Origin: Flavobacteriales bacterium
GTDB taxonomy: Bacteria > Bacteroidota > Bacteroidia > Flavobacteriales_D > Crocinitomicaceae
Reading direction: 5' to 3'
DNA length: 64,000 nucleotides
Assembly (NCBI GenBank): GCA_947470515.1
Contig: CANITF010000001.1
Span: forward strand, 1 to 64,000
Under the pieces are notes generated by a model. It was not told where the DNA came from. It was given only the letters and a program-made list of their open reading frames with translations, and ran no database searches. Shown piece after piece: positions 1 through 64,000 of the stretch. Made by a program: the position numbers and the translations under genes. Position 1 is the first letter of the stretch. Every line of letters starts with the position of its first letter.

Positions 1-7
1 GAAACAA

Positions 8-1336
8 ATGAAAAATAAAATTTTTACTTCAATCTGTTTAACTGCACTTTGTTTGATCGCAAACAAAGGAATTGGACAAACTATTACTGCTGATTCTTTA
101 AAGAAAACTGTCGATGTTGTTAAAACGGACGTTGATAATTTAAAAAAATTAAAAGTATCTGGATGGGTACAAGCTCAATTTCAAGTGGCTGAAGCTAAAG
201 GAGCCTCTACATTTGACGGAGGTAATTTTTTACCAGGACAATATAATCGTTTTATGATAAGAAGAGGACGTGTTAAATTCACATATACTCAAAAACTTAG
301 TCAATTTGTTATGCAGATAAACGCATCTGAAAGGGGAGTAAACCTTGTTGAAATTTTTGGAAAATTCACTGATCCTTGGACAAAATCATTTTCTTTAACG
401 GCAGGTGTAATGAATAGACCTTTTGGATTTGAAATTCAACAATCATCAGCTGATCGTGAAACACCAGAACGTTCAAGATTTACACAACTTTTAATGCCAA
501 ACGAACGTGATTTAGGAGCTAAATTGGCTTATGAAGCAACTAAAGAAAGTAAATTACATGGTTTGAAAATAGAAGCAGGTTTTTACAGCGGAAATGGAAT
601 TGCTGTCCCAGGAACAACTTCTTATAATGTTACTGCGGGATTAGTTGACACAGATGTTTATAAAGATTTTATGGGTAGACTTTATTATAAAAGAACCATG
701 AAAGGAGATAAAATAAATTTCGGCATAGGTGCTTCTCATTATAATGGAGGAATTGCTTATCAAAACAATAAAGTTTATTCAACAATGACTACTGATGTGA
801 ATGGAATGCAAGCGTGGACAATTTCTGATACCTCGTCAACTACATTTAGCGGAAAAAAAGCGCCAAGAATATATTCTGGAGCTGACTTCCAATTTTCTGT
901 AAAGTCAAAATTAGGAACAACTACTTTGCGTGGTGAGTATATTATGGGTACTCAATCAGGTTCATTAACAGATTCAAAAAGTGTTAATATTACAACGATA
1001 AATGGTTCAAATACTGTTGAACGTCAATTTAATGGAGGGTACGCTTATCTTATTCAACGTATCGGTAAAACAAAACATGAATTAGCAGTGAAGTATGATT
1101 TTTATGACCCAAACACGAAAGTTGCTGCGAAAGATTTTGCAGTAGGTACAACACTTAAATCAGCGGAATTGAAATATCAATCTTTAGGATTAGGATACAT
1201 TCATTACTGGGATGAAAATGTGAAATTCATGGTTTATTATAACTGGGTTCAAAATGAAAAAGGTGATGGAATTGCTGGATTCACAAAAGATTTACATGAT
1301 AACGTATTAACTTTTAGAGTGCAATATAGATTCTAA
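8..1336 (+). CDS. Phosphate-selective-type outer-membrane porin (OprO/OprP-like)
   Basis: The 442-residue protein is predicted to be an outer-membrane beta-barrel for small solutes. Residues 1-24 form a signal peptide ending near GIGQ. A short polar, coiled-coil-prone stretch follows (about 28-48) and then alternating amphipathic strands typical of barrels. The region around FMIRRGRVKFTY and NRPFGFEIQQSS is characteristic of the porin O/P family, and the chain ends in an aromatic residue (VQYRF), as barrels recognised by the BAM machinery do. The start is the only ATG next to a signal peptide, and A-rich DNA precedes it. The gene stands alone and is closed by a hairpin terminator just downstream. 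Phosphate specificity cannot be read from the sequence; many Bacteroidota members of this family are general anion or unknown-substrate channels. Confidence 0.85.
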   Translation: MKNKIFTSICLTALCLIANKGIGQTITADSLKKTVDVVKTDVDNLKKLKVSGWVQAQFQVAEAKGASTFDGGNFLPGQYNRFMIRRGRVKFTYTQKLSQFVMQINASERGVNLVEIFGKFTDPWTKSFSLTAGVMNRPFGFEIQQSSADRETPERSRFTQLLMPNERDLGAKLAYEATKESKLHGLKIEAGFYSGNGIAVPGTTSYNVTAGLVDTDVYKDFMGRLYYKRTMKGDKINFGIGASHYNGGIAYQNNKVYSTMTTDVNGMQAWTISDTSSTTFSGKKAPRIYSGADFQFSVKSKLGTTTLRGEYIMGTQSGSLTDSKSVNITTINGSNTVERQFNGGYAYLIQRIGKTKHELAVKYDFYDPNTKVAAKDFAVGTTLKSAELKYQSLGLGYIHYWDENVKFMVYYNWVQNEKGDGIAGFTKDLHDNVLTFRVQYRF

Positions 1337-1356
1337 ATAATTTATTTGTTAAGGTT

Positions 1357-1391
1357 GAAAGGGATGGATGCAAATTCATCCCTTTCTTGTT
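1357..1391 (+). terminator. Rho-independent terminator of the porin gene
   Basis: GAAAGGGATG (1357-1366) pairs perfectly with CATCCCTTTC (1377-1386) across a 10-nt loop and is followed by the T-rich run TTGTTTTATC. It lies between the porin stop codon and the mnmE start used here. This argues against starting mnmE at the TTG further upstream. Confidence 0.8.
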
Positions 1392-1392
1392 T

Positions 1393-1400
1393 TATCTTTG
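1393..1400 (+). promoter_or_regulatory. Bacteroidota-type -7 element TAtcTTTG ahead of mnmE
   Basis: TATCTTTG matches the TAnnTTTG consensus exactly and ends 5 nt before the mnmE ATG. No TTG lies at the usual 19-21 nt upstream, because that stretch is inside the terminator hairpin. The assignment therefore rests on the -7 box alone. If it is used, the transcript would begin at or very near the start codon. Confidence 0.4.
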
Positions 1401-1405
1401 CACCA

Positions 1406-2773
1406 ATGACAAACAATCAAGATACCATCTGTGCGTTATCTACTCCAAATGGAGTTGGTGCAATAGCACTAATTAGAGTTTCAGGAAAGAAAGCCTTAGA
1501 AATTGTCTCAGGTGTATTTTCTAAAAATCTTCTGGACAAAAACTCACATACGGCTCATTTTGGGTATTTTAAAAATCCAAAGGGAGAATTAATCGATGAG
1601 GTATTAATTACTGTTTTCGCAAATGGAAAAAGCTTCACAGGTGAAGAATCTGCTGAAATTGCATGTCATGCTTCTCCTTATATTCAACAACAAATTATTC
1701 AAACATTACTTGATAGTGGATGCCGATTAGCAAATCCTGGTGAATATACCATGCGTGCTTTCTTGAATGGAAAATTGGATCTATCACAAGCTGAAGCAGT
1801 GGCGGATTTAATTGCTTCTCAGTCAAAAGGAGCGCATGATATTGCGTTAAAACAATTACGTGGTGGTTTTTCGTCTGAATTAAAAGATTTACGGGAAAAA
1901 CTCATTCATTTTGCCTCTTTGGTCGAGTTGGAATTAGATTTCGCTGAAGAAGATGTAGAATTTGCTGATCGCAAGGAATTATTGCAATTGGTTATTGATG
2001 TTTTGAATTTCATTAACCGATTATCAAAATCGTTTGAATTAGGAAATGCAATCAAAAATGGTGTTCCTGTAGCAATTGTTGGAGCTCCAAATACTGGAAA
2101 AAGTACCTTGCTGAATCAATTATTGGGTGAAGAGCGCGCAATTGTAAGCAACATTGCAGGTACGACTCGTGATGTTATCGAGGAAGTAATAAACATCGAT
2201 GGAATTCAATTTCGATTAATTGATACAGCTGGAATTCGCGAAGGAGCTGAAGAAATTGAGGCAATGGGAATTGTGCGATCCAAGGAAAAGATTTATCAGG
2301 CAAATATAGTTTTATGCTTAGCAGATGTTTCAATAGAAAACAGTTTGCATGAAGTCATCGATTGGGCCAAAGAAATCCAGTCTACTTATCAAGATAAGAA
2401 AATTGTTATAATTGCCAATAAAGTAGATATAAATGACCGGCCCCTCGACACAGCTCGGGGACCGATCATATACATAAGTGCAAAAGCTGGATTGGGTATC
2501 GATGAATTGAAACAAAAACTAGTTGAATTAATAACAGGAGATTTCAATATGGCAAATGAAACTATCGTGTCAAACGTTAGACATTTTGATGCACTAAAAA
2601 GAACAGCAACCTCCCTCGAAAAAGCAAAATTCGACTTAGAAAATAACATCACAGCTGATTGGGTTGCAATGGATATTCGACAAGCAATGTATGATTTAGG
2701 TACAATTACTGGTGATATATCAACGGATGATTTGTTGGGAAATATTTTTGCTAAGTTTTGTATTGGAAAGTAA
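1406..2773 (+). CDS. mnmE: tRNA uridine-5-carboxymethylaminomethyl modification GTPase MnmE
   Basis: MnmE works with MnmG to modify the wobble uridine of certain tRNAs. The 455-residue protein shows the family layout: an N-terminal folate-binding domain beginning TICALSTPNGVGAIALIRVS, a helical middle, an inserted G domain, and the diagnostic C-terminal FCIGK motif with its catalytic Cys. The G domain has P-loop GAPNTGKST at about residues 225-233, DTAGIRE at about 272 and NKVD at about 337. I chose the ATG at 1406 because family members begin with this sequence and because a terminator hairpin occupies the upstream in-frame extension. The gene is flanked by its own gap on both sides, so it is probably monocistronic. 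Confidence 0.95.
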   Translation: MTNNQDTICALSTPNGVGAIALIRVSGKKALEIVSGVFSKNLLDKNSHTAHFGYFKNPKGELIDEVLITVFANGKSFTGEESAEIACHASPYIQQQIIQTLLDSGCRLANPGEYTMRAFLNGKLDLSQAEAVADLIASQSKGAHDIALKQLRGGFSSELKDLREKLIHFASLVELELDFAEEDVEFADRKELLQLVIDVLNFINRLSKSFELGNAIKNGVPVAIVGAPNTGKSTLLNQLLGEERAIVSNIAGTTRDVIEEVINIDGIQFRLIDTAGIREGAEEIEAMGIVRSKEKIYQANIVLCLADVSIENSLHEVIDWAKEIQSTYQDKKIVIIANKVDINDRPLDTARGPIIYISAKAGLGIDELKQKLVELITGDFNMANETIVSNVRHFDALKRTATSLEKAKFDLENNITADWVAMDIRQAMYDLGTITGDISTDDLLGNIFAKFCIGK

Positions 2774-2809
2774 CCCCCTTTTTACCCTCCCCCAAGTTAA
2801 AATTCGTTG

Positions 2810-2817
2810 TATATTTG
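2810..2817 (+). promoter_or_regulatory. Possible -7 element TAtaTTTG upstream of the cyclase gene
   Basis: TATATTTG matches TAnnTTTG about 80 nt before the cyclase start. No TTG occurs at the expected spacing upstream, so support is partial. Confidence 0.3.
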
Positions 2818-2898
2818 AATAATGATTCGTTCAGGAAGCGCCACTCTTTAAATTAATAACCTTTGTATCCAATTTTGGTCTTGGTTTAATTTTATGGC

Positions 2899-4725
2899 AT
2901 GATGAGACAGTATATACTGCAAGGAATAGTTTGTTTAATTCCATTTTTGATGGTTGGTCAGAATACACCAAACAAACTGATGTCTGATGGCTTTAATTCA
3001 ACGCTAAAAACGGAGAAGCGCATACAATCCTTGCACACAGCTGCTGAGTTGATGACGAATTCTGTTCCAGACAGCTCAATGATCGCATTGGATAAAGCTT
3101 TTCTGTTAAACAAGCAACTAAACAATGTACGCTTTCAACAAGAAAATCACCTTATTCGATCGAAAACGCTACTTATTCAGGGGGTTTACCCAAAGGCCTT
3201 AGAATTTTCTCAAAAAGCATTGAAGTTGTCTGAAAAACTGAAGGACAATGAATTGATTTCTGATTGCTACAGTGTGATAGGTCAGATTTATGAACGTCAA
3301 GAAAATAATCGAAAAGCGGCCGCTTATCATATTAAAGGCTTAAAATTAAACCGAAGCATAGGCGATTCTGTGCGCATTGCTACCTCTCTAAGTTTATTGG
3401 GGAATATTTATGGCGCAACAAAACAAGCAGATAAAGCATTAAAATCCTATCGTGAAAGTTTGAGTTACATTAACGAGAAGCTAAATCCAGAAGAAGTGGG
3501 CATTGCCTATGGAAATATTGGGTATGTTTATTATGAAGAGGGAAGCAGGGTTAAATTAGCGAATCCAGAAAAAGCTAAACGCTATTTTGATCTATCGCTT
3601 GAAGCTTCAATGAGAGCAAAACAACTATTTCAAGAGTTAAACAATAGACGGTTCTTAATTATTTCAGAATTAAATATTGGCCTAGTGTACAATGAGCTTA
3701 AAGACTTTGGAACTGCAAAAAAATGGTGTTTATCGGCTTTCAAAACGGCTGAAGAATTGAAAATTCCGCCGCTGATTCGTGATGCCTGTGATTGCATGTA
3801 TAAAAGCACAAAAGCAGCGGGAAATATGCCCGAAGCACTGAAGTATTTTGAGATTTACAAAGAAATGAATGATTCTATCCAGAATATTGACAATGAGCGG
3901 TCAATGGTCGAAAAGGAATTAAATTTTAAATATGAAAAAGAACAATTGGGCGATAGTTTGGAATATGCTCAAAAAGAAATTATTTCAGAATCACAAATTC
4001 AAAAACAGCGAATAGGATTAATTTCAACAGGTGGAATTTTGCTATTAATCGTTGTTTTAATGGTGGTTGTGGTAAAAGGGAAAAGGCGCTCCGAAGAGTT
4101 GTTATTGAATATCTTGCCTTTTGAAACTGCTCAAGAATTGAAAAAGAAAGGTTTTGCAGAGACAAAGAATTTCGAAAGTGTAACAGTACTATTTACTGAT
4201 TTTAAAGGATTCACGACCATTTCTGAGCTCTTAAGTCCAAAGGAATTAGTCACTGAGATTGATACCTGTTTTAAAGGAATTGATAGGATAATGGAAAAAT
4301 ATCAAATCGAAAAAATCAAAACAATTGGAGATGCCTACATGGCGGCAGGGGGCTTGCCAAAGAAAAGTACTAGTCACCCAATTGACGTGGTAATGGCTGC
4401 TGAAGAAATACTTCTTTTAATAGAGGGCCTGAAGCAAGAACGAATTGAAAAAAACGTGCCCTATTTTGATATTCGAATTGGTATTCATACCGGGCCTGTG
4501 ATTGCTGGAATTGTGGGTATTAAGAAGTTTTCCTATGATATTTGGGGAGACACGGTAAATATTGCTTCGCGCATGGAAAGTAGTGGAGAGATTAATAAAA
4601 TTAATATTTCTGGTGCTACTTATGAACTGATTAAGGAAGACTATATCTGTGAATATCGTGGGAAAATAGAAGCTAAAAATAAAGGGAAAATCGATATGTA
4701 TTTTATTGAAAAGAGAATAGATTAG
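2899..4725 (+). CDS. TPR-repeat, membrane-anchored class III adenylate/guanylate cyclase
   Basis: This is a signalling enzyme predicted to make cAMP or cGMP on the cytoplasmic side of the inner membrane. The 608 residues comprise a signal-like N-terminus (1-20), a periplasmic tetratricopeptide array (about 50-330; for example the helices around ALKSYRESLSYI), a short coiled coil, one membrane helix (about 371-392, LISTGGILLLIVVLMVVVVK), and a class III cyclase domain (about 425-600). Visible catalytic residues are the first metal-binding Asp in VLFTDFKGFT, the purine-selecting Lys in IKTIGDAY, the second metal-binding Asp in DIWGDTVN, and the transition-state Asn and Arg in VNIASRMES. All are intact, so the enzyme should be active. 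A Lys at the base-recognition position favours ATP over GTP, but this is inference. The start could be either Met of the MM pair. Confidence 0.88.
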   Translation: MMRQYILQGIVCLIPFLMVGQNTPNKLMSDGFNSTLKTEKRIQSLHTAAELMTNSVPDSSMIALDKAFLLNKQLNNVRFQQENHLIRSKTLLIQGVYPKALEFSQKALKLSEKLKDNELISDCYSVIGQIYERQENNRKAAAYHIKGLKLNRSIGDSVRIATSLSLLGNIYGATKQADKALKSYRESLSYINEKLNPEEVGIAYGNIGYVYYEEGSRVKLANPEKAKRYFDLSLEASMRAKQLFQELNNRRFLIISELNIGLVYNELKDFGTAKKWCLSAFKTAEELKIPPLIRDACDCMYKSTKAAGNMPEALKYFEIYKEMNDSIQNIDNERSMVEKELNFKYEKEQLGDSLEYAQKEIISESQIQKQRIGLISTGGILLLIVVLMVVVVKGKRRSEELLLNILPFETAQELKKKGFAETKNFESVTVLFTDFKGFTTISELLSPKELVTEIDTCFKGIDRIMEKYQIEKIKTIGDAYMAAGGLPKKSTSHPIDVVMAAEEILLLIEGLKQERIEKNVPYFDIRIGIHTGPVIAGIVGIKKFSYDIWGDTVNIASRMESSGEINKINISGATYELIKEDYICEYRGKIEAKNKGKIDMYFIEKRID

Positions 4726-4767
4726 AATAAAGTACGCGACACCATCAGAGATTTCTTGAACCGTAAA

Positions 4768-5808
4768 TTAAGAAACAATTTTTTTCAAATAAGGTATTTT
4801 TAAAAGGAGCGCTATTAGTGCGAAGCTTAATAAAAAAGTAGTCAACCAAGTAATGGGTATAGAAATTAGGGTGTCTGATATTTTCGCATCCAAATGATAT
4901 TTTCCAATTCCGATTCTCATCCCTTCAATAAGTAATGGATGTATGAGGTAAATACCGAATGATGCGTTACTTATTGATTGCATCCAATGAGGTATTGAGT
5001 ATTTCTGACGATTTTTAATCCATAAAAAGAAAATTGTAGCCTGTAATAAAACAGTGATTGAATAAGGCATAATGATCAATTCTTGATAAGTGCCAACTTT
5101 ATTATAAATTGCTGCCGATGCAAAAGCTTGAAACACACTTATAATGAAAAACCATTGGCCTAATTTTTTCAATTTAAGTGCCATTCCATAAACATGGAGG
5201 TAATAACCGAGTATAAAATAGCCTAAATAAAGATCCGGGAAATTTTGTTGTATGCCTATGCTAAAATCAAAATTGAACCAAATATGGAATTGTCCTGCCG
5301 CTCCAGGCAAAATGAATCGGAATACTATCCAGATAAGCAACAGCAATTCTACTTGTTTTTTCGCAAGATTTTGTACTAGAACACGAAAGAATGGGGTGGA
5401 AATATAGATTCCGAATAACATATAGAAATACCACAAGTGATAATAGGTTGGTCCTGCGAAAATTTTGAGTATAAGTTGAATGATAGATTTATTTTCCCCT
5501 AATTGCCATTGCCACAAAAGTGCAAAAATGAAACTCCAGAAAAACATAGGCAAAAGGATTCGTCTAAAACGTTTTTTGTAAAAAAACACCCAATCTTCTT
5601 TTTTTGGAAGCAATAATGCACCACTGATCATTACAAATAAAGGCACACCAGCTCTCCCTATAGAATCAAAAATGGCACTCACAAACCAATTAGCCGTTGC
5701 CATTGCATGCCATTGATCTCTGACGGGTGCAGAAACGTGCAACAAAACAATCATCATGATTGCGAATACCCGAACCCGGTTGAGATATTGTCCTTCTAAT
5801 TCGTTCAT
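4768..5808 (-). CDS. Acyltransferase 3 family integral membrane protein
   Basis: A 346-residue multi-pass membrane protein with about ten hydrophobic helices. The N-terminus, YLNRVRVFAIMMIVLLHVSA, carries the helix-embedded His of the acyltransferase-3 family, whose members transfer acetyl or other acyl groups to surface sugars. A further family feature is SNASFGIYLIHPLLIE near the C-terminus. It follows two LTD/CHU_C surface-protein genes on the same strand, with a 169-bp gap. A TAccTTcG box (5840-5847, minus strand) may be a weak -7 element of its own. A decayed copy of its C-terminal coding part lies at 16012-16084, again joined to a copy of the upstream surface-protein gene. The acceptor sugar is unknown; surface polysaccharide decoration is inference. 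Confidence 0.85.
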   Translation of the reverse strand: MNELEGQYLNRVRVFAIMMIVLLHVSAPVRDQWHAMATANWFVSAIFDSIGRAGVPLFVMISGALLLPKKEDWVFFYKKRFRRILLPMFFWSFIFALLWQWQLGENKSIIQLILKIFAGPTYYHLWYFYMLFGIYISTPFFRVLVQNLAKKQVELLLLIWIVFRFILPGAAGQFHIWFNFDFSIGIQQNFPDLYLGYFILGYYLHVYGMALKLKKLGQWFFIISVFQAFASAAIYNKVGTYQELIIMPYSITVLLQATIFFLWIKNRQKYSIPHWMQSISNASFGIYLIHPLLIEGMRIGIGKYHLDAKISDTLISIPITWLTTFLLSFALIALLLKIPYLKKIVS

Positions 5809-5977
5809 TTATAAAGATGATTCTGAAAATACGATAAGACGAAGGTAAAAATAATTCAATAATGATTATTGTAACAACATGTTAATCATCTTTAATTGCG
5901 CTGTTTTCCTGAAAATATGGAAAAAGAATCAATTTGGTGATAAAATGAAGTAAATTATGAGTTCAATAGAAGTGTTT

Positions 5978-8900
5978 TTATCGGACTAAATTCACATGAC
6001 CAACGACTATTTTCCGCTCATCATTTTGCCTTAATTTAAATTCGATTTTCCACGTATACGTTCCGTCCTGAACCAACCCTTGGTTGTAATTTGAACCATA
6101 TGTGCCATCCCATCCTATTTCAGAATTATGAGATTCAAAGATTACTTCTCCCCAGCGATTGAATATCAATAAAGTGAAGTCATACGGGTCAAATCCTGAA
6201 GTAAATATTGGCTGAAAAGTTTGATTAAACATATCATCATCAGGAGTAAATGTATTGGGCACGTAAGAGATTAATTCTTCATTAATTTGAATGAAAGAAT
6301 ATGCTGTGTCCGTGCATCCAAAAGAGGAAATTGCAACAAGTGTAATTTCATATGTCCCAAACGCAACATTTAAATAATCATGAGCAGGATTAGTTTGGTT
6401 AGATGTGTTTGATCCATCTCCAAAATCCCAAAGATAGGTTGAAGCGCCTATTGAATTATTATCGAAAATCACTGTTGGATTGAATTCAGAAACGGTAAAA
6501 GTTGATTGAGTAAAAGCGGCGATTGGGCTATCATCAACACAAACTAAGTCAATGGCTGAAAAAGTACTTTGACAACCATTTGCATTTGTTATTGATAGTG
6601 AAATATCGTAACATCCTGGCTCTTCAAAGGTGTTATTTACTGTTTCAGATCCTGTTATAACTGTACCATCGCTCATTGTCCACGTATAACTTGATGCGCC
6701 AATTGTTGTACTTGTAAAAGTCACAGTTAAAGGAGCGCAACCATAAGTAAGGCTTGGTATAAATGTAACAGGAGTTATTGATGCTACATTAATATCTATT
6801 TGATCCGTGTTAATGCAGCCATCAGTAGAAGTTCCGGTTACTGTATATGTAGTAGTTGTTAGAGGTGCGTTAAATGCTGTCCCGTTAGTTATTCCATTAT
6901 CCCACGTATATACTGAAGCACCAGTTGCACTTAAAGTTAATGTTTGCTGATTACAGATTGAAATATCATTTCCTGCCCCAACTGTTGGAAGTGGATTTAC
7001 AATAATATTAACATTGTCCGAATTTTTGCAACCATTAACATCCGTTCCAATCACAGTATAAGTAGTTGAAGAGAAAGGTGTAAATGGTATTCCGTCTGTT
7101 ATTCCATTATCCCATTCAAATGAAATGGCGCCTGATCCAGATAGAGAAACAGGTGTTCCGATACAAATTACTTGATCTACACCCGCGCTTACAATTGGCA
7201 ATGGATTAACAGTGACAACTGCTTCATCAGTAATTATGCATCCTTCTGTTGAAGTTCCTGTTACCGTATAGGTGACAATCCCAGACAGTTGATTAAATGG
7301 AACACCATTACTAATACCTCCTGACCAAGAGTATGTTGCAGCGCCATTTGCAGTTAATGTTGCTGTAAAGCCTTCACACAGCGTTTGATCTATACCTGCA
7401 TTTAACAAGGGAAGTGGATTAACAATCAATGTTACATTAGAGATGCTGTCACAACCCGTTGGAAGAATAAATGTTTGAGAATAAACTCCAGCTACAATTT
7501 CAGCAATTCCATGAATTATGGATGACTGTCCTTCACAAATAGTAACGTTAAAATCAGTTGTTATTCCATTGTTTTCAATAATTGGAAAGACTGATGAGGT
7601 TCCTGAACAACCAAATGAATTAGTTACAGTGACTGTTATTGGACTGTCTGCAATTGTTGCATTAATTGAGGGTGATGTTGCACCAGTTGACCAGCTATAT
7701 GTAACAAATGGGCTGCTAGTTGAAAGCGCTGCGGCATTGCCTGAGCAATATGCTGCTGGACCATTAATTAAAGGAGTTGGATTTGGATGAACCGTAACCA
7801 ATACTTGATCACTAGCCGCACAGCCGTTGATAGCGGTTCCTGTGACGGTATAATTTGCAGTAATTGTTGGAATAAAAGCAACGCCATCTGAAAGACCAAG
7901 ATTCCATGTATAAGTTAAGGCACCAGAACCAGTTAATGTTACCACTTCACCATCACAAACAGTTTGGTTTAGTCCAGCACTGACAATTGGCAAAGCATTA
8001 ACAGTTACAGATACTTGGTCAATTCCAATACAACCATTAGATGAGGTTCCTGTGACGGTATAATTCATAGAATTGGTTGGAATAAATGCAACCCCATCAA
8101 GAACGCCATTGTTCCAAGTATAGGTTGTTGCGCCAACACCAGTTAATGTTATAGATTCACCAGCACAAACAGTTTGGTCTGGAACAGCAATAATTGGTAA
8201 TGGAATGATGGTCACATCACCCGTGTTTGTAACAGGGCAACCCGCAAAGAGATATGTAACAGTATAGGATGTATTAATGGCTGCAGTAACTGTTATTGAT
8301 TGCGTCGTTTGCCCACCAGGCGACCAACTATATGTTCCTCCAGCGACAGAAGGTGTTGCGGTAAGAGTTGCAGCAGTACCCAAACAAATTGATTCATTAT
8401 TGACACTAACGGTTGTCGTTGAAATAGAAGTCAGCGTTACTGTTGCAGTATCAGAACATCCTATACTCGATGTTGCAATAACGTTATAAGTTCCTGCACA
8501 CAATCCAGTTGCTGTGGCGGTTGTTTGTCCAATTGGTAGAAAGTTTGCGTTTAACCATTGATAGGTATATCCAGGAATTGAACCAGTTGCTGCAGCTGTT
8601 GCAGTTCCATTACAACCACATGTTGCATTCACAGTTGTTGCTGTAACTTGAATGGGTGTGATTGGCATACAATTATTATTAAATTGAGCAATGTATGCTG
8701 CATTGGCAGCGTTGTTTGGTAAACCTGGTGTTTGAGCTCCATTAGGAAATGTTGCGGCGCCTTCTGTCCAATTTGCTTGGGACGCTGGGTTTCCATTATT
8801 GAAGTACCACACATTTTGAGCGCCATTCCCGTTAAAATAAATTAGATTGTTTAGATTGTTAGTTCCCCAACAAACAGAAAAAACTTCACATCCTGCTAGG

Positions 8901-9451
8901 TTTACTATTCTTGCACAATCTCCTGGATTAGCAAGAAGTGTTGTTGACCACGACCCACCAGCAATCCAACCCGTCGCGGGGTAACTGCATGCAACGGCAC
9001 CAGGAGTTGTTGAATTTCTTTCAAATAAAGTAGTGTTATTAATAGGGGTGATTATAGTACAATTTCCATCAGAAAGAGAAATATCGTTTGCCGGCATGCT
9101 AGGATTAGGGTCTGTATCATTATAAATCACAATAATAGTTCCTAATGGAATGCACGACCATAATGGATTGAAAGAAAATCGAACAGCACCACCAGCTACA
9201 CCACCACTTCCATGATATCCTGAATTATCATCGAAAATCCAGCCACGAATATCAATGCACGGTGGGTTTGAGGAGTTACAGTTATAAGCGACGACAGTGT
9301 CAATAACAATGAATTCTACATATTCCTTATTTCCAGAAGGGCCATTAGAAACTTCGTTCATTATCAATGTCTGCGAATACGAAGTAACGGGAAGCGAGGA
9401 GCAAAGTATAAAAAAGCAAAAGTAAAACAACAGTTTTTTCATGTCGGACAT
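5978..9451 (-). CDS. T9SS type B (CHU_C) surface protein with LTD-like and Ig/PKD domains
   Basis: A very large secreted protein (1157 residues from this start). The signal peptide reads MKKLLFYFCFFILCSS and ends near TSYSQ. A lamin-tail-like domain (LIMNEVSNGPSG through the VRFSF region) follows, then Ig-like modules of about 70 residues with the signature Q-T-V-C...TYTW-NG...YTVTGT...GC, interrupted by two divergent modules. Two PKD-type domains (WDFGDGSN) come next. The C-terminus is a gliding-motility-associated CHU_C domain (YVPNTFTPDDD, LLIFNRWGEVIFES, GTYTWKI) that directs type B T9SS export and surface retention. MSDMKK is conserved at the start of both paralogues, so I start at that ATG; the Met at 9442 is the alternative. 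The open frame upstream to 9529 looks like leader DNA. Its closest relative is the neighbouring gene. Ligand unknown; adhesion or cell-surface structure is likely. Confidence 0.85.
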   Translation of the reverse strand: MSDMKKLLFYFCFFILCSSLPVTSYSQTLIMNEVSNGPSGNKEYVEFIVIDTVVAYNCNSSNPPCIDIRGWIFDDNSGYHGSGGVAGGAVRFSFNPLWSCIPLGTIIVIYNDTDPNPSMPANDISLSDGNCTIITPINNTTLFERNSTTPGAVACSYPATGWIAGGSWSTTLLANPGDCARIVNLAGCEVFSVCWGTNNLNNLIYFNGNGAQNVWYFNNGNPASQANWTEGAATFPNGAQTPGLPNNAANAAYIAQFNNNCMPITPIQVTATTVNATCGCNGTATAAATGSIPGYTYQWLNANFLPIGQTTATATGLCAGTYNVIATSSIGCSDTATVTLTSISTTTVSVNNESICLGTAATLTATPSVAGGTYSWSPGGQTTQSITVTAAINTSYTVTYLFAGCPVTNTGDVTIIPLPIIAVPDQTVCAGESITLTGVGATTYTWNNGVLDGVAFIPTNSMNYTVTGTSSNGCIGIDQVSVTVNALPIVSAGLNQTVCDGEVVTLTGSGALTYTWNLGLSDGVAFIPTITANYTVTGTAINGCAASDQVLVTVHPNPTPLINGPAAYCSGNAAALSTSSPFVTYSWSTGATSPSINATIADSPITVTVTNSFGCSGTSSVFPIIENNGITTDFNVTICEGQSSIIHGIAEIVAGVYSQTFILPTGCDSISNVTLIVNPLPLLNAGIDQTLCEGFTATLTANGAATYSWSGGISNGVPFNQLSGIVTYTVTGTSTEGCIITDEAVVTVNPLPIVSAGVDQVICIGTPVSLSGSGAISFEWDNGITDGIPFTPFSSTTYTVIGTDVNGCKNSDNVNIIVNPLPTVGAGNDISICNQQTLTLSATGASVYTWDNGITNGTAFNAPLTTTTYTVTGTSTDGCINTDQIDINVASITPVTFIPSLTYGCAPLTVTFTSTTIGASSYTWTMSDGTVITGSETVNNTFEEPGCYDISLSITNANGCQSTFSAIDLVCVDDSPIAAFTQSTFTVSEFNPTVIFDNNSIGASTYLWDFGDGSNTSNQTNPAHDYLNVAFGTYEITLVAISSFGCTDTAYSFIQINEELISYVPNTFTPDDDMFNQTFQPIFTSGFDPYDFTLLIFNRWGEVIFESHNSEIGWDGTYGSNYNQGLVQDGTYTWKIEFKLRQNDERKIVVGHVNLVR

Positions 9452-9597
9452 AAAAAAATTAGGTGAGTTTCTGGTTTCAGAATCGTATTTTTTAAAATAT
9501 TCGTCAAGGTTTTCATAAACTTCGCACAAAATTACAATCTCACTATTAAATACGTGTTACTTAATGGTTATTTATATATTCAAAATACTTAATAAAA

Positions 9598-12500
9598 TCA
9601 GCGGATCAACGTAATATTTCCATGACCAATTAATACATCACTATTAATTCCAACGACTTCATATTTATAGAAATAAACCCCATCAGTCGCCTCTTTTCCA
9701 TTGATGTCTCCATTCCATTTTGAATTTAATGATGTTGTTTCATACACAATTTCTCCCCAACGGTTTAATATAAAAAGCTGAATTGATTGGGTAAAACTTG
9801 TTTCAATAAAGAATTCATCATTCACACCATCTTGATTCGGTGTAAATACATTTGGAACAAAAATAGTTGGTTGAGGCAATGCCAATATAATTATTTGCAC
9901 AGTTGCCACGTCACTACAAACACCATTCGCAGCCGTTAAACTTACAGTGTAAGTTCCAGACTCAGAATAAGTAACAGTTTGTCCAATTAATGTTGAAAGC
10001 GTTGATGTTTGTCCGTTTCCAAAAACCCAATTGTATGTTGTTCCATTGGAAGAATTATTGGTAAAATTAACCACAAGGCCAGGGTCACCAATTGTTACAT
10101 CAGCAATAACATCTGCGTTGGGTGCAGAAAGAATGATAATTGTTACCATATCTGAATTTATACATCCATTTGCATCAGTTCCTGTAACCGAATAAGTTCC
10201 TGATGCTGCTGGTGTAAATGAAACCCCGTTTGTTACTCCATTATTCCATGTATATGTTGCTGCTCCGGAAGCAATTAAGGTAATAGTACTTCCTTCACAA
10301 ATTGTTTGATCCGCTCCAGCATTAACTATTGGTAGCGCATTAACAGTAACAAGAACCTGATCACTTGCCGAACAACCAGCAGCAGATGTTCCAGTAACCG
10401 TATAAGTTGTTGAAGTTCCTGGTGTAAAGGAGACATTATTAGTTACCCCATTACTCCACGTTAAAGTTGTAGCTCCCATGCCAGTTAAGGTAACGGCAGT
10501 TCCAGCGCAAACGGTTTGGTTAACGCCAGCATCAACGATTGGAATAGGACTAACCGTAATTACTACTTGGTCACTTGCAAAACAACCATTAGCAGCAGTT
10601 CCTGTAACCGTATATGTTGATGTGGTGGATGGTGTAAAACTTACTCCGTTTGAAACGCCACTGTTCCATGTATAGGTTATAGCTCCAACACCGGATAAAG
10701 TTATGGCAGTTCCATCACAAATCGTTTGGTCAACACCAGCATTAACGACTGGAAGAGGGTTAACTGATATTACTACTTGGTCGCTTGCAAAACAACCATT
10801 ACCAGCAGTTCCGGTGACTGTATACGTTGTTGAAGAAACAGGAATAAAAGCAATTCCATTTAGAATTCCGTTGCTCCAAGAATAAGTTGAAGCACCAGTT
10901 CCCGATAGCGTAACCGGGTTTCCGGCACATACAGTTTGGTCAACACCAGCATTTACAATTGGAAGTGGATTAACTGTAATAGATACTTGGTCGCTTGAAG
11001 AACAGCCATTCGCAGCGGTTCCTATAACAGTATAAGTTGCTGTAGTAGCTGGAATAAACGCAATTCCGTCAAGAATACCATTGTCCCACGTATAGTTTGT
11101 TGCTCCATTTCCAACAAGCGTAACGGCTGTTCCGGCACAAACTGTTTGATCAATTCCCCCATTAACTATTGGCAAAGAATTAACTGTAACTAAAACGACA
11201 TCACTAGCAACACAGCCATTAGTAGCAGTTCCTGTGACGGTATAATTTTGTGTTGAAGCCGGTATAAAAGCAACACCGTCTGTAATACCATTATCCCACG
11301 TATATGAAGGAGCACCAGTAGCAGATAGCGTAACAGGCGACCCTGCACAAACGGTTTGGTCGCCACCACCATTAACAATAGGTAACGGATTAACTGTCAC
11401 TAAAGCTTGATCAGTGCTAGTACAACCATCGGATGACGTTCCAACGACAGTATAATTTGTTGTGCCACCTGGAATAAAAGTAACCCCATCGTTAACGCCA
11501 TTATCCCATGTATATGTTGATGCGCCATTCCCAGAAAGGGTGATAGATTCACCCGCACAAATTGTTTGGTCTGGAACAACAATTAAAGGTAAAGGATTTG
11601 CGGTTACTTGGCCAGTGTTTGTAACAAGACAATCTCCTAGAGTATAAGCAACTGTATAAATGGTGTTTATTAGTGGGTTTATTGTAATAGTTTGTGTTGT
11701 CTGTCCTCCTGGAGACCAGCTATATGTTCCTCCCAAAGTTGAGGGTGTTGCGGTCAATGTTGTTGCTGTTCCGGCACAGATTGTTTGATTATTTACACTG
11801 ACTGTTGGGGGAATAATAGCAGAAAGGGTTATTGTTGCGGTATCTGAGCACCCTATGCTTGATGTTGCAATTACATTATAAGTGCCTGCACATAATCCTG
11901 TTGCAGTTGCTGTAGTTTGCCCAATAGAAACGAAGCTTGCATTTAGCCACTCATAAGTATAACTAGCAATTGATCCACTTGCAGCAGCAGTAGCGGACCC
12001 AGAACACGTACAACCTGCATTTGTAACTGTAGGAGCAGAAACAATTAGAGGTGTAATGGGTGTGCAATTGTTATTAAACTGAGAGATGTATGCCGCGTTG
12101 GCTGCGTTGTTTGGTAAACCTGGGGTTTGAGAGCCACCGCCAGGAGTTGTAAATCCTTCTGACCAATTTACTTGAGAATTCGGGTTACCGTTGTTAAAAT
12201 ACCATACATTCTGTGTGCCCGAAAGACCAGAATTAAAATAGATTAAATTATTTAAATTATTTGTCGCCCAACAAACAGAAAACACTTCACAGCCAGCAAG
12301 GTTTACAATTCTTGCACAATCCCCTGTATTTGCAAGTGTCGTAGTAGTCCAAGCGCCACCAGCAGTCCATCCAGTTGCAGGATAACTGCAAGCAATATTA
12401 CCGGGTGTTGTGGTGTTTTTTTCAAAAAGAGCCGTGTTGCTTATTGGTGCGATTATGGAACAATTTCCGTCCGAAAGTGAAATATCAATAGCTGGCATAC

Positions 12501-12852
12501 TTGGATTAGGATCTGCATCGTTATAGAGAACAATAATTGTTCCCAATGGAACACACGCCCATAATGGGTCGAATGAAAACCGAACAGCTCCCGGAGCTAC
12601 TCCGCCTGCGCCATGATAGCCAGAATTGTCATCGAAAATCCAACCACGAATATCTATACATGGTGGAGCTAGAGAATTGCAATTATAAGTAACAACAGTG
12701 TCACTAACAACAAGCTCAACATATTCTTGATTTCCAGCAGGGCCATTTGAAACCTCGTTCATTATTAAGGTTTGTGAATACGAGGTAGAGGCGCATGCTG
12801 CACTTAATAAAAATAGGCAAAAGTAATAAATCCGTTTTTTCATGTCAGACAT
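9598..12852 (-). CDS. T9SS type B (CHU_C) surface protein, paralogue of the adjacent gene
   Basis: A 1084-residue secreted protein with a signal peptide ending near STSYSQ and the same lamin-tail-like N-terminal domain as its neighbour (NEVSNGPAGNQEYVELVV). Seven near-regular Ig-like repeats of about 70 residues follow, most starting VNAGVDQTVCAG and ending in a YTVTGT...GC...VTVN pattern. One PKD-like domain (VFGNGQTS) and a C-terminal CHU_C sorting domain (VPNVFTPNQDGVNDEF, LFILNRWGEIVYE) complete it. N-terminal and leader sequences match the 5978-9451 gene and the remnant at 16085-16322 closely, so the locus arose by tandem duplication. The two genes are 146 bp apart and may be co-transcribed with the acyltransferase. 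Export through T9SS is well supported by the sorting domain; the binding target is unknown. Confidence 0.85.
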   Translation of the reverse strand: MSDMKKRIYYFCLFLLSAACASTSYSQTLIMNEVSNGPAGNQEYVELVVSDTVVTYNCNSLAPPCIDIRGWIFDDNSGYHGAGGVAPGAVRFSFDPLWACVPLGTIIVLYNDADPNPSMPAIDISLSDGNCSIIAPISNTALFEKNTTTPGNIACSYPATGWTAGGAWTTTTLANTGDCARIVNLAGCEVFSVCWATNNLNNLIYFNSGLSGTQNVWYFNNGNPNSQVNWSEGFTTPGGGSQTPGLPNNAANAAYISQFNNNCTPITPLIVSAPTVTNAGCTCSGSATAAASGSIASYTYEWLNASFVSIGQTTATATGLCAGTYNVIATSSIGCSDTATITLSAIIPPTVSVNNQTICAGTATTLTATPSTLGGTYSWSPGGQTTQTITINPLINTIYTVAYTLGDCLVTNTGQVTANPLPLIVVPDQTICAGESITLSGNGASTYTWDNGVNDGVTFIPGGTTNYTVVGTSSDGCTSTDQALVTVNPLPIVNGGGDQTVCAGSPVTLSATGAPSYTWDNGITDGVAFIPASTQNYTVTGTATNGCVASDVVLVTVNSLPIVNGGIDQTVCAGTAVTLVGNGATNYTWDNGILDGIAFIPATTATYTVIGTAANGCSSSDQVSITVNPLPIVNAGVDQTVCAGNPVTLSGTGASTYSWSNGILNGIAFIPVSSTTYTVTGTAGNGCFASDQVVISVNPLPVVNAGVDQTICDGTAITLSGVGAITYTWNSGVSNGVSFTPSTTSTYTVTGTAANGCFASDQVVITVSPIPIVDAGVNQTVCAGTAVTLTGMGATTLTWSNGVTNNVSFTPGTSTTYTVTGTSAAGCSASDQVLVTVNALPIVNAGADQTICEGSTITLIASGAATYTWNNGVTNGVSFTPAASGTYSVTGTDANGCINSDMVTIIILSAPNADVIADVTIGDPGLVVNFTNNSSNGTTYNWVFGNGQTSTLSTLIGQTVTYSESGTYTVSLTAANGVCSDVATVQIIILALPQPTIFVPNVFTPNQDGVNDEFFIETSFTQSIQLFILNRWGEIVYETTSLNSKWNGDINGKEATDGVYFYKYEVVGINSDVLIGHGNITLIR

Positions 12853-12983
12853 AAAAAAATTACATGAGTTCGTGGTTTCGGAAACGTATTTTTAGAATAT
12901 TCCTCAAGGGTATCACAAACTGAATACAAATTTACATTCATTTTGTTAACTTATCATTACCTTATAATAATATTTGGTTTATA
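12853..12983 (-). promoter_or_regulatory. Conserved leader shared by three copies of the LTD/CHU_C gene 5' end
   Basis: The DNA immediately upstream of MSDMKK is conserved in three places: 9452-9540, here, and 16190-16322. It includes the palindromic GTTTCGGAAAC (perfect here and at the remnant, imperfect in the first copy), the stretch AATATTC-TCAAGG and a run rich in TTTACA. Shared ancestry through duplication explains much of this. The palindrome is a candidate operator or RNA hairpin. The region also faces the divergent gene at 13027. Confidence 0.4.
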
Positions 12984-13026
12984 ATGTTTTTTTTATTTAT
13001 GTTTACCTTATACTAAATCAATTACT

Positions 13027-13362
13027 ATGAAAAAACGACGATTATTCATCATCGGGTCTATGTTATTATTGGGCTCAATGAATGTTTCAGCTCAAGTTGA
13101 AACTGTTTCCAATTTAAAAGAAGCCCAAGTTGAAACACCAATTACTTTAGAACAGGCTCGTTCTGATTACAATCAAGCCAAACAAAATTTATTTAATGCA
13201 AGAACTGGAACGCGCAGTTCTTTATCGATTGCTCAAAAAGAGCTTTCCTATAAAAAGGATCGATTATTCCACTTATTGGAATCTACCATTAATACAGAAT
13301 TAAATGAAAAAGCTAAATCAGATTTAGTTTATGAACTGAATCAATTAAAATCAAGTAATTAA
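13027..13362 (+). CDS. Small exported helical protein of unknown function
   Basis: I do not recognise a family. The 111-residue product begins with a clear signal peptide (MKKRRLFIIGSMLLLGSM, cleavage near NVSAQ). The mature part is polar and predicted almost wholly helical or coiled coil, with no cysteines and no enzyme motif, through ARSDYNQAKQNLFNAR and QKELSYKKDRLFHLLES. It is divergent from the LTD/CHU_C gene cluster and ends only 10 bp before the T9SS cargo gene at 13373, so the two are probably co-transcribed. A periplasmic or secreted accessory to that cargo is possible but unproved. Confidence 0.6.
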   Translation: MKKRRLFIIGSMLLLGSMNVSAQVETVSNLKEAQVETPITLEQARSDYNQAKQNLFNARTGTRSSLSIAQKELSYKKDRLFHLLESTINTELNEKAKSDLVYELNQLKSSN

Positions 13363-13372
13363 AAGAGAAATT

Positions 13373-15856
13373 ATGAGAAAGATATTTACTTCAATATGCG
13401 CTGCATTAGTGCTAACATCTAGTATTACTTCAAATGCAACTGCTCAAGCAATTAATGAGGGATTTGATAATATAACGACTTTGGCTGGTTCTGGCTGGGT
13501 TCAAACAAATAATAGTGTTCCTGTAGGTTCAACCAGCTGGTTTCAAGGAAACCCTACCGTTTTTGCTGCTTTTGGTGGTGCAACAGATTCATATATCGGA
13601 GCCAATTTCAATAATACAACTGGAGCTAACACAATCAGTAACTGGTTGATAACCCCAAATAGAACAATTAAAAATGGAGATGTGATTTCATTTTACACGA
13701 GAACTACTTTAGACAATATATATCCAGATAATTTGCAAGTTCGCATGAGTTTGAATGGCGCAAGCTCTAACGTAGGAGTTGGTTCAGCGGCTGTTGGAGA
13801 TTTCACAACTTTATTATTACAAATTAACCCAACGCTAGTAACGAGTGTTTATCCGTATTTAGCATGGGCACAATATACAGTTACTATTTCAGGTATGGCA
13901 GCACCAACTTCTGGACGTTTTGCTTTTAGATATTATGTTCCAAATGGCGGTCCTTCTGGTGCCAACTCTGATTATATAGGAATAGATAACTTTATTTACA
14001 CGCCTTATGTTTGTCCAACACTAACAATGACAGCAGCAGGAGCACTGTCAACGGGTACCGCTGGAACGGCCTACTCAACTACTTTAACTCAAACAGGTTG
14101 CCTTGGTGCGCCTACTTTTGCTGTTGTGTCAGGAGCTTTACCTTCTGGTTTAACACTTGCTACAAATGGAACAATTTCTGGAACTCCTTCTGCCACAGGA
14201 ACATTTAATTTTACAGTTGGAGTTGCTGATGCGAGTGGTTGTGCAACATCTGCAAGTTATTCACTTCAAGTAAATTGCCCCGCAAACCCGGCGTCATTGA
14301 ATGGGCTACCAACAATTTGTTCAAATGCTGGATCGTTTGTTTTAACGCAAGGCTCTCCTGCTGGTGGAGTATACACTGGAACAGGGGTTGTCGCAGGGAC
14401 ATTTAATCCAACTGCTGGAACACAAACGATAACATATACATATACTGATTCATACAGTTGTGTACACGTAAATTCAAATCAAATTACTGTTAACACAGCC
14501 CCAACAGTAACATTGGGTTCAATTGCAAATATATGCAGCAATGATTCTCCAGTCGCATTAACTGGAGGCTCTCCTGCTGGAGGAGTTTACTCTGGAACTG
14601 GTGTTAGCGGTGGAAATTTTGACCCTTCTGCTGGCTCCCAATCTATAATGTATTCATATACTGCTGGAAATACATGCTCAAATATGGCAATGACATCAAT
14701 TACAGTAAATGCGGCGCCAATTGTAACACAAATACCTGTTGCTGATGCGTGCGAAAATGCAGGGATTATAAATTTGTCGGGTGGTTCGCCGGTTGGCGGA
14801 ATCTATTCTGGAACGGGAGTAACAGGATCAGATTTTGACCCTATTGCAGGAACACAAATAATCACTTATTCATATACTGACGGAAATAGCTGTTCAAGCA
14901 TAACCACTTTTTCAATTAATGTTATTCCTTCTGCAACAGCATTACTTCCAACATTTACTGCAGTTTGTGATAATATAGCTCCTTTTACCCTTAATGGAGG
15001 ACTTCCTGTGGGAGGTGTATATTCGGGAACAGGAGTTACTGGCTCAGTTTTTAACCCTTCTGTTGGAACACAAACAATTACTTATACAATTGGTGGAGGA
15101 ACAGCTTGTGAGTCATCGGCTAGCGAAATATTAACCGTTAACACAACACCAACAGTAACCATTGGTTCAATTGCAAATATATGCAGCAATGATTCTCCAA
15201 TCGCATTAACAGGTGGATCTCCTGCTGGAGGAGTTTACTCAGGAACAGGTGTTAGCGGTGGAAATTTTGACCCTGCTGCTGGAACGCAATCAATAATGTA
15301 TTCATATACAGATGGAAACTCATGTTCCAACATGGCTTCCACATTAATTACAGTAAATGCCGCGCCAATAGTCAGTTTAACATTAAACCCATCAACTGTC
15401 TGTGTCTATTATTCAAGTTATTCTTTATCAGGAGGGTCTCCATCAGGAGGATCTTACAATGGTTCAGGTGTTTCTGGAGGTAATTTTGACCCTTCTGTTG
15501 CCGGTGTAGGGAATGCTTCGATAACCTACGATTATACTGATGGAAATGGTTGTAATGCGAGCTCCAACGCTTCAATTACGATTGACGCATGTGCCTCTGT
15601 TGAAGAATTAAATGAAGCTGTTCTTACAATCTATCCAAATCCAACTATTTCAACGTTCAACATCTCTTCGAATGAGATCATTCATTCTTATGCACTCGAA
15701 TTGATTGATTTAACGGGAAAAAAGGTTGCTACTGAAAGCCGTTTGACATCAACGTCAATTATTGAATTTACTATCGCTAATTCAACACCGGGGGTTTATT
15801 TTATCAAAGGTTCAATTAATGAACAACTTGTAACAATGAGCATTACAATTGAATAA
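13373..15856 (+). CDS. T9SS type A secreted protein with choice-of-anchor J and repeat domains
   Basis: An 827-residue exported protein. A signal peptide (MRKIFTSICAALVLTSS, cleavage near ATAQA) precedes a choice-of-anchor J / cleaved-adhesin-type beta-sandwich (about 25-210; INEGFDNITTLAGSGW, NWLITPNRTI). A putative-Ig module (about 225-300; FAVVSGALPSGLTLATNG, ISGTPSATGTF) comes next, then six repeats of about 65 residues with the core GGSPAGGVYSGTGVSGG-FDP. The second and fifth of these repeats are almost identical (ANICSNDSP), a sign of recent internal duplication. The C-terminus (LTIYPNPT...NSTPGVYFIKGS) is a T9SS type A sorting domain, normally cleaved off and replaced by a surface anchor. 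Likely adhesin or matrix component; the ligand cannot be inferred. Confidence 0.82.
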   Translation: MRKIFTSICAALVLTSSITSNATAQAINEGFDNITTLAGSGWVQTNNSVPVGSTSWFQGNPTVFAAFGGATDSYIGANFNNTTGANTISNWLITPNRTIKNGDVISFYTRTTLDNIYPDNLQVRMSLNGASSNVGVGSAAVGDFTTLLLQINPTLVTSVYPYLAWAQYTVTISGMAAPTSGRFAFRYYVPNGGPSGANSDYIGIDNFIYTPYVCPTLTMTAAGALSTGTAGTAYSTTLTQTGCLGAPTFAVVSGALPSGLTLATNGTISGTPSATGTFNFTVGVADASGCATSASYSLQVNCPANPASLNGLPTICSNAGSFVLTQGSPAGGVYTGTGVVAGTFNPTAGTQTITYTYTDSYSCVHVNSNQITVNTAPTVTLGSIANICSNDSPVALTGGSPAGGVYSGTGVSGGNFDPSAGSQSIMYSYTAGNTCSNMAMTSITVNAAPIVTQIPVADACENAGIINLSGGSPVGGIYSGTGVTGSDFDPIAGTQIITYSYTDGNSCSSITTFSINVIPSATALLPTFTAVCDNIAPFTLNGGLPVGGVYSGTGVTGSVFNPSVGTQTITYTIGGGTACESSASEILTVNTTPTVTIGSIANICSNDSPIALTGGSPAGGVYSGTGVSGGNFDPAAGTQSIMYSYTDGNSCSNMASTLITVNAAPIVSLTLNPSTVCVYYSSYSLSGGSPSGGSYNGSGVSGGNFDPSVAGVGNASITYDYTDGNGCNASSNASITIDACASVEELNEAVLTIYPNPTISTFNISSNEIIHSYALELIDLTGKKVATESRLTSTSIIEFTIANSTPGVYFIKGSINEQLVTMSITIE

Positions 15857-15873
15857 ATAGTAAATAGAATTAG

Positions 15874-15911
15874 AAAAGGGGTCTCGTTTTAAAAAATGAG
15901 GCCCTTTTTTA
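15874..15911 (+). terminator. Terminator after the T9SS type A cargo gene
   Basis: AAAAGGGGTCTC pairs, with one bulge, with GAGGCCCTTTT across an A/T-rich loop and is followed by a run of Ts. It lies just after the stop codon at 15854-15856. Confidence 0.7.
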
Positions 15912-16011
15912 TTATTTGGTTTTCCTATTCAAAAAGCGAGCTTTTTTTATAAAATTCCGCGCACGATTGTTAAACATATTACAGAACTTATCTAGAACAT
16001 TTTTTCAACTC

Positions 16012-16322
16012 ACCAATTAATAGGTATTGACAAAAGTGTGTCTGCTATTTTAGCATCCAAATGATATTTTCCGATGCCTAGTCGCAAACCTCGTTCATTC
16101 TTAACGTTTGCGAATACGAGGGAATTGCAAATGAGGCACTTAATAAAAATAGACAAAAGTAATAAATCAGTTTTTTCATGTCAGACATAAAAAAAACACA
16201 TTCGTTCATGGTTTCGGAAACGTGTTTTTACAATATTCCTCAAGGGTATCACAAACAGCATACATATTTACATTCAATTTGTTAACTTAACATTATGCAT
16301 TAATAATATTTGACCTATAAAA
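16012..16322 (-). pseudogene. Chimeric remnant: LTD/CHU_C gene 5' end joined to acyltransferase 3' part
   Basis: On the minus strand, 16322 to about 16085 matches the leader, ATG and signal-peptide region of the LTD/CHU_C genes, including MSDMKK and the downstream LxMNE region in degraded form (compare 12983 to 12760). At about 16084 the similarity switches to the acyltransferase gene: 16082-16015 reads RLGIGKYHLDAKIADTLLS, against RIGIGKYHLDAKISDTLIS in the intact gene. Both pieces are in the same order and orientation as the intact locus 9451-4768. The simplest history is a third cassette copy from which about 4 kb was deleted. Neither piece is an open gene now, and a stop follows soon after the acyltransferase-like part. 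Confidence 0.8.
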
Positions 16323-16529
16323 AAGAAATTTATATCTATTTCTCTAGAATTTTGAATTTTTCAGTGCTAATTATTTAGGCTTAGATTAGAATGCATATTC
16401 TCTTTGAATTATTTAGAAGTATCTCTTTGATTTGGCCAAATTTATTAGACAACATTCCAAGAATAACGTCGATTTTCACCGAATGAAAGACAACTCAATC
16501 AATTAGTATTGAAAAAGTTAACAAAAAAG
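16323..16529. other. AT-rich gap with no recognisable gene
   Basis: Between the chimeric remnant and the promoter at 16530 I see no conserved coding frame, hairpin with a T-run, or similarity to neighbouring genes. It may be decayed sequence from the lost third cassette. Confidence 0.4.
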
Positions 16530-16560
16530 TTGTTTTACAAATGATTAATTATTAGGTTTG
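16530..16560 (+). promoter_or_regulatory. Promoter TTG-N20-TAggTTTG for the membrane-protein gene
   Basis: TTG at 16530-16532 and TAGGTTTG at 16553-16560 are separated by 20 nt, which fits the Bacteroidota -33/-7 arrangement. The start site would fall near 16566, giving a leader of about 185 nt before the ATG at 16753. In that leader, CCGAAAT (16683-16689) can pair with ATTTCGG (16699-16705), forming a small hairpin without a T-run. Confidence 0.55.
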
Positions 16561-16752
16561 GGTACTATTTATTTTGAAAAGTCTTCCATAATTCTGTTTC
16601 ATAAAATTTGGTGGTGCAATCCGAAAAACCAAAGAGTAGCAAAAACCCATAAACATCCTTGTATTTTAAATCATATTGTTGGCCGAAATCAATTAAAAAT
16701 TTCGGGGAGTTATCGAAAATCCTTAAGAGTAGAATTATTTTAAATTAAATTT

Positions 16753-18717
16753 ATGAACTACTACTACCTGTTACTAGCAGCAGCCCCTGTATTGGGCTAC
16801 ATCTTATCCACATGGCTCAATGAAAAACCTAGTGGACTTCTAAAAAATGAGTCATTATCAAATGTTGTTAGCGAGACACCAAGCTGGCATCTTCCACTTG
16901 TTATTATTGGAATGATTATGTCTTTTGCTTATAATTTAATAATTTTTTCTGTTTATTTTATTGCATTCATTTTAAAGCATATTGGAACAATTCTTTCTTG
17001 GATATATGCCAATATTCTTAAACCAATTTTCGATGTCACGATCAAGCTAATTGTGATGGTGGTAGATATTTTACTTTTAATATTAAGAGTTGCAATTAAG
17101 TATCTTATTACTATTCCTGTTGATGTTTTCCTAAGTGTAATTAATTCAGTTCCTAAAGTTTTCAACTGGGCGAATTATTATAGAACGCTAAAAGTATTGA
17201 TGATTGGGTTTGTATTATATGCGCTCTTAATGTTTATTGGGTATTTGTTCGATCAACCTTTGATTGGCCAAATTGGAGGTCCATTTGCACTTGCAATTTC
17301 TATAACTTGGATCGTAGGACTTGTAACGTTTGATTCACATGTTTTTGGACGACGCGCAGCGCTATTTGCTTTATCTGTAATTGGAGTGATTTTGCTTTTA
17401 GCAGTATTTGTTTTTGGATTCAATCAAGTTGATTCTAGCACTGTTTGGGGCGGTGTCTTCGCTGGAATATTGCATTCACCTTCAGTTATATCTATAATGG
17501 CGGTTCTAGTATTAACTATTGCTGTTGCATTTATCACGAATGTTGGAGCAATATATGTCAATACTAAAGGAATTGAAAGTGGTTTTAAATCACGTTTGAA
17601 ACATGTTGTATTTGATTCTTTTAATAGAAGTTGGTATTTCTTAATTCAACCAATCTTTGTTGGACTAATTGGTGCAATAATAAGTATTGTTCCTTATTAT
17701 GTTATGAATTTTTCAGCAGATTCTTTACAAAATCAAGTTATCAAACCTGCATTATCAGCAAAAAGCAATGCGCTGAATAAAGAGTTGTCTGATAACAAAA
17801 TGATTGATAAAAAAGAAAGTCTTATTAATAATGATACGCTAACGAGCAATGAATTAAATCTTTTTCTTGATACTGTAAAGAAAGAATATCAATTGCGTCA
17901 ACAAGCAACAGAAAATGAACGATACAGCTATTATTTTTCTAATACTGTTCCTTTAAGAAAAATTCCATCTGAAGTTATTACTAAAAAAGAGTTTAGTAAT
18001 ATGATTGATGAAGCAAAAGATGAAATTGCAGACAGTAAAAAAGCGAAGGTTGATGGCTTAAAGGATTTAGACGAAAGAATAACGGCGGCAGAAGAAGATT
18101 CTTTCCAAGTAGAAAACGTTCCTTTAATTAAAAAACAAAAGGAACGATTTGAAAAAGTTTCGTCTTCTTTTATAAGTTCAATGGAGGAAAGCCTCAAAGC
18201 AAATGAATCTGCAGATTTACAATATAAAGTAACATATCTTTTATTTTTACTAGCGAAAGGCTTACTTTATTCAATATTATTAGCACTTATAGTAAATCTT
18301 TATGCTTATTCAGTAATGCCTGTTTATCAAATGTGGCAAGGAAGTTACCTTGTTTCAGAAGTTAAAGAAGCAACAGCAAAAAATCCGCATCAACCGTGGG
18401 TTGGACTTTTAATTATTGGTTTAGCAATAGGAAGTGTTATGTTTATGGGAGATTTTAAAGATAAAGTTCTTAATCTTTTTAAATCTGCGCCAACTGAGCA
18501 ACTAAAGGATACTGCTGACAGCGACAAAAAGGCTGGCGCTGCTGCATCAGAGGAAAATGTTGCTCCAGAAGCAATTGTGGAAGAGCAACCTGTAGAAGAG
18601 ATTGTTAATCCAGATGTTTATATATGTTCTGATGGATCAACTATTCCAATGAGCTATTTAGGTGATGGTGGCTGTGATTGTCCTAATACATGTGAAGATG
18701 AAGATATAGGGGACTAA
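16753..18717 (+). CDS. Unrecognised multi-pass membrane protein with coiled coil and Cys-rich acidic tail
   Basis: I do not recognise the family. The 654-residue protein has seven or more hydrophobic segments in its first 325 residues, the longest run lying between about 50 and 140. A charged, helical, coiled-coil-prone domain (about 330-480; the DEAKDEIADSKKAKVDGLKD region) follows, then two further membrane helices near 492-520 and 550-565. An Ala/Glu/Pro-rich linker leads to a Cys-rich tail, CSDGSTIPMSYLGDGGCDCP, continuing NTCEDED. The tail resembles the calcium-binding half of an LDL-receptor class A module (DGS-IP spacing, C-x-C, acidic end) but has only four cysteines. It has its own promoter and terminator and stands between two gene remnants. 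A short diverged copy of residues about 482-505 is fused to a FadL fragment at 19276-19333. Confidence 0.65.
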   Translation: MNYYYLLLAAAPVLGYILSTWLNEKPSGLLKNESLSNVVSETPSWHLPLVIIGMIMSFAYNLIIFSVYFIAFILKHIGTILSWIYANILKPIFDVTIKLIVMVVDILLLILRVAIKYLITIPVDVFLSVINSVPKVFNWANYYRTLKVLMIGFVLYALLMFIGYLFDQPLIGQIGGPFALAISITWIVGLVTFDSHVFGRRAALFALSVIGVILLLAVFVFGFNQVDSSTVWGGVFAGILHSPSVISIMAVLVLTIAVAFITNVGAIYVNTKGIESGFKSRLKHVVFDSFNRSWYFLIQPIFVGLIGAIISIVPYYVMNFSADSLQNQVIKPALSAKSNALNKELSDNKMIDKKESLINNDTLTSNELNLFLDTVKKEYQLRQQATENERYSYYFSNTVPLRKIPSEVITKKEFSNMIDEAKDEIADSKKAKVDGLKDLDERITAAEEDSFQVENVPLIKKQKERFEKVSSSFISSMEESLKANESADLQYKVTYLLFLLAKGLLYSILLALIVNLYAYSVMPVYQMWQGSYLVSEVKEATAKNPHQPWVGLLIIGLAIGSVMFMGDFKDKVLNLFKSAPTEQLKDTADSDKKAGAAASEENVAPEAIVEEQPVEEIVNPDVYICSDGSTIPMSYLGDGGCDCPNTCEDEDIGD

Positions 18718-18736
18718 TTTTATCTGAATAAATAGT

Positions 18737-18772
18737 GAAGTGGGGGCAAAGAAATTTATCCCCATTTCTTTT
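18737..18772 (+). terminator. Terminator after the membrane-protein gene
   Basis: GAAGTGGGG (18737-18745) pairs with CCCCATTTC (18760-18768), including one G-T pair, and TTTT follows. It lies 20 nt after the stop codon. Confidence 0.7.
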
Positions 18773-18996
18773 GTAATAATTTTTCCGATTTTATTTCCCT
18801 TTTTCTTTTATCCATTTTTTATGGATGCATTTGTATAAAAACGAACAACCAAGTATAATCAAAAATCATTCAAAAGGTGAGATATGCCTCTATGGAAAAC
18901 GTTGATTAGTGTTTTTTAAATATATTCACGTTAATAAACTTGCATTTAGTTTTTTAATCTACCATTATTAATTAGAAAATCTAAAATAGAAGTTTC
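18773..18996. other. AT-rich gap with one small hairpin
   Basis: No coding frame is apparent. ATCCAT (18810-18815) and ATGGAT (18821-18826) can form a hairpin with a five-T loop. The right edge, from about 18997, is where similarity to the region upstream of the intact FadL-type gene begins. Confidence 0.4.
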
Positions 18997-19021
18997 TTTA
19001 TATTTTTTACTACATTCGTTC

Positions 19022-19333
19022 ATGCAAAAATTACTTTTTACACTGTTTATTTTGCTGTTCAATCATGCTGCTGTTTCCCAGGGATTCCAAGTTAATTTCC
19101 AAGGGCAAAAGCAACAGGGAATGGTTGGAGCTGGAACTGCTTTGCCAATTGACGGCGCTTCATTATTTTTTAACCCAGGAAGCACTTCTTTTTTAAAAGA
19201 AAATTCTATGAATCTTGCAATGACCCCAACATTTGCTCGAACCCTTTTCGTAGATGCAAATACCAATGAATCAGCTGGTTTCCAATATAAAGTTATAAAG
19301 CTTTTGTTTTTTCGAGCGAAAGGGTTGCTTTAA
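19022..19333 (+). pseudogene. Truncated FadL-type channel gene fused to a piece of the upstream membrane-protein gene
   Basis: Residues 1-85 match the intact FadL-type protein at 27313 with 81 of 85 identities (signal peptide MQKLLFTLFILLFNHAA, then GFQVNFQGQKQQG). The match continues about 25 bp upstream of the ATG. At about 19264-19275 the sequence switches within GAATCAGCTG to a stretch that matches 18202-18269 of the membrane-protein gene at about 54 of 68 positions and in the same frame (QYKV..LLF..AKGLL). A stop follows at 19331. A 103-residue product with a signal peptide and one barrel strand could in principle be made, but nothing suggests it works as a channel. The junction sits at a short shared motif in both parents, which points to recombination through microhomology. 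Confidence 0.85.
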
Positions 19334-19506
19334 AAATCGTATTTTATTTTGAAGTTAGAAACAAATGGTTAAAACCACTTTTAATCTTCCCTATAGCTTT
19401 TTAATGGGGCACATTTTAAAACACGAAACAGCATAGCCCCAACATTAATTAAAAAGACCAAGTTGCGCATTTTACAAAAACGATGTGTCTGGTATTTTAT
19501 AAAACC
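19334..19506. other. Short gap, probably decayed sequence
   Basis: No open frame or clear similarity to a neighbour. It separates the chimeric FadL remnant from the terminator of the convergent 2519-residue cargo gene. Confidence 0.35.
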
Positions 19507-19537
19507 AAAAAAGGCTGCCCATTGGACAGCCTTTTAA
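19507..19537 (-). terminator. Terminator of the 2519-residue cargo gene
   Basis: Read on the minus strand, AAAAGGCTGTCC and GGGCAGCCTTTTTT form a strong hairpin with a three-nucleotide loop and T-run. It starts about 20 nt after the stop codon at 19554. Confidence 0.85.
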
Positions 19538-19553
19538 ATTATGTATTCTAAAA

Positions 19554-22500
19554 TTAGTTTTTAGAAACTCTGAAGATTGAAGTTCCGTTTTCAGTTTTAA
19601 CTCTGAATATGTACATTCCAGTTTCGTAAGTTGATAAGTCAATTTTATCTCCATTAACAACTTGAGTAGCTCTTAACAATTTACCTTGTGCATCGATAAT
19701 TTCGATTGAAGCAGATGCACTAGACATTGTTACAGTTACATTATCTCTTGTTGGATTAGGATATAAGCTAATTACATCTAAAGACATTTCTGAAACGTTC
19801 ATGTAATCAATAACTACACAATCAGAAGTATCAGCACATGTTCCATTGCTTACTACAACCGAATACGAACCGTTAGCTGTTACTGTATATGTTTGTGAAG
19901 TTGCACCAGCAATTGCTAATCCAGTTCCACAATCAATCCATTCGTAAGTTGTACCAGTAGATGCTGTAATTGTAGCATCTCCGTTATCTGTTGCAACCGC
20001 CGTAGGTGAAACATTAATAGTTAAATCTAATGTTACCAATGAATCACAACCTGCAGCATTTGTTAAAACGAATGTAGCAGTGTTATTACTAGCAGTATAC
20101 GTAACACCATCAATCCAAGTATAAGAATCACAAGCTGTTTGTATATCTGTACCTGTTGTAGAAGTGTTAATTGTTAAATCTAATGTTACCAATGAATCAC
20201 AACCCACAGCATTTGTTAATACGAATGTTGCACTGTTGTTATTCGCAGTGTAAGTAACGCCGTCAATCCATGTATAAGAATCACATGCAGTTTGCACGTC
20301 TGTTCCAACTGTCGAATTATTAATAGTCAACACTAAAGTAGCTGTTGAATCACATCCAATTGCATTTGTTAAAACCTGTGTATGCGTTCCTGAAACATTA
20401 TACGTAACACCATTTGTCCAAGTATATGTATCACAAGCCGTAATTGGTGTAGAAGATGCAGAACTGTTATTGATTGTCAACACTAAAGTAGCTGTTGAGT
20501 CACATCCAACTGCATTTGTTAATACTTGTGTATGCGTTCCTGAAACAGTGTATGTTACACCATTTGTCCACGTATAAGTATCACAAGCTGTAATTGGAGT
20601 TGAAGATGTTGAACTGTTATTGATTGTCAACACTAAAGTAGCAGTTGAATCACATCCAGCAGCATTAGTTAATACTTGCGTATGTGTTCCAGATGCAGTA
20701 TAAGTTACACCATTTGTCCAAGTATATGTATCACAAGCCGTAATCGGTGTTGATGATGTTGTTGGAAGATTGATTGTCAACACTAAAGTAGCAGTTGAAT
20801 CACAACCAGCAGCATTTGTTAATACTTGCGTGTGTGTACCTGATACAGTATAAGTTACACCATTTGTCCAAGTATACGAGCTACATGCTGTAATTGGTGT
20901 TGATGATGTAGTTGGAGAAAGCAATGTAACTGCAGCAGTATTAGAACTTGTACAACCAGAAGCAAATGTTGCAGTTGCAGTGTAAGTGATGTTCGCAGCA
21001 ATACCAGAAGCAGATACACTTAATCCTGAAGTAGAAGAAAGATAGGTAGCCGGACTCCAAGTAACTGTATATAAGTCAACACCACCAACAATTGTAATGG
21101 TGTAATCCTCTGTTTCACCATACGATGATTGTGCTAAACAAGGATCCATCGTGCCGGTACCTGCAAAATCCATATCGCGAACACGCAATTTAGTTGTTCC
21201 GTTTTTTGCTGATAATGGAACAGTAAATGTAAATGTTGCACTAGCTGGTGCAGCACCAACGTCATCTGTCTCGCCTAATTTTTCACTAACATCAGTTAAG
21301 GTTCCATTTTGATTGAAATCTATCCAAGCAGCTAAATCATTTTCGGTGTAAGTTCCTGGAGACAAAGTAATCGTATACGTAGAACCAGCAGTTAATGTTG
21401 TAGTTGTTGCCCCAGCTGTTGGATACAGTGTATAATACGGAGCTGCTGCTCCAGCTGTTGCGTTGTTCAACGTATTTAATTGTACTGAACTGATGTAATC
21501 ACCAAATACAGTTCCGGAAGAATAAGTTGGTTGACAATAGCTAGGAGCAGGAATTGCTGCTACTGCTGTTAACACAGAGTTTCCGTTACATGTCGAAGCA
21601 GGTGTAGCAGTTGCCGTTAAAGATGGAACTGTATTAATAGTTACAAGAACTTGATCTGTTGATGTACATCCATTACCATCAGTACCTGTTACTGTATAAG
21701 TAGTTGTAGTTGAAGGTACAAATGCAACAGCATTTGAAACACCATTATTCCAAGAATATGTGTTAGCACCAGCGCCAGTAAGTGTTACAGCGGCACCAGG
21801 GCACACTGTTTGATCAATTCCTGCATTTGTTACTGGAAGTGCATTAACAGTTACAGTAACTGCTGTTCTTGCTGGACTTGGACAAGCGCCATTTTGACCT
21901 TGAGCATAAAACGTATAAACTCCAGGAGTTGCAGTTGATGGCAAAATACTTGTTCCTACAGTTTCAAATGGTGATCCTGAACCTAATTGTGTACCACTTG
22001 TTGCAGCATTCCACCAAGTGATTGTTGCAGGAGAAGGAATAGTATAGTTGATTGTCAACGTTGCGGCTGAACTTCCTAGTGGGAATGTTACATCCGCACC
22101 AGCTAAATCATTAAAATCATCCCAGAACAGTAAATTAAGTGTTCCTCCATTTGTAGGGAAACCAGCTGTTGGAATTGAACGCGTGTAATTGTAAGGCGTA
22201 CCTGCAACTGTTCCAAATCCTAGAGTTCCAGTTCCTGCTGCTGCAGCATTAGTAAATGCTCCGGATAAGCCAAGTCGTGCATCACTTTGATATTCACCAC
22301 CGTTAGGAATCAATCCGTTACAGTTTAATGTTAATCCTGTAATTACAGCCCCAGCAGGTAGTGTTGGAAGTGTTAATACTGAAATAACTGAACCTGGAGC
22401 AACATTAACTTCAACAGGTTGAGCTAATAAACTAAAATTAACAACAGTCGTTTGCGGTGTTGGAACACTTGTCGATGCACTTGCCGTAACTAATGCCGAA

Positions 22501-25500
22501 ACACTATTTTGACAAACACTAGCATTTGTTACCGTTGGATTTGTTATTGTTGTTGAAGGCTGAGATATTATTAAAGGCAATGCAGCAGAAATATAACCGT
22601 TTGCATCTTTAACAAGAACTGAATATGTTCCAGCAACTAAATTTGTTGGGATAGATCCGTAAGACCCACCATCAACAGAATAAGTATATGGAGCCGTTCC
22701 ACAAGTTGTGGTTCCTAAAGTAAACGAACCATCATTTCCAGCATTACATGTTGCATCGATCGGAGTAATAGCCGCTGCAAAAGGATTCACGGTTAAATTA
22801 ACTGAAGAAACAGCATTACAACCACCGTCAACACCTGCTAAAGTATAAGTATATGTTCCAGGTAAAGTTGGAGTAGCAATAGTTGAACTTCCGTTTACAG
22901 ATGCAATACCACTTCCGGCAAATCCAGTCCAAGTATAAGTATACGTTTGGTTTGGTGTAGGATTGGTATTTGTTGCAGTCAATGTAACAGATGAACCAAT
23001 GCAAATTGTAGCATTATTAATTGCAGCTAAAATTCCATCAGCAGTTGCGACAGTGACAGTAACCGCAACTCGTGGAGATTCACATCCCGTTGTTGTGTTA
23101 ACTTCGGCAACATAGAAAGTTGTAGTTGCTGCAACGTTAGAAGTAAATGTTGTAGAAGTACTATTTTGTAATACAATTCCAGCAACAGCTAAATCATACC
23201 ATTTGAACGTTGGAGTAGGCAAACCACTTGTTGAAGTAACAGATGCTGTAGGAATTTGAGTTCCACATTGAGCAGAGTTAAGTGCAGTTGGAACTGTTGG
23301 TAATGGGTTTACTGTAACAATAACAGTTGGTGCAGGAGAAAGAACACAACCTGCAGAAGTGATATTTGCAGTATAGGTTGTTGTTGTTGATGGGTTAACC
23401 GTTAATGGGTTTCCTGTACCAACTGTTGTTACGCCGTCTAACCAAGTTACAGAAGTGATAGCAGGTGCTTTATTTCCTGTAAAAATCAAATTAGGTCTGT
23501 TTGAACTTGTATTACTAACTGTAGCTGTTGAACAAGTATTTGCAATAACTCCATCAGCATTATAGTTTACAAATGAACCAAATGATGTTGTTGTCATTGT
23601 ATTCACAGAACTTGTAGATCCTGTTACACCATTTGCAAAACAATATTCTACGATAATATTTGATGTTCCATCCCAATAAAAGGGAGTTGAGAAATTATGA
23701 GTATTTGTTCCAACAACAGGTGTAAATGTAATAGGCCCATAGACATTAGTAAATGTCGGTGTTTGGAATGTTGTAATTGCAGTAGCATTTGTTGGCGCAA
23801 TTTTAATAGAGAATCCGGTTACAGCAACTGGAGAACCAAGTGCAGATACAACAGAAGAAACGTCTGTTAAATTTCCGGCAATAAATCCAGAAGAATTAAG
23901 TTCAGATGCAAGAATTAATATTTGAGCTCTTCCATTCCCCCAATATGTTCCATAAAATGCTCCAACAGCAGTGGAAGATGCATTTGAGCTTGTACCATTT
24001 CCGACTTGAGCGCTCCCAATTTTGGATAAAGTTGCAGTTAAGCTTGAAGGACTTCCTGCACATACTGTAGCTATTGATGATGAAGCGCTAGCAGTTACTC
24101 CAGTAAGTGGTTCATCTGAATAAGATGTACCTGTATACGAGCTATTCAGTCCAAGTGTATTAGTAGCTGATACACCCCAAGCAATTAGTGCATTTGCAGG
24201 CACAGGAAGGGGCAATGTTGCTACCCAAGTTGTTCCAACTGTATTTGTCATTGGAATATTTGCTTGAGGAACACCGTTTATTGTGTAACCAAGATTTACC
24301 ACTGTAATTGTCCCAGAAACAGTTGTAACATTAACTGAAATAGTTCTAGCGGCTGCAGCACATTGTGATGTTGTAGAAGGCGTTACGCTGTTTAATGTAA
24401 TTACTGGAGCAGGAGAAACGCCTGCGAATTCGTAAGCACCCATATCTGGGTTGCTTCCAGCACCAACATAACCAGCATTACCTGCTCTTGTGGCAGCAGT
24501 ATAATCTGTTGTAATTCCAGCAATATTAGTTGCTCCACTTTCAACTTGTGTTGTAATTCCAGCAACAGGTCTTAAGAAATCAACTGACGAACCAGTTAAA
24601 TTTGTGAAGAAAGATCCCGGTGTACCATAAGTGAATGCTTCACCAGTAAATGAGTTTGCATCATGACCTAATGGTAAGACAGAAGTTTGATAACCCAACA
24701 TTGTCTGTTGAGGAGTCGTTCCATCTGTAAAGATTAAGTTCGTTAATGAAGCAACGCCTGCATACAATAAATTCTTATTTGAAGTTGCAGCTAGATTTGT
24801 TGCATTCGCAGTTGCTCTTCTGAATGCAACTGTTAAACCTGTTCCTGCAAAGGCAGATTCATTGATGATAATGTTGTTACGAAGATCAAGAGCTCCAGTT
24901 GTTGCGGTTAAAGACCCTGTTTGATAAATCCCTGTAGTCCCAAAATTGGCACCTGCTGACGTTGCATTTAAATAGATTGAATTATAAGAAACTCGTTGAT
25001 TTGAAGAAGCAACCGTTGATGTTACTTGTATACCAGCAATTGCATTAATTGAATTTGCCAATGGAGCAGTTAAACCAGATATAAGATTATTGTATGTATT
25101 AACTGTAACGCCACCTTGAAGAGCAATACCATTAACAACCAAATTCGATGTTATTGCTCCTGAAGCTGTAATCGAATAGATCTTGTTGTTGAAAATATTT
25201 TGTGTTCCTGCGGTTCCAATAGCAGCAATTCCTGCTGTTAACGGAGCCGTTACTCCAGAAACGGTAAGGTTAAAAATTTCGTTGTTGAATGTGTTTGTAG
25301 TATTTGTAGCAGCGTTAATAATACCTACCGCTTGTCCACTTGCACCTGTTGTGCTCAAACCGAATATAATATTATTGTTGATATTAAGTGCAGTAACCGC
25401 GCTTGCCCCTGCAGTAATAGCGATAACATTTCCGCCAGTACCAGTAGAACTAAGGTTGGTAATTGTGTTAGTTGAAATTACTTGGTTTGTCCCTGAATTC

Positions 25501-27113
25501 AAAGTTCCAAAGTTAATACCGGTAATAGCCCCTTGACCTGTTATGTTATTAATAACATTATTGCTAACAACTGTATTGTTCCCACCGTAATTTTCTGCAA
25601 TTGCAGTTATTGCTGAAGTGCCACCAATCCAGTTTGTTAGTGTGTTTCCAGAAACAGATTTAGTCGGTGATCCACCACATAAGTTTTGAATCCCTGTGAT
25701 TGTTGTTGCACCAGTAACAGTAATATTTGAGAAGTTATTGTTATTAGAATTGTTAACTGTACCTGCTGGATCAGAAGCAAAGTCATAAAATAATTGAACA
25801 GTTCCTCCAGCACCTGTTTTGCTAAATGCGGTTGTGATAGCATTATTGTTTACATTTTTAGCACCACCTGCAGGAAGTGTATTACTATTTCTTATGAAAT
25901 CAACATTTCCTGTTGTTTTACAAATAATATTCGTAAATGTATTGTTACTGATACTTTGTGTTAAATGTGTTCCTAATTGTGCAATGAAAACTATTGCTCC
26001 AGAAGCGGTACCAGTTGTATGATCAAAACTATAGAAATTATTTGAATTTATATTTATTATTGAGGTAATACTAGCACTAGTTCCAGCAATATTAATACCA
26101 TTCATTGCCCCTGTAAGCAAACCAGAATTTAAACTAATAGAGTTATTGTTGATATTCTGAGTAAAAGTTCCTATCGGTGCATTTGAGAAGGCTGGGAATT
26201 GAATTCCGTTTAAAGTTCCTGCTGTAACACCTCCGATAGAGCTAGTAATTGTATTATAAGAAACAGTTGCGTTTTTCGAATTTCGAACCAAAATACCATT
26301 AACTGTTCCCGAAACATTTGCGTAACCACTGAAAGTTCCAGTTGTACCGTAATTAGTAAGTGTATTACCCGTTAGAGCACTTGTCCCCCCAATGTCAATG
26401 CCATCATTATGATCAGCAGCAGCAGTTGGTCCAACAACAACAATTCCTTGATTGACATTGCTTATTGCATTGGAGTAGATTTTTAAACCACTATTTCCAC
26501 CTGTTGCAGTTGTTGCTGTTGCAGAAGTAGTAATTGTTCCCAAAGCATGTGTGGAGTTTGAATAGATACCAAAAGTGTTTTGATACGTTCTATTTAATGT
26601 AATTGTATTACCAATAATTGAACAGTTTTGCGCACCATCGGTTGTTGTTAAATACAATAATGCGATTCCCCACTCAGTCATAGTATTTGTTGCAGCAGCA
26701 GTTACTGTGTTAGCTGCATTTTCTCTCAAATCTAAATTTGAAATAGTAATATAATCACCACCTTGAATTTTAAAAATTGCATCGTTTAAATTACCTACAG
26801 TTAAGGCTGAAGATGCAGTTATAATTGGCAATGGTGCACCTCCAGTTCCTGCAATAGTAATTGGGTTAGCTACTGTACCTGTTGCAGTGATTAAAAATCC
26901 TCCAGCCGGAGCAGTTTCCGTGTATCCTGCAGGAACATTCAATGTTACACCGCCAGCACCAACACCTTGCGTATTTAAGTCTGTAACAAATGCCGCAATC
27001 GAAGCGTAATCTGTTGGGATAGTTTTTGTCCCTGTTAATTGCGCTTTCAATGAAGAAAACGAAAAGGCCATTACAAAAAGTAATAATGACGTTGTAAAAT
27101 TTAAATTTTTCAT
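19554..27113 (-). CDS. Giant T9SS type A cargo: beta-helix, Ig-like, GEVED and tandem-repeat domains
   Basis: A 2519-residue secreted protein. The start at MKNLNFTTSLLLFVMAFSFS gives a proper signal peptide ending near SLKAQ; the 18 residues upstream lack one. Residues about 30-895 form a parallel beta-helix-like region rich in Asn/Thr rungs, ending at NPDMGAYEF. Ig-like and choice-of-anchor-type modules follow, then a GEVED domain (about 1860-2005; AAWIDFNQNGTLTDVSEKLG and YGETEDYTITI). Six tandem repeats of about 50 residues come next (about 2070-2370; core TPITACDTYTWTNGVTYT), and the chain ends in a T9SS type A sorting domain (ISLYPNPTRDNVTV, YETGMYIFRVK). Repeat copies are nearly identical at the DNA level. 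Likely a surface adhesin or filament-like protein. The divergent gene upstream encodes the FadL-type channel, with 200 bp between the starts. Confidence 0.85.
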   Translation of the reverse strand: MKNLNFTTSLLLFVMAFSFSSLKAQLTGTKTIPTDYASIAAFVTDLNTQGVGAGGVTLNVPAGYTETAPAGGFLITATGTVANPITIAGTGGAPLPIITASSALTVGNLNDAIFKIQGGDYITISNLDLRENAANTVTAAATNTMTEWGIALLYLTTTDGAQNCSIIGNTITLNRTYQNTFGIYSNSTHALGTITTSATATTATGGNSGLKIYSNAISNVNQGIVVVGPTAAADHNDGIDIGGTSALTGNTLTNYGTTGTFSGYANVSGTVNGILVRNSKNATVSYNTITSSIGGVTAGTLNGIQFPAFSNAPIGTFTQNINNNSISLNSGLLTGAMNGINIAGTSASITSIININSNNFYSFDHTTGTASGAIVFIAQLGTHLTQSISNNTFTNIICKTTGNVDFIRNSNTLPAGGAKNVNNNAITTAFSKTGAGGTVQLFYDFASDPAGTVNNSNNNNFSNITVTGATTITGIQNLCGGSPTKSVSGNTLTNWIGGTSAITAIAENYGGNNTVVSNNVINNITGQGAITGINFGTLNSGTNQVISTNTITNLSSTGTGGNVIAITAGASAVTALNINNNIIFGLSTTGASGQAVGIINAATNTTNTFNNEIFNLTVSGVTAPLTAGIAAIGTAGTQNIFNNKIYSITASGAITSNLVVNGIALQGGVTVNTYNNLISGLTAPLANSINAIAGIQVTSTVASSNQRVSYNSIYLNATSAGANFGTTGIYQTGSLTATTGALDLRNNIIINESAFAGTGLTVAFRRATANATNLAATSNKNLLYAGVASLTNLIFTDGTTPQQTMLGYQTSVLPLGHDANSFTGEAFTYGTPGSFFTNLTGSSVDFLRPVAGITTQVESGATNIAGITTDYTAATRAGNAGYVGAGSNPDMGAYEFAGVSPAPVITLNSVTPSTTSQCAAAARTISVNVTTVSGTITVVNLGYTINGVPQANIPMTNTVGTTWVATLPLPVPANALIAWGVSATNTLGLNSSYTGTSYSDEPLTGVTASASSSIATVCAGSPSSLTATLSKIGSAQVGNGTSSNASSTAVGAFYGTYWGNGRAQILILASELNSSGFIAGNLTDVSSVVSALGSPVAVTGFSIKIAPTNATAITTFQTPTFTNVYGPITFTPVVGTNTHNFSTPFYWDGTSNIIVEYCFANGVTGSTSSVNTMTTTSFGSFVNYNADGVIANTCSTATVSNTSSNRPNLIFTGNKAPAITSVTWLDGVTTVGTGNPLTVNPSTTTTYTANITSAGCVLSPAPTVIVTVNPLPTVPTALNSAQCGTQIPTASVTSTSGLPTPTFKWYDLAVAGIVLQNSTSTTFTSNVAATTTFYVAEVNTTTGCESPRVAVTVTVATADGILAAINNATICIGSSVTLTATNTNPTPNQTYTYTWTGFAGSGIASVNGSSTIATPTLPGTYTYTLAGVDGGCNAVSSVNLTVNPFAAAITPIDATCNAGNDGSFTLGTTTCGTAPYTYSVDGGSYGSIPTNLVAGTYSVLVKDANGYISAALPLIISQPSTTITNPTVTNASVCQNSVSALVTASASTSVPTPQTTVVNFSLLAQPVEVNVAPGSVISVLTLPTLPAGAVITGLTLNCNGLIPNGGEYQSDARLGLSGAFTNAAAAGTGTLGFGTVAGTPYNYTRSIPTAGFPTNGGTLNLLFWDDFNDLAGADVTFPLGSSAATLTINYTIPSPATITWWNAATSGTQLGSGSPFETVGTSILPSTATPGVYTFYAQGQNGACPSPARTAVTVTVNALPVTNAGIDQTVCPGAAVTLTGAGANTYSWNNGVSNAVAFVPSTTTTYTVTGTDGNGCTSTDQVLVTINTVPSLTATATPASTCNGNSVLTAVAAIPAPSYCQPTYSSGTVFGDYISSVQLNTLNNATAGAAAPYYTLYPTAGATTTTLTAGSTYTITLSPGTYTENDLAAWIDFNQNGTLTDVSEKLGETDDVGAAPASATFTFTVPLSAKNGTTKLRVRDMDFAGTGTMDPCLAQSSYGETEDYTITIVGGVDLYTVTWSPATYLSSTSGLSVSASGIAANITYTATATFASGCTSSNTAAVTLLSPTTSSTPITACSSYTWTNGVTYTVSGTHTQVLTNAAGCDSTATLVLTINLPTTSSTPITACDTYTWTNGVTYTASGTHTQVLTNAAGCDSTATLVLTINNSSTSSTPITACDTYTWTNGVTYTVSGTHTQVLTNAVGCDSTATLVLTINNSSASSTPITACDTYTWTNGVTYNVSGTHTQVLTNAIGCDSTATLVLTINNSTVGTDVQTACDSYTWIDGVTYTANNNSATFVLTNAVGCDSLVTLDLTINTSTTGTDIQTACDSYTWIDGVTYTASNNTATFVLTNAAGCDSLVTLDLTINVSPTAVATDNGDATITASTGTTYEWIDCGTGLAIAGATSQTYTVTANGSYSVVVSNGTCADTSDCVVIDYMNVSEMSLDVISLYPNPTRDNVTVTMSSASASIEIIDAQGKLLRATQVVNGDKIDLSTYETGMYIFRVKTENGTSIFRVSKN
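20020..20925 (-). repeat. Tandem array of six repeats of about 150 bp inside the cargo gene
   Basis: The landmark GTCAACACTAAAGTA recurs at 20326, 20476, 20626 and 20776, an exact 150-bp period. Two related units of about 153 bp carry GTTAAATCTAATGTTACC at 20020 and 20173 instead. Each unit encodes one ITACDTYTW...GCDS...LTIN module. The high identity between neighbouring units suggests recent expansion or gene conversion. Confidence 0.85.
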
Positions 27114-27312
27114 ATTAATTTTATAATAATTGAGCCGTAAAGTTCGGATAATTTTAACGTAAATCAAAATTAATACATAAATGTTTTGAAACCACGCCTG
27201 TGATTAGCATGAGAAGGCTAACTAAAAGAATTTATCATTTTCTATTTCTTTGAAAATTTTGAATAAAAAAACATAAATAGGAGATTATTTGTATTTTTTA
27301 CTACATTCGTTC

Positions 27313-28536
27313 ATGCAAAAATTACTTTTTACCCTGTTTATTTTGCTGTTCAATCATGCTGCTTTTTCCCAGGGATTCCAAGTTAATTTCCAAGGTCAGA
27401 AGCAACAGGGAATGGGTGGAGCCGGAACTGCTTTGCCAATTGACGGCGCTTCATTATTTTTTAATCCTGGGAGTACTTCATTTTTAAAGGAAAACTCAGT
27501 CAATCTTGCAATGACCCCAACCTTTGCTCGAACCCTTTTCGTAGATGCAAACACCAATCAATCAGCTAGAACAAACTCCCCAATGGGAACGCCATTTTCT
27601 GCTTATGCAGTTTATCGTAAATCAGAAGAAAGCAAGCTGTTTTTTGGATTGGCGGCATACACTCCTTTTGGAAGTACCGTTCAATGGGAAGATGGATGGA
27701 TGGGAAGATTTGCATTAACGCGCTTAGAGTTAAAATCACTATTTATTCAACCAACAATAAGTTATAAAATCACTGATAAAATTGGATTGGGGGCCGGATT
27801 CGTTTATTGTACAGGAAATGTGAACCTTCAAAAAGACATACCCGTGATGGATGCCAGTGGCACTTATGGTCATGCTGAATTGGCAGGAAAAGCAAATGGA
27901 TTTGGAGTGAATGCAGGAGTTTTTGTTCAAGCAACAGAGAAAATAGGGGTTGGTCTAACCTATCGTTCACAAGTAAATATGTCCGTTACGAATGGGCAAG
28001 CAACGTTTGTTGTCCCGTCTTCTTTGGAAGCGAATTTCCCAAATGGAAGTTTTTCTTCCTCTTTACCCTTGCCTCAAGTAATAACATTGGGCTTTTCTTA
28101 TAAGCCAACGGATAAATTGTCACTTGCTTTGGATGTAAATTATGTCGGTTGGAAAGCTTATGACACCTTGGCTTTTGACTATGAAACGAATACAAGTTCT
28201 TTGTTCGATACGAAATCAGTAAGAAGTTATGAAAACATCCTCGCCTTTCGCGGTGGAGCTAATTATGATTTTACAGATAAAATTGCTGCTCGAATAGGAG
28301 TGGCTTACGGCATTTCACCTGTTCAAAACGGCTATGTAACACCAGAAACACCAGATGCTAACCGAATCAATTATACCGCAGGTTTCAGTTATAAGATTGG
28401 GAAACATTTTGCCCTTGATGCTTCAGTTTTCTTTACTCATTTGAAAAGAACAGATACAAATATTGAAACGAATTTAAGTGGAACCTTCACAACAAATGTT
28501 GTTGCACCTGGTTTAGCAATAATTTATAGATTTTAA
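27313..28536 (+). CDS. OmpP1/FadL/TodX-family outer-membrane transport protein
   Basis: A 407-residue outer-membrane beta-barrel predicted to let hydrophobic molecules such as fatty acids cross the outer membrane. The signal peptide (MQKLLFTLFILLFNHAA, cleavage near FSQ) is followed by the family's N-terminal hatch region, GFQVNFQGQKQQGMGGAG, and the NP motif in SLFFNPGSTSFL. The chain ends GLAIIYRF with the terminal Phe expected of barrel proteins. The ATG at 27313 is preferred over the upstream in-frame ATG because it begins the signal peptide and because the duplicated copy at 19022 preserves it. The lipoprotein gene follows after 1 nt, so the two are co-transcribed. Substrate specificity is unknown. 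Confidence 0.9.
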   Translation: MQKLLFTLFILLFNHAAFSQGFQVNFQGQKQQGMGGAGTALPIDGASLFFNPGSTSFLKENSVNLAMTPTFARTLFVDANTNQSARTNSPMGTPFSAYAVYRKSEESKLFFGLAAYTPFGSTVQWEDGWMGRFALTRLELKSLFIQPTISYKITDKIGLGAGFVYCTGNVNLQKDIPVMDASGTYGHAELAGKANGFGVNAGVFVQATEKIGVGLTYRSQVNMSVTNGQATFVVPSSLEANFPNGSFSSSLPLPQVITLGFSYKPTDKLSLALDVNYVGWKAYDTLAFDYETNTSSLFDTKSVRSYENILAFRGGANYDFTDKIAARIGVAYGISPVQNGYVTPETPDANRINYTAGFSYKIGKHFALDASVFFTHLKRTDTNIETNLSGTFTTNVVAPGLAIIYRF

Positions 28537-28537
28537 G

Positions 28538-29890
28538 ATGAAATTAAAAAACACGCACTTATTAGTAGCCTTAGGAATCCTTAGTTTGACTTTTTCATGT
28601 AAGCCAAAAGAAACAGCAATAGAAGTTTCTGCAGGTGATGTTGACGCAACTCGTTTTGTTTCAATTGGCGGCATAGCGACAAGTGGGTTTATGGATGATG
28701 CTCTTTATGCTGAAGGACAAGAAAATTCTTTAGGAGCAATCCTTTCAGAGCAGTTTAAATTAATCGGAGGGGGAGATTTTAAGCAGCCCTTGATGCCAAA
28801 TAATTCGGTTGGTTGGAGTGAAATTGGTTTGTCGCGATTAATTTTAGGCTACAAAACAGATTGCTTGGGCGTAACAAGTTTGTCTCCAGTTCGAATTGCA
28901 AGTCAAGGTGATTTAACTGGTTTTGGAAGCTATGTGTACAGTTCCAGCAATAAATTCAATAATTTCGGAATACCTTTTATAAAAACCACTGAGTTTTCAA
29001 CTCCCGGAATTGGAAATCCAGCAAATGGACAAGGACTTTATAATCCCTTTTTCACTCGAATGGCTTCTGATCCTCTAAATGGAACGATTAAAGCAGATAT
29101 CTTAGCTAAAAACCCGACGTTTTTCACCTTATTTACGGGAATGGATGAGGTGTTGGAATATGCTAAAAACGGAGCAAGTACCGGAAATTTGACACCTGTA
29201 AATGGTGCTGTTGGTATTGGCTTTGATGGAAGTATTACTGATTTGCTGATTGATTTAACCGGAAATGGTGCGCGCGGAGTAATCTCCAATATCCCAGATG
29301 TAACGGATTTTCCATATTTCACAACAATTCCGTTTGACGGATTAAACTTAGATGCCGATAATGCTTTAACGTTGAATGAAATTTATAACCCAATTGGCAT
29401 TTATTTTCAAGTTGGAAAAAATGCTTTTGTTATTAATGATCCAACGGCTGGGGCTTTTGGGGTGCGACAAATGGTAGAAGGAGAGTTAATTTTATTGAGC
29501 GTCCCTTTAGACTCGTTAAAATGTAATAAAATGGGTTCGGTGTTTCCATTCAGAAATGAATTTATTCTTACAAACCCAGAATTATCAGAAATAAGAAATA
29601 CAATCAATGGATTTAATACGGTTTTGTCATCAGCTGCAACCAATTATAACTTGGCTTATGTTGATTCTTATTCTTTCTTCAAGCAACTTAAAACAGGAAT
29701 AGTTTACAATGGAATTTCCATAACTGCAAAATTTGTTTCTGGTGGAGCATATTCATTAGATGGAGTGACACTAAATCCAAGAGGAAATGCACTTTTAGCG
29801 AATGAATTTATTACTTCCATAAATCAAAAATATAAAGCAACTATTCCGAAAGTTGATGCCACAAAATATAGAGGCGTTATTTTTCCATAA
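28538..29890 (+). CDS. SGNH/GDSL-hydrolase-like lipoprotein lacking catalytic residues
   Basis: A 450-residue lipoprotein with lipobox LSLTFSC (Cys21). The fold matches the Bacteroidota SGNH-hydrolase lipoproteins often encoded beside FadL-type channels: FVSIGGIATSGF (40-51), ALYAEGQENSLGAILSEQF, PTFFTLFTGMDEVLEYA (around 201-204) and SLDGVTLNPRGNALLANEF (around 406-424). The catalytic positions are changed. Block I, normally G-N/D-S-L, is Gly44-Gly45-Ile46-Ala47, with no Ser nucleophile. The G-x-N-D block is Gly-Met-Asp-Glu, with no oxyanion Asn. The D-x-x-H block is Asp408-Gly-Val-Thr411, with no His. The open frame is full length, so this looks like a retained non-enzymatic protein, perhaps a binding partner of the channel. 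Comparison with active relatives is from memory of the family. Confidence 0.8.
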   Translation: MKLKNTHLLVALGILSLTFSCKPKETAIEVSAGDVDATRFVSIGGIATSGFMDDALYAEGQENSLGAILSEQFKLIGGGDFKQPLMPNNSVGWSEIGLSRLILGYKTDCLGVTSLSPVRIASQGDLTGFGSYVYSSSNKFNNFGIPFIKTTEFSTPGIGNPANGQGLYNPFFTRMASDPLNGTIKADILAKNPTFFTLFTGMDEVLEYAKNGASTGNLTPVNGAVGIGFDGSITDLLIDLTGNGARGVISNIPDVTDFPYFTTIPFDGLNLDADNALTLNEIYNPIGIYFQVGKNAFVINDPTAGAFGVRQMVEGELILLSVPLDSLKCNKMGSVFPFRNEFILTNPELSEIRNTINGFNTVLSSAATNYNLAYVDSYSFFKQLKTGIVYNGISITAKFVSGGAYSLDGVTLNPRGNALLANEFITSINQKYKATIPKVDATKYRGVIFP

Positions 29891-29914
29891 CTTTAACCAT
29901 TTAAACTAACAACT

Positions 29915-31234
29915 ATGAAAAAAACAATTACTTTTCTTTCCTTATTTATTTCGGTTTTAGGCATTGCGCAAGAACCTTGTTCTACTGGACGTTATTCAAG
30001 TGACGTATATCCAACAACAACATTAACATCAAATATTGTTTATGGACAGAACTTGAATTATGCTGGGACAAATAAAATCTTAAAATTAGATTTCTACGAA
30101 CCAACAAGTGATACAGCAACAGTTCGTCCTTTAATAATCTGGATACATGGTGGTAGTTTTTTAGGTGGAACAAAAACAGATGCTGACATGGTAGCGTTGT
30201 CTCAAGCTTTTTCTAAAAAAGGATATGCTTGTGCATCAATCGATTATCGAACAGGATTTTTCCCTATAGATTCAGCTAATTCTGTGAAGGCAGTTATGAG
30301 AGCGGTTCAAGACGCTAAGGCTGCATTACGGTTTTTCTATAAAGACAGAGCTGATGGGACGAATACATATAAAATTGATACAAATAATATTTTTATTGGG
30401 GGATCTTCTGCCGGAGCGATAACAGCATTGCATTTGACGTATCTAGACAGAACGTGTGAAATTAATGGATATGTGCCAACGGGTAATCTTACAGCGCTTG
30501 GTGGACTTGAAGGAAATAGTGGGAATCCTTGCTATTCGTCTAATGTGAATGGCGTAATTAATTTATGTGGAGCTTTAGCGAGTTATGGTTGGTTAGAGGC
30601 TGGTAATTTACCTTTATGTTCAATGCACGGTACAAATGACGGAACTGTAAAGTATAATCGCGGAGTTGTGAATCCAGGTGTTCCGTTAATGTATTTAGAT
30701 GGTAGTCGAATGCTACATGAACAAGCTCAAGCAGTTGGTGTACAAAGTAATTTTTATACGTTTCATGGCGCGGGTCACGTGCCCTATCTTGGAGGAGGGG
30801 CATCAGCTGTAGCGTATATGGATACTACAATTAATTTTGTAAGAGACTATCTAATTGATCGATTAGCGTGTACCAATCCTATTTTGCAAGCACCAAACAC
30901 CCCTGCTCAAACAGCAACGTTATATCCTTTTACACCTTGTTCTGGAAATGTTTCTGTTGATTTTTGTACTGGAGCAGGTTTATCAGAAGGGTTTTCTAAT
31001 TTAAATCTTAAAGTATATCCAAATCCATCTTCAAATGACATGACGATTGAGTGGACGACAGAAACAGAAATGTCTATAGAATTATGTGATTTTTCAGGAA
31101 GAAGGTTACATTCTAAAAAAGAATTTGGAAAAAATTGTGTTATCGAACGAAATGGTTTGATTAATGGAATTTACTTATTGAAATTGACCAATAAGTCTGG
31201 CGAAACAACAACACAATCTATTATATTTAATTAA
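29915..31234 (+). CDS. T9SS-secreted alpha/beta-hydrolase (carboxylesterase-like)
   Basis: A 439-residue secreted esterase. The signal peptide ends near LGIAQ. The alpha/beta-hydrolase core has the oxyanion motif in IIWIHGGSFLGG, the nucleophile elbow GSSAG with Ser165, a likely acidic residue in HGTNDGTVKY, and the catalytic His in FHGAGHVPY, so the triad appears complete. The C-terminal 75 residues (LKVYPNPSSNDMTIEW, NGIYLLKLTNKSG) form a T9SS type A sorting domain, placing the mature enzyme outside the cell or on its surface. It lies 24 bp after the SGNH-like lipoprotein gene and overlaps tspO by 1 nt, so it belongs to the same transcription unit. Substrate unknown; an ester of a lipid would fit the FadL-type neighbour. 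Confidence 0.87.
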   Translation: MKKTITFLSLFISVLGIAQEPCSTGRYSSDVYPTTTLTSNIVYGQNLNYAGTNKILKLDFYEPTSDTATVRPLIIWIHGGSFLGGTKTDADMVALSQAFSKKGYACASIDYRTGFFPIDSANSVKAVMRAVQDAKAALRFFYKDRADGTNTYKIDTNNIFIGGSSAGAITALHLTYLDRTCEINGYVPTGNLTALGGLEGNSGNPCYSSNVNGVINLCGALASYGWLEAGNLPLCSMHGTNDGTVKYNRGVVNPGVPLMYLDGSRMLHEQAQAVGVQSNFYTFHGAGHVPYLGGGASAVAYMDTTINFVRDYLIDRLACTNPILQAPNTPAQTATLYPFTPCSGNVSVDFCTGAGLSEGFSNLNLKVYPNPSSNDMTIEWTTETEMSIELCDFSGRRLHSKKEFGKNCVIERNGLINGIYLLKLTNKSGETTTQSIIFN

Positions 31235-31695
31235 TGAGATTTCTTATATTTTTACTTATAAACTTCGGAGCCCTCGCATTGGGGGCTCTTTTTATGGGCG
31301 AAAGTCCTGCAGATAATGAATGGTATAAAAACCTTAATAAAGCACCTTGGACTCCTCCAGGATGGGTGTTTGGCTTTGCATGGAGTTTTATCATGATTAC
31401 GTTTAGCCTTTATATGTCTCGTGTTTTCGTTGAGTTTAACGGAGTTTTGCTAAGAAAATTGATGGTACTTTTTTCGTTACAAGTTGTTTTTAATATATTG
31501 TGGAACCCTGTTTTCTTTCAATGGCACTTGAGCTTGTTAGGATTGTTTATTTTGGTTTTTATTATTGTCCTACTCGTTTTTATACACTTGGATTTCTCTG
31601 ATAAGAAGAAGTTTAACACCTTATTGATCGCCCCTTATTTTCTTTGGTTATTAGTGGCTTTTTCATTAAACTTATATGTAGTTTTGTATAATTAA
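31234..31695 (+). CDS. tspO: TspO/MBR family tryptophan-rich sensory protein
   Basis: A 153-residue inner-membrane protein with five predicted helices, the usual TspO size. Diagnostic features are the loop-1 motif WYKNLNKAPWTPPGWVFGFAW and the N-x-x-WNPVFF motif in helix 3. TspO proteins bind porphyrins, cholesterol-like molecules and other hydrophobic ligands and are linked to stress responses; the ligand here is unknown. Its start codon shares an A with the stop codon of the upstream esterase gene (TAATG), which implies translational coupling. It closes the cluster that begins with the FadL-type channel. Confidence 0.93.
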   Translation: MRFLIFLLINFGALALGALFMGESPADNEWYKNLNKAPWTPPGWVFGFAWSFIMITFSLYMSRVFVEFNGVLLRKLMVLFSLQVVFNILWNPVFFQWHLSLLGLFILVFIIVLLVFIHLDFSDKKKFNTLLIAPYFLWLLVAFSLNLYVVLYN

Positions 31696-32004
31696 ACGAA
31701 GGTAGTTAAGGTTTAGCTATTTTATTTGTTGTTAAGGCAACCGATTATTTATAAAACCGTTTTATTTATATAGATTTAGTTTTAATCTTTTGGAGTAAAA
31801 TTTTGTTGCGACTTGCGGCTTTGGCAACTTTGAAATAGAAGTGCTAACTTATGAATTAATCTTTAATTTATGTTAGCATGAAGACCAACTGATTTTTTGT
31901 CCGTAATGTTGAAGTGTGAAATTTGTTGATTGTTGGAAATTATATTTCACGAGATATGCTTTTTCAATTATCAAAATAAAGAACATGAATTAATTGATAG
32001 GCAT
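31696..32004 (+). promoter_or_regulatory. Upstream region of the SprB-repeat adhesin gene with two inverted repeats
   Basis: The 309-bp gap has no gene. TGCTAAC (31842-31848) pairs with GTTAGCA (31872-31878), and GTGAAAT (31916-31922) pairs with ATTTCAC (31944-31950). Both are spaced by A/T-rich loops of about 21-23 nt and lack T-runs, so they are not typical terminators. They may be operators or leader structures of the large adhesin gene. No full TTG-N19-TAnnTTTG match was found. Confidence 0.35.
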
Positions 32005-35000
32005 ATGAAAACATCTACTTTACTTCTCATTTCGATTTCATTAATCCTATGTGTGAATTTTTCTTTCACACAAGAAGAACACCATAAGTTTGATGAAGTA
32101 TTTTCTTCGTTATCATTAAGTAATGTTGCAGAAGCAGCAGAAATTGAAGATAGGTACTATTCAGAAAATGGTGTTCAAGAGTTTGTTGATTCTTCCTATA
32201 TGGATTTTCAAGAAAAAATAAAAGAGTTACTAAAATCTAATCCAAGCAATTCAATTTCTGATATTGATATAATTAAGAAAACTTTTTTGTTCAAACTTAA
32301 AGAAGATGTGTTGCTCATCCCAAAAGAAAAAAATCCTAAGCCAGATATTATTAAAGTTTTAAATGGACCATGTATTAACATGGATTTTGAAACTGGAAAC
32401 ACAACAGGTTGGTCCTTATTTACAGGAACAAGAACCAATGCAACACTCTATAATTTTTCGGGATCAACACCAGTTGGACCTGGAGCAAATCATCAAATAT
32501 TTGGCGGAGGAGTAGATCCAGTTGTTGGCATCCCAAGAGTTTTTCCTGGCGGAAGTTTTTCATGCAGACTAGGTAACGGCACAACTACAGGGTCAGGAGC
32601 AGCTAGAATGACTCAATCATTCTTGGTAGACCCAACAAATATGTATTTTACTTACAATTATGCGGTTGTTTTTCAATCACCTAATGGACATACTGCAAAT
32701 GAGCGTCCTTATTTTACTGTTCGTGTTTATGACGCAAGTGGGAATAATGTGGCTTGCGGTGAATACTCTGTTTATGCTGACCCTGTAAATGCCGCAAATT
32801 TTCAGTCTATTGTTGTAGGCTCAAACACGGTGTTATATAGAAATTGGACATCGGTATTTACAAATTTATCAGCTTTAGTTGGTCAAAATGTAACAATTGA
32901 ATTTACCGCTGCTGACTGTTCTCTTAGTGGACATTACGGTTATGCATACGTAGATGCATCTTGCGCATTTCAACAATTAATTGCAAGCCCTGGGTTTATT
33001 TGTCCAGGTCAAACATCAACTTTAACTGCACCTTCTGGTGTTGGAACTTATTTATGGAATACAGGCGCCACAACTCAAAGTATAACAACCGGTATTGGAG
33101 GCACATATTCATGCACGTTAACTCCTCCACAAGGCGTAGCTTGCTCTGTTGTCTTGACTGTTCCGGTTACAGTTTACCCTCAACCAATCGGAGGTTTTAC
33201 AATTACGGACCCATCTGTTTGTTTGGGGACAACTACGTCGATTACGAGTACTTCGAGCATACCCGCTCCTGGAGTTATTAGTACTTATCAATGGAGTTTT
33301 GGGGATGGAATTAATTCACCAGCCTCGAGCGGAAGTATTACGGGTGTTACCAATACAACAGGGACTTATACCGTTTTAGATCATACCTATGGTGCTGTTG
33401 GAACCTACAACCCAGTTTTAACCGTAGTTTCCACGAACGGTTGCACAAGCACGTTCACATCTCCAATTACTGTCGCACCTTTACCATTACTTTCCACGAC
33501 TAAAATAGATGTATTGTGTAACGGTGGATTAACAGGATCTATAAATTTAACGGTCACTTCCGGTTCTGCTCCTTTTACATTTTTATGGAGTAACGGTTCA
33601 ACTTCAGAAGATTTAAGCTCTTTACCCGCGGGGATCTATTCTGTTGTTGTAACAGATTTAAATGGTTGTACTGGGACAACAACGTTAACAATAAATCAGC
33701 CTGCCGCACCTTTAACTCTTTCTTATACTCAAACAAATGTTTTATGTTTTGGAGCATCAACGGGTGCTATAAATATAAGTGTTGCAGGGGGAACAGCTCC
33801 ATATACCTATTCTTGGAGCAATGGTTCCACAGCGCAAGATTTAAATAGTTTGCCTGCCGGAACTTACACTGTAAGTGTTCACGACGCGAATGGGCTAACA
33901 AACGGATGCGCAGCTACAACATCAGTTACAATTATTCAACCAGATACACCTGTGACCTTAAATAGTACACAATTGAATGTATTATGTAATGGTGGTGCAA
34001 CAGGATCTATTGATTTAACTGCTATTGGCGGAACACCAGGATATATTTATTCGTGGAGCAATGGCTCTGTAACACAAGATATTGTAGGATTAGTTGCAGG
34101 AACTTACTCAGTTAATGTGCATGATGCCAATGGAACAGCAGGAGGCTGTGCAGCAACTACATCAATTATAATTACACAGCCAACGGCATCAATTTCATTG
34201 ACTTTTACAAGAGTAAATGTATTATGTAATGGAGGCTCAACAGGTTCAATTGATTTAACAGTTGCAGGAGGAACAGCTCCGTATACATATACTTGGACAA
34301 ATGGGGCTACAACTCAAGATCTTTCTAGCATAGCCGCAGGAACATTCACAGTAACTGTTACAGACGCCAATGGTTCATCAGGGGGGTGTTCAGCAACTTT
34401 GGCAATTACGATTTCCCAACCCTCAGCACCAGTCTCATTATCTGCAATTCAAACAAATATCTTATGTTTTGGGGCCTCTACAGGTGCAATTAATTTAACA
34501 GTTGCGGGCGGCACAGCCCCATATATCTATTCTTGGTCAAATGGCGCAGCGACTGAAGACCTCTCAGCTTTACTAGCAGGAATATATACCGTTACCGTTA
34601 CAGATGCGAATGGTTCTATAGGTGGTTGTTCAGCATCAACATCTGTTACAATTACACAACCTTTGGCGGCATTAACTATATCTGCCATACAAACGAATAT
34701 TTTGTGTTTTGGCGCAACGACTGGGGCAATTGACTTAACACCATTAGGTGGAACTTCACCGTATACTTATTTGTGGAGCAATGGCGCAACTACCCAAGAT
34801 TTGTCTTCAATTTCTGTTGGAACTTATACTGCTACAGTAACCGATGCTAATGGAAATGCAGGAAGTTGCGCGGCGACTGCTACTGTTACAATTACACAGC
34901 CAACAGCTCCTTTAATATTGACATCATCAAAAGTGAATGTTTTATGCAATGGAGCATTAACGGGTTCAATCAATTTATCACCAGCTGGTGGAACGGCACC

Positions 35001-38000
35001 ATACAACTTTGTTTGGTCTAATGGGGCAGTGACAGAAGATTTGATTGGTTTGGCTGCAGGAACATATACTGTTACAGTAACTGATGCTAATGGATTAACA
35101 GGAGGTTGTGCCGCAACAACTTCAATCACAATTACACAACCGACTTCACCAATTACGGTTTCAACAACACAAACAAACGTGCTGTGTTTTGGTGCATCTA
35201 CGGGAGCAATCAATTTGACCGTTGCAGGTGGAACAGCGCCTTATTCATACGCCTGGAGCAACGGAGCAATAACTGAAGATTTAACAGTAATTCCAGCTGG
35301 AATATACACTGTAACAGTAACTGACGCGAATGGCTCAGTTGGTGGTTGTACAGCAACAACTTCAGTTACAATTTCACAACCAGCAGCGGCTTTAACTATT
35401 TCAAGTACACATGTTAACGTTCTATGTAATGGGGCAATTACTGGTTCAATCGATTTAACACCAGCAGGAGGAACAGCACCTTATACGTATTCGTGGAGTA
35501 ATGGTGCAACTACGCAAGATATTACGAATTTACCGGCCGGTTCATATACTATCAATGTTCATGATGCAAATGGTATTGCAGGATCATGTGCGGCTGTTGC
35601 AACAATTATAATTACACAACCAGCGGCTCCATTAACATTAACCTCTTCAAAAGTAGATATTTTGTGTAATGGAGGAAATACAGGTGCTATCAACTTAACT
35701 CCCGCTGGCGGAACAGCACCTTACACCTTTTCATGGTCAAATGGTGCAACATCAGAAGATTTGGTAGGGTTGACCGCCGGAACTTACACAGTATCTGTGA
35801 CAGATGCAAATGGATCAATAGGAGGGTGTGCTGCTTCTACGACAATTACAATCACACAACCAGCAGCTCCAGTAACATTAAATACTGCTCAAACAAATAT
35901 TTTATGCAATGGAGGAAATACAGGTGCTATCAACTTAACAGTCGCAGGAGGAACATCGCCTTACTCATATGTGTGGAGCAACGGAGCAACAACTGAAGAC
36001 TTAACAACTTTAATTGCCGGAACTTATACTGTAACGGTAACGGATGCGAATGGCTCAACTGGAGGATGCACTGCAACCGCAACAGTTACAATTACTCAAC
36101 CTTCGGCACCCTTATCTTTAACTTTTACACAAACCAACGTTTTGTGTAACGGCGCTGTAACTGGGGCGATTAATCTAACACCTGCAGGAGGAACCTTACC
36201 ATATACTTATACATGGAGCAATGGTTCATCCTCTCAAGATCTTAATGGATTGGCAGCTGGAACATATACTGTCAATGTGCACGATGCAAATGGTTTAGCT
36301 GGAGGTTGTGCCGCAACAGCAACTATCACAATCACACAACCAACTGCATTAACTCAAACTATTTCAGCGTTCATTTATCCTTCAGGAACGAACATTAGCT
36401 GTTTCGGATTGTCAAATGGAAGTGTAAACTTAACAATAGGAGGCGGCGCACCAGGATATTCATATGTATGGTCGAATGGAGCAATAATAGAAGACCTAAC
36501 GAATGTCCCAGCTGGAAGTTATACAGTAATTGCAACGGATTTAAATGGTTGTACAATTACATCATCTATTAACTTAACACAACCATTGATTTTAACATCG
36601 GGCGTTGTGCCTTCGCTTTATGCAGGTGGTTTCAATTTAACAGGTTGCGCAAACAACGGAACAATTGACTTAACTGTTGGAGGGGGTAATCCAGCATACA
36701 GCTATGCTTGGTCGAACGGTGCAACCACCCAAGATTTAACCTCTTTACCAGCAGCCCCTTATTCCGTAACAGTTACAGATTTGAATGGTTGTCAAACAAT
36801 AAGTTCGATAACATTAACAACTCCTCCTCCTTTAACGCAAGCAATTTCAGCATTTACTTATCCTAGTGGAACAAATATTAGCTGTTTTGGCTTATCAAAT
36901 GGTTCAATTGATTTAACAATCAATGGTGGAACGCCACTTTACACCTATGTTTGGTCAAATGGTGCCACATCTCAAGATTTAACAAATGTTCCAGCTGGAA
37001 CGTATTCTGTAACTGTTACAGATTTAAACGGTTGCACAACAACATCCTCAATTACTTTAACGCAACCAACAGCTTTAACTTCAGCACTTGTGCCTTCGGT
37101 TTATGGTGCATACAATGTTTCAGGATGTGTTGCCGACGGATTTATTGATTTGACAGTTTTAGGAGGAAACCCGGGGTACACTTATGCTTGGTCAAATGGT
37201 GCCTTATCGCAAGATATTTCATTGCTTATTGCAGGAAATTACATTGTGAATGTAACAGATCTAAATGGCTGTATTACTTCAAGCAGTATAACATTAACGC
37301 AACCATTAGGTTTAACTCAAAGTATTTCGGCAACTACTTTCCCGAGTGGAACAAATATTAGTTGTTTTGGATTAAGTGATGGAAACATTGATTTGACCAT
37401 AGGCGGGGGTAATTCACCATATACATATTTGTGGAATACTGGAGCTACAACACAAGATTTGACCAATATTCCAGCTGGAACATATAGTGTTGTAATTACG
37501 GATTTAGTTGGTTGTCAAATATCAAGTTCAATCACATTAACACAACCGTTACTTTTAACTCAAACTATTTCAGCCGCAGTTTATCAAAGTGGATCGAATA
37601 TCAGCTGTTTCGGTTTATCAGATGGTTCAGTTAATTTAACTATTAATGGGGGAAGCCCGGCCTACACCTATTCTTGGTCTAATGGAGTAACGACCCAAGA
37701 CTTAGCGAATATTCCTTTTGGAACATACACTGTTTTAGTAACGGATGTAAATGGCTGCAGTGTTCCTTCAACAATTACCTTAGTTCAACCAACCGCTTTA
37801 ACACAAAGTTTAATAGCATCAACATTTCCAAGTGGAACAAATATTAGTTGTTTCGGATTATCAGATGGCAACGTGGATATCACAATTGGAGGGGGAAATC
37901 CAGGTTACACTTATTCTTGGTCAAATGGAGCACTAACACAAGATTTGACGAATGTGCCAGCAGGAGTTTATAATGTTGTAGTAACAGACCAAAATGGATG

Positions 38001-41000
38001 CCCAATTTCATCGGGTGTAACACTTACTCAGCCAGCAGTATTAACTCAAGCTATTTCTTCTCCTACTTTTCCAAGCGGAAGCAATATTAGCTGTTTTGGG
38101 TTAAGTGATGGTTTGGTTGATTTAACAATCAACGGAGGGAATCCTGGTTATACATATTCTTGGTCAAACGGTTTAATTACCCAAGATTTAGCTACTGTTT
38201 CAGCTGGAACTTATTCTGTTACAGTTACAGATGTAAATGGCTGTACGATTCCTTCAACAATAACATTGACGCAACCTACAGCATTAACACAATCTATTAG
38301 TGCTACAATTTACCCAAGCGGAACAAACATTAGCTGTTTTGGCTTAAGTGATGGTAACGTTGATTTAACGATAAATGGTGGAAGCCCAATATATTCGTAT
38401 GCTTGGTCAAACGGGACAATTACCCAAGATTTGAGTAATGTTCCGGCGGGAACGTACAATGTTACAGTCACAGATATTAACGGCTGTTCAATCCCTTCTT
38501 CAATCACATTGATTCAACCAACTGTTTTAACATCAAATGTTACCCCTTTCGTTTATCCAGGTGGATTTAACGTTTCGGGATGTTTACCTGATGGGTCGAT
38601 TGATTTATTTGTGTCTGGCGGTAATCCTGGCTACACATATGTTTGGTCAAATGGATCAAACAACCAAGACATTTCGTTGTTACCAGCGGGTGCTTATTCT
38701 GTTACAGTCACAGATTTAAATGGTTGTCAAACAACCAGCGCAGTTACTTTAATATCCCCGTCGGGAATGACACAAACGATTTCAGCATTTGTTTATCCTA
38801 GCGGATCAAATATTAGTTGTATTGGTTTAAGCGACGGATCGATAGATTTAACAATAGGTGGTGGTGTTGGGCCATATACTTATGCATGGAGTAATGGTGG
38901 GATAACCCAAGATTTGACAAATGTACCAGCAGGAACATACAATGTATTGGTTACAGATCAAAATGGCTGTCAAATTACAAGTACAATTACATTAACGCAA
39001 CCTACAGCACTTTCTCAAGGAATTACAGCATTCACCTATCCTAGTGGGTCGAACATAAGTTGCTTTGGCTTAAGTGATGGTTCAGTTGATTTAACGATAA
39101 ATGGCGGAAACCCTGGTTATACCTATTTATGGTCAACTGGAGCTATAACCCAAGATATTGCTGGGTTACCTATTGGGACATACACAGTATTAGTAACAGA
39201 TGCTAATGGTTGTACAATTCCTTCATCAATTACAATAACTCAACCAACGGCATTAACTGAAGGTGCTTCAGCATTTTTATATCCAAGTGGAGATAATATT
39301 AGTTGTTTTGGATTAAGTGATGGGTCTGTTGATTTAACAATTGGAGGAGGAAGTCCGGGTTACACTTATCTTTGGAATACCGGTGCAACAGCGCAAGACA
39401 TTACATTACTTCCAGCGGGAACATATACTGTTACAACTACAGATTTGAATGGATGTACAATTAATTCTTCAATAACTTTAGTTCAACCAGCAGCATTGAC
39501 CCAAACCATTACTGCATTTACGTATGCATCTGGAACAAATATTAGCTGCTTTGGCTTGTCAGATGGTTCAATCAATTTAACGCCAAATAATGGAAGTCCT
39601 GCATACACATATGCATGGAGTACGGGTGGAACTTCACAAGATTTATCGAATGTCCCTGCAGGAACGTACAATGTTATCATTACTGACTTAAATGGTTGTT
39701 CGCTTCCATCAACAATTACGCTAGTTGAGCCGCCAGTATTAACACAAAGTGTTTCGGCATTTATTTATCCATCAGGAACAAACATAAGTTGTTTTGGCTT
39801 CAATGATGGAAGCATTGATTTAACAATTGTTGGTGGAAATCTAGGATATACTTACTTATGGAATAATGGACTCACAATTGAAGATATTGGAAGTTTGTTC
39901 GCCGGAACATACACTGTATTGGTAACAGATTTAAACGGTTGCACCATTCCTTCTGCAATAACGCTTTTTCAACCAATACCATTAACAGCGGCAACTGTTG
40001 GGTCTACTTTCATTGGTGGAAATAACATAAGTTGTTTTGGCTTTAGTGATGGTACAGTTGATTTATCAATGGGTGGAGGAAGTCCGAATTATGTTTATTT
40101 ATGGAGTACAGGGGCAACAACAGAAGATATAAGTAATTTACCAATTGGGACGTATTCAGTTACAGCAACCGATATCAATGGTTGTGTAATTACAAACTCA
40201 ATTACCTTGACGGAGCCTCCTCCAATGACTTATTCAGAAACGTTGTCTATCTACTCTGGTGGATATAATGTTACGGGTTGTGCCGCAGATGGTTCAATTG
40301 ATTTGTCAGTTGCCGGAAGCATTCCTGGTTATACATATTCTTGGAGCAATGGCCCTATTTCTCAAGATATTGCAAGTTTGGCTGCTGGAACTTATTCTGT
40401 TACAATTACGGATGCGAATGGGTGTATATTAGTTGTTGATACGACATTAGTTTCTGCTCCACAAGTGACAACAACAACACAAGTGACTTCCAATTACAAT
40501 GGTCAAGATATTTCTTGTTTTGGAGCTTCTGACGGTGCGGTTTCTGCAACTCCAGCGGGTGGCGCTCCAGGATATACGTATGATTGGACAAATTTTGCAG
40601 GCACATCAATAAGTACTCTCCAAAACCCTACTGGCTTACCATCTGGCTTATACACTGTAACAATAACAGACCAAAATGGGTGTACCATTACTAATAACAT
40701 TAATTTAATAGTTCCACCAGCATTTACGTATGGTGTTTCAGTTTCAACAAACTATAACGGACAAGATATTTCATGTTTTGGAATGTCAGATGGTGGAATT
40801 GATTTAACTGTTTCTGGAGCAACACCAGGATATACTTATGGATGGATTAATGGAGCTGGTATAGCAATCAGTGCAATAGAAGATCCTGCTGGTCTGCCAG
40901 ATGAAACATATTCCGTACTTGTTACTGATTTGAATGGATGTACTTTCACAACTACAATTAATTTGATGGAGCCTGCTTTATTGACAGGGATTCCTTCTGT

Positions 41001-42276
41001 TACGAGTGATTATAGCGGTCAAGATGTTAGTTGTTTTGGTTCAATTGATGGAATCGTAACAATTGTTCCAAATGGAGGAACTCCAACATATTCATATTTG
41101 TGGACAGACCCCACAGCAAACACAATCGGTGCAAATCAAAATCAACCAGGTGTTGGCGCAGGAACATACGGCGTTACTATTACTGATGTGAATGGTTGTA
41201 TATTTGATACAACAATTTTAGTAACTCAGCCTTCTGTATTAGCGACTGGCACAACGTTTTTATCGAATTATTTTGGTCAAGCTGTAAGTTGTGAAGGAGC
41301 AACGGACGGAAGTGTTCAAGCGAACCCAACTGGCGGAACCCCAGGTTATACTTATTCGTGGAATACAGTTCCGTCTCAAAGCACAAACTCTGCACTGAAT
41401 TTGGGAACAGGAACGTATACGGTGATTGTGACAGATGCCAACGGCTGTATAACATCAGATGTTGTTACTTTAACTGCTAACCCATTACCAACATTTAATT
41501 TACCTCCTGTAGTTTATAGTTGCGAGGGTTACCCAATTGCAATAAATTCTCAAGCAGAACCAGGAAGCTCTTGCACTTGGGTGTTCTCTGATGGTCAAGT
41601 AATTAATGACTGTGGACCAGTATTTGTGAATTTTTCGGGTTCTTCCGCTTGTTATGATGTTAGTTTGTTTGTAATTAATGCACAAGGTTGTTCAAATTCA
41701 ATTTCAGTAACCAACTTCGTATGTGTTGTTCCGAATCCGATTGCTATTTTCTCCGTTGATGATAATACTTTGTCAATGTCAAATGATGGGACATTCTTTC
41801 TCAACTCATCCACAGGGGCACAGGATTATTTCTGGAATTTTGGAGATAATAGCGAATGGAGCACAGTTGAAAATCCATATCATCAATTTCCAATTGAAGA
41901 TGTTAATGTGATTTTTAATGTATGGCTTTACGCTGTTTCTGAATATGGATGTATCGATTCAACAGAGCGTATTATTCAAGTTGAAGAGGAAGTAATCATT
42001 TATGTGCCGAATACATTCACCCCAGACGGCGATGAGCACAATAATGAGTTTTTCCCTGTTATTTCTTCTGGAATCAGTGAAGATGGTTACGCTTTCTTAA
42101 TCTTTAATCGATGGGGAGAATTGATCTTTGAATCGAACGATCTTTCTATCGGTTGGGATGGGACCGATAGTGGCGGAATTGTGCAGGATGGAACCTATAC
42201 GTGGAAATTGATGGTGAAAAACAAATTAACTGATGAAAGAGATCAATATGTTGGACACGTTAATGTTTTGAGATAA
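32005..42276 (+). CDS. Giant SprB-repeat adhesin with T9SS type B (CHU_C) sorting domain
   Basis: A 3423-residue cell-surface protein related to SprB-type gliding adhesins. I start at MKTSTLLLISISLILCVNFS, which gives a signal peptide ending near SFTQ. Residues about 100-320 form a jelly-roll-like adhesion domain (CINMDFETGNTTGWSLF). An Ig-like and a PKD domain (YQWSFGDG) follow. Thirty-three SprB-type repeats of about 80 residues then run to about residue 3160, each with the pattern C-x-G...GGT.PYTY-WSNGA..DL...AGTY.V.VTD.NGC...ITQP and usually two Cys. After two more Ig/PKD-like modules (FWNFGDNS) a CHU_C domain (YVPNTFTPDGDEHNNEF, FLIFNRWGELIFES) ends the protein. Gliding or surface adhesion is the likely role. 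I give no gene symbol because it could be any member of the SprB-repeat superfamily. Confidence 0.9.
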   Translation: MKTSTLLLISISLILCVNFSFTQEEHHKFDEVFSSLSLSNVAEAAEIEDRYYSENGVQEFVDSSYMDFQEKIKELLKSNPSNSISDIDIIKKTFLFKLKEDVLLIPKEKNPKPDIIKVLNGPCINMDFETGNTTGWSLFTGTRTNATLYNFSGSTPVGPGANHQIFGGGVDPVVGIPRVFPGGSFSCRLGNGTTTGSGAARMTQSFLVDPTNMYFTYNYAVVFQSPNGHTANERPYFTVRVYDASGNNVACGEYSVYADPVNAANFQSIVVGSNTVLYRNWTSVFTNLSALVGQNVTIEFTAADCSLSGHYGYAYVDASCAFQQLIASPGFICPGQTSTLTAPSGVGTYLWNTGATTQSITTGIGGTYSCTLTPPQGVACSVVLTVPVTVYPQPIGGFTITDPSVCLGTTTSITSTSSIPAPGVISTYQWSFGDGINSPASSGSITGVTNTTGTYTVLDHTYGAVGTYNPVLTVVSTNGCTSTFTSPITVAPLPLLSTTKIDVLCNGGLTGSINLTVTSGSAPFTFLWSNGSTSEDLSSLPAGIYSVVVTDLNGCTGTTTLTINQPAAPLTLSYTQTNVLCFGASTGAINISVAGGTAPYTYSWSNGSTAQDLNSLPAGTYTVSVHDANGLTNGCAATTSVTIIQPDTPVTLNSTQLNVLCNGGATGSIDLTAIGGTPGYIYSWSNGSVTQDIVGLVAGTYSVNVHDANGTAGGCAATTSIIITQPTASISLTFTRVNVLCNGGSTGSIDLTVAGGTAPYTYTWTNGATTQDLSSIAAGTFTVTVTDANGSSGGCSATLAITISQPSAPVSLSAIQTNILCFGASTGAINLTVAGGTAPYIYSWSNGAATEDLSALLAGIYTVTVTDANGSIGGCSASTSVTITQPLAALTISAIQTNILCFGATTGAIDLTPLGGTSPYTYLWSNGATTQDLSSISVGTYTATVTDANGNAGSCAATATVTITQPTAPLILTSSKVNVLCNGALTGSINLSPAGGTAPYNFVWSNGAVTEDLIGLAAGTYTVTVTDANGLTGGCAATTSITITQPTSPITVSTTQTNVLCFGASTGAINLTVAGGTAPYSYAWSNGAITEDLTVIPAGIYTVTVTDANGSVGGCTATTSVTISQPAAALTISSTHVNVLCNGAITGSIDLTPAGGTAPYTYSWSNGATTQDITNLPAGSYTINVHDANGIAGSCAAVATIIITQPAAPLTLTSSKVDILCNGGNTGAINLTPAGGTAPYTFSWSNGATSEDLVGLTAGTYTVSVTDANGSIGGCAASTTITITQPAAPVTLNTAQTNILCNGGNTGAINLTVAGGTSPYSYVWSNGATTEDLTTLIAGTYTVTVTDANGSTGGCTATATVTITQPSAPLSLTFTQTNVLCNGAVTGAINLTPAGGTLPYTYTWSNGSSSQDLNGLAAGTYTVNVHDANGLAGGCAATATITITQPTALTQTISAFIYPSGTNISCFGLSNGSVNLTIGGGAPGYSYVWSNGAIIEDLTNVPAGSYTVIATDLNGCTITSSINLTQPLILTSGVVPSLYAGGFNLTGCANNGTIDLTVGGGNPAYSYAWSNGATTQDLTSLPAAPYSVTVTDLNGCQTISSITLTTPPPLTQAISAFTYPSGTNISCFGLSNGSIDLTINGGTPLYTYVWSNGATSQDLTNVPAGTYSVTVTDLNGCTTTSSITLTQPTALTSALVPSVYGAYNVSGCVADGFIDLTVLGGNPGYTYAWSNGALSQDISLLIAGNYIVNVTDLNGCITSSSITLTQPLGLTQSISATTFPSGTNISCFGLSDGNIDLTIGGGNSPYTYLWNTGATTQDLTNIPAGTYSVVITDLVGCQISSSITLTQPLLLTQTISAAVYQSGSNISCFGLSDGSVNLTINGGSPAYTYSWSNGVTTQDLANIPFGTYTVLVTDVNGCSVPSTITLVQPTALTQSLIASTFPSGTNISCFGLSDGNVDITIGGGNPGYTYSWSNGALTQDLTNVPAGVYNVVVTDQNGCPISSGVTLTQPAVLTQAISSPTFPSGSNISCFGLSDGLVDLTINGGNPGYTYSWSNGLITQDLATVSAGTYSVTVTDVNGCTIPSTITLTQPTALTQSISATIYPSGTNISCFGLSDGNVDLTINGGSPIYSYAWSNGTITQDLSNVPAGTYNVTVTDINGCSIPSSITLIQPTVLTSNVTPFVYPGGFNVSGCLPDGSIDLFVSGGNPGYTYVWSNGSNNQDISLLPAGAYSVTVTDLNGCQTTSAVTLISPSGMTQTISAFVYPSGSNISCIGLSDGSIDLTIGGGVGPYTYAWSNGGITQDLTNVPAGTYNVLVTDQNGCQITSTITLTQPTALSQGITAFTYPSGSNISCFGLSDGSVDLTINGGNPGYTYLWSTGAITQDIAGLPIGTYTVLVTDANGCTIPSSITITQPTALTEGASAFLYPSGDNISCFGLSDGSVDLTIGGGSPGYTYLWNTGATAQDITLLPAGTYTVTTTDLNGCTINSSITLVQPAALTQTITAFTYASGTNISCFGLSDGSINLTPNNGSPAYTYAWSTGGTSQDLSNVPAGTYNVIITDLNGCSLPSTITLVEPPVLTQSVSAFIYPSGTNISCFGFNDGSIDLTIVGGNLGYTYLWNNGLTIEDIGSLFAGTYTVLVTDLNGCTIPSAITLFQPIPLTAATVGSTFIGGNNISCFGFSDGTVDLSMGGGSPNYVYLWSTGATTEDISNLPIGTYSVTATDINGCVITNSITLTEPPPMTYSETLSIYSGGYNVTGCAADGSIDLSVAGSIPGYTYSWSNGPISQDIASLAAGTYSVTITDANGCILVVDTTLVSAPQVTTTTQVTSNYNGQDISCFGASDGAVSATPAGGAPGYTYDWTNFAGTSISTLQNPTGLPSGLYTVTITDQNGCTITNNINLIVPPAFTYGVSVSTNYNGQDISCFGMSDGGIDLTVSGATPGYTYGWINGAGIAISAIEDPAGLPDETYSVLVTDLNGCTFTTTINLMEPALLTGIPSVTSDYSGQDVSCFGSIDGIVTIVPNGGTPTYSYLWTDPTANTIGANQNQPGVGAGTYGVTITDVNGCIFDTTILVTQPSVLATGTTFLSNYFGQAVSCEGATDGSVQANPTGGTPGYTYSWNTVPSQSTNSALNLGTGTYTVIVTDANGCITSDVVTLTANPLPTFNLPPVVYSCEGYPIAINSQAEPGSSCTWVFSDGQVINDCGPVFVNFSGSSACYDVSLFVINAQGCSNSISVTNFVCVVPNPIAIFSVDDNTLSMSNDGTFFLNSSTGAQDYFWNFGDNSEWSTVENPYHQFPIEDVNVIFNVWLYAVSEYGCIDSTERIIQVEEEVIIYVPNTFTPDGDEHNNEFFPVISSGISEDGYAFLIFNRWGELIFESNDLSIGWDGTDSGGIVQDGTYTWKLMVKNKLTDERDQYVGHVNVLR
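33499..41490 (+). repeat. Array of 33 SprB-type coding repeats in three classes
   Basis: Repeats 1-12 (33499 to about 36357; about 238 bp each) carry NVLCNGG or NVLCFGA and a DANG-x-x-GGC end. Repeats 13-29 (about 36357-40460) begin YPSGTNISCFGLSDG and end D-L-NGC. Within them numbers 14, 16, 22 and 29 swap the motif for GG-FN-x-x-GC, as in GGFNLTGC. Repeats 30-33 (to about 41490) carry NYNGQDISCFG and have longer middles. The class blocks imply block-wise expansion. Confidence 0.85.
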
Positions 42277-42373
42277 GGAATTCCTGGAAGGTTCGAAGAA
42301 AAGTTATCTTGTATCCAGAAAAAGCTGGAGAATCTTGTGAATGTGATTCGTTGACAAATAAATTATAGCGCAT

Positions 42374-42407
42374 AAAAAAGCCTTTTGATAATTCAAAAGG
42401 CTTTTTT
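42374..42407. terminator. Bidirectional terminator between the adhesin and bacilliredoxin genes
   Basis: AAAAAAGCCTTTTGA (42374-42388) pairs perfectly with TCAAAAGGCTTTTTT (42393-42407) around a four-nucleotide loop. The A-run and T-run make it work in both directions, as expected between convergent genes. Confidence 0.9.
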
Positions 42408-42422
42408 AAATAAATCTAAGAA

Positions 42423-42836
42423 TTAACAAAATTCTTTATACGCTTCAGATAAATTGTCAGCAATCATTTGAGCACTTCCGCCTTCAATATGATGACGCTC
42501 TAAAAAATGAACTAATTTTCCGTCTTTAAATAAAGCGATTGAAGGAGAAGAAGGAGGGTAAGGCAAAAAATATTTGCGTGCTTGAGCAACCGCTTCTCCA
42601 TCGACACCAGCAAAAACAGTTGCTAATGTTGCTGGAGTTTTATCGTTATTTAAAGAAAGTTTAACTCCTGGACGCATATTTCCTGCTGCACATCCGCAAA
42701 CAGAATTTACTACTACCAAAAGACACCCTGTTGAATTGTCAATTGTGTTATCTACTTCATCAATTGTTGTTAATTGCTGAAAACCAACGTTCGTTAAATC
42801 GTCCTTCATTGGTTGCACTAGTTCTTGTGGATACAT
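42423..42836 (-). CDS. BrxA/BrxB-family bacilliredoxin
   Basis: A 137-residue cytosolic thioredoxin-like protein of the bacilliredoxin family (formerly DUF1094). The diagnostic active site C-G-C is Cys47-Gly48-Cys49 in NSVCGCAAGNMRPG, and the family C-terminal segment HHIEGG is present. In Firmicutes these proteins remove bacillithiol from oxidised proteins; some Bacteroidota also make bacillithiol, so the same role is plausible here. A TAttTTTG box (minus strand, 42864-42871) lies about 30 nt upstream of the start and could be the -7 element. Length is normal for the family. Confidence 0.9.
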   Translation of the reverse strand: MYPQELVQPMKDDLTNVGFQQLTTIDEVDNTIDNSTGCLLVVVNSVCGCAAGNMRPGVKLSLNNDKTPATLATVFAGVDGEAVAQARKYFLPYPPSSPSIALFKDGKLVHFLERHHIEGGSAQMIADNLSEAYKEFC

Positions 42837-42900
42837 ATGAATCTATTTTTTGAATTGTAAGTACAAAAATACGTAAAATTGATTTACTTATAAGGAAGAT

Positions 42901-42976
42901 GAAAAAAGTAAAAAGGAATTTGATTCACACTCTTTTTCTCTTTTTATTTTTTGCTTTTTACTTTTTACTTTATTAA
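42901..42976. repeat. Dispersed purine/pyrimidine-arm intergenic element, copy 1
   Basis: AAGTAAAAAGGAATTTGATTC followed by ACACTC and T/C-rich DNA matches the minus strand of 62761-62830, except that the centre of the palindrome (TAAGAATC) is missing here. The right arm ends in CTTTTTACTTTTTACTTTA, a 7-bp tandem that runs into the end of the FAD oxidoreductase gene. Confidence 0.5.
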
Positions 42977-44008
42977 TCTCGAAATAGAGATTTCTTTATC
43001 CAATAATTTTCCATCTAAAATGTGTTCAACCATCTCTTTTGCGAGGAGTGGAGCTAACATATATCCTTTCGCTCCTAAGCCATTGAAAATGTGAATATTG
43101 GAAAAAGAGGGATGCGTTCCAATTAAAGGCCGCCGGTCTAATGTTGTTGGGCGAATACCAGCATGTTGGTCGATTACAGTATAGGGCGAATCCGTTAAAT
43201 ACGTAATATTCTTTTCAATTTCAGCCTTTCCAGCAACGGTAATATCCGAATTGTAAGTGTCCCAAACATACGTAGAACCAACCTTGAATTGTTGGTTTCC
43301 TATTGGTAAAATGAAACATTTTCTATTCAAAGATTCATTTTCGATGATCCTATCGGACGTTATAGTTAAGGTTTCTCCTAGAGTCGGATTGATTGGCATA
43401 TTTTGAAACCAAGGATTGTCTCTAACTTCAACTCCTTCACAAAAAATGATATGATTATAGAAGTTGTTTTTATAGGTGCTTAAAACTGGATCAATTTCAT
43501 TATAATCGACAGTGTCTTTTATGAGCGTTTGATTTTGGCTTATCCATTTTTTTGTGGACTCTAAAAAAATAGAAGCAGAAATATAAGAAGATTTTTTTAC
43601 ACGTCCCGAACCAAACTGGTTGAATGCTGCGTCAAACTTATCATCTGATTCAGTTAAGGCTTCTAAATAATCTTTAAAAAAACTATCGCCTTGTTTTTCA
43701 ACCCATAAAGAACGTTCTTGTTCTGTAGAAAACATACGACGAATGGTAATTGGAATAAAAAAAGACGCATTACATTCCTTTTCAAATTGTGTGTAAAAGC
43801 TTTCTAAATAGGGTAAAAACTCATCAACGCGCCAGGATTTTGTCATTCTTCTAAACACAATTGGATTGATCATTCCAGCGGCAATAATAGAACTTCTATT
43901 TATGCCACTATCAATTAGCGTTATGGAATGCCCGCGGTCAATAAAATGTTTAGCGATAGCAATTCCTGAAATTCCAGCACCAACAATTAATATTTTTTGT
44001 TGCTCCAT
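42965..44008 (-). CDS. FAD-dependent oxidoreductase of the DadA / glycine-oxidase type
   Basis: A 347-residue flavoprotein. The N-terminus KILIVGAGISGIAIAKHF is a classic dinucleotide-binding GxGxxG Rossmann motif, and the C-terminal segment DQHAGIRPTTLDRRPLIGTH followed by NGLGAKGYMLAPLLA is the family FAD-contacting signature. Relatives oxidise amino acids or related amines, or form the C-terminal half of MnmC, which acts on modified tRNA; the substrate is not evident here. Its start codon overlaps the stop of comF by one base on the same strand, so the two are translationally coupled. Confidence 0.85.
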   Translation of the reverse strand: MEQQKILIVGAGISGIAIAKHFIDRGHSITLIDSGINRSSIIAAGMINPIVFRRMTKSWRVDEFLPYLESFYTQFEKECNASFFIPITIRRMFSTEQERSLWVEKQGDSFFKDYLEALTESDDKFDAAFNQFGSGRVKKSSYISASIFLESTKKWISQNQTLIKDTVDYNEIDPVLSTYKNNFYNHIIFCEGVEVRDNPWFQNMPINPTLGETLTITSDRIIENESLNRKCFILPIGNQQFKVGSTYVWDTYNSDITVAGKAEIEKNITYLTDSPYTVIDQHAGIRPTTLDRRPLIGTHPSFSNIHIFNGLGAKGYMLAPLLAKEMVEHILDGKLLDKEISISRLIK

Positions 44009-44742
44009 TATTTTGTCAAGGCTAAACTGATGATACTGACGCGAATTTCAGGATAATTTTTGTGTATTGATCTAACCAACGCTTCTATTGTTGCGCCTGT
44101 GGTTATGACATCATCAATAATAGCTATGTGTTTTGGCTTCTTAAATTGTTTCCGTAAAACAAAATTATCTGCAACATTGTCCCATCGATCAAATCTTCCT
44201 CGTTTTGTTTGACTTTCAGTATGTTCTTGTTTTTTTAAAAAATGAGTATCAACGGGAATTGCCAATACGTTAGCCATGCCTTTTGCTATTTGTTCACTTT
44301 GATTATAACCTCTTATAAATGCTTTTTTAGGGTGAATAGGAACAGGAATAAGTGCATCCAAATCATTAAACTGATTCATTGATTTTATTCTCTTGGCAAT
44401 TTCTTCACCAAATTCTACACCAACCACTGGATTTGATTTATACTTCAAAGCATGTAATATTTTTTGGGTTGATTTACCTTTTTCAAAGAATAATAAAGCA
44501 AATGTTCCTGTTATTTTAATCCGACCCCAAAAAAGCTTGTCTAATTCTGTCGGTTCCGTGTATTTTTCGAAATGAGTGAAATGCATTTCCGCTTCACAAA
44601 AACTACAAATCGCAGAGGCATCTTTTAATAATTCTAGTTCACAAATTAAACAATGGTCTGGATAGATCAAATGACTTATAGAACGTCTTATCTCTAACCA
44701 CGTTTTTGAACCAAAATTGCTTTTTTCTATTTGACTTTTCAT
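44008..44742 (-). CDS. ComF-family phosphoribosyltransferase-like protein
   Basis: A 244-residue protein of the ComF/GntX family, linked to DNA uptake in competent bacteria. It has an N-terminal zinc-ribbon-like Cys pair set (CLICELE and CSFCEAE), a middle domain with FEKGKSTQKILHALKYKSNP, and the C-terminal PRPP-binding loop IAIIDDVITTGATIEALV. I prefer MKSQIEKS as the start; a Met four codons upstream (44754) is the alternative. It overlaps the FAD oxidoreductase gene by one base. The exact biochemical activity of ComF is unsettled. Confidence 0.9.
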   Translation of the reverse strand: MKSQIEKSNFGSKTWLEIRRSISHLIYPDHCLICELELLKDASAICSFCEAEMHFTHFEKYTEPTELDKLFWGRIKITGTFALLFFEKGKSTQKILHALKYKSNPVVGVEFGEEIAKRIKSMNQFNDLDALIPVPIHPKKAFIRGYNQSEQIAKGMANVLAIPVDTHFLKKQEHTESQTKRGRFDRWDNVADNFVLRKQFKKPKHIAIIDDVITTGATIEALVRSIHKNYPEIRVSIISLALTK

Positions 44743-44754
44743 ACATAGCAACAA

Positions 44755-45180
44755 TTCACAATTGCTTGTTCAAAATAACAAAATATATTACTTGACTCTG
44801 CAAAAAAGTTCTTTAATTTTAAAGAATGTTTATCAAACTTCTTTGAATTCAGTAGTTTGACGAATTGAAAAAATTTATCGACAAATCATGGTGTTGAATC
44901 TGTGAATATCTTTCATTGCCATGTTGATAAAGTCGTTAACGTTTGCCCCCAAAGGGATTCAGAATGCCAATGTTAATAACATTGATAATTTGTGAATTTC
45001 TTTAATTGCGAAAGGGAAGTTTTTTGACAATTTTTGTAAGCCCAACCAAGGAAATCATCCGAGTGTTAAACATTCGATTTCAAACACAGGGGAAACAAAA
45101 ATTTTAAGGACAAACATCTGGCGAGAAATTGCTTTTCTTGCGGTGAAATTATATGTACATAAACGAATAGAATTTTTAAA
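44755..45180. promoter_or_regulatory. Long upstream region of nrdB with an imperfect direct repeat
   Basis: No gene is apparent in these 426 bp between the divergent comF and nrdB. TGTGAATATCTTTCATTGCC (44900-44919) recurs as TGTGAATTTCTTTAATTGCG at about 92 bp spacing (17 of 20 identical). A match to the NrdR box was looked for and not seen. Such a long region before a ribonucleotide reductase gene may hold regulatory sites. Confidence 0.35.
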
Positions 45181-46155
45181 ATGACACAAGTAGAACCAAT
45201 ATTGCAAAAAGATAACAATCGATTCGTTTTGTTTCCAATACAACACGATGATATTTGGGCTTTCTACAAAAAAGCAGAGGCTAGTTTTTGGACTGCTGAA
45301 GAGATTGATCTTGCACCAGATATTATCGATTGGGATACAAAATTAAACGATGACGAACGCCATTTTGTAAAACACATCTTAGCTTTCTTTGCAGCATCTG
45401 ATGGAATAGTGAATGAGAATTTAGCTGAAAACTTCTTAGCCGAAGTTCAATATACAGAAGCAAAATTCTTCTACGGTTTTCAAATTGCCGTTGAAAATAT
45501 TCACTCTGAAACGTATTCACTGCTAATAGATACTTATATCAAGGATACAAAAGATAAAAACCATTTATTCAACGCAATTGATACACTTGATTGTGTGCGT
45601 AAAAAAGCGGATTGGGCTTTACGTTGGATTGAAAAAGGAACATTTGCTGAAAGATTGGTTGCTTTTGCAGCCGTAGAAGGAATTTTCTTTTCTGGTTCGT
45701 TTTGTTCAATTTTCTGGTTGAAGAAAAGAGGATTAATGCCAGGGTTGTCTTTCTCAAATGAACTTATCTCAAGAGATGAAGGTCTGCACTGCGATTTTGC
45801 GTGTCTTTTGTACAAAAATCACGTTGTAAATAAAATGACAAAAGAAGAAGTGAAAGCAATTATCACTGACGCTGTTGAAATTGAAAAAGAGTTTGTCCTC
45901 GACGCTTTACCAGTTAAATTGATTGGTATGAACAGTGATTTAATGGCGGAATACATTGAGTTTGTAGCAGACCGTTTGTTGCAAGAACTCGGAAACGAAA
46001 AAGTATACAATGCTTCAAATCCGTTTGATTTCATGGAAATGATTTCATTACAAGGAAAAGCTAACTTCTTTGAAAAAAGAGTTGGAGAATATCAAAAAGC
46101 TGGTGTGAAATCCGGTGACAATAACCAAACATTTAGTCTTGACGAAGACTTCTAA
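45181..46155 (+). CDS. nrdB: Ribonucleoside-diphosphate reductase, class I small subunit
   Basis: NrdB carries the di-iron centre and tyrosyl radical that let NrdA reduce ribonucleotides. The 324-residue protein has the expected metal ligands, including [18 protein letters not shown], where Tyr112 is the likely radical site, and [14 protein letters not shown]. The motif ENIHSE-x-YSLL and the neighbouring [10 protein letters not shown] resemble eukaryotic R2 more than the E. coli NrdB type. This is common in Bacteroidota. The C-terminal tail ends in TFSLDEDF, the acidic and aromatic peptide that docks on NrdA. nrdA starts 43 bp downstream. Confidence 0.96.
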
Positions 46156-46198
46156 AGATACAATAACCCGATTACCCAAAAAAAATAAAAGATCGCTC

Positions 46199-48559
46199 AT
46201 GTACGTAGTAAAAAGAGACGGAAGAAAAGAAGCCGTAAAATTCGATAAAATCACAGCTCGCATTATCAAAATGTGTTATGGCCTTGATCCATTAGTTTCA
46301 CCTGAAGCAGTGGCAATTAAAGTGATTGAAGGAATTTATGACGGTGTCACAACAACAGTGTTAGATAATCTAGCTGCTGAAGTTGCTGCCGGTAAAACAA
46401 TTGATCATCCAGATTATGCATTGCTTGCATCACGCATTGCTGTGTCGAATTTGCACAAAGAAACCAAGAAGACGTTCTCGGAAGTAATTGATGATATGCA
46501 CAAATACATCGATCCTAAAACAGGTCAAAACGCATCGCTTATTGCGGATGATGTTTATAATATTATTGTTGAAAACAAAGATTTACTTGATTCAAGTATC
46601 ATTTATGACCGTGATTTTAGATACGATTATTTTGGGTTTAAAACGTTGACACGTTCATACTTAATGAAATTAGATGGAATGATTGCAGAACGCCCACAAC
46701 AAATGTTGATGCGTGTTGCAGTTGGAATTCACAAGAATGACATAAAGTCGGCAATTATTACCTATAATTTAATGTCTGAAGGTTGGTTCACGCACGCAAC
46801 ACCTACGTTGTTCAACGCTGGAACACCAAAACCTCAAATGTCATCTTGTTTCTTGTTGACAATGAAAGACGATAGCATCAGTGGTATTTATGATACGCTT
46901 AAATCATGTGCTCAGATTTCACAATCTGCTGGTGGAATTGGTTTGGCTATTCACAATATCCGCGCTACTGGCTCCTATATTAAGGGAACAAACGGAACCT
47001 CAAATGGAATTGTTCCAATGTTGCGTGTGTTTAACGATACAGCTCGCTACGTAGATCAGGGTGGAGGTAAAAGAAAAGGATCTTTTGCAATGTATATTGA
47101 ACCTTGGCATGCTGACGTTTTTGATTTCCTTGACTTGAAAAAGAACCACGGTAAAGAAGAACAACGTGCACGTGATTTATTCTTTGCATTGTGGATTCCA
47201 GATTTATTCATGCAACGCGTGAAAGACAATGGTGATTGGACGTTGATGTGTCCACACGAATGTCCAGGGCTTTCTGATACACACAGCGCGGAATTCGAAG
47301 CGTTATACACACGTTACGAGAAAGAGGGAAAAGGTCGTAAAACGATTAAAGCGCAAGATTTATGGTTCAAGATTTTAGAATCACAAATTGAAACAGGAAC
47401 TCCTTATATGTTGTACAAAGATGCGGCGAATTCTAAGTCAAATCAACAAAATTTAGGGACAATCAAATCGTCTAACTTATGCACTGAAATTATTGAATAC
47501 ACTGCGCCTGACGAAATTGCTGTTTGTAACCTTGCGTCTATCGCATTGCCGAAATATGTTACCGAAGACGGAACGTTTGACCACGATAAATTATTCGAAG
47601 TTACGTATCAAGCAACATTGAACTTGAATCGTATTATTGATGAAAATTTCTATCCCGTAGAAGATGCTAGAAATTCAAACATGCGCCACCGTCCAATTGG
47701 ATTAGGTGTACAAGGTTTGGCTGATGCATTTATTTTGATGGGATTACCGTTCGAATCAGAAGGAGCACGTGCATTGAACAGAGAAGTTTTTGAAACAATG
47801 TATTATGCTGCAATGACAGCTTCTAAAGACTTAGCAAAAGAATTAGGAGCGTATGAATCGTATGCTGGTTCGCCAGTTTCTAAAGGAATCTTCCAATTCG
47901 ACATGTGGGATGTTACTCCAACAGCTCGTTGGGAATGGGACGTATTGAAAGAAGAAGTAAAACAATATGGTGTTAGAAATTCATTGTTATTAGCGCCAAT
48001 GCCAACAGCTTCAACAGCTCAAATTCTTGGAAATAACGAATGTTTCGAACCGTATACATCTAATATTTACACGCGTCGTGTATTGTCTGGTGAGTTCATC
48101 GTGGTAAACAAACACTTATTAAAAGATTTAGTGAGAGAAGGAATGTGGAACAAGGATATTCGTCAGAAAATCATGACGGCGAATGGTTCTATTCAAAACA
48201 TCAATGAAATCCCTCAACGATTAAAAGACCTTTACAAAACTGCTTGGGAGATTTCGCAAAAAGCGATTATTGAATTAGCAGCTGATCGTGGAGCATATAT
48301 CTGTCAATCTCAATCGTTGAACATCTTCATGGAAAATGCAAACTTTGGTAAATTGACCTCAATGCATTTCTACGGATGGGAAAAAGGATTGAAAACAGGA
48401 ATGTATTACTTAAGAACAAAAGCTGCAACAGACGCAATTAAATTTACAGTTGACAAAACTGTTGAAGAGTTACCATTGTTAGCGGATGTTGAAGATCAGC
48501 AGGCTGCAATAGCATGTTCTTTGGAAAATCCTGAGGATTGTGAGATGTGTGGTAGCTAA
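46199..48559 (+). CDS. nrdA: Ribonucleoside-diphosphate reductase, class I large subunit
   Basis: This is the catalytic subunit of 786 residues from the start [18 protein letters not shown]. The N-terminal ATP-cone allosteric domain is followed by the barrel with [19 protein letters not shown] (first active-site Cys), the finger-loop region NLCTEIIEY, and [23 protein letters not shown]. The C-terminus EDCEMCGS carries the redox-shuttle cysteines and matches the eukaryotic-type R1 ending. The upstream in-frame Met at 46115 overlaps nrdB and lacks family similarity, so I reject it. The gene is followed by a strong hairpin terminator, and nrdB-nrdA form one operon. Confidence 0.96.
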
Positions 48560-48616
48560 AAACAGCAAATAATAATAAGTAGTATTTTATTGTGCCGATA
48601 GAATACGCATACTACA

Positions 48617-48647
48617 AATCCCAATGAGTTTTCATTGGGATTTTTTA
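48617..48647 (+). terminator. Terminator of the nrdB-nrdA operon
   Basis: AATCCCAATGA (48617-48627) pairs perfectly with TCATTGGGATT (48632-48642) and a T-run follows. It is about 60 nt beyond the nrdA stop codon. Confidence 0.85.
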
Positions 48648-48750
48648 GTTTGAGAATCATTTTTTCAATTAAGGAATTTCCCTTTCTATTAAATCTATCC
48701 GAGTATTCAATTGTTGATTTTGTGGAATAAGCATAAAATATCACCGAAAA

Positions 48751-49899
48751 TCATTCCTCTAAAGGCAAAATAAAATCAAGGTAGTTTTCACGATTAACTG
48801 TTTGAAAAGACGCCTCTGGATATGCTTTTCCCCATAAAGCTGGTTTTTTGGATGTTTTATTTGACCCCCATTTAAATTCATACCCATATAATAATCCACC
48901 TCTGTCTTCAACCCAATCAATTTCTTGTTGTGTATGTGTACGCCAGAAAAAATTCGCAGCATGTAATTTACTGTATTCTTGCAATTTCATTCGTTCTGAA
49001 GCAATATAATTTTCCCACAATTTTCCTTGATCGTCTCTAAGTTCCATGGGATTAAAATTATTGATTAACGCATTTCGTATACCATTATCATAGAAGTACC
49101 ACTTACTTTTTTTAGTTATTTCATTGTCCAAGTTCCTGCTGAAACCAGAAATAGTATAAATGATAAAGACTTTTGATAATAAATCTAAATAGCGATCGAC
49201 AGTACTTTTGTTTAAACCAAGATCCTTACCGATACTTTCTATAGAAATTTCATTGCCTACACGAAAAGCAATAAGACGTAACAAGGATACAATTTTACTC
49301 TGTTTTCTAATCCCCTCAAATGCAAGTATATCTTTTAATAAATAAGAATTTACTTGTTCTTTCAGGTGGCTTTCTTTTTCTTCATTACTTGTCAAGTGCT
49401 GTAATTCTGGATATCCCCCATAAATCAATCGGTCATCTAAATTACCCCGAGTTTCCATCAAATTTTCGTTATTGACAAATTCCATTTGTGCTAGTGGGTA
49501 TAATTTGAATGTAAATGAACGACCAACAAGTGGTTCGCCAAGTTGATTGTTTAAATCAAAAACAGAAGAGCCAGTTACCATTATTTTAAGACCTTCTATG
49601 GAATCAACCATAAGTTTAAGTTTTAGTCCAATCTCAGGTATTGCTTGTGCCTCATCTATCACCAACAACTTGGTGTCAGCTAAAAATTGTGTATAATTTC
49701 TAACACTTCGGTCTTGCAAAACCAATTGCGTGTCTAAATCTTCTCCGTTTAGAATAAGTGTTTTTTCTTCTATTTCGGCAAGAATGTGTTTTATAAGTTC
49801 TGTTTTTCCTACACGTCTGGCTCCTAAAATGATAAGAACTTTGTTAGGTTTTAAGTGCTTTATGATGAGTGTTTCTAATGATCTACCAATGTATTTCAT
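48751..49899 (-). CDS. AAA-type ATPase with C-terminal DUF4143 domain
   Basis: A 382-residue ATP-binding protein of the AAA_14/DUF4143 family, found scattered through bacterial genomes. Walker A is GARRVGKT (26-33), Walker B LLVIDEAQ (78-85), and the sensor region MVTGSSVFDLNNQ follows. A winged-helix-like segment (NEISIESIGKDLGLNKSTVD) precedes the DUF4143 part ending in WRTHTQQEIDWVEDRGG and YGYEFKWG, a nuclease-like E-x-K arrangement. I start at MKYIGRSLETL; the nine residues upstream have no family similarity. It stands alone between the nrd operon and the DUF3109 gene, and such genes often move horizontally. Its cellular role is unknown. Confidence 0.85.
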   Translation of the reverse strand: MKYIGRSLETLIIKHLKPNKVLIILGARRVGKTELIKHILAEIEEKTLILNGEDLDTQLVLQDRSVRNYTQFLADTKLLVIDEAQAIPEIGLKLKLMVDSIEGLKIMVTGSSVFDLNNQLGEPLVGRSFTFKLYPLAQMEFVNNENLMETRGNLDDRLIYGGYPELQHLTSNEEKESHLKEQVNSYLLKDILAFEGIRKQSKIVSLLRLIAFRVGNEISIESIGKDLGLNKSTVDRYLDLLSKVFIIYTISGFSRNLDNEITKKSKWYFYDNGIRNALINNFNPMELRDDQGKLWENYIASERMKLQEYSKLHAANFFWRTHTQQEIDWVEDRGGLLYGYEFKWGSNKTSKKPALWGKAYPEASFQTVNRENYLDFILPLEE

Positions 49900-49923
49900 G
49901 ATGTAAAAATTTTCTGTACACCA

Positions 49924-49988
49924 CAAATGTAATAAATTTAATAGATTTCCGCCGTTTTATCAGCGCAATTTAATAGATTTCCGTCGTT
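49924..49988 (-). promoter_or_regulatory. -7 box and 22-bp direct repeats upstream of the DUF4143 ATPase gene
   Basis: On the minus strand, TACATTTG (49931-49924) matches TAnnTTTG about 25 nt before the start codon. Just upstream, AATTTAATAGATTTCCGCCG (plus 2 bp) at 49935-49956 recurs at 49967-49988 with one mismatch and a 32-bp period, three helical turns. The first copy covers the expected -33 region. This arrangement is typical of tandem operator sites, perhaps for autoregulation. Confidence 0.5.
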
Positions 49989-50064
49989 AGAGGTATAAAA
50001 TTTATCAAAGAATTGTGCTTGAATAGTATAATAAAGAAGCTAATATAGCAACGAATATGCACGG

Positions 50065-50640
50065 TTATTTGCTTTTCAACCCCTTATCAACTTCCTCCAA
50101 CGCTTCAAAAAAGTCTTCGCCATAAGCTCTAATTATCGACCCTTTTAAAAAACGGTAAACTGGAACGTCTAATTTATCTCCACAAGCACAAGCAGGTGCG
50201 CAAATTGGCCAAACATCGTATGTTAACGCACGAAAGTCATTGAATTGTTTTTCCCGAATTGGATACAAATGACAAGAAATCGGCTTGTTAAAATCTATTT
50301 TACCAGAATTGTACGCTTGCTCGATTCCACATTTTGTGATATTATTTTCATCAAAATACACAAATGAACACTCGCCCCCATTCACCAAGGTAGTAACGGC
50401 CTCGTTGTCTTCGTCCATATAAAAGACACCATTTTCTTCTACCTGTTCAATTCCTTCTGGGCGCATAAAAGGCATGATTTTCTCAATGTTTTCTTCTAAT
50501 AAATCAATCTCATCCAATGTTAACGGTGCGCCAGAATTTCCCTCAATACAGCAAGCTCCTTTGCACGCATTCAAGTCACAAACGAACTTTTTATCAAAAA
50601 GTTGAGTGGAAACAATTTTATCTTTTACTTCAATTAACAT
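50065..50640 (-). CDS. DUF3109 family Cys-rich protein
   Basis: A 191-residue protein of the DUF3109 family, widespread in Bacteroidota. It has the family's N-terminal Cys cluster FVCDLNACKGACCIEG, a middle region ECSFVYFDENNITKCGIEQA, PISCHLYPIRE, and a closing WPICAPACACG cluster. The number and spacing of cysteines suggest a bound metal or iron-sulphur cluster (inference). No catalytic motif is known for the family. The gene is divergent from rimP, with 156 bp between starts. Confidence 0.88.
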   Translation of the reverse strand: MLIEVKDKIVSTQLFDKKFVCDLNACKGACCIEGNSGAPLTLDEIDLLEENIEKIMPFMRPEGIEQVEENGVFYMDEDNEAVTTLVNGGECSFVYFDENNITKCGIEQAYNSGKIDFNKPISCHLYPIREKQFNDFRALTYDVWPICAPACACGDKLDVPVYRFLKGSIIRAYGEDFFEALEEVDKGLKSK

Positions 50641-50704
50641 TGCTTAATTTTTTCGTAAAGTTCAGAAAACACGGGCGTTAAAAAAACATAATTCTCATGA
50701 AATG

Positions 50705-50734
50705 TTGGAAATAAGAAAAAATATCCTATATTTG
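50705..50734 (+). promoter_or_regulatory. Promoter TTG-N19-TAtaTTTG of the rimP-nusA-infB operon
   Basis: TTG at 50705-50707 and TATATTTG at 50727-50734 are separated by exactly 19 nt, a full match to the Bacteroidota sigma-A consensus. The transcript would begin near 50741, giving a leader of about 56 nt that contains the hairpin at 50765-50784. Confidence 0.8.
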
Positions 50735-50764
50735 CATCGGATTTAGTGAAGATTAAGACATAAT

Positions 50765-50789
50765 GAGGGGACGAAAGTCCCCTCTTTTT
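50765..50789 (+). promoter_or_regulatory. Terminator-like hairpin in the rimP leader (candidate attenuator)
   Basis: GAGGGGAC (50765-50772) and GTCCCCTC (50777-50784) form a perfect 8-bp GC-rich stem capped by a GAAA tetraloop, followed by TTTTT. It lies after the promoter and ends about 8 nt before the rimP ATG. It therefore cannot end an upstream gene, because the only upstream gene is divergent. It has the form of an intrinsic terminator inside the operon leader. Confidence 0.7.
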
Positions 50790-50796
50790 ATAACAT

Positions 50797-51297
50797 ATGA
50801 TTAGTAAAAAATTAGTAATGAAATTAATTGATGAGCGCATCGCAGAATTAGCGAATGGCTTGTTTGTGGTTGATTTATCAATTTCTAACACCAATGTTAT
50901 TCATGTTGAAATTGATAAACATGTTGGTGGTGTAGCCATTACAGATTGTATGTCTGTTTCACGAAATGTTGAACACAATCTGGATCGTGAAGAAGAAGAT
51001 TTCGAAATACATGTTTCATCAGCGGGTTTAGACAAACCGTTTCGCGTGATGGCACAGTATGATAAAAATATTGGGAAAGAAGTAAAAGTTTTGTTGAACG
51101 ATAAAACAAAATTAGAAGGCATTTTAAAAGCCGCTTCTGAACAAGAGATAATTATTGAAACATCCCGAATGGAAAGGCCTGAAGGCGATGCGCTGAGCTT
51201 GTCGAAGCGGAAAAAAAAGAAAGAGCTAATTGTGGAACAACACGTGTTCCCAATGGTTCAAGTTAAAGAAACAAAAATTGTTATTTCATTTAAATAA
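50797..51297 (+). CDS. rimP: Ribosome maturation factor RimP
   Basis: RimP helps assemble the 30S ribosomal subunit. The 166-residue protein has the family core NVIHVEIDKHVGGVAITDCM, the motif EIHVSSAGLDKPFRVMAQYD, and a C-terminal SH3-like domain (LEGILKAASEQEIIIE). It is slightly longer than E. coli RimP because of a Lys/Arg-rich insertion (RKKKKE) near residue 132. It is the first gene of a conserved rimP-nusA-infB operon, with nusA 6 bp downstream. Confidence 0.94.
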   Translation: MISKKLVMKLIDERIAELANGLFVVDLSISNTNVIHVEIDKHVGGVAITDCMSVSRNVEHNLDREEEDFEIHVSSAGLDKPFRVMAQYDKNIGKEVKVLLNDKTKLEGILKAASEQEIIIETSRMERPEGDALSLSKRKKKKELIVEQHVFPMVQVKETKIVISFK

Positions 51298-51303
51298 GTA
51301 AAT

Positions 51304-52539
51304 ATGAATAGCCTTGAATTAGTTGACTCATTTTCGGAATTCAAAGAATTAAAAAGCATTGACAAACAAACAATGCAACATGTCTTGGAAGATGTGTTCC
51401 GTGCAATGTTAAAAAAGAAGTTTAACACCGATGAACACATCGATATCATTGTAAATATTGATAAAGGTGACGTGCAAATTTTCTTGAATAAAGAAATTGT
51501 TGATGATGGAGAAGTAGAAGATCCAAATACGGAAATAGCTTATTCTGATGCAATCAAAATTGAACCAGATTTCGAAATTGGTGAAGAAGTAACAGAAGAG
51601 TTTAAATTTGGAGACTTCGGACGACGCAATGTGTTGTCGCTTCGTCAAAATTTGATTTCTCGTATCATGGAATTAGAGAAAGATAATCTGTACAAAGTTT
51701 ACAAAGAAAGAATTGGTGAAATTGTTACCGGTGAAGTTTACCAAGTTTGGAAGAAAGAAATCATGGTAATGGATGATGAAGGAAACGAATTAATTCTTCC
51801 TAAATCTGAACAAATTCCTTCTGATTATTTCAAAAAAGGAGAAACTGTTCGCGCTGTAGTTGCAAAAGTGGATATGCGAAATAGCAGCCCAGTAATTATT
51901 CTTTCTAGAACGGCACCTGAATTCTTAGAGCGTTTATTCGAATTAGAAGTTCCTGAAGTTTTTGATGGCCTAATTACTATCAAACGAATTGTACGTGAAC
52001 CAGGTGAAAGAGCAAAAGTTGCTGTTGAATCATACGACGACCGAGTAGATCCAGTTGGAGCATGTGTTGGAATGAAAGGTTCTCGTATTCATGGAATCGT
52101 TCGTGAGTTGAGAAATGAAAACATTGACGTTATCAATTACACAAATAACCCACAGTTGTTAATCCAACGTTCTTTGTCTCCTGCAAAAATTTCTTCTATT
52201 GAAATTAATGAAGAAGATAAAAGAGCAAAGGTTTTCTTGAAACCAGACCAAGTTTCTTTAGCAATTGGAAAAGGCGGACACAATATCAAATTAGCTGGAA
52301 AGCTTTGTGGATATGAGTTAGACGTTTACCGTGAAGGAGAAGTGGATGTTGAAGACGTTGACTTAGAAGAATTCGCAGATGAAATCGATAGCTGGATTAT
52401 TGATGAATTAAAAGCTGTCGGCTGTGATACCGCAAAATCTGTATTAGAAATGAGTCCTGAAGATTTAATTCAACGAACAGATTTAGAACAAGAAACAATT
52501 GAAGAAGTGTTTAAAATTCTTCGATCAGAATTTGAATAA
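51304..52539 (+). CDS. nusA: Transcription termination/antitermination protein NusA
   Basis: NusA binds RNA polymerase and nascent RNA and tunes pausing, termination and antitermination. The 411 residues contain the N-terminal polymerase-binding domain, an S1 domain (about 135-200; EIVTGEVYQVWKKEIMV), and two KH domains with VDPVGACVGMKGSRIHGIV and VSLAIGKGGHNIKLA. A short C-terminal helix-hairpin region ends the protein (DTAKSVLEMSPEDLIQRTDL). It lacks the long acidic repeats of E. coli NusA, as is normal for Bacteroidota. The second gene of the rimP operon; infB starts 57 bp downstream. Confidence 0.96.
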   Translation: MNSLELVDSFSEFKELKSIDKQTMQHVLEDVFRAMLKKKFNTDEHIDIIVNIDKGDVQIFLNKEIVDDGEVEDPNTEIAYSDAIKIEPDFEIGEEVTEEFKFGDFGRRNVLSLRQNLISRIMELEKDNLYKVYKERIGEIVTGEVYQVWKKEIMVMDDEGNELILPKSEQIPSDYFKKGETVRAVVAKVDMRNSSPVIILSRTAPEFLERLFELEVPEVFDGLITIKRIVREPGERAKVAVESYDDRVDPVGACVGMKGSRIHGIVRELRNENIDVINYTNNPQLLIQRSLSPAKISSIEINEEDKRAKVFLKPDQVSLAIGKGGHNIKLAGKLCGYELDVYREGEVDVEDVDLEEFADEIDSWIIDELKAVGCDTAKSVLEMSPEDLIQRTDLEQETIEEVFKILRSEFE

Positions 52540-52596
52540 TGAAAAAATTCAAATTAATAATACTGAATACGTAAACAACGAAGGACACATTATTAT

Positions 52597-55410
52597 ATGG
52601 CCGGAAAACCAATAAGATTAGGAAGAGCAGCTGGAGAACTCAATGTTGGGGTCTCCACGCTTGTTGAATTCCTTGAATCAAAAGGAATCAAGATTGAAAA
52701 CAATCCGAATTCAAAAGTAGAAGGGGAATATTACGATATTCTTCAAAAAGAATTTGCTGCTGATCAGGACATGAAAGAACTTTCAAAAACTTCTTCTATT
52801 AAAAGAGAGAAGCGTGAAACAATTTCTATTCGCGATTCAAAGCAAGAAGAAGCTCCAGAGCAGCAAGAAGATTTTGATGATTCAGACCCAATCAACGTTG
52901 AGGAAATTAAACGTTCTGTGTTTGAAGAACCGAAAAGAGAAGAGCCTGTAAAGGAAGAGCCGAAAAGAGAAGAACCGAAAGTTGAAACGCCAAAAGAGAA
53001 TTCTGAAGCAAAAACAATAGGTGAAGGTGATGTGCAAGTGCAAGTTGTTGGAAGAATTGATTTAGATAAGTTAAATACTAAAACACGTCCGGACAAAAAG
53101 AAAACACCGTATGTTGCACCTGCAAAACCATCTGTTGCAGCGCAAGTTACTCCAGAAAAAAAGCCTGAAACACCAGTTGTTGAAGAGGCAAAAAAGGATG
53201 AGGAAGCACCAAAAGAAATTGAAACAATTCGTGTAGAACGTAAAGTTCTTTCTGGACCAACAGTCCTAGGACGAATTGAGTTGCCAGTTGAAAAACCTAA
53301 AACTCCAACGGTTAGACCAGGAAGTCCATTTAATGCCGATTCTCGTAAAAAGAGAAAAAGGATTAAAAAAGTTGAAGGAAATGCAACACCAGGAGAAGCA
53401 GCAGCATCCGGAACACCAAGGCCGCCTGCGACAAATGCGCCACGAACTGGTCAACCATTCAAGCCAGGATTTCAGAAACCCGGACAAAAGTTCGTTAAGC
53501 CCGAGATCAAAGAAAAAGACATTCAAAAAGAGATTAAAGATACACTTGCTCGACTTTCTAATCAAGGAGGAAAATCAAAGGCATCAAAAAATCGTCGTAC
53601 AAAAAGAGATACTGTTGCACAACGTCGTCAAGACGAAATGGAAGCTGCAGAATTAGAAGAAAAAGTATTGAAATTAACGGAGTTCGTTACCGTTTCAGAA
53701 CTTGCTTCTATGATGAGCGCCTCGCCAACTCAAGTTATTTCAGCTTGTATGTCATTAGGGATTTTTGCTTCTATCAACCAACGTTTGGATGCTGAGACAA
53801 TTCAGATTGTTGCGGAAGAATTTGGTTACGAAGCAGAATTTGTAAGTGCAGAAATTCAAGAAGCAATTCCAGTTCAAGAAGATAGAGAAGAAGATTTGTT
53901 GGCGCGCCCACCAATTATTACCGTAATGGGTCACGTTGATCACGGTAAAACGTCGTTACTAGATAAAATACGAAATGCAAATGTTACTGAAGGTGAAGCT
54001 GGAGGAATTACGCAACATATTGGAGCATATTCAGTTACACTAAAAGATGGTCGAAAAATGACTTTCTTGGATACACCAGGTCACGAAGCCTTTACGGCGA
54101 TGCGAGCTCGTGGTGCTCAAGTAACGGACGTTGCAATTATTATTGTAGCAGCAGATGATGACGTGATGCCTCAAACAAAAGAAGCAATTTCTCACGCTCA
54201 AGCAGCCGGTGTACCAATGGTATTTGCAATCAATAAAATTGATAAAGACGGCGCTAATCCAGATAAAATTAGAGAACAACTTTCTATAATGAATATCCTT
54301 GTGGAAGATTGGGGTGGTAAATATCAATGTCAAGAAATTTCGGCGCGTCAAAACTTAAACATTGATGAGTTACTTGAAAAAGTATTACTTGAAGCAGAAA
54401 TGTTGACACTGAAAGCTAATCCAAATAAAAATGCGATTGGTACTGTTGTTGAATCTTCGCTTGATAAAGGAAAAGGATATGTTGCAAATATGCTTGTTGA
54501 AGCAGGAACATTGAAAATTGGAGATGTTGTTTTAGTTGGAAAAAATTATGGTCGTGTGCGCGCAATGCACGATGAACATGGTAAAGTAATCACTGTAGCT
54601 GGGCCATCACAACCAGTTTCTATTCTTGGAATCAATGGTGCGCCAAGCGCTGGAGATAAATTCCACGTAATGGACGACGAAAAAGAAGCGAAAACAATTG
54701 CTTCTAAACGTGAACAACTATACCGTGAGCAAGGATTGCGTACAACTAAACATATCACATTGGATGAGATTGGTCGTCGTTTGGCTATTGGTGACTTTAA
54801 AGAACTTAACATCATCGTTAAAGGTGACGTGGACGGTTCTATCGAAGCATTATCTGATTCATTGTTGAACTTATCGACGGAAGAAATTCAAATAAATATC
54901 GTTCACAAAGGTGTTGGAGCAATTTCTGAGGCTGACGTGAATCTTGCATCTGCTTCTGATGCAATCATCATTGGTTTCCAAGTTAGACCATCATTGGCGG
55001 CGCGCAAATTGGCAGAAAATGAGCAAATTGATATTCGTTTGTACTCTGTCATCTACAAGGCAATTGAGGAAATTAAATCAGCGATGGAAGGAATGCTTTC
55101 TCCTGATATTGAAGAGAAAGTCGTGGGTACAACTGAAGTTCGTGAAACATTCGAAATTACGAAAGTGGGTACAATTGCAGGATGTTATGTCATGGACGGG
55201 ATCATCAAACGTTCTTCTAAAATACGTGTGATACGCGACGGAATCGTTATTCATACTGGTGTTCTTGGATCATTGAAACGATTCAAAGACGATGTAAAAG
55301 AAGTGAAAAACAATTATGAGTGTGGATTGAATGTAGATAAATTTGACGACATTAAAATCGGCGATTTAATTGAAGCGTTTGAAGAAGTTGAAGTTGCAAG
55401 AAAATTGTAA
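52597..55410 (+). CDS. infB: Translation initiation factor IF-2
   Basis: IF-2 is the GTPase that places initiator tRNA on the ribosome. The 937 residues comprise the N-terminal IF2_N helix bundle ([20 protein letters not shown]), a long charged linker (about 60-340) rich in Glu, Lys and Pro with the tandem motif EEPKREEP, and a second IF2_N-like segment. The G domain follows with [10 protein letters not shown] (about 445), [20 protein letters not shown] and NKID, then domains II-IV ending [10 protein letters not shown]. All GTPase motifs are intact. It closes the rimP-nusA-infB operon, with a terminator 21 nt downstream. Confidence 0.97.
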
Positions 55411-55430
55411 TGAAATAGATTTATAAATTC

Positions 55431-55460
55431 AATGCCTTCCATTTTTGGGAGGCATTTTTT
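55431..55460 (+). terminator. Terminator of the rimP-nusA-infB operon
   Basis: AATGCCTTCC (55431-55440) pairs with GGGAGGCATT (55447-55456), including one G-T pair, around a six-nucleotide loop, and TTTT follows. Confidence 0.85.
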
Positions 55461-55512
55461 GTTTATTTAACACAATACCTCAAATAACAAGCGTGCTTTA
55501 GTAAGAAATCCT

Positions 55513-55520
55513 TAACTTTG
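55513..55520 (+). promoter_or_regulatory. -7 element TAacTTTG ahead of tatA
   Basis: TAACTTTG matches TAnnTTTG and lies 21 nt upstream of the tatA ATG. At the -33 position only a GTG is seen instead of TTG, so the match is partial. It probably drives tatA-gatA-mltD. Confidence 0.5.
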
Positions 55521-55541
55521 TATGAATTAAAATTTAAAGTT

Positions 55542-55727
55542 ATGATTTTACAAATTCTTAGTGCAGGACATATTATTCTAATTTTAGCTGTAGTTGTTTT
55601 GCTTTTTGGTGGTAAAAAAATACCAGAATTAATGAAAGGCCTTGGTAAAGGGATTAAAGAGTTTAAAGACGCTTCTAAAGGCGAAGACGACACGAAAGTC
55701 GAAGCTAAAGCAGAAGAAAAAAACTAA
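55542..55727 (+). CDS. tatA: Sec-independent translocase subunit TatA/TatE
   Basis: A 61-residue protein with one N-terminal membrane helix ([21 protein letters not shown]), the FGG hinge, then the amphipathic helix [20 protein letters not shown] and a charged tail. This is the standard TatA/E layout for the pore-forming subunit of twin-arginine export. I start at the MILQ Met; the eight residues before it are polar and absent in relatives. gatA follows after 14 bp. Confidence 0.92.
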
Positions 55728-55741
55728 TCAATTTTCATTAA

Positions 55742-57154
55742 ATGCACACTACTTTTGCTGAAGTAAAGTCTACCCTTGCTTCGGGTAGTACAGTTTTGGA
55801 TATTGTTGGAGACTATTTAAAAGTCATTCATCAAAATTCTGATTTGAATGCTTTTTTGGAAGTATTTGAAGATTCAGCAAAAGCTCAAGCAGTTATTGTA
55901 GATACAAAAATTGCGAACAAAACAGCCGGGAAACTTGCTGGAATGGTTATCGGGTTAAAAGATAACCTCTGCTATAAAGGGCACAAAGTTTCCGCAGCAT
56001 CAAAAATTCTCGAAGGTTTCGAATCATTATATACGGCTACTGCAGTTCAACGCTTAATTGATGAAGATGCTGTTATTATTGGCCGTCTAAATTGTGATGA
56101 ATTCGCAATGGGAAGTTCCAACGAAAATTCTGCTTTTGGACCTGTAAAAAATAATCTCAACAAGAAGCTTGTTCCTGGTGGATCCTCTGGTGGCTCAGCA
56201 GTTGCTGTTTCTGTGGGTATGTGCACTGCAGCGCTTGGAAGTGATACAGGTGGTTCGATTCGCCAACCAGCATCTTTTACAGGAACATATGGTATTAAAC
56301 CAACTTATGGCAGAATTAGCCGTTTTGGATTAATTGCCTATGCTTCATCCTTTGACCAAATTGGAACATTTACCAATTCATTGGAAGATTCAGCACTGCT
56401 TTTAGAAGTAATGGCAGGTGAAGATGAATTTGATTCTACTGTTTCCAATAAGCCCGTTGAAAAGTTCAGTGATTTCGAAGCAATCGGAAAATTAAAAATT
56501 GCTGTCATCAAAGAAAGTTTTGAAACTGATGGAATCGATCCTGAAGTTGCCGCTAGAATGGATGAAATTATTCTGAAATTAGAAGAAAACGGCCACACGG
56601 TTGAAAAAGTGTCTTTCCCATATTTGGATTACATGGTACCAACCTATTATGTGCTTACAACAGCTGAAGCTTCCTCCAATTTATCGCGTTTTGACGGTGT
56701 TCATTTTGGATATAGAAGCAGTGTTGCTCAAGGAGTTCAAGATACGTATAAAAAATCCCGATCTGAAGGTTTTGGCCCAGAAGTTCAACGTAGAATTATG
56801 GCTGGAACTTTTGTTCTGTCAAATGAATTCTATGATGCATATTATACAAAAGGACAAAAAGTGCGTCGCGTACTTAAAAACAGAACAGATGAAATTCTAA
56901 ATGCGTTTGATTTAATCTTGTTACCGACAACACCTTCTACAGCTTTCGAACTGAATGCCGTGAAAGATCCAATTGCAATGTATTTACAAGATATTTTTAC
57001 TGTTCATGCTAATTTAACTGGTAATCCTGCAATTTCTCTTCCTTTAGGGAACCATTCCAACGGCATGCCTTTTGGTATTCAGGTGATGGGAAAAAATTTC
57101 GGGGAGAAACAAGTGTTTAATTTTTCTGCTCATCTTGAAAAAAGTTTAAAATAA
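55742..57154 (+). CDS. gatA: Aspartyl/glutamyl-tRNA amidotransferase subunit A
   Basis: GatA releases ammonia from glutamine for GatCAB, which converts Asp-tRNA(Asn) and Glu-tRNA(Gln) to the amide forms. The 470-residue protein shows the amidase signature with the Ser-cisSer-Lys triad: Lys in VIGLKDNLCYKGH, the cis-Ser in GGSSGGSAVAVSVGMC, and the nucleophile Ser in LGSDTGGSIRQPASF. The Tyr/Arg-containing C-terminal region is present and the length is typical. gatB and gatC are not next to it. It lies between tatA and mltD in an apparent operon, with only 2 bp to the mltD start. Confidence 0.95.
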   Translation: MHTTFAEVKSTLASGSTVLDIVGDYLKVIHQNSDLNAFLEVFEDSAKAQAVIVDTKIANKTAGKLAGMVIGLKDNLCYKGHKVSAASKILEGFESLYTATAVQRLIDEDAVIIGRLNCDEFAMGSSNENSAFGPVKNNLNKKLVPGGSSGGSAVAVSVGMCTAALGSDTGGSIRQPASFTGTYGIKPTYGRISRFGLIAYASSFDQIGTFTNSLEDSALLLEVMAGEDEFDSTVSNKPVEKFSDFEAIGKLKIAVIKESFETDGIDPEVAARMDEIILKLEENGHTVEKVSFPYLDYMVPTYYVLTTAEASSNLSRFDGVHFGYRSSVAQGVQDTYKKSRSEGFGPEVQRRIMAGTFVLSNEFYDAYYTKGQKVRRVLKNRTDEILNAFDLILLPTTPSTAFELNAVKDPIAMYLQDIFTVHANLTGNPAISLPLGNHSNGMPFGIQVMGKNFGEKQVFNFSAHLEKSLK

Positions 57155-57156
57155 GT

Positions 57157-58659
57157 ATGAAGAATTTAATCGTAGTATTTTTTCTTGGATTAGTTGGAAA
57201 CTTAGCGTTTACTCAAACTCCTGCACATCTTGTTAAACCAAGCGATACGTTAAGTAAAGATGCATTTATAAATACGGTAGAACAGAGTTTAAAACTATTC
57301 CTAGCGGATTATGTAAATCAAAATAATTACGATTCAATTATCAACGCATTGAACTACGAGCAAGGAGATAATCCACAGTTTTCCGATGAAGTGTATTGTG
57401 AACGATTAGAATCGATGAATGAAATTAGTCCTTTTCATTTGGACTGCAATGCAACTACACTTTCTACAATTAAGTTTTTTGCTCAAAACAGAAGAGGTTT
57501 TGCTCGAATTGTTTTAGGACGTTCAACGCTATTCTTCGATATGTTTGAAGAAAAATTAGCGGAATATGGTTTACCGATTGAATTGAAATATTTATCGGTT
57601 ATTGAAAGTGGTTTACGTCCACAAGTTAAATCGCGCGCAGGTGCTTTAGGTTTATGGCAATTCATGTACAGAACAGGACTTTATTTTGGATTGAAAGAAA
57701 ATTCATACATCGATGAACGAATGGACCCTGTGTTGGCTACTGACGCTGCATGCAGATATTTGAGACAATTATACGGAATTTACGGAGATTGGAATTTGGC
57801 TCTTGCAGCTTATAATGCTGGTCCGGGAAATGTAAACCATGCCATTCGCCGTTCAGGAAACAAAACAACTTATTGGGAGGTCCGGCCATTTTTACCAACT
57901 GAAACTCAAGGATATGTGCCAAACTTTATTGCTGCTGCTTACTTGTTGACCTACCACGCAGAACATAATATCGTTCCAATGGATGTGCAACTACATTACG
58001 CACAATTAGATACAATGTGTTTGTCGGGAGGTGTTCATATGGCAACAATTTCGACGTTATTAAATTGGCCGGTTGAAGATATTAAAACATTAAATCCTGT
58101 TTATAAAACAACCTATATTCCTTATACAAAGCCGAATCAATGTATTTCAGGGCCACTTGAAAAAATTGGTCTTTTGGTAAGTTTAGAAGATGATTTATAT
58201 GAATTAGAGAAAAAAACATACGCAACGGCAACTGTTGTAAACCCAAAACCACTAATTCTCGAGGAAGTAATTGTTGAAACGCCAGACTCTCTTGGGGGAA
58301 AACCACCTGTTTTGCAATCGTATATATACCACAAGGTAAAGACGGGAGAAACACTTGGCACTGTTGCTACTAAATATGGCGTTTCTGTTGAGCAAATTAT
58401 GGAATGGAATGCCCTTCGAACAACCAATATTTATGTTGGACAACGTTTGCAATTGAAAAGCGGTTCCGGAGGAACAACCCAAACCCAAACTCCAGTTACT
58501 CAAACAGCGCCGGTGAAGAAATATTATTCTGTTAAATCAGGTGATACATTTTCGAAAATCTCTCAACGACATGGTTTAACACAAACACAATTGTCAAAGT
58601 TAAATCCAGGGGTGAACATTAATAGATTAACAGTAGGTCAAAGATTAAGAGTGAAATAA
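57157..58659 (+). CDS. mltD: Membrane-bound lytic murein transglycosylase D-like, with LysM domains
   Basis: A periplasmic peptidoglycan-cleaving enzyme of 500 residues. A signal peptide (MKNLIVVFFLGLVGNLAF, then TQ) is followed by an SLT domain (about 130-280) with the catalytic Glu in SVIESGLRPQVKSRAGALGL and the substrate motifs GLWQFM and ALAAYNAGPGNVNHAI. Two LysM modules follow: about 387-432 (YHKVKTGETLGTVATKYGV) and about 454-500 (YYSVKSGDTFSKISQRHGL). No lipobox is seen, so it is probably soluble in the periplasm despite the family name. It is the third gene of the tatA operon. Confidence 0.93.
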   Translation: MKNLIVVFFLGLVGNLAFTQTPAHLVKPSDTLSKDAFINTVEQSLKLFLADYVNQNNYDSIINALNYEQGDNPQFSDEVYCERLESMNEISPFHLDCNATTLSTIKFFAQNRRGFARIVLGRSTLFFDMFEEKLAEYGLPIELKYLSVIESGLRPQVKSRAGALGLWQFMYRTGLYFGLKENSYIDERMDPVLATDAACRYLRQLYGIYGDWNLALAAYNAGPGNVNHAIRRSGNKTTYWEVRPFLPTETQGYVPNFIAAAYLLTYHAEHNIVPMDVQLHYAQLDTMCLSGGVHMATISTLLNWPVEDIKTLNPVYKTTYIPYTKPNQCISGPLEKIGLLVSLEDDLYELEKKTYATATVVNPKPLILEEVIVETPDSLGGKPPVLQSYIYHKVKTGETLGTVATKYGVSVEQIMEWNALRTTNIYVGQRLQLKSGSGGTTQTQTPVTQTAPVKKYYSVKSGDTFSKISQRHGLTQTQLSKLNPGVNINRLTVGQRLRVK

Positions 58660-58702
58660 CGTAGGGTTTTGCAACTCAATAACTAGAAGAACATCTCCAA
58701 TC

Positions 58703-59470
58703 ATGGCAATTTCTATTTCAGCAGTCATTATTACCTTCAATGAAGAACGAAATATTGAAAGGTGTATTCGTTCACTTCAAACTGTAGCTGATGAAATTAT
58801 TGTATTAGATTCTTTCTCAACCGATAAAACAGCTGAGATTTGTAAGAATCTTGGTGTTGAATTTATACAAAGAGAATGGGAAGGTTATGCAGCATCAAAG
58901 AATTATCTCAATCTACAAGCAAAATTTGAATATATTCTTTCCTTGGACGCCGATGAGGAAATTAGTGAAGCGTTAAGGTCGAGTATATTAAAAATTAAGG
59001 CTAATGATTTCAAGGGTTTGGGTAAAATCAACCGTTTAACAAATTACTGCGGAAAATGGATTCATCATTCTGGTTGGTATCCTGATTGGAAGATTAGACT
59101 ATTCCCAAAAGATCGTTGCCAATGGGTCGGAGATATCGTTCACGAAGAATTAGAAGTTCCTAATGGAATTGAGGAGTTCGATTTAAAAGGAGATTTGTTT
59201 CATTATTCGTACGTGAATTATGATCAACACAGGAAAAGAGCAGATCATTATTCGAGTTTGACGGCCCAAAAATATGTGAATCAAGGAAAAAAAGTTGGTG
59301 TATTATCGCCATATTTGTCATGTTTAGCGCGGTTTTTTTCCATGTATGTTATTAAGAAAGGTTTTTTAGACGGTTACGCTGGATTCAAAATCGCTCAAAT
59401 TAGTGGTTTATCCAATCAGTTCAAATACAAAGAAGTGAGGCGCTTAAACCAAGAAAAGATTAGAAAATGA
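58703..59470 (+). CDS. Glycosyltransferase family 2 protein (WaaE/KdtX-like)
   Basis: A 255-residue cytoplasmic GT-A-type glycosyltransferase. The N-terminus ISAVIITFNEERNIERCI and DEIIVLDSFSTDKT is the nucleotide-sugar-binding start of family 2, and SLDADEEIS contains the metal-binding DxD-like motif. WVGDIVHEELEV and HYSYVNYDQHRKRADHY match the LPS core glucosyltransferase WaaE/KdtX subgroup. It overlaps the following family 9 gene by 4 bp (ATGA), so the two act together, probably on LPS core or a related surface glycan. The specific sugar is not known. Confidence 0.92.
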   Translation: MAISISAVIITFNEERNIERCIRSLQTVADEIIVLDSFSTDKTAEICKNLGVEFIQREWEGYAASKNYLNLQAKFEYILSLDADEEISEALRSSILKIKANDFKGLGKINRLTNYCGKWIHHSGWYPDWKIRLFPKDRCQWVGDIVHEELEVPNGIEEFDLKGDLFHYSYVNYDQHRKRADHYSSLTAQKYVNQGKKVGVLSPYLSCLARFFSMYVIKKGFLDGYAGFKIAQISGLSNQFKYKEVRRLNQEKIRK

Positions 59471-60459
59471 GAATTATAATATCAAGAACGGATAGCATTG
59501 GCGATGTTATGTTGACTTTACCTATGTGCGTTTGGCTAAAGAACAACATTCCAAATGCCACGCTCATCTTCTTAGGAAGGGGATATACGCAAGCAATTGT
59601 AGCTTGTTTTTCTGTTGTTGATGAATTTATTGATTGGAAATCCATTGAAAATTTGCCGACATCTCAACGATCAGAAACCTTAAAGGAATTAAAAGCCGAT
59701 GCAATTATTCATGTCTTTCCAAATAAAGATATTGCTGCTTTGGCCAAAAAGGCGAGAATTCCAATGAGAATCGGAACTTCTCATCGAAGTTTCCATTTAT
59801 TATCGTGTTCACATCGCTTAAATTTTTCACGTAAGAATTCAGCACTGCATGAATCACAATTGAACTTTGAGTTGCTGAAACCATTGGGTTTGACGGCAAT
59901 TCCCTCAATGGAAGAAGTGATGAGCATGACAAGCGCTTTTAAAGTGGAGCAGTGTGCTTTGCCTGATAATCTTGCTGGTTTATTGGAAAAGAACAACAAA
60001 ACGGTTGTATTGCACCCTAAATCACAAGGAAGTGCTTTGGAATGGCCTTTGGAATCCTATTTGAAATTGGCAAATGAATTGGTGGCAAAAGGATATACGG
60101 TTTATTTTACTGGAACCGAACAAGAAGGTGATTTATTTCGTTCAAGTTTGCCTATCAACGACAATATTATTGATTTAACGGGTAAATTATCTCTCAAAGA
60201 ATTGATCTACTTTATTTCTCAAGTGAAAAATTTGGTAGCGTGCTCTACGGGTCCTTTGCATATCGCAGGATTTTTAGGCGTACGAGCAATTGGGCTTTTT
60301 TCGCCAAGAAAACCAATTCATCCTGGAAGATGGCAACCAATAGGTACAAATGTACGCGTTTTGGTATTTGATCCAAATTGTCCTATTTGTAAACGTAAGA
60401 AAAGCTGTCAATGCATTCAAGAAATTTCTGTTGATCGTGTTCTCGCGGAAATTGAGTAA
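59467..60459 (+). CDS. Glycosyltransferase family 9 (heptosyltransferase-like) protein
   Basis: A 330-residue GT-B glycosyltransferase of the ADP-heptose:LPS heptosyltransferase family. It starts MRIIISRTDSIGDVMLTLPM, the family's acceptor-side motif, and has the donor-binding region VLHPKSQGSALEWPLESYLK, LTGKLSLKELIYFISQVKNL and ACSTGPLHIAGFLGVRAIGL. The C-terminal Cys-rich turn CPICKRKKSCQC is common in Bacteroidota members. It overlaps the upstream family 2 glycosyltransferase gene by 4 bp. LPS core or similar glycan assembly is the likely role; the donor sugar is inferred from the family only. Confidence 0.93.
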   Translation: MRIIISRTDSIGDVMLTLPMCVWLKNNIPNATLIFLGRGYTQAIVACFSVVDEFIDWKSIENLPTSQRSETLKELKADAIIHVFPNKDIAALAKKARIPMRIGTSHRSFHLLSCSHRLNFSRKNSALHESQLNFELLKPLGLTAIPSMEEVMSMTSAFKVEQCALPDNLAGLLEKNNKTVVLHPKSQGSALEWPLESYLKLANELVAKGYTVYFTGTEQEGDLFRSSLPINDNIIDLTGKLSLKELIYFISQVKNLVACSTGPLHIAGFLGVRAIGLFSPRKPIHPGRWQPIGTNVRVLVFDPNCPICKRKKSCQCIQEISVDRVLAEIE

Positions 60460-60466
60460 TTGAGCT

Positions 60467-61282
60467 ATTAAACCACTTTTTCAACATATCGTTTATTCAA
60501 ATTATTTAGTTGGATTTTCTGCATTTTCTCTTTCGGCAGGAACTGCATTTAATTATGGAATAGAAAAATGGTGGTTATATGGGTTAACCTGTTTTTGTGC
60601 TATTCTTTCCGTATACAATTTTCAACGTTTATACAAAGCAAAAAAAAGTGACCATCTCACTCCTTGGTTAATTTGGGTAAAAGAACATTCGTTTTATTTG
60701 AAAAGCTTAGTTGGAATTTCTAGCGTTATTGGATTCAGCTCTTTTCTGCTCTTATTTGGGAAATTTGAAATCATTCCATTGATACTTTTAGCCGGTATTG
60801 TTAGCTTGATTTATGTTGTTCCTTTTCGAAAAAAAAGCCTACGAGAAATTGCCTATTTAAAATCTCCATTAATTGCTTTTGTTTGGACCACAATCATAAT
60901 TGCTTTTCCGTGGGTGAATGAATATGGAATTAGTTCAACAATTTTTCCCGAACTACTAGCGTACTTTTATTATTTCGTAGCCTTGACAATTGCTTTCGAT
61001 ATCCGTGATTTGGAACATGATTTCTCAACCCAAAAAACAACTCCTCAAGTGGTTGGAATCACCCGTACAAAAGTATTTTCAGGTGTGTTAATTTTACTTT
61101 TTATCCTGATTATCGCAATAATTAATCAAAACATGCGCTATAACTTTCTTTTTTACGGAGGGAGTCTGTTGTCTCTACTTTTAATTCTTGGAATCAACAA
61201 GCAAAGAAAAGAAGGATATTATGCTTTAATCGATGCTTCGATGATGGTTATTGGACTCTCCTATTTTCTATATAGACAATAG
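60467..61282 (+). CDS. Multi-pass membrane protein, UbiA-like, with no ATG/GTG/TTG start in its 5' part
   Basis: The 271-residue frame begins shortly after the family 9 gene. A conventional start is found only at the TTG at 60698, but the same frame upstream clearly codes: from 60467 it reads IKPLFQHIVYSNYLVGFSAF, a typical first membrane helix, and continues without a stop. The in-frame stop at 60461 limits the start to within two codons, and ATT at 60467 is the best candidate. Eight or nine helices and the conserved AFDIRDLEHDF, which resembles the second Asp-rich motif of UbiA-type prenyltransferases, are visible. The first Asp-rich motif is weak (VYNFQRLYKAKKSD). A UbiA-like or divergent role is possible. 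A sequencing slip at the 5' end is the alternative explanation. Confidence 0.7.
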   Translation: MKPLFQHIVYSNYLVGFSAFSLSAGTAFNYGIEKWWLYGLTCFCAILSVYNFQRLYKAKKSDHLTPWLIWVKEHSFYLKSLVGISSVIGFSSFLLLFGKFEIIPLILLAGIVSLIYVVPFRKKSLREIAYLKSPLIAFVWTTIIIAFPWVNEYGISSTIFPELLAYFYYFVALTIAFDIRDLEHDFSTQKTTPQVVGITRTKVFSGVLILLFILIIAIINQNMRYNFLFYGGSLLSLLLILGINKQRKEGYYALIDASMMVIGLSYFLYRQ

Positions 61283-61387
61283 ACAAAGGACTTAATGACA
61301 ATAGACTGATTCCCAAAAATCAAATAGCTTTTCGGTATTTCTGTCCTTTGTCTTTTGTCCTTTTGTCTTTCAGTCTTTTGTCCTTTC
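61273..61387. repeat. Purine/pyrimidine-arm intergenic element between convergent genes
   Basis: AGACAAAGGAC (61281-61291) pairs perfectly with GTCCTTTGTCT (61343-61353) across a centre containing GACTGATTCCC. The right arm continues with iterations of GTCTTTTGTCC (61351 to 61384). It overlaps the upstream stop codon and touches the radA stop, so it could act as a terminator for both genes. The layout resembles the elements at 42901 and 62757. Confidence 0.5.
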
Positions 61388-62747
61388 ACCCAAAAAGCGC
61401 CCTCACCACTTCATCAATCTTCCCACATTTCACCAACTCAATTTTGAAATTCTTTTGTTCAATTCCCTTGTTGTATTTTGAAATAATGATTTTTTCGAAG
61501 CCCAATTTTTCTGCTTCCGAGATACGTTGATCAATTCTGTTTACTGGTCGCACTTCGCCAGACAATCCAACTTCTGCAGATAGTGCAATGTTCTTTGGAA
61601 TCGGTAAATCAGCATTTGAAGATAAAACAGCCGCGACAACAGCTAAGTCAATTGCAGGATCATCGATTTTAATTCCTCCAGCTATATTTAAAAAGACGTC
61701 TTTTGCTCCTAATTTGAATCCACACCGCTTTTCCATTACGGCAAGCAACATGTTTAATCTTTTGCTGTCGAAACCCGTAGACGAGCGTTGAGGTGTTCCG
61801 TAGGCTGCCGAACTTACTAATGCTTGAACCTCCACCAAAATTGGGCGCATTCCTTCCAATGTTGCACCGATTGAAATACCACTCAGTGAATTATCTGTAT
61901 TCGTAATCAATATTTCAGAAGGATTTTCAACTTGTCTTAATCCTGTTCCAAGCATCTCATAGATTCCCAATTCATTCGTGCTTCCAAAACGATTTTTTAT
62001 GGAACGCAATAAACGATAAACGTGGTTGCGGTCTCCTTCAAACTGCAAAACAGCATCAACCATGTGTTCCAAAACTTTTGGTCCAGCCAATGATCCTTCT
62101 TTGGTGATGTGTCCAATTAAAAATACCGGAACACCCGTTTGTTTCGCATATCTCAATAATTGCGCAGTGCATTCCCGAACTTGCGAAATACTTCCAGGCG
62201 AACTTTCTATTTGGGTAGAATAAAGTGTTTGAATGGAATCAATAATCAAAAGCTGAGGGTGCGTTTCTTCAGCTTGCAAAAAGATATTTTGAATATTTGT
62301 TTCTGTAAGGATATAACATTGCTGATTGGTCAAGCCAATGCGTTCAGCACGCATTTTGATTTGTTGTTCACTTTCTTCTCCAGAAACATACAACACATTC
62401 AATTGATCTTCATCAACTGCCATTTGTAAGAGCAAGGTTGATTTCCCAATTCCGGGCTCGCCACCAAATAGAATCAAAGATCCTGGAACTAATCCCCCAC
62501 CTAAAACACGGTTCAATTCAGCGTCTTTTAAAAATATACGAACATGTTCTTGGTTTTCAATCGTATGAATCGCTTGAGGTTTAGAATTTCTTGTTGAGGA
62601 TGAAAAGGCAACAACAGAAGGAATATTTTTCTCAATAATTTCTTCTACAAATGTATTCCATTCCCCACATGATGGACATTTTCCCAACCATTTCGGGGTT
62701 TCATGCCCACAATTTTGACAGAAATATGCTGATTTTACTTTAGCCAT
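61386..62747 (-). CDS. radA: DNA repair protein RadA
   Basis: RadA (Sms) is a RecA-like ATPase that promotes branch migration in recombinational repair. The 453-residue protein has the N-terminal zinc finger CQNCGHETPKWLGKCPSCGE, Walker A in GGEPGIGKSTLLLQ, the RadA-specific KNRFGSTNE motif, and a C-terminal Lon-protease-like domain (SAEVGLSGEVRPVNRIDQR). I start at MAKVKSAYFCQNC; the 18 residues upstream in frame are not conserved. The gene is convergent with the UbiA-like gene. Confidence 0.96.
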   Translation of the reverse strand: MAKVKSAYFCQNCGHETPKWLGKCPSCGEWNTFVEEIIEKNIPSVVAFSSSTRNSKPQAIHTIENQEHVRIFLKDAELNRVLGGGLVPGSLILFGGEPGIGKSTLLLQMAVDEDQLNVLYVSGEESEQQIKMRAERIGLTNQQCYILTETNIQNIFLQAEETHPQLLIIDSIQTLYSTQIESSPGSISQVRECTAQLLRYAKQTGVPVFLIGHITKEGSLAGPKVLEHMVDAVLQFEGDRNHVYRLLRSIKNRFGSTNELGIYEMLGTGLRQVENPSEILITNTDNSLSGISIGATLEGMRPILVEVQALVSSAAYGTPQRSSTGFDSKRLNMLLAVMEKRCGFKLGAKDVFLNIAGGIKIDDPAIDLAVVAAVLSSNADLPIPKNIALSAEVGLSGEVRPVNRIDQRISEAEKLGFEKIIISKYNKGIEQKNFKIELVKCGKIDEVVRALFG

Positions 62748-62756
62748 TTTTAATCG

Positions 62757-62830
62757 ATTAGGTATAAAGGTAAAAGGAAAAAGTGTGATTCTTAGAATCA
62801 AATTACTTTTTACTTCTTCCTTTTTCCATT
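62757..62830. repeat. Dispersed palindromic intergenic element, copy 2
   Basis: On the minus strand the sequence reads AAGTAAAAAGTAATTTGATTC, then TAA, then GAATCACACTTTTTCC. It is an imperfect palindrome whose GATTC-TAA-GAATC centre is perfect. Both flanks match 42901-42945, which lacks the centre. The element sits immediately upstream of the radA start codon. Confidence 0.5.
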
Positions 62831-62849
62831 ATTTTTAAATTCAGTGCTT

Positions 62850-63078
62850 TTATCAAAACAACTTTAAAATGGCAACCTGAGATTTTAACTGCTGGCGGAA
62901 CTGACACAGCAGGTATTCAACGAATGACCGAAGGGGAATCTATCGCGGGTGCTGTGAGTATTCCAACCGTCATTTGCACCAAGTTATTGAGATGGCACAC
63001 AAAGATGATATTCAAGGAAGTATTGATTTATTAGTGGCTTGTGTGAGTGAATTGGATAAACATGATTGGCGTTTTTAA
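62850..63078 (+). pseudogene. 3' remnant of an M42-family metallo-aminopeptidase gene, frameshifted
   Basis: The frame reads PEILTAGGTDTAGIQRMTEG and then SIAGAVSIPT, the conserved C-terminal part of M42 (FrvX/glutamyl aminopeptidase) proteins. One base is missing after ATTCCAACC, so the frame shifts. In the +1 frame the match resumes (RHLHQVIEMAHKDDIQGSID, then LLVACVSELDKHDW) to the natural stop at 63076-63078. About 75 of some 350 codons remain and the 5' four-fifths are absent. There is no start codon. It is a dead remnant between radA and a TonB-dependent receptor gene. Confidence 0.85.
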
Positions 63079-63086
63079 GTAAACAA

Positions 63087-64000
63087 TCAAAAAGAAGCTC
63101 CAATACTTAAAAAAACAGTTCTTCCATTGCCAGGTAAAATGCCAGGTCCAGGATATCCCCCTGCCCTGCGAGTTGCATATTTTTCATCAGCAATATTATT
63201 TACTCCAGCTTTAACATTGTAACGCTCCATAAACTTATATGAAAGAGAAGCATCCATAACTTGGTATGCAGAAAGTTTACCTATAGTTCCTGTAGAATTA
63301 GGGGTTTCAGTATTTGCCGCATCTGTAAAGACATTCCCAACACAACTTAACTGAAATGTAGCTGAAAATCCTTTAATAGAATAAGTTGCACCAAAGCGGT
63401 GAATATACTGAGGTGCATTTTCAACACGTTTATTTTCAATTGATTTTGATGGGTCATTAACGATAGAGGGGTTATTCCATTTCACATAAGTTGCATTAAT
63501 GAATGAATTGGAAGCAAAAAGATTGAGGTTGCCAATTTTTGAATAGTTTGTGAAAATTTTTATCGGATTTATTTCAATATAAGATTCAACACCTTTGCTT
63601 ACGGAAGTGCCAATGTTTGTTTTGAATGGCACTCCATTTTGAGTGATTGTTCCAATTCTGTTTTCATAATTCAGATAAAATATACCTATGTCAAAGCTTA
63701 AATAACTTTTCACCGTACCTCTATAACCAAAGTCAGCATTAAAGCCACTAGCATCTTTTAAGGCTGGATCAATTATTTCTGTCGTTGCAGAAGGTGTAAG
63801 TTCCGAAAAAGTAACAGGTCGATAAGCCAAAGAATAGTTTGCATAAAGATTCGTCATTTCAGTTACTTTAAATTCACCACCTAATCCATAAAGTAAAATT
63901 TGACGTTCTTTTTTGTTTGCACCAATTGCACCAGTTGAAGAAGTATTGATGTATCCTTCACTTTGATTTTTAATATATTCAAAACGAATTCCTGGAACTA
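63087..64000 (-). CDS. TonB-dependent outer-membrane receptor, C-terminal part (runs off the window)
   Basis: The frame is open from the stop at 63087 to the window edge, so about 304 C-terminal residues are visible and the N-terminal plug is missing. Barrel strands of the TonB-dependent receptor family are clear: TNLYANYSLAYRPVTFSELT, ATYSIKGFSATFQLSCVGNV and VMDASLSYKFMERYNVKAGV, then NNIADEKYATRRAGGYPGPG. The last is the hallmark C-terminal NI-x-D-x-Y segment. The chain ends VFLSIGASF with the terminal Phe. The pattern fits FecA/ferric-siderophore-type receptors, but the substrate cannot be told from this fragment. The internal Met at 63857 is not the true start. Confidence 0.9.
   Translation of the reverse strand, partial: VPGIRFEYIKNQSEGYINTSSTGAIGANKKERQILLYGLGGEFKVTEMTNLYANYSLAYRPVTFSELTPSATTEIIDPALKDASGFNADFGYRGTVKSYLSFDIGIFYLNYENRIGTITQNGVPFKTNIGTSVSKGVESYIEINPIKIFTNYSKIGNLNLFASNSFINATYVKWNNPSIVNDPSKSIENKRVENAPQYIHRFGATYSIKGFSATFQLSCVGNVFTDAANTETPNSTGTIGKLSAYQVMDASLSYKFMERYNVKAGVNNIADEKYATRRAGGYPGPGILPGNGRTVFLSIGASF

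Follow-up and report, generated by a model that had tools for sequence, protein, structure and literature searches.

Background

To our knowledge, little is known about the accessory proteins of FadL channels, a family that AupA resembles. In the alkane uptake system, AupA and AupB form an operon-encoded pair of an outer-membrane protein and a second membrane protein that serves the uptake of hydrophobic compounds, according to the available part of its description (PMC5989066), but AupB is an inner-membrane protein, unlike the lipoprotein partner considered here. A FadL-family barrel is also paired with a lipoprotein in the outer-membrane assembly machine of the Bacteroidota, where the two proteins are BamG and BamH (PMC12611786, PMC12578637, in the portions available). 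These accounts do not describe BamH as an SGNH protein, and the main text of both is free of the terms hydrolase, GDSL, and esterase, whereas the lipoprotein of the present locus is predicted to have the SGNH fold.

The plant protein At1g54030, also named MVP1, GOLD36, or ERMO3, has no link to a channel or to a replacement esterase that we know of. It is a GDSL-family protein reported to be without lipase activity and to be kept for another role (PMC4757993, in the part at hand), and it is compared here with the bacterial lipoprotein by description alone. Single SGNH-superfamily pseudoenzymes are thus already known from that source, as are FadL-lipoprotein pairs from the available accounts of BamG and BamH. 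With the SGNH/GDSL hydrolases in general (PF00657, PF13472) the lipoprotein shares its predicted fold, the order of the sequence blocks, and the catalytic Asp408, but its Ser, oxyanion Gly, Asn, and His are all replaced and its score lies below the PF00657 cut-off. Its direct homologues are intact FadL-linked SGNH lipoproteins from other Bacteroidota (e.g., L038, L041, L121) and from the same family (L114, L115), which differ from it in keeping all five catalytic residues. In the titles and abstract openings of the literature searched (subscription papers lay outside its scope), no description was found of a set made of a FadL channel, a pseudo-SGNH lipoprotein, and a secreted esterase; neither this combination, nor how widely it is spread, nor the linkage to the secreted esterase turned up there.

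Methods

The window is the whole stretch of 64,000 nucleotides that was analyzed; its source genome comprises 3.0 Mb in 58 contigs and is 99.94% complete. Homologues of the lipoprotein were taken from 201 loci (one of them, L001, irrelevant) and comprised 191 distinct frames with a minimum length of 330 aa; a column was considered conserved when it reached at least 93% in the 53 intact homologues, which gave 47 such columns. A quick tree was built from 187 rows with the catalytic blocks removed (L051, L152, L155, and L160 were left out) and a careful tree from 71 rows hand-picked from the 191. Adjacent esterases were counted with the catalytic-domain profile alone, since the T9SS tail by itself inflates the matches, and eight rows of the esterase tree belonged to loci that had dropped out of the lipoprotein set when duplicate rows were collapsed. 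Several FadL analyses used a reference beginning one codon early (27310).

Results

Gene order around the lipoprotein

The first gene of the likely operon (27313..28536, forward strand) encodes a FadL/OmpP1/TodX-type outer-membrane channel of 407 aa (PF03349), and the open reading frame of the lipoprotein, a predicted SGNH-fold pseudoenzyme of 450 aa with its lipobox cysteine at position 21, begins 1 nt past the FadL stop codon (28538..29890, forward strand). The third gene (29915..31234, forward strand) encodes an alpha/beta-hydrolase esterase of 439 aa that combines a BD-FAE/Abhydrolase_3 domain (PF20434) with a T9SS C-terminal sorting tail (PF18962), and the next one (31234..31695, forward strand) a TspO/MBR-family membrane protein (PF03073, 8.7e−27). 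The start of the TspO/MBR gene overlaps the esterase stop codon, and the gene is also present downstream in all four same-genus loci (L032–L035). TspO proteins bind hydrophobic ligands, and for this reason the TspO/MBR gene may be part of the operon as well. A promoter scan remained at chance level (18 found vs. 17.4 expected).

Two very long, repeat-rich, surface-type open reading frames flank the operon, one at 19554–27167 (2537 aa), which contains tandem 150-nt repeats, and one at 31930–42276 (3448 aa). A 300-nt stretch with the start of the FadL gene (27259–27558) is repeated with 91% likeness at 18968–19267, on the other side of the 2537-aa gene from FadL. The terminal letters of the open reading frame of this stray copy (19022–19333) resemble, by eye, a part of the protein encoded at 16753–18717, so the copy looks like a duplication scar.

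Predicted fold and family membership

The preliminary description had taken the lipoprotein frame to be full-length apart from its altered catalytic blocks, and its AlphaFold2 model (24-sequence alignment; mean pLDDT 87, pTM 0.86) bears this out with a predicted SGNH fold. The highest structural similarity was to 8h09_B (VIA Z 17.9, rmsd 2.9, 214 residues aligned), and most of the structural matches listed were SGNH/GDSL enzymes by title, the nearest solved folds being the Vibrio thermolabile haemolysin (8h09), which was solved with fatty acids, the esterase LAE5 (5jd3), and the acetyl xylan esterase Axe2 (3w7v). By sequence alone the assignment is marginal, as the window lipoprotein scored 22.6 bits on PF00657 against a cut-off of 23.6 and gave no match to PF13472; among the 24 aligned homologues, 19 matched PF00657 and 18 matched PF13472 (E 0.001). 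No NCBIfam family matched the window lipoprotein at E 1, and the NCBIfam model for PG1828-family lipoproteins matched one of the 24 homologues. The predicted fold places the window lipoprotein in the SGNH/GDSL fold family by descent. No second copy of it was found in its genome, where the two proteins matching PF13472 are other GDSL proteins, and a motif reading by eye suggests that both keep the SGNH residues.

The available part of PMC12578637 gives at least two acidic residues among the six that follow the lipobox cysteine as a criterion for surface exposure. The window lipoprotein has one such residue, and two are found in seven of the 63 members of its clade (described below), so surface exposure of the lipoprotein is unsupported, and the protein may, judging from this signal, be oriented toward the periplasm, on the other side of the membrane from the secreted esterase.

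Loss of the catalytic residues

Altered catalytic blocks were the starting point of the preliminary description, and they are real: GGIA at residues 44–47, GMDE at 201–204, and DGVT at 408–411 stand where intact relatives have GNSIT, GNND, and DGIHLTP. Alignment with these relatives identifies the loss of Ser, Asn, and His claimed there as the replacement of the nucleophile Ser46 by Ile in block I (G44-G45-I46-A47-T48-S49-G50; 28667..28687), of the oxyanion Asn203 by Asp in block III (G201-M-D-E; 29138..29149), and of His411 by Thr in block V (D408-G-V-T411; 29759..29770), all on the forward strand. A fourth change, absent from that account, is the replacement of the oxyanion Gly147 by Phe in block II (G144-I-P-F147; 28967..28978, forward strand), which reads N-F-G-I-P-F in the window lipoprotein vs. 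N-M-G-V-P-G in most intact relatives. The Ser, Gly, Asn, and His that characterize an SGNH enzyme in blocks I, II, III, and V are thus I46, F147, D203, and T411, and Asp408 is the only one of the five catalytic residues that is retained. The same states occur in two relatives from separate assemblies (L032, L033) and nearly the same in a third (L034, with Leu46 and Tyr147), which makes sequencing error unlikely.

All five residues (S46, G147, N203, D408, H411) are kept in 53 of the 191 homologues. The window lipoprotein deviates at seven of the 47 conserved columns (45, 46, 147, 203, 204, 405, 411), every one of them in or beside the catalytic blocks, and four of the five catalytic columns are among these seven (hypergeometric p 0.0009); the same test was weaker on the whole 63-row clade (three of five, p 0.029) and not significant on a second pseudo clade (p 0.097). 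An intact catalytic set relocated to other positions was sought in the 63-row clade and not found, the best histidine column other than 411 being column 47 (30/63). In an SGNH lipase, a single exchange of Ser, Asn, or His for Ala is enough to abolish activity, whereas Ala in place of Gly leaves the enzyme active (PMC10779480, in the part available), and on this ground we strongly infer that the window lipoprotein is without catalytic activity; given the residues that it carries, we hold it highly probable that it is not a hydrolase.

Selection and conserved positions

In the preliminary description the protein was seen as a pseudoenzyme that has been retained, a view with which the clade-wide loss, a dN/dS of about 0.1, new invariant positions, and the lack of a conserved histidine elsewhere in the clade agree. 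In comparisons of the window with its three closest kin and of these with each other, dN/dS (Nei-Gojobori) was 0.09–0.12 for the lipoprotein and 0.05–0.08 for FadL, and over 23 pairs of the 63-row clade the lipoprotein had a median of 0.091 (0.041–0.232) vs. 0.134 for intact homologues, the latter from only three pairs; these values point to purifying selection. In the same clade, 87 columns are conserved at 95% or above. Seven residues (K106, D108, S116, R119, D325, S326, R339) are present in 63/63 members and variable in intact homologues, and they lie away from the catalytic blocks. In addition, Cys109 and Cys329 are present or absent together in 188 of the 191 homologues (both in 145, neither in 43, discordant in three), which suggests a disulfide between them.

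Distribution and graded loss

In overlapping samples taken at the level of the family, the order, and the class, a lipoprotein homologue (E 0.001) was found in 110 of 240, 115 of 399, and 131 of 395 genomes, respectively. In the 187-row tree the window lipoprotein falls within a clade of 63 rows (SH-aLRT 99), none of which is intact. Position 203 holds Glu in 43 of them and Asp in 20, and Gly147 is kept in 53 and Asp408 in all 63. Ten members have Ser46 and 36 have His411; these numbers include seven members with both, and 24 have neither. The seven members that keep Ser46 and His411 are without Asn203, and the residual Ser46 or His411 means that some members of the clade could keep weak activity. 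The loss is therefore graded, with Asn gone clade-wide and Ser, Gly, Asn, and His all gone in the four-row group of the window.

The 63-row clade is nested in a clade of 110 rows (SH-aLRT 99, 187-row tree) that excludes the second pseudo clade. In the 71-row tree, support was 100/99 for the window clade (16 sampled rows) and 100/100 for the second pseudo clade (10 rows). A small loss apart from these (L117, L119, L122) lies beside the intact L123 (100/99). This tree places the second pseudo clade inside the same ingroup and recovers the 110-row clade only with it. The fewest changes between intact and non-intact states were six in the 187-row tree and four in the 71-row tree, counting L049 (Gly147 to Ala alone) as not intact. 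With many deep branches poorly resolved, these counts are tentative, and the two pseudo clades may have lost catalysis separately or together.

The second pseudo clade consists of 34 rows within L107–L113, L128–L145, and L162–L192. Its members have Glu or Asp in place of Asn203 (34/34) and Phe or Tyr in place of Gly147 (33/34), and they keep Ser in six cases and His in 26. Residue 203 (29144–29146 in the window) is always an acid in both pseudo clades (63/63 and 34/34), in which Asp408 is never lost.

Linkage to the FadL channel

The upstream gene matched PF03349 with 156 bits against a cut-off of 29.7 and is the only such match in the source genome. Its model resembles E. coli FadL (Z 45.5, rmsd 2.3, 376 residues aligned) down to a canonical N-terminus, in which residue 23, the likely mature start, aligns with EcFadL residue 3, residues 2–26 of the model being below pLDDT 50. 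Going by this model, the window FadL is a transporter-type FadL. As a candidate AupA it was rejected, with 18.5 bits on NF041571 vs. a cut-off of 840.

The tie to a FadL-type channel that had been proposed for the lipoprotein holds well beyond the window. FadL is directly upstream in 63/63 members of the clade, with spacings of −13 to +19 nt, as well as in 43 of the 52 intact homologues whose upstream sequence extends to 600 nt or more. Once three very weak matches (G064, G067, G080) had been dropped, FadL and lipoprotein were jointly present or absent in 234 of the 240 family genomes (both in 105, lipoprotein alone in four, FadL alone in two, neither in 129), although the family genomes are related and so do not represent 240 independent cases. 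Adjacency and co-occurrence make a partnership of the lipoprotein with FadL well supported, and we regard it as very likely that the two act together.

In the second pseudo clade, FadL is directly upstream in 0/34 rows. An esterase is adjacent in another arrangement in nine of the 33 rows with room for one, and none was seen in the first flanks of the other 24. When 20 of the 34 loci were read with wider flanks, a FadL-esterase operon was found convergent to the lipoprotein gene in seven; in the remaining 13 genomes the esterase lies elsewhere (13/13), with FadL directly upstream of it in seven.

The downstream esterase

The third gene matched PF20434 (1.3e−21) and PF18962 (3.9e−11; 43.5 bits against a cut-off of 27), and SprA is encoded in the source genome (2435.8 bits against a cut-off of 200), so the product qualifies as cargo of the type IX secretion system. 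Its catalytic triad, assigned by motif as Ser165, Asp242, and His288, is intact; of 111 homologues, 110 have the Ser and all 111 have the Asp and the His.

An esterase lies directly downstream of the lipoprotein gene on the same strand in all 62 rows of the 63-row clade with room for one. Elsewhere in the 110-row clade it does so in 26 of 27 non-intact and seven of 18 intact rows, as against 0/33 intact rows outside the 110-row clade, one of which has a convergent esterase. Within the 110-row clade, 88 of the 89 non-intact rows are thus accompanied by an esterase and intact rows exist both with and without it, a pattern that fits an order in which the esterase was acquired first and the catalysis of the lipoprotein was lost later. 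A paired-lineage test of catalysis loss vs. esterase had only three to five independent pairs and no power, and with so few independent lineages the esterase-first order is not proved. The neighboring secreted esterase, to which the preliminary description made no reference, may nonetheless explain why the catalysis of the lipoprotein could be lost. Outside both pseudo clades, an adjacent esterase is absent in 10 of the 12 other non-intact rows whose flanks were examined, so the loss of catalysis does not require one.

The esterase itself is more widespread than the lipoprotein, with matches in 182 of the 240 family genomes, 76 of which are without the lipoprotein. In 20 lipoprotein-less genomes that were read, no FadL or SGNH gene was found beside the esterase (L260 had little upstream sequence). 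Fourteen of these lone esterases, from a single genus (L247–L260), nest among the operon esterases of the clade, and FadL and lipoprotein were therefore probably lost together there; the other six (L261–L266) are more distant. In L252, the one locus of these that was annotated, the esterase is flanked by a cyanophycin-synthetase-like gene on one side and by a gene for a protein with a T9SS-associated domain on the other.

Discussion

We propose that the lipoprotein arose from an SGNH esterase that was the partner of a FadL-type channel, that its hydrolase function is gone, and that it would now be a fixed non-catalytic partner of the FadL encoded by the preceding gene. The old acyl-binding cleft would most likely still hold a fatty acid, an ester, or the like as its hydrophobic ligand, which the lipoprotein would pass to or from FadL. 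The alpha/beta-hydrolase that the following gene encodes and the T9SS exports would cleave esters at the cell surface, in place of the lipoprotein. As a whole, this explanation (a non-catalytic FadL partner that likely binds an acyl or other hydrophobic ligand, with hydrolysis by a secreted esterase) has in our estimate an even chance of being correct. Taken by itself, the step in which the lipoprotein binds and hands over a ligand falls slightly below that mark. A ligand-binding subunit, as suggested in the preliminary description, is one of two roles that we consider viable.

The strongest competitor is a purely structural partner with no small ligand, one that stabilizes or plugs FadL or docks the esterase beside it, comparable to the way in which BamG holds BamH by its N-terminus in the available accounts (PMC12611786, PMC12578637). 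We rate it tentatively as a sizeable possibility, clearly short of an even chance. It would account for the bulk of Phe or Tyr147 at the oxyanion hole in the window lipoprotein, its three nearest kin, and 33 of the 34 second-clade rows, for clade-invariant residues situated away from the catalytic blocks, and for the co-occurrence of Cys109 and Cys329. However, Gly147 is kept in 53 of the 63 clade members, and the contact with FadL or with the esterase is only putative here.

An enzyme that is still active, either through a changed active site (e.g., Asp203/Glu204, Asp408, or elsewhere) or in those members that keep Ser and His, seems improbable. The retention of Asp408 in 63/63 members and of an acid at position 203 throughout both clades would be compatible with a reused pocket, and seven of the 63 members have both Ser46 and His411, but there is no conserved Ser-His pair at other positions, the best alternative histidine column reaching less than half of the clade (30/63), and the window group, like 24/63 members of the clade, has neither Ser46 nor His411.

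It is very improbable that the two genes encode BamG and BamH of the outer-membrane assembly machine of the Bacteroidota, even if BamG resembles FadL and bears a lipoprotein at the surface (PMC12611786, PMC12578637, in the parts available). The window FadL scores 54.3 bits on the BamG model NF053685 against a cut-off of 250, and a better BamG candidate is encoded on another contig (232 bits, itself below the cut-off). The window FadL also lacks the extended N-terminus of BamG, its likely mature start aligning with residue 3 of EcFadL, and neither gene is present in 129 of the 240 family genomes, in contrast to a subunit that is universal in the phylum in the available text of PMC12611786. By structure it lies on another branch, with Z of at most 33.5 to chains of three BAM complexes taken as BamG vs. 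45.5 to E. coli FadL, and we rejected the FadL gene as BamG on this difference and on the profile score. BamH was absent among the SGNH structural matches listed for the lipoprotein model, which excludes nothing. Hardly credible at all is a decaying gene on its way out. The lack of a lipoprotein match in 130 of the 240 family genomes indicates that it is dispensable in some lineages, but dN/dS of about 0.1, full-length frames, the 87 highly conserved columns, and joint presence or absence with FadL all speak against decay.

Returning to the non-catalytic FadL partner, a longer history can be sketched, in which a T9SS esterase joined a FadL-linked SGNH esterase and catalysis was then lost in separate lineages, leaving the former enzyme as a FadL subunit. 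The resulting trio of a secreted enzyme (the esterase), a binding lipoprotein, and a channel (FadL) would be Sus-like, an analogue of the Sus system for lipid or aromatic esters. We consider this outsourcing of catalysis rather unlikely in its full form.

SGNH proteins of this kind are likely annotated as GDSL lipases, and as a consequence esterase numbers estimated from genomes may be inflated. If the proposed role is true, the Bacteroidota would have a FadL channel served by a lipoprotein of its own that is non-catalytic and of esterase origin, and the locus would offer a concrete case of an enzyme turned transport subunit, for which intact, half-lost, and fully lost relatives are all alive for comparison. 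The uptake of hydrophobic esters would moreover be tied to the type IX secretion system, and FadL channels would gain a testable partner.
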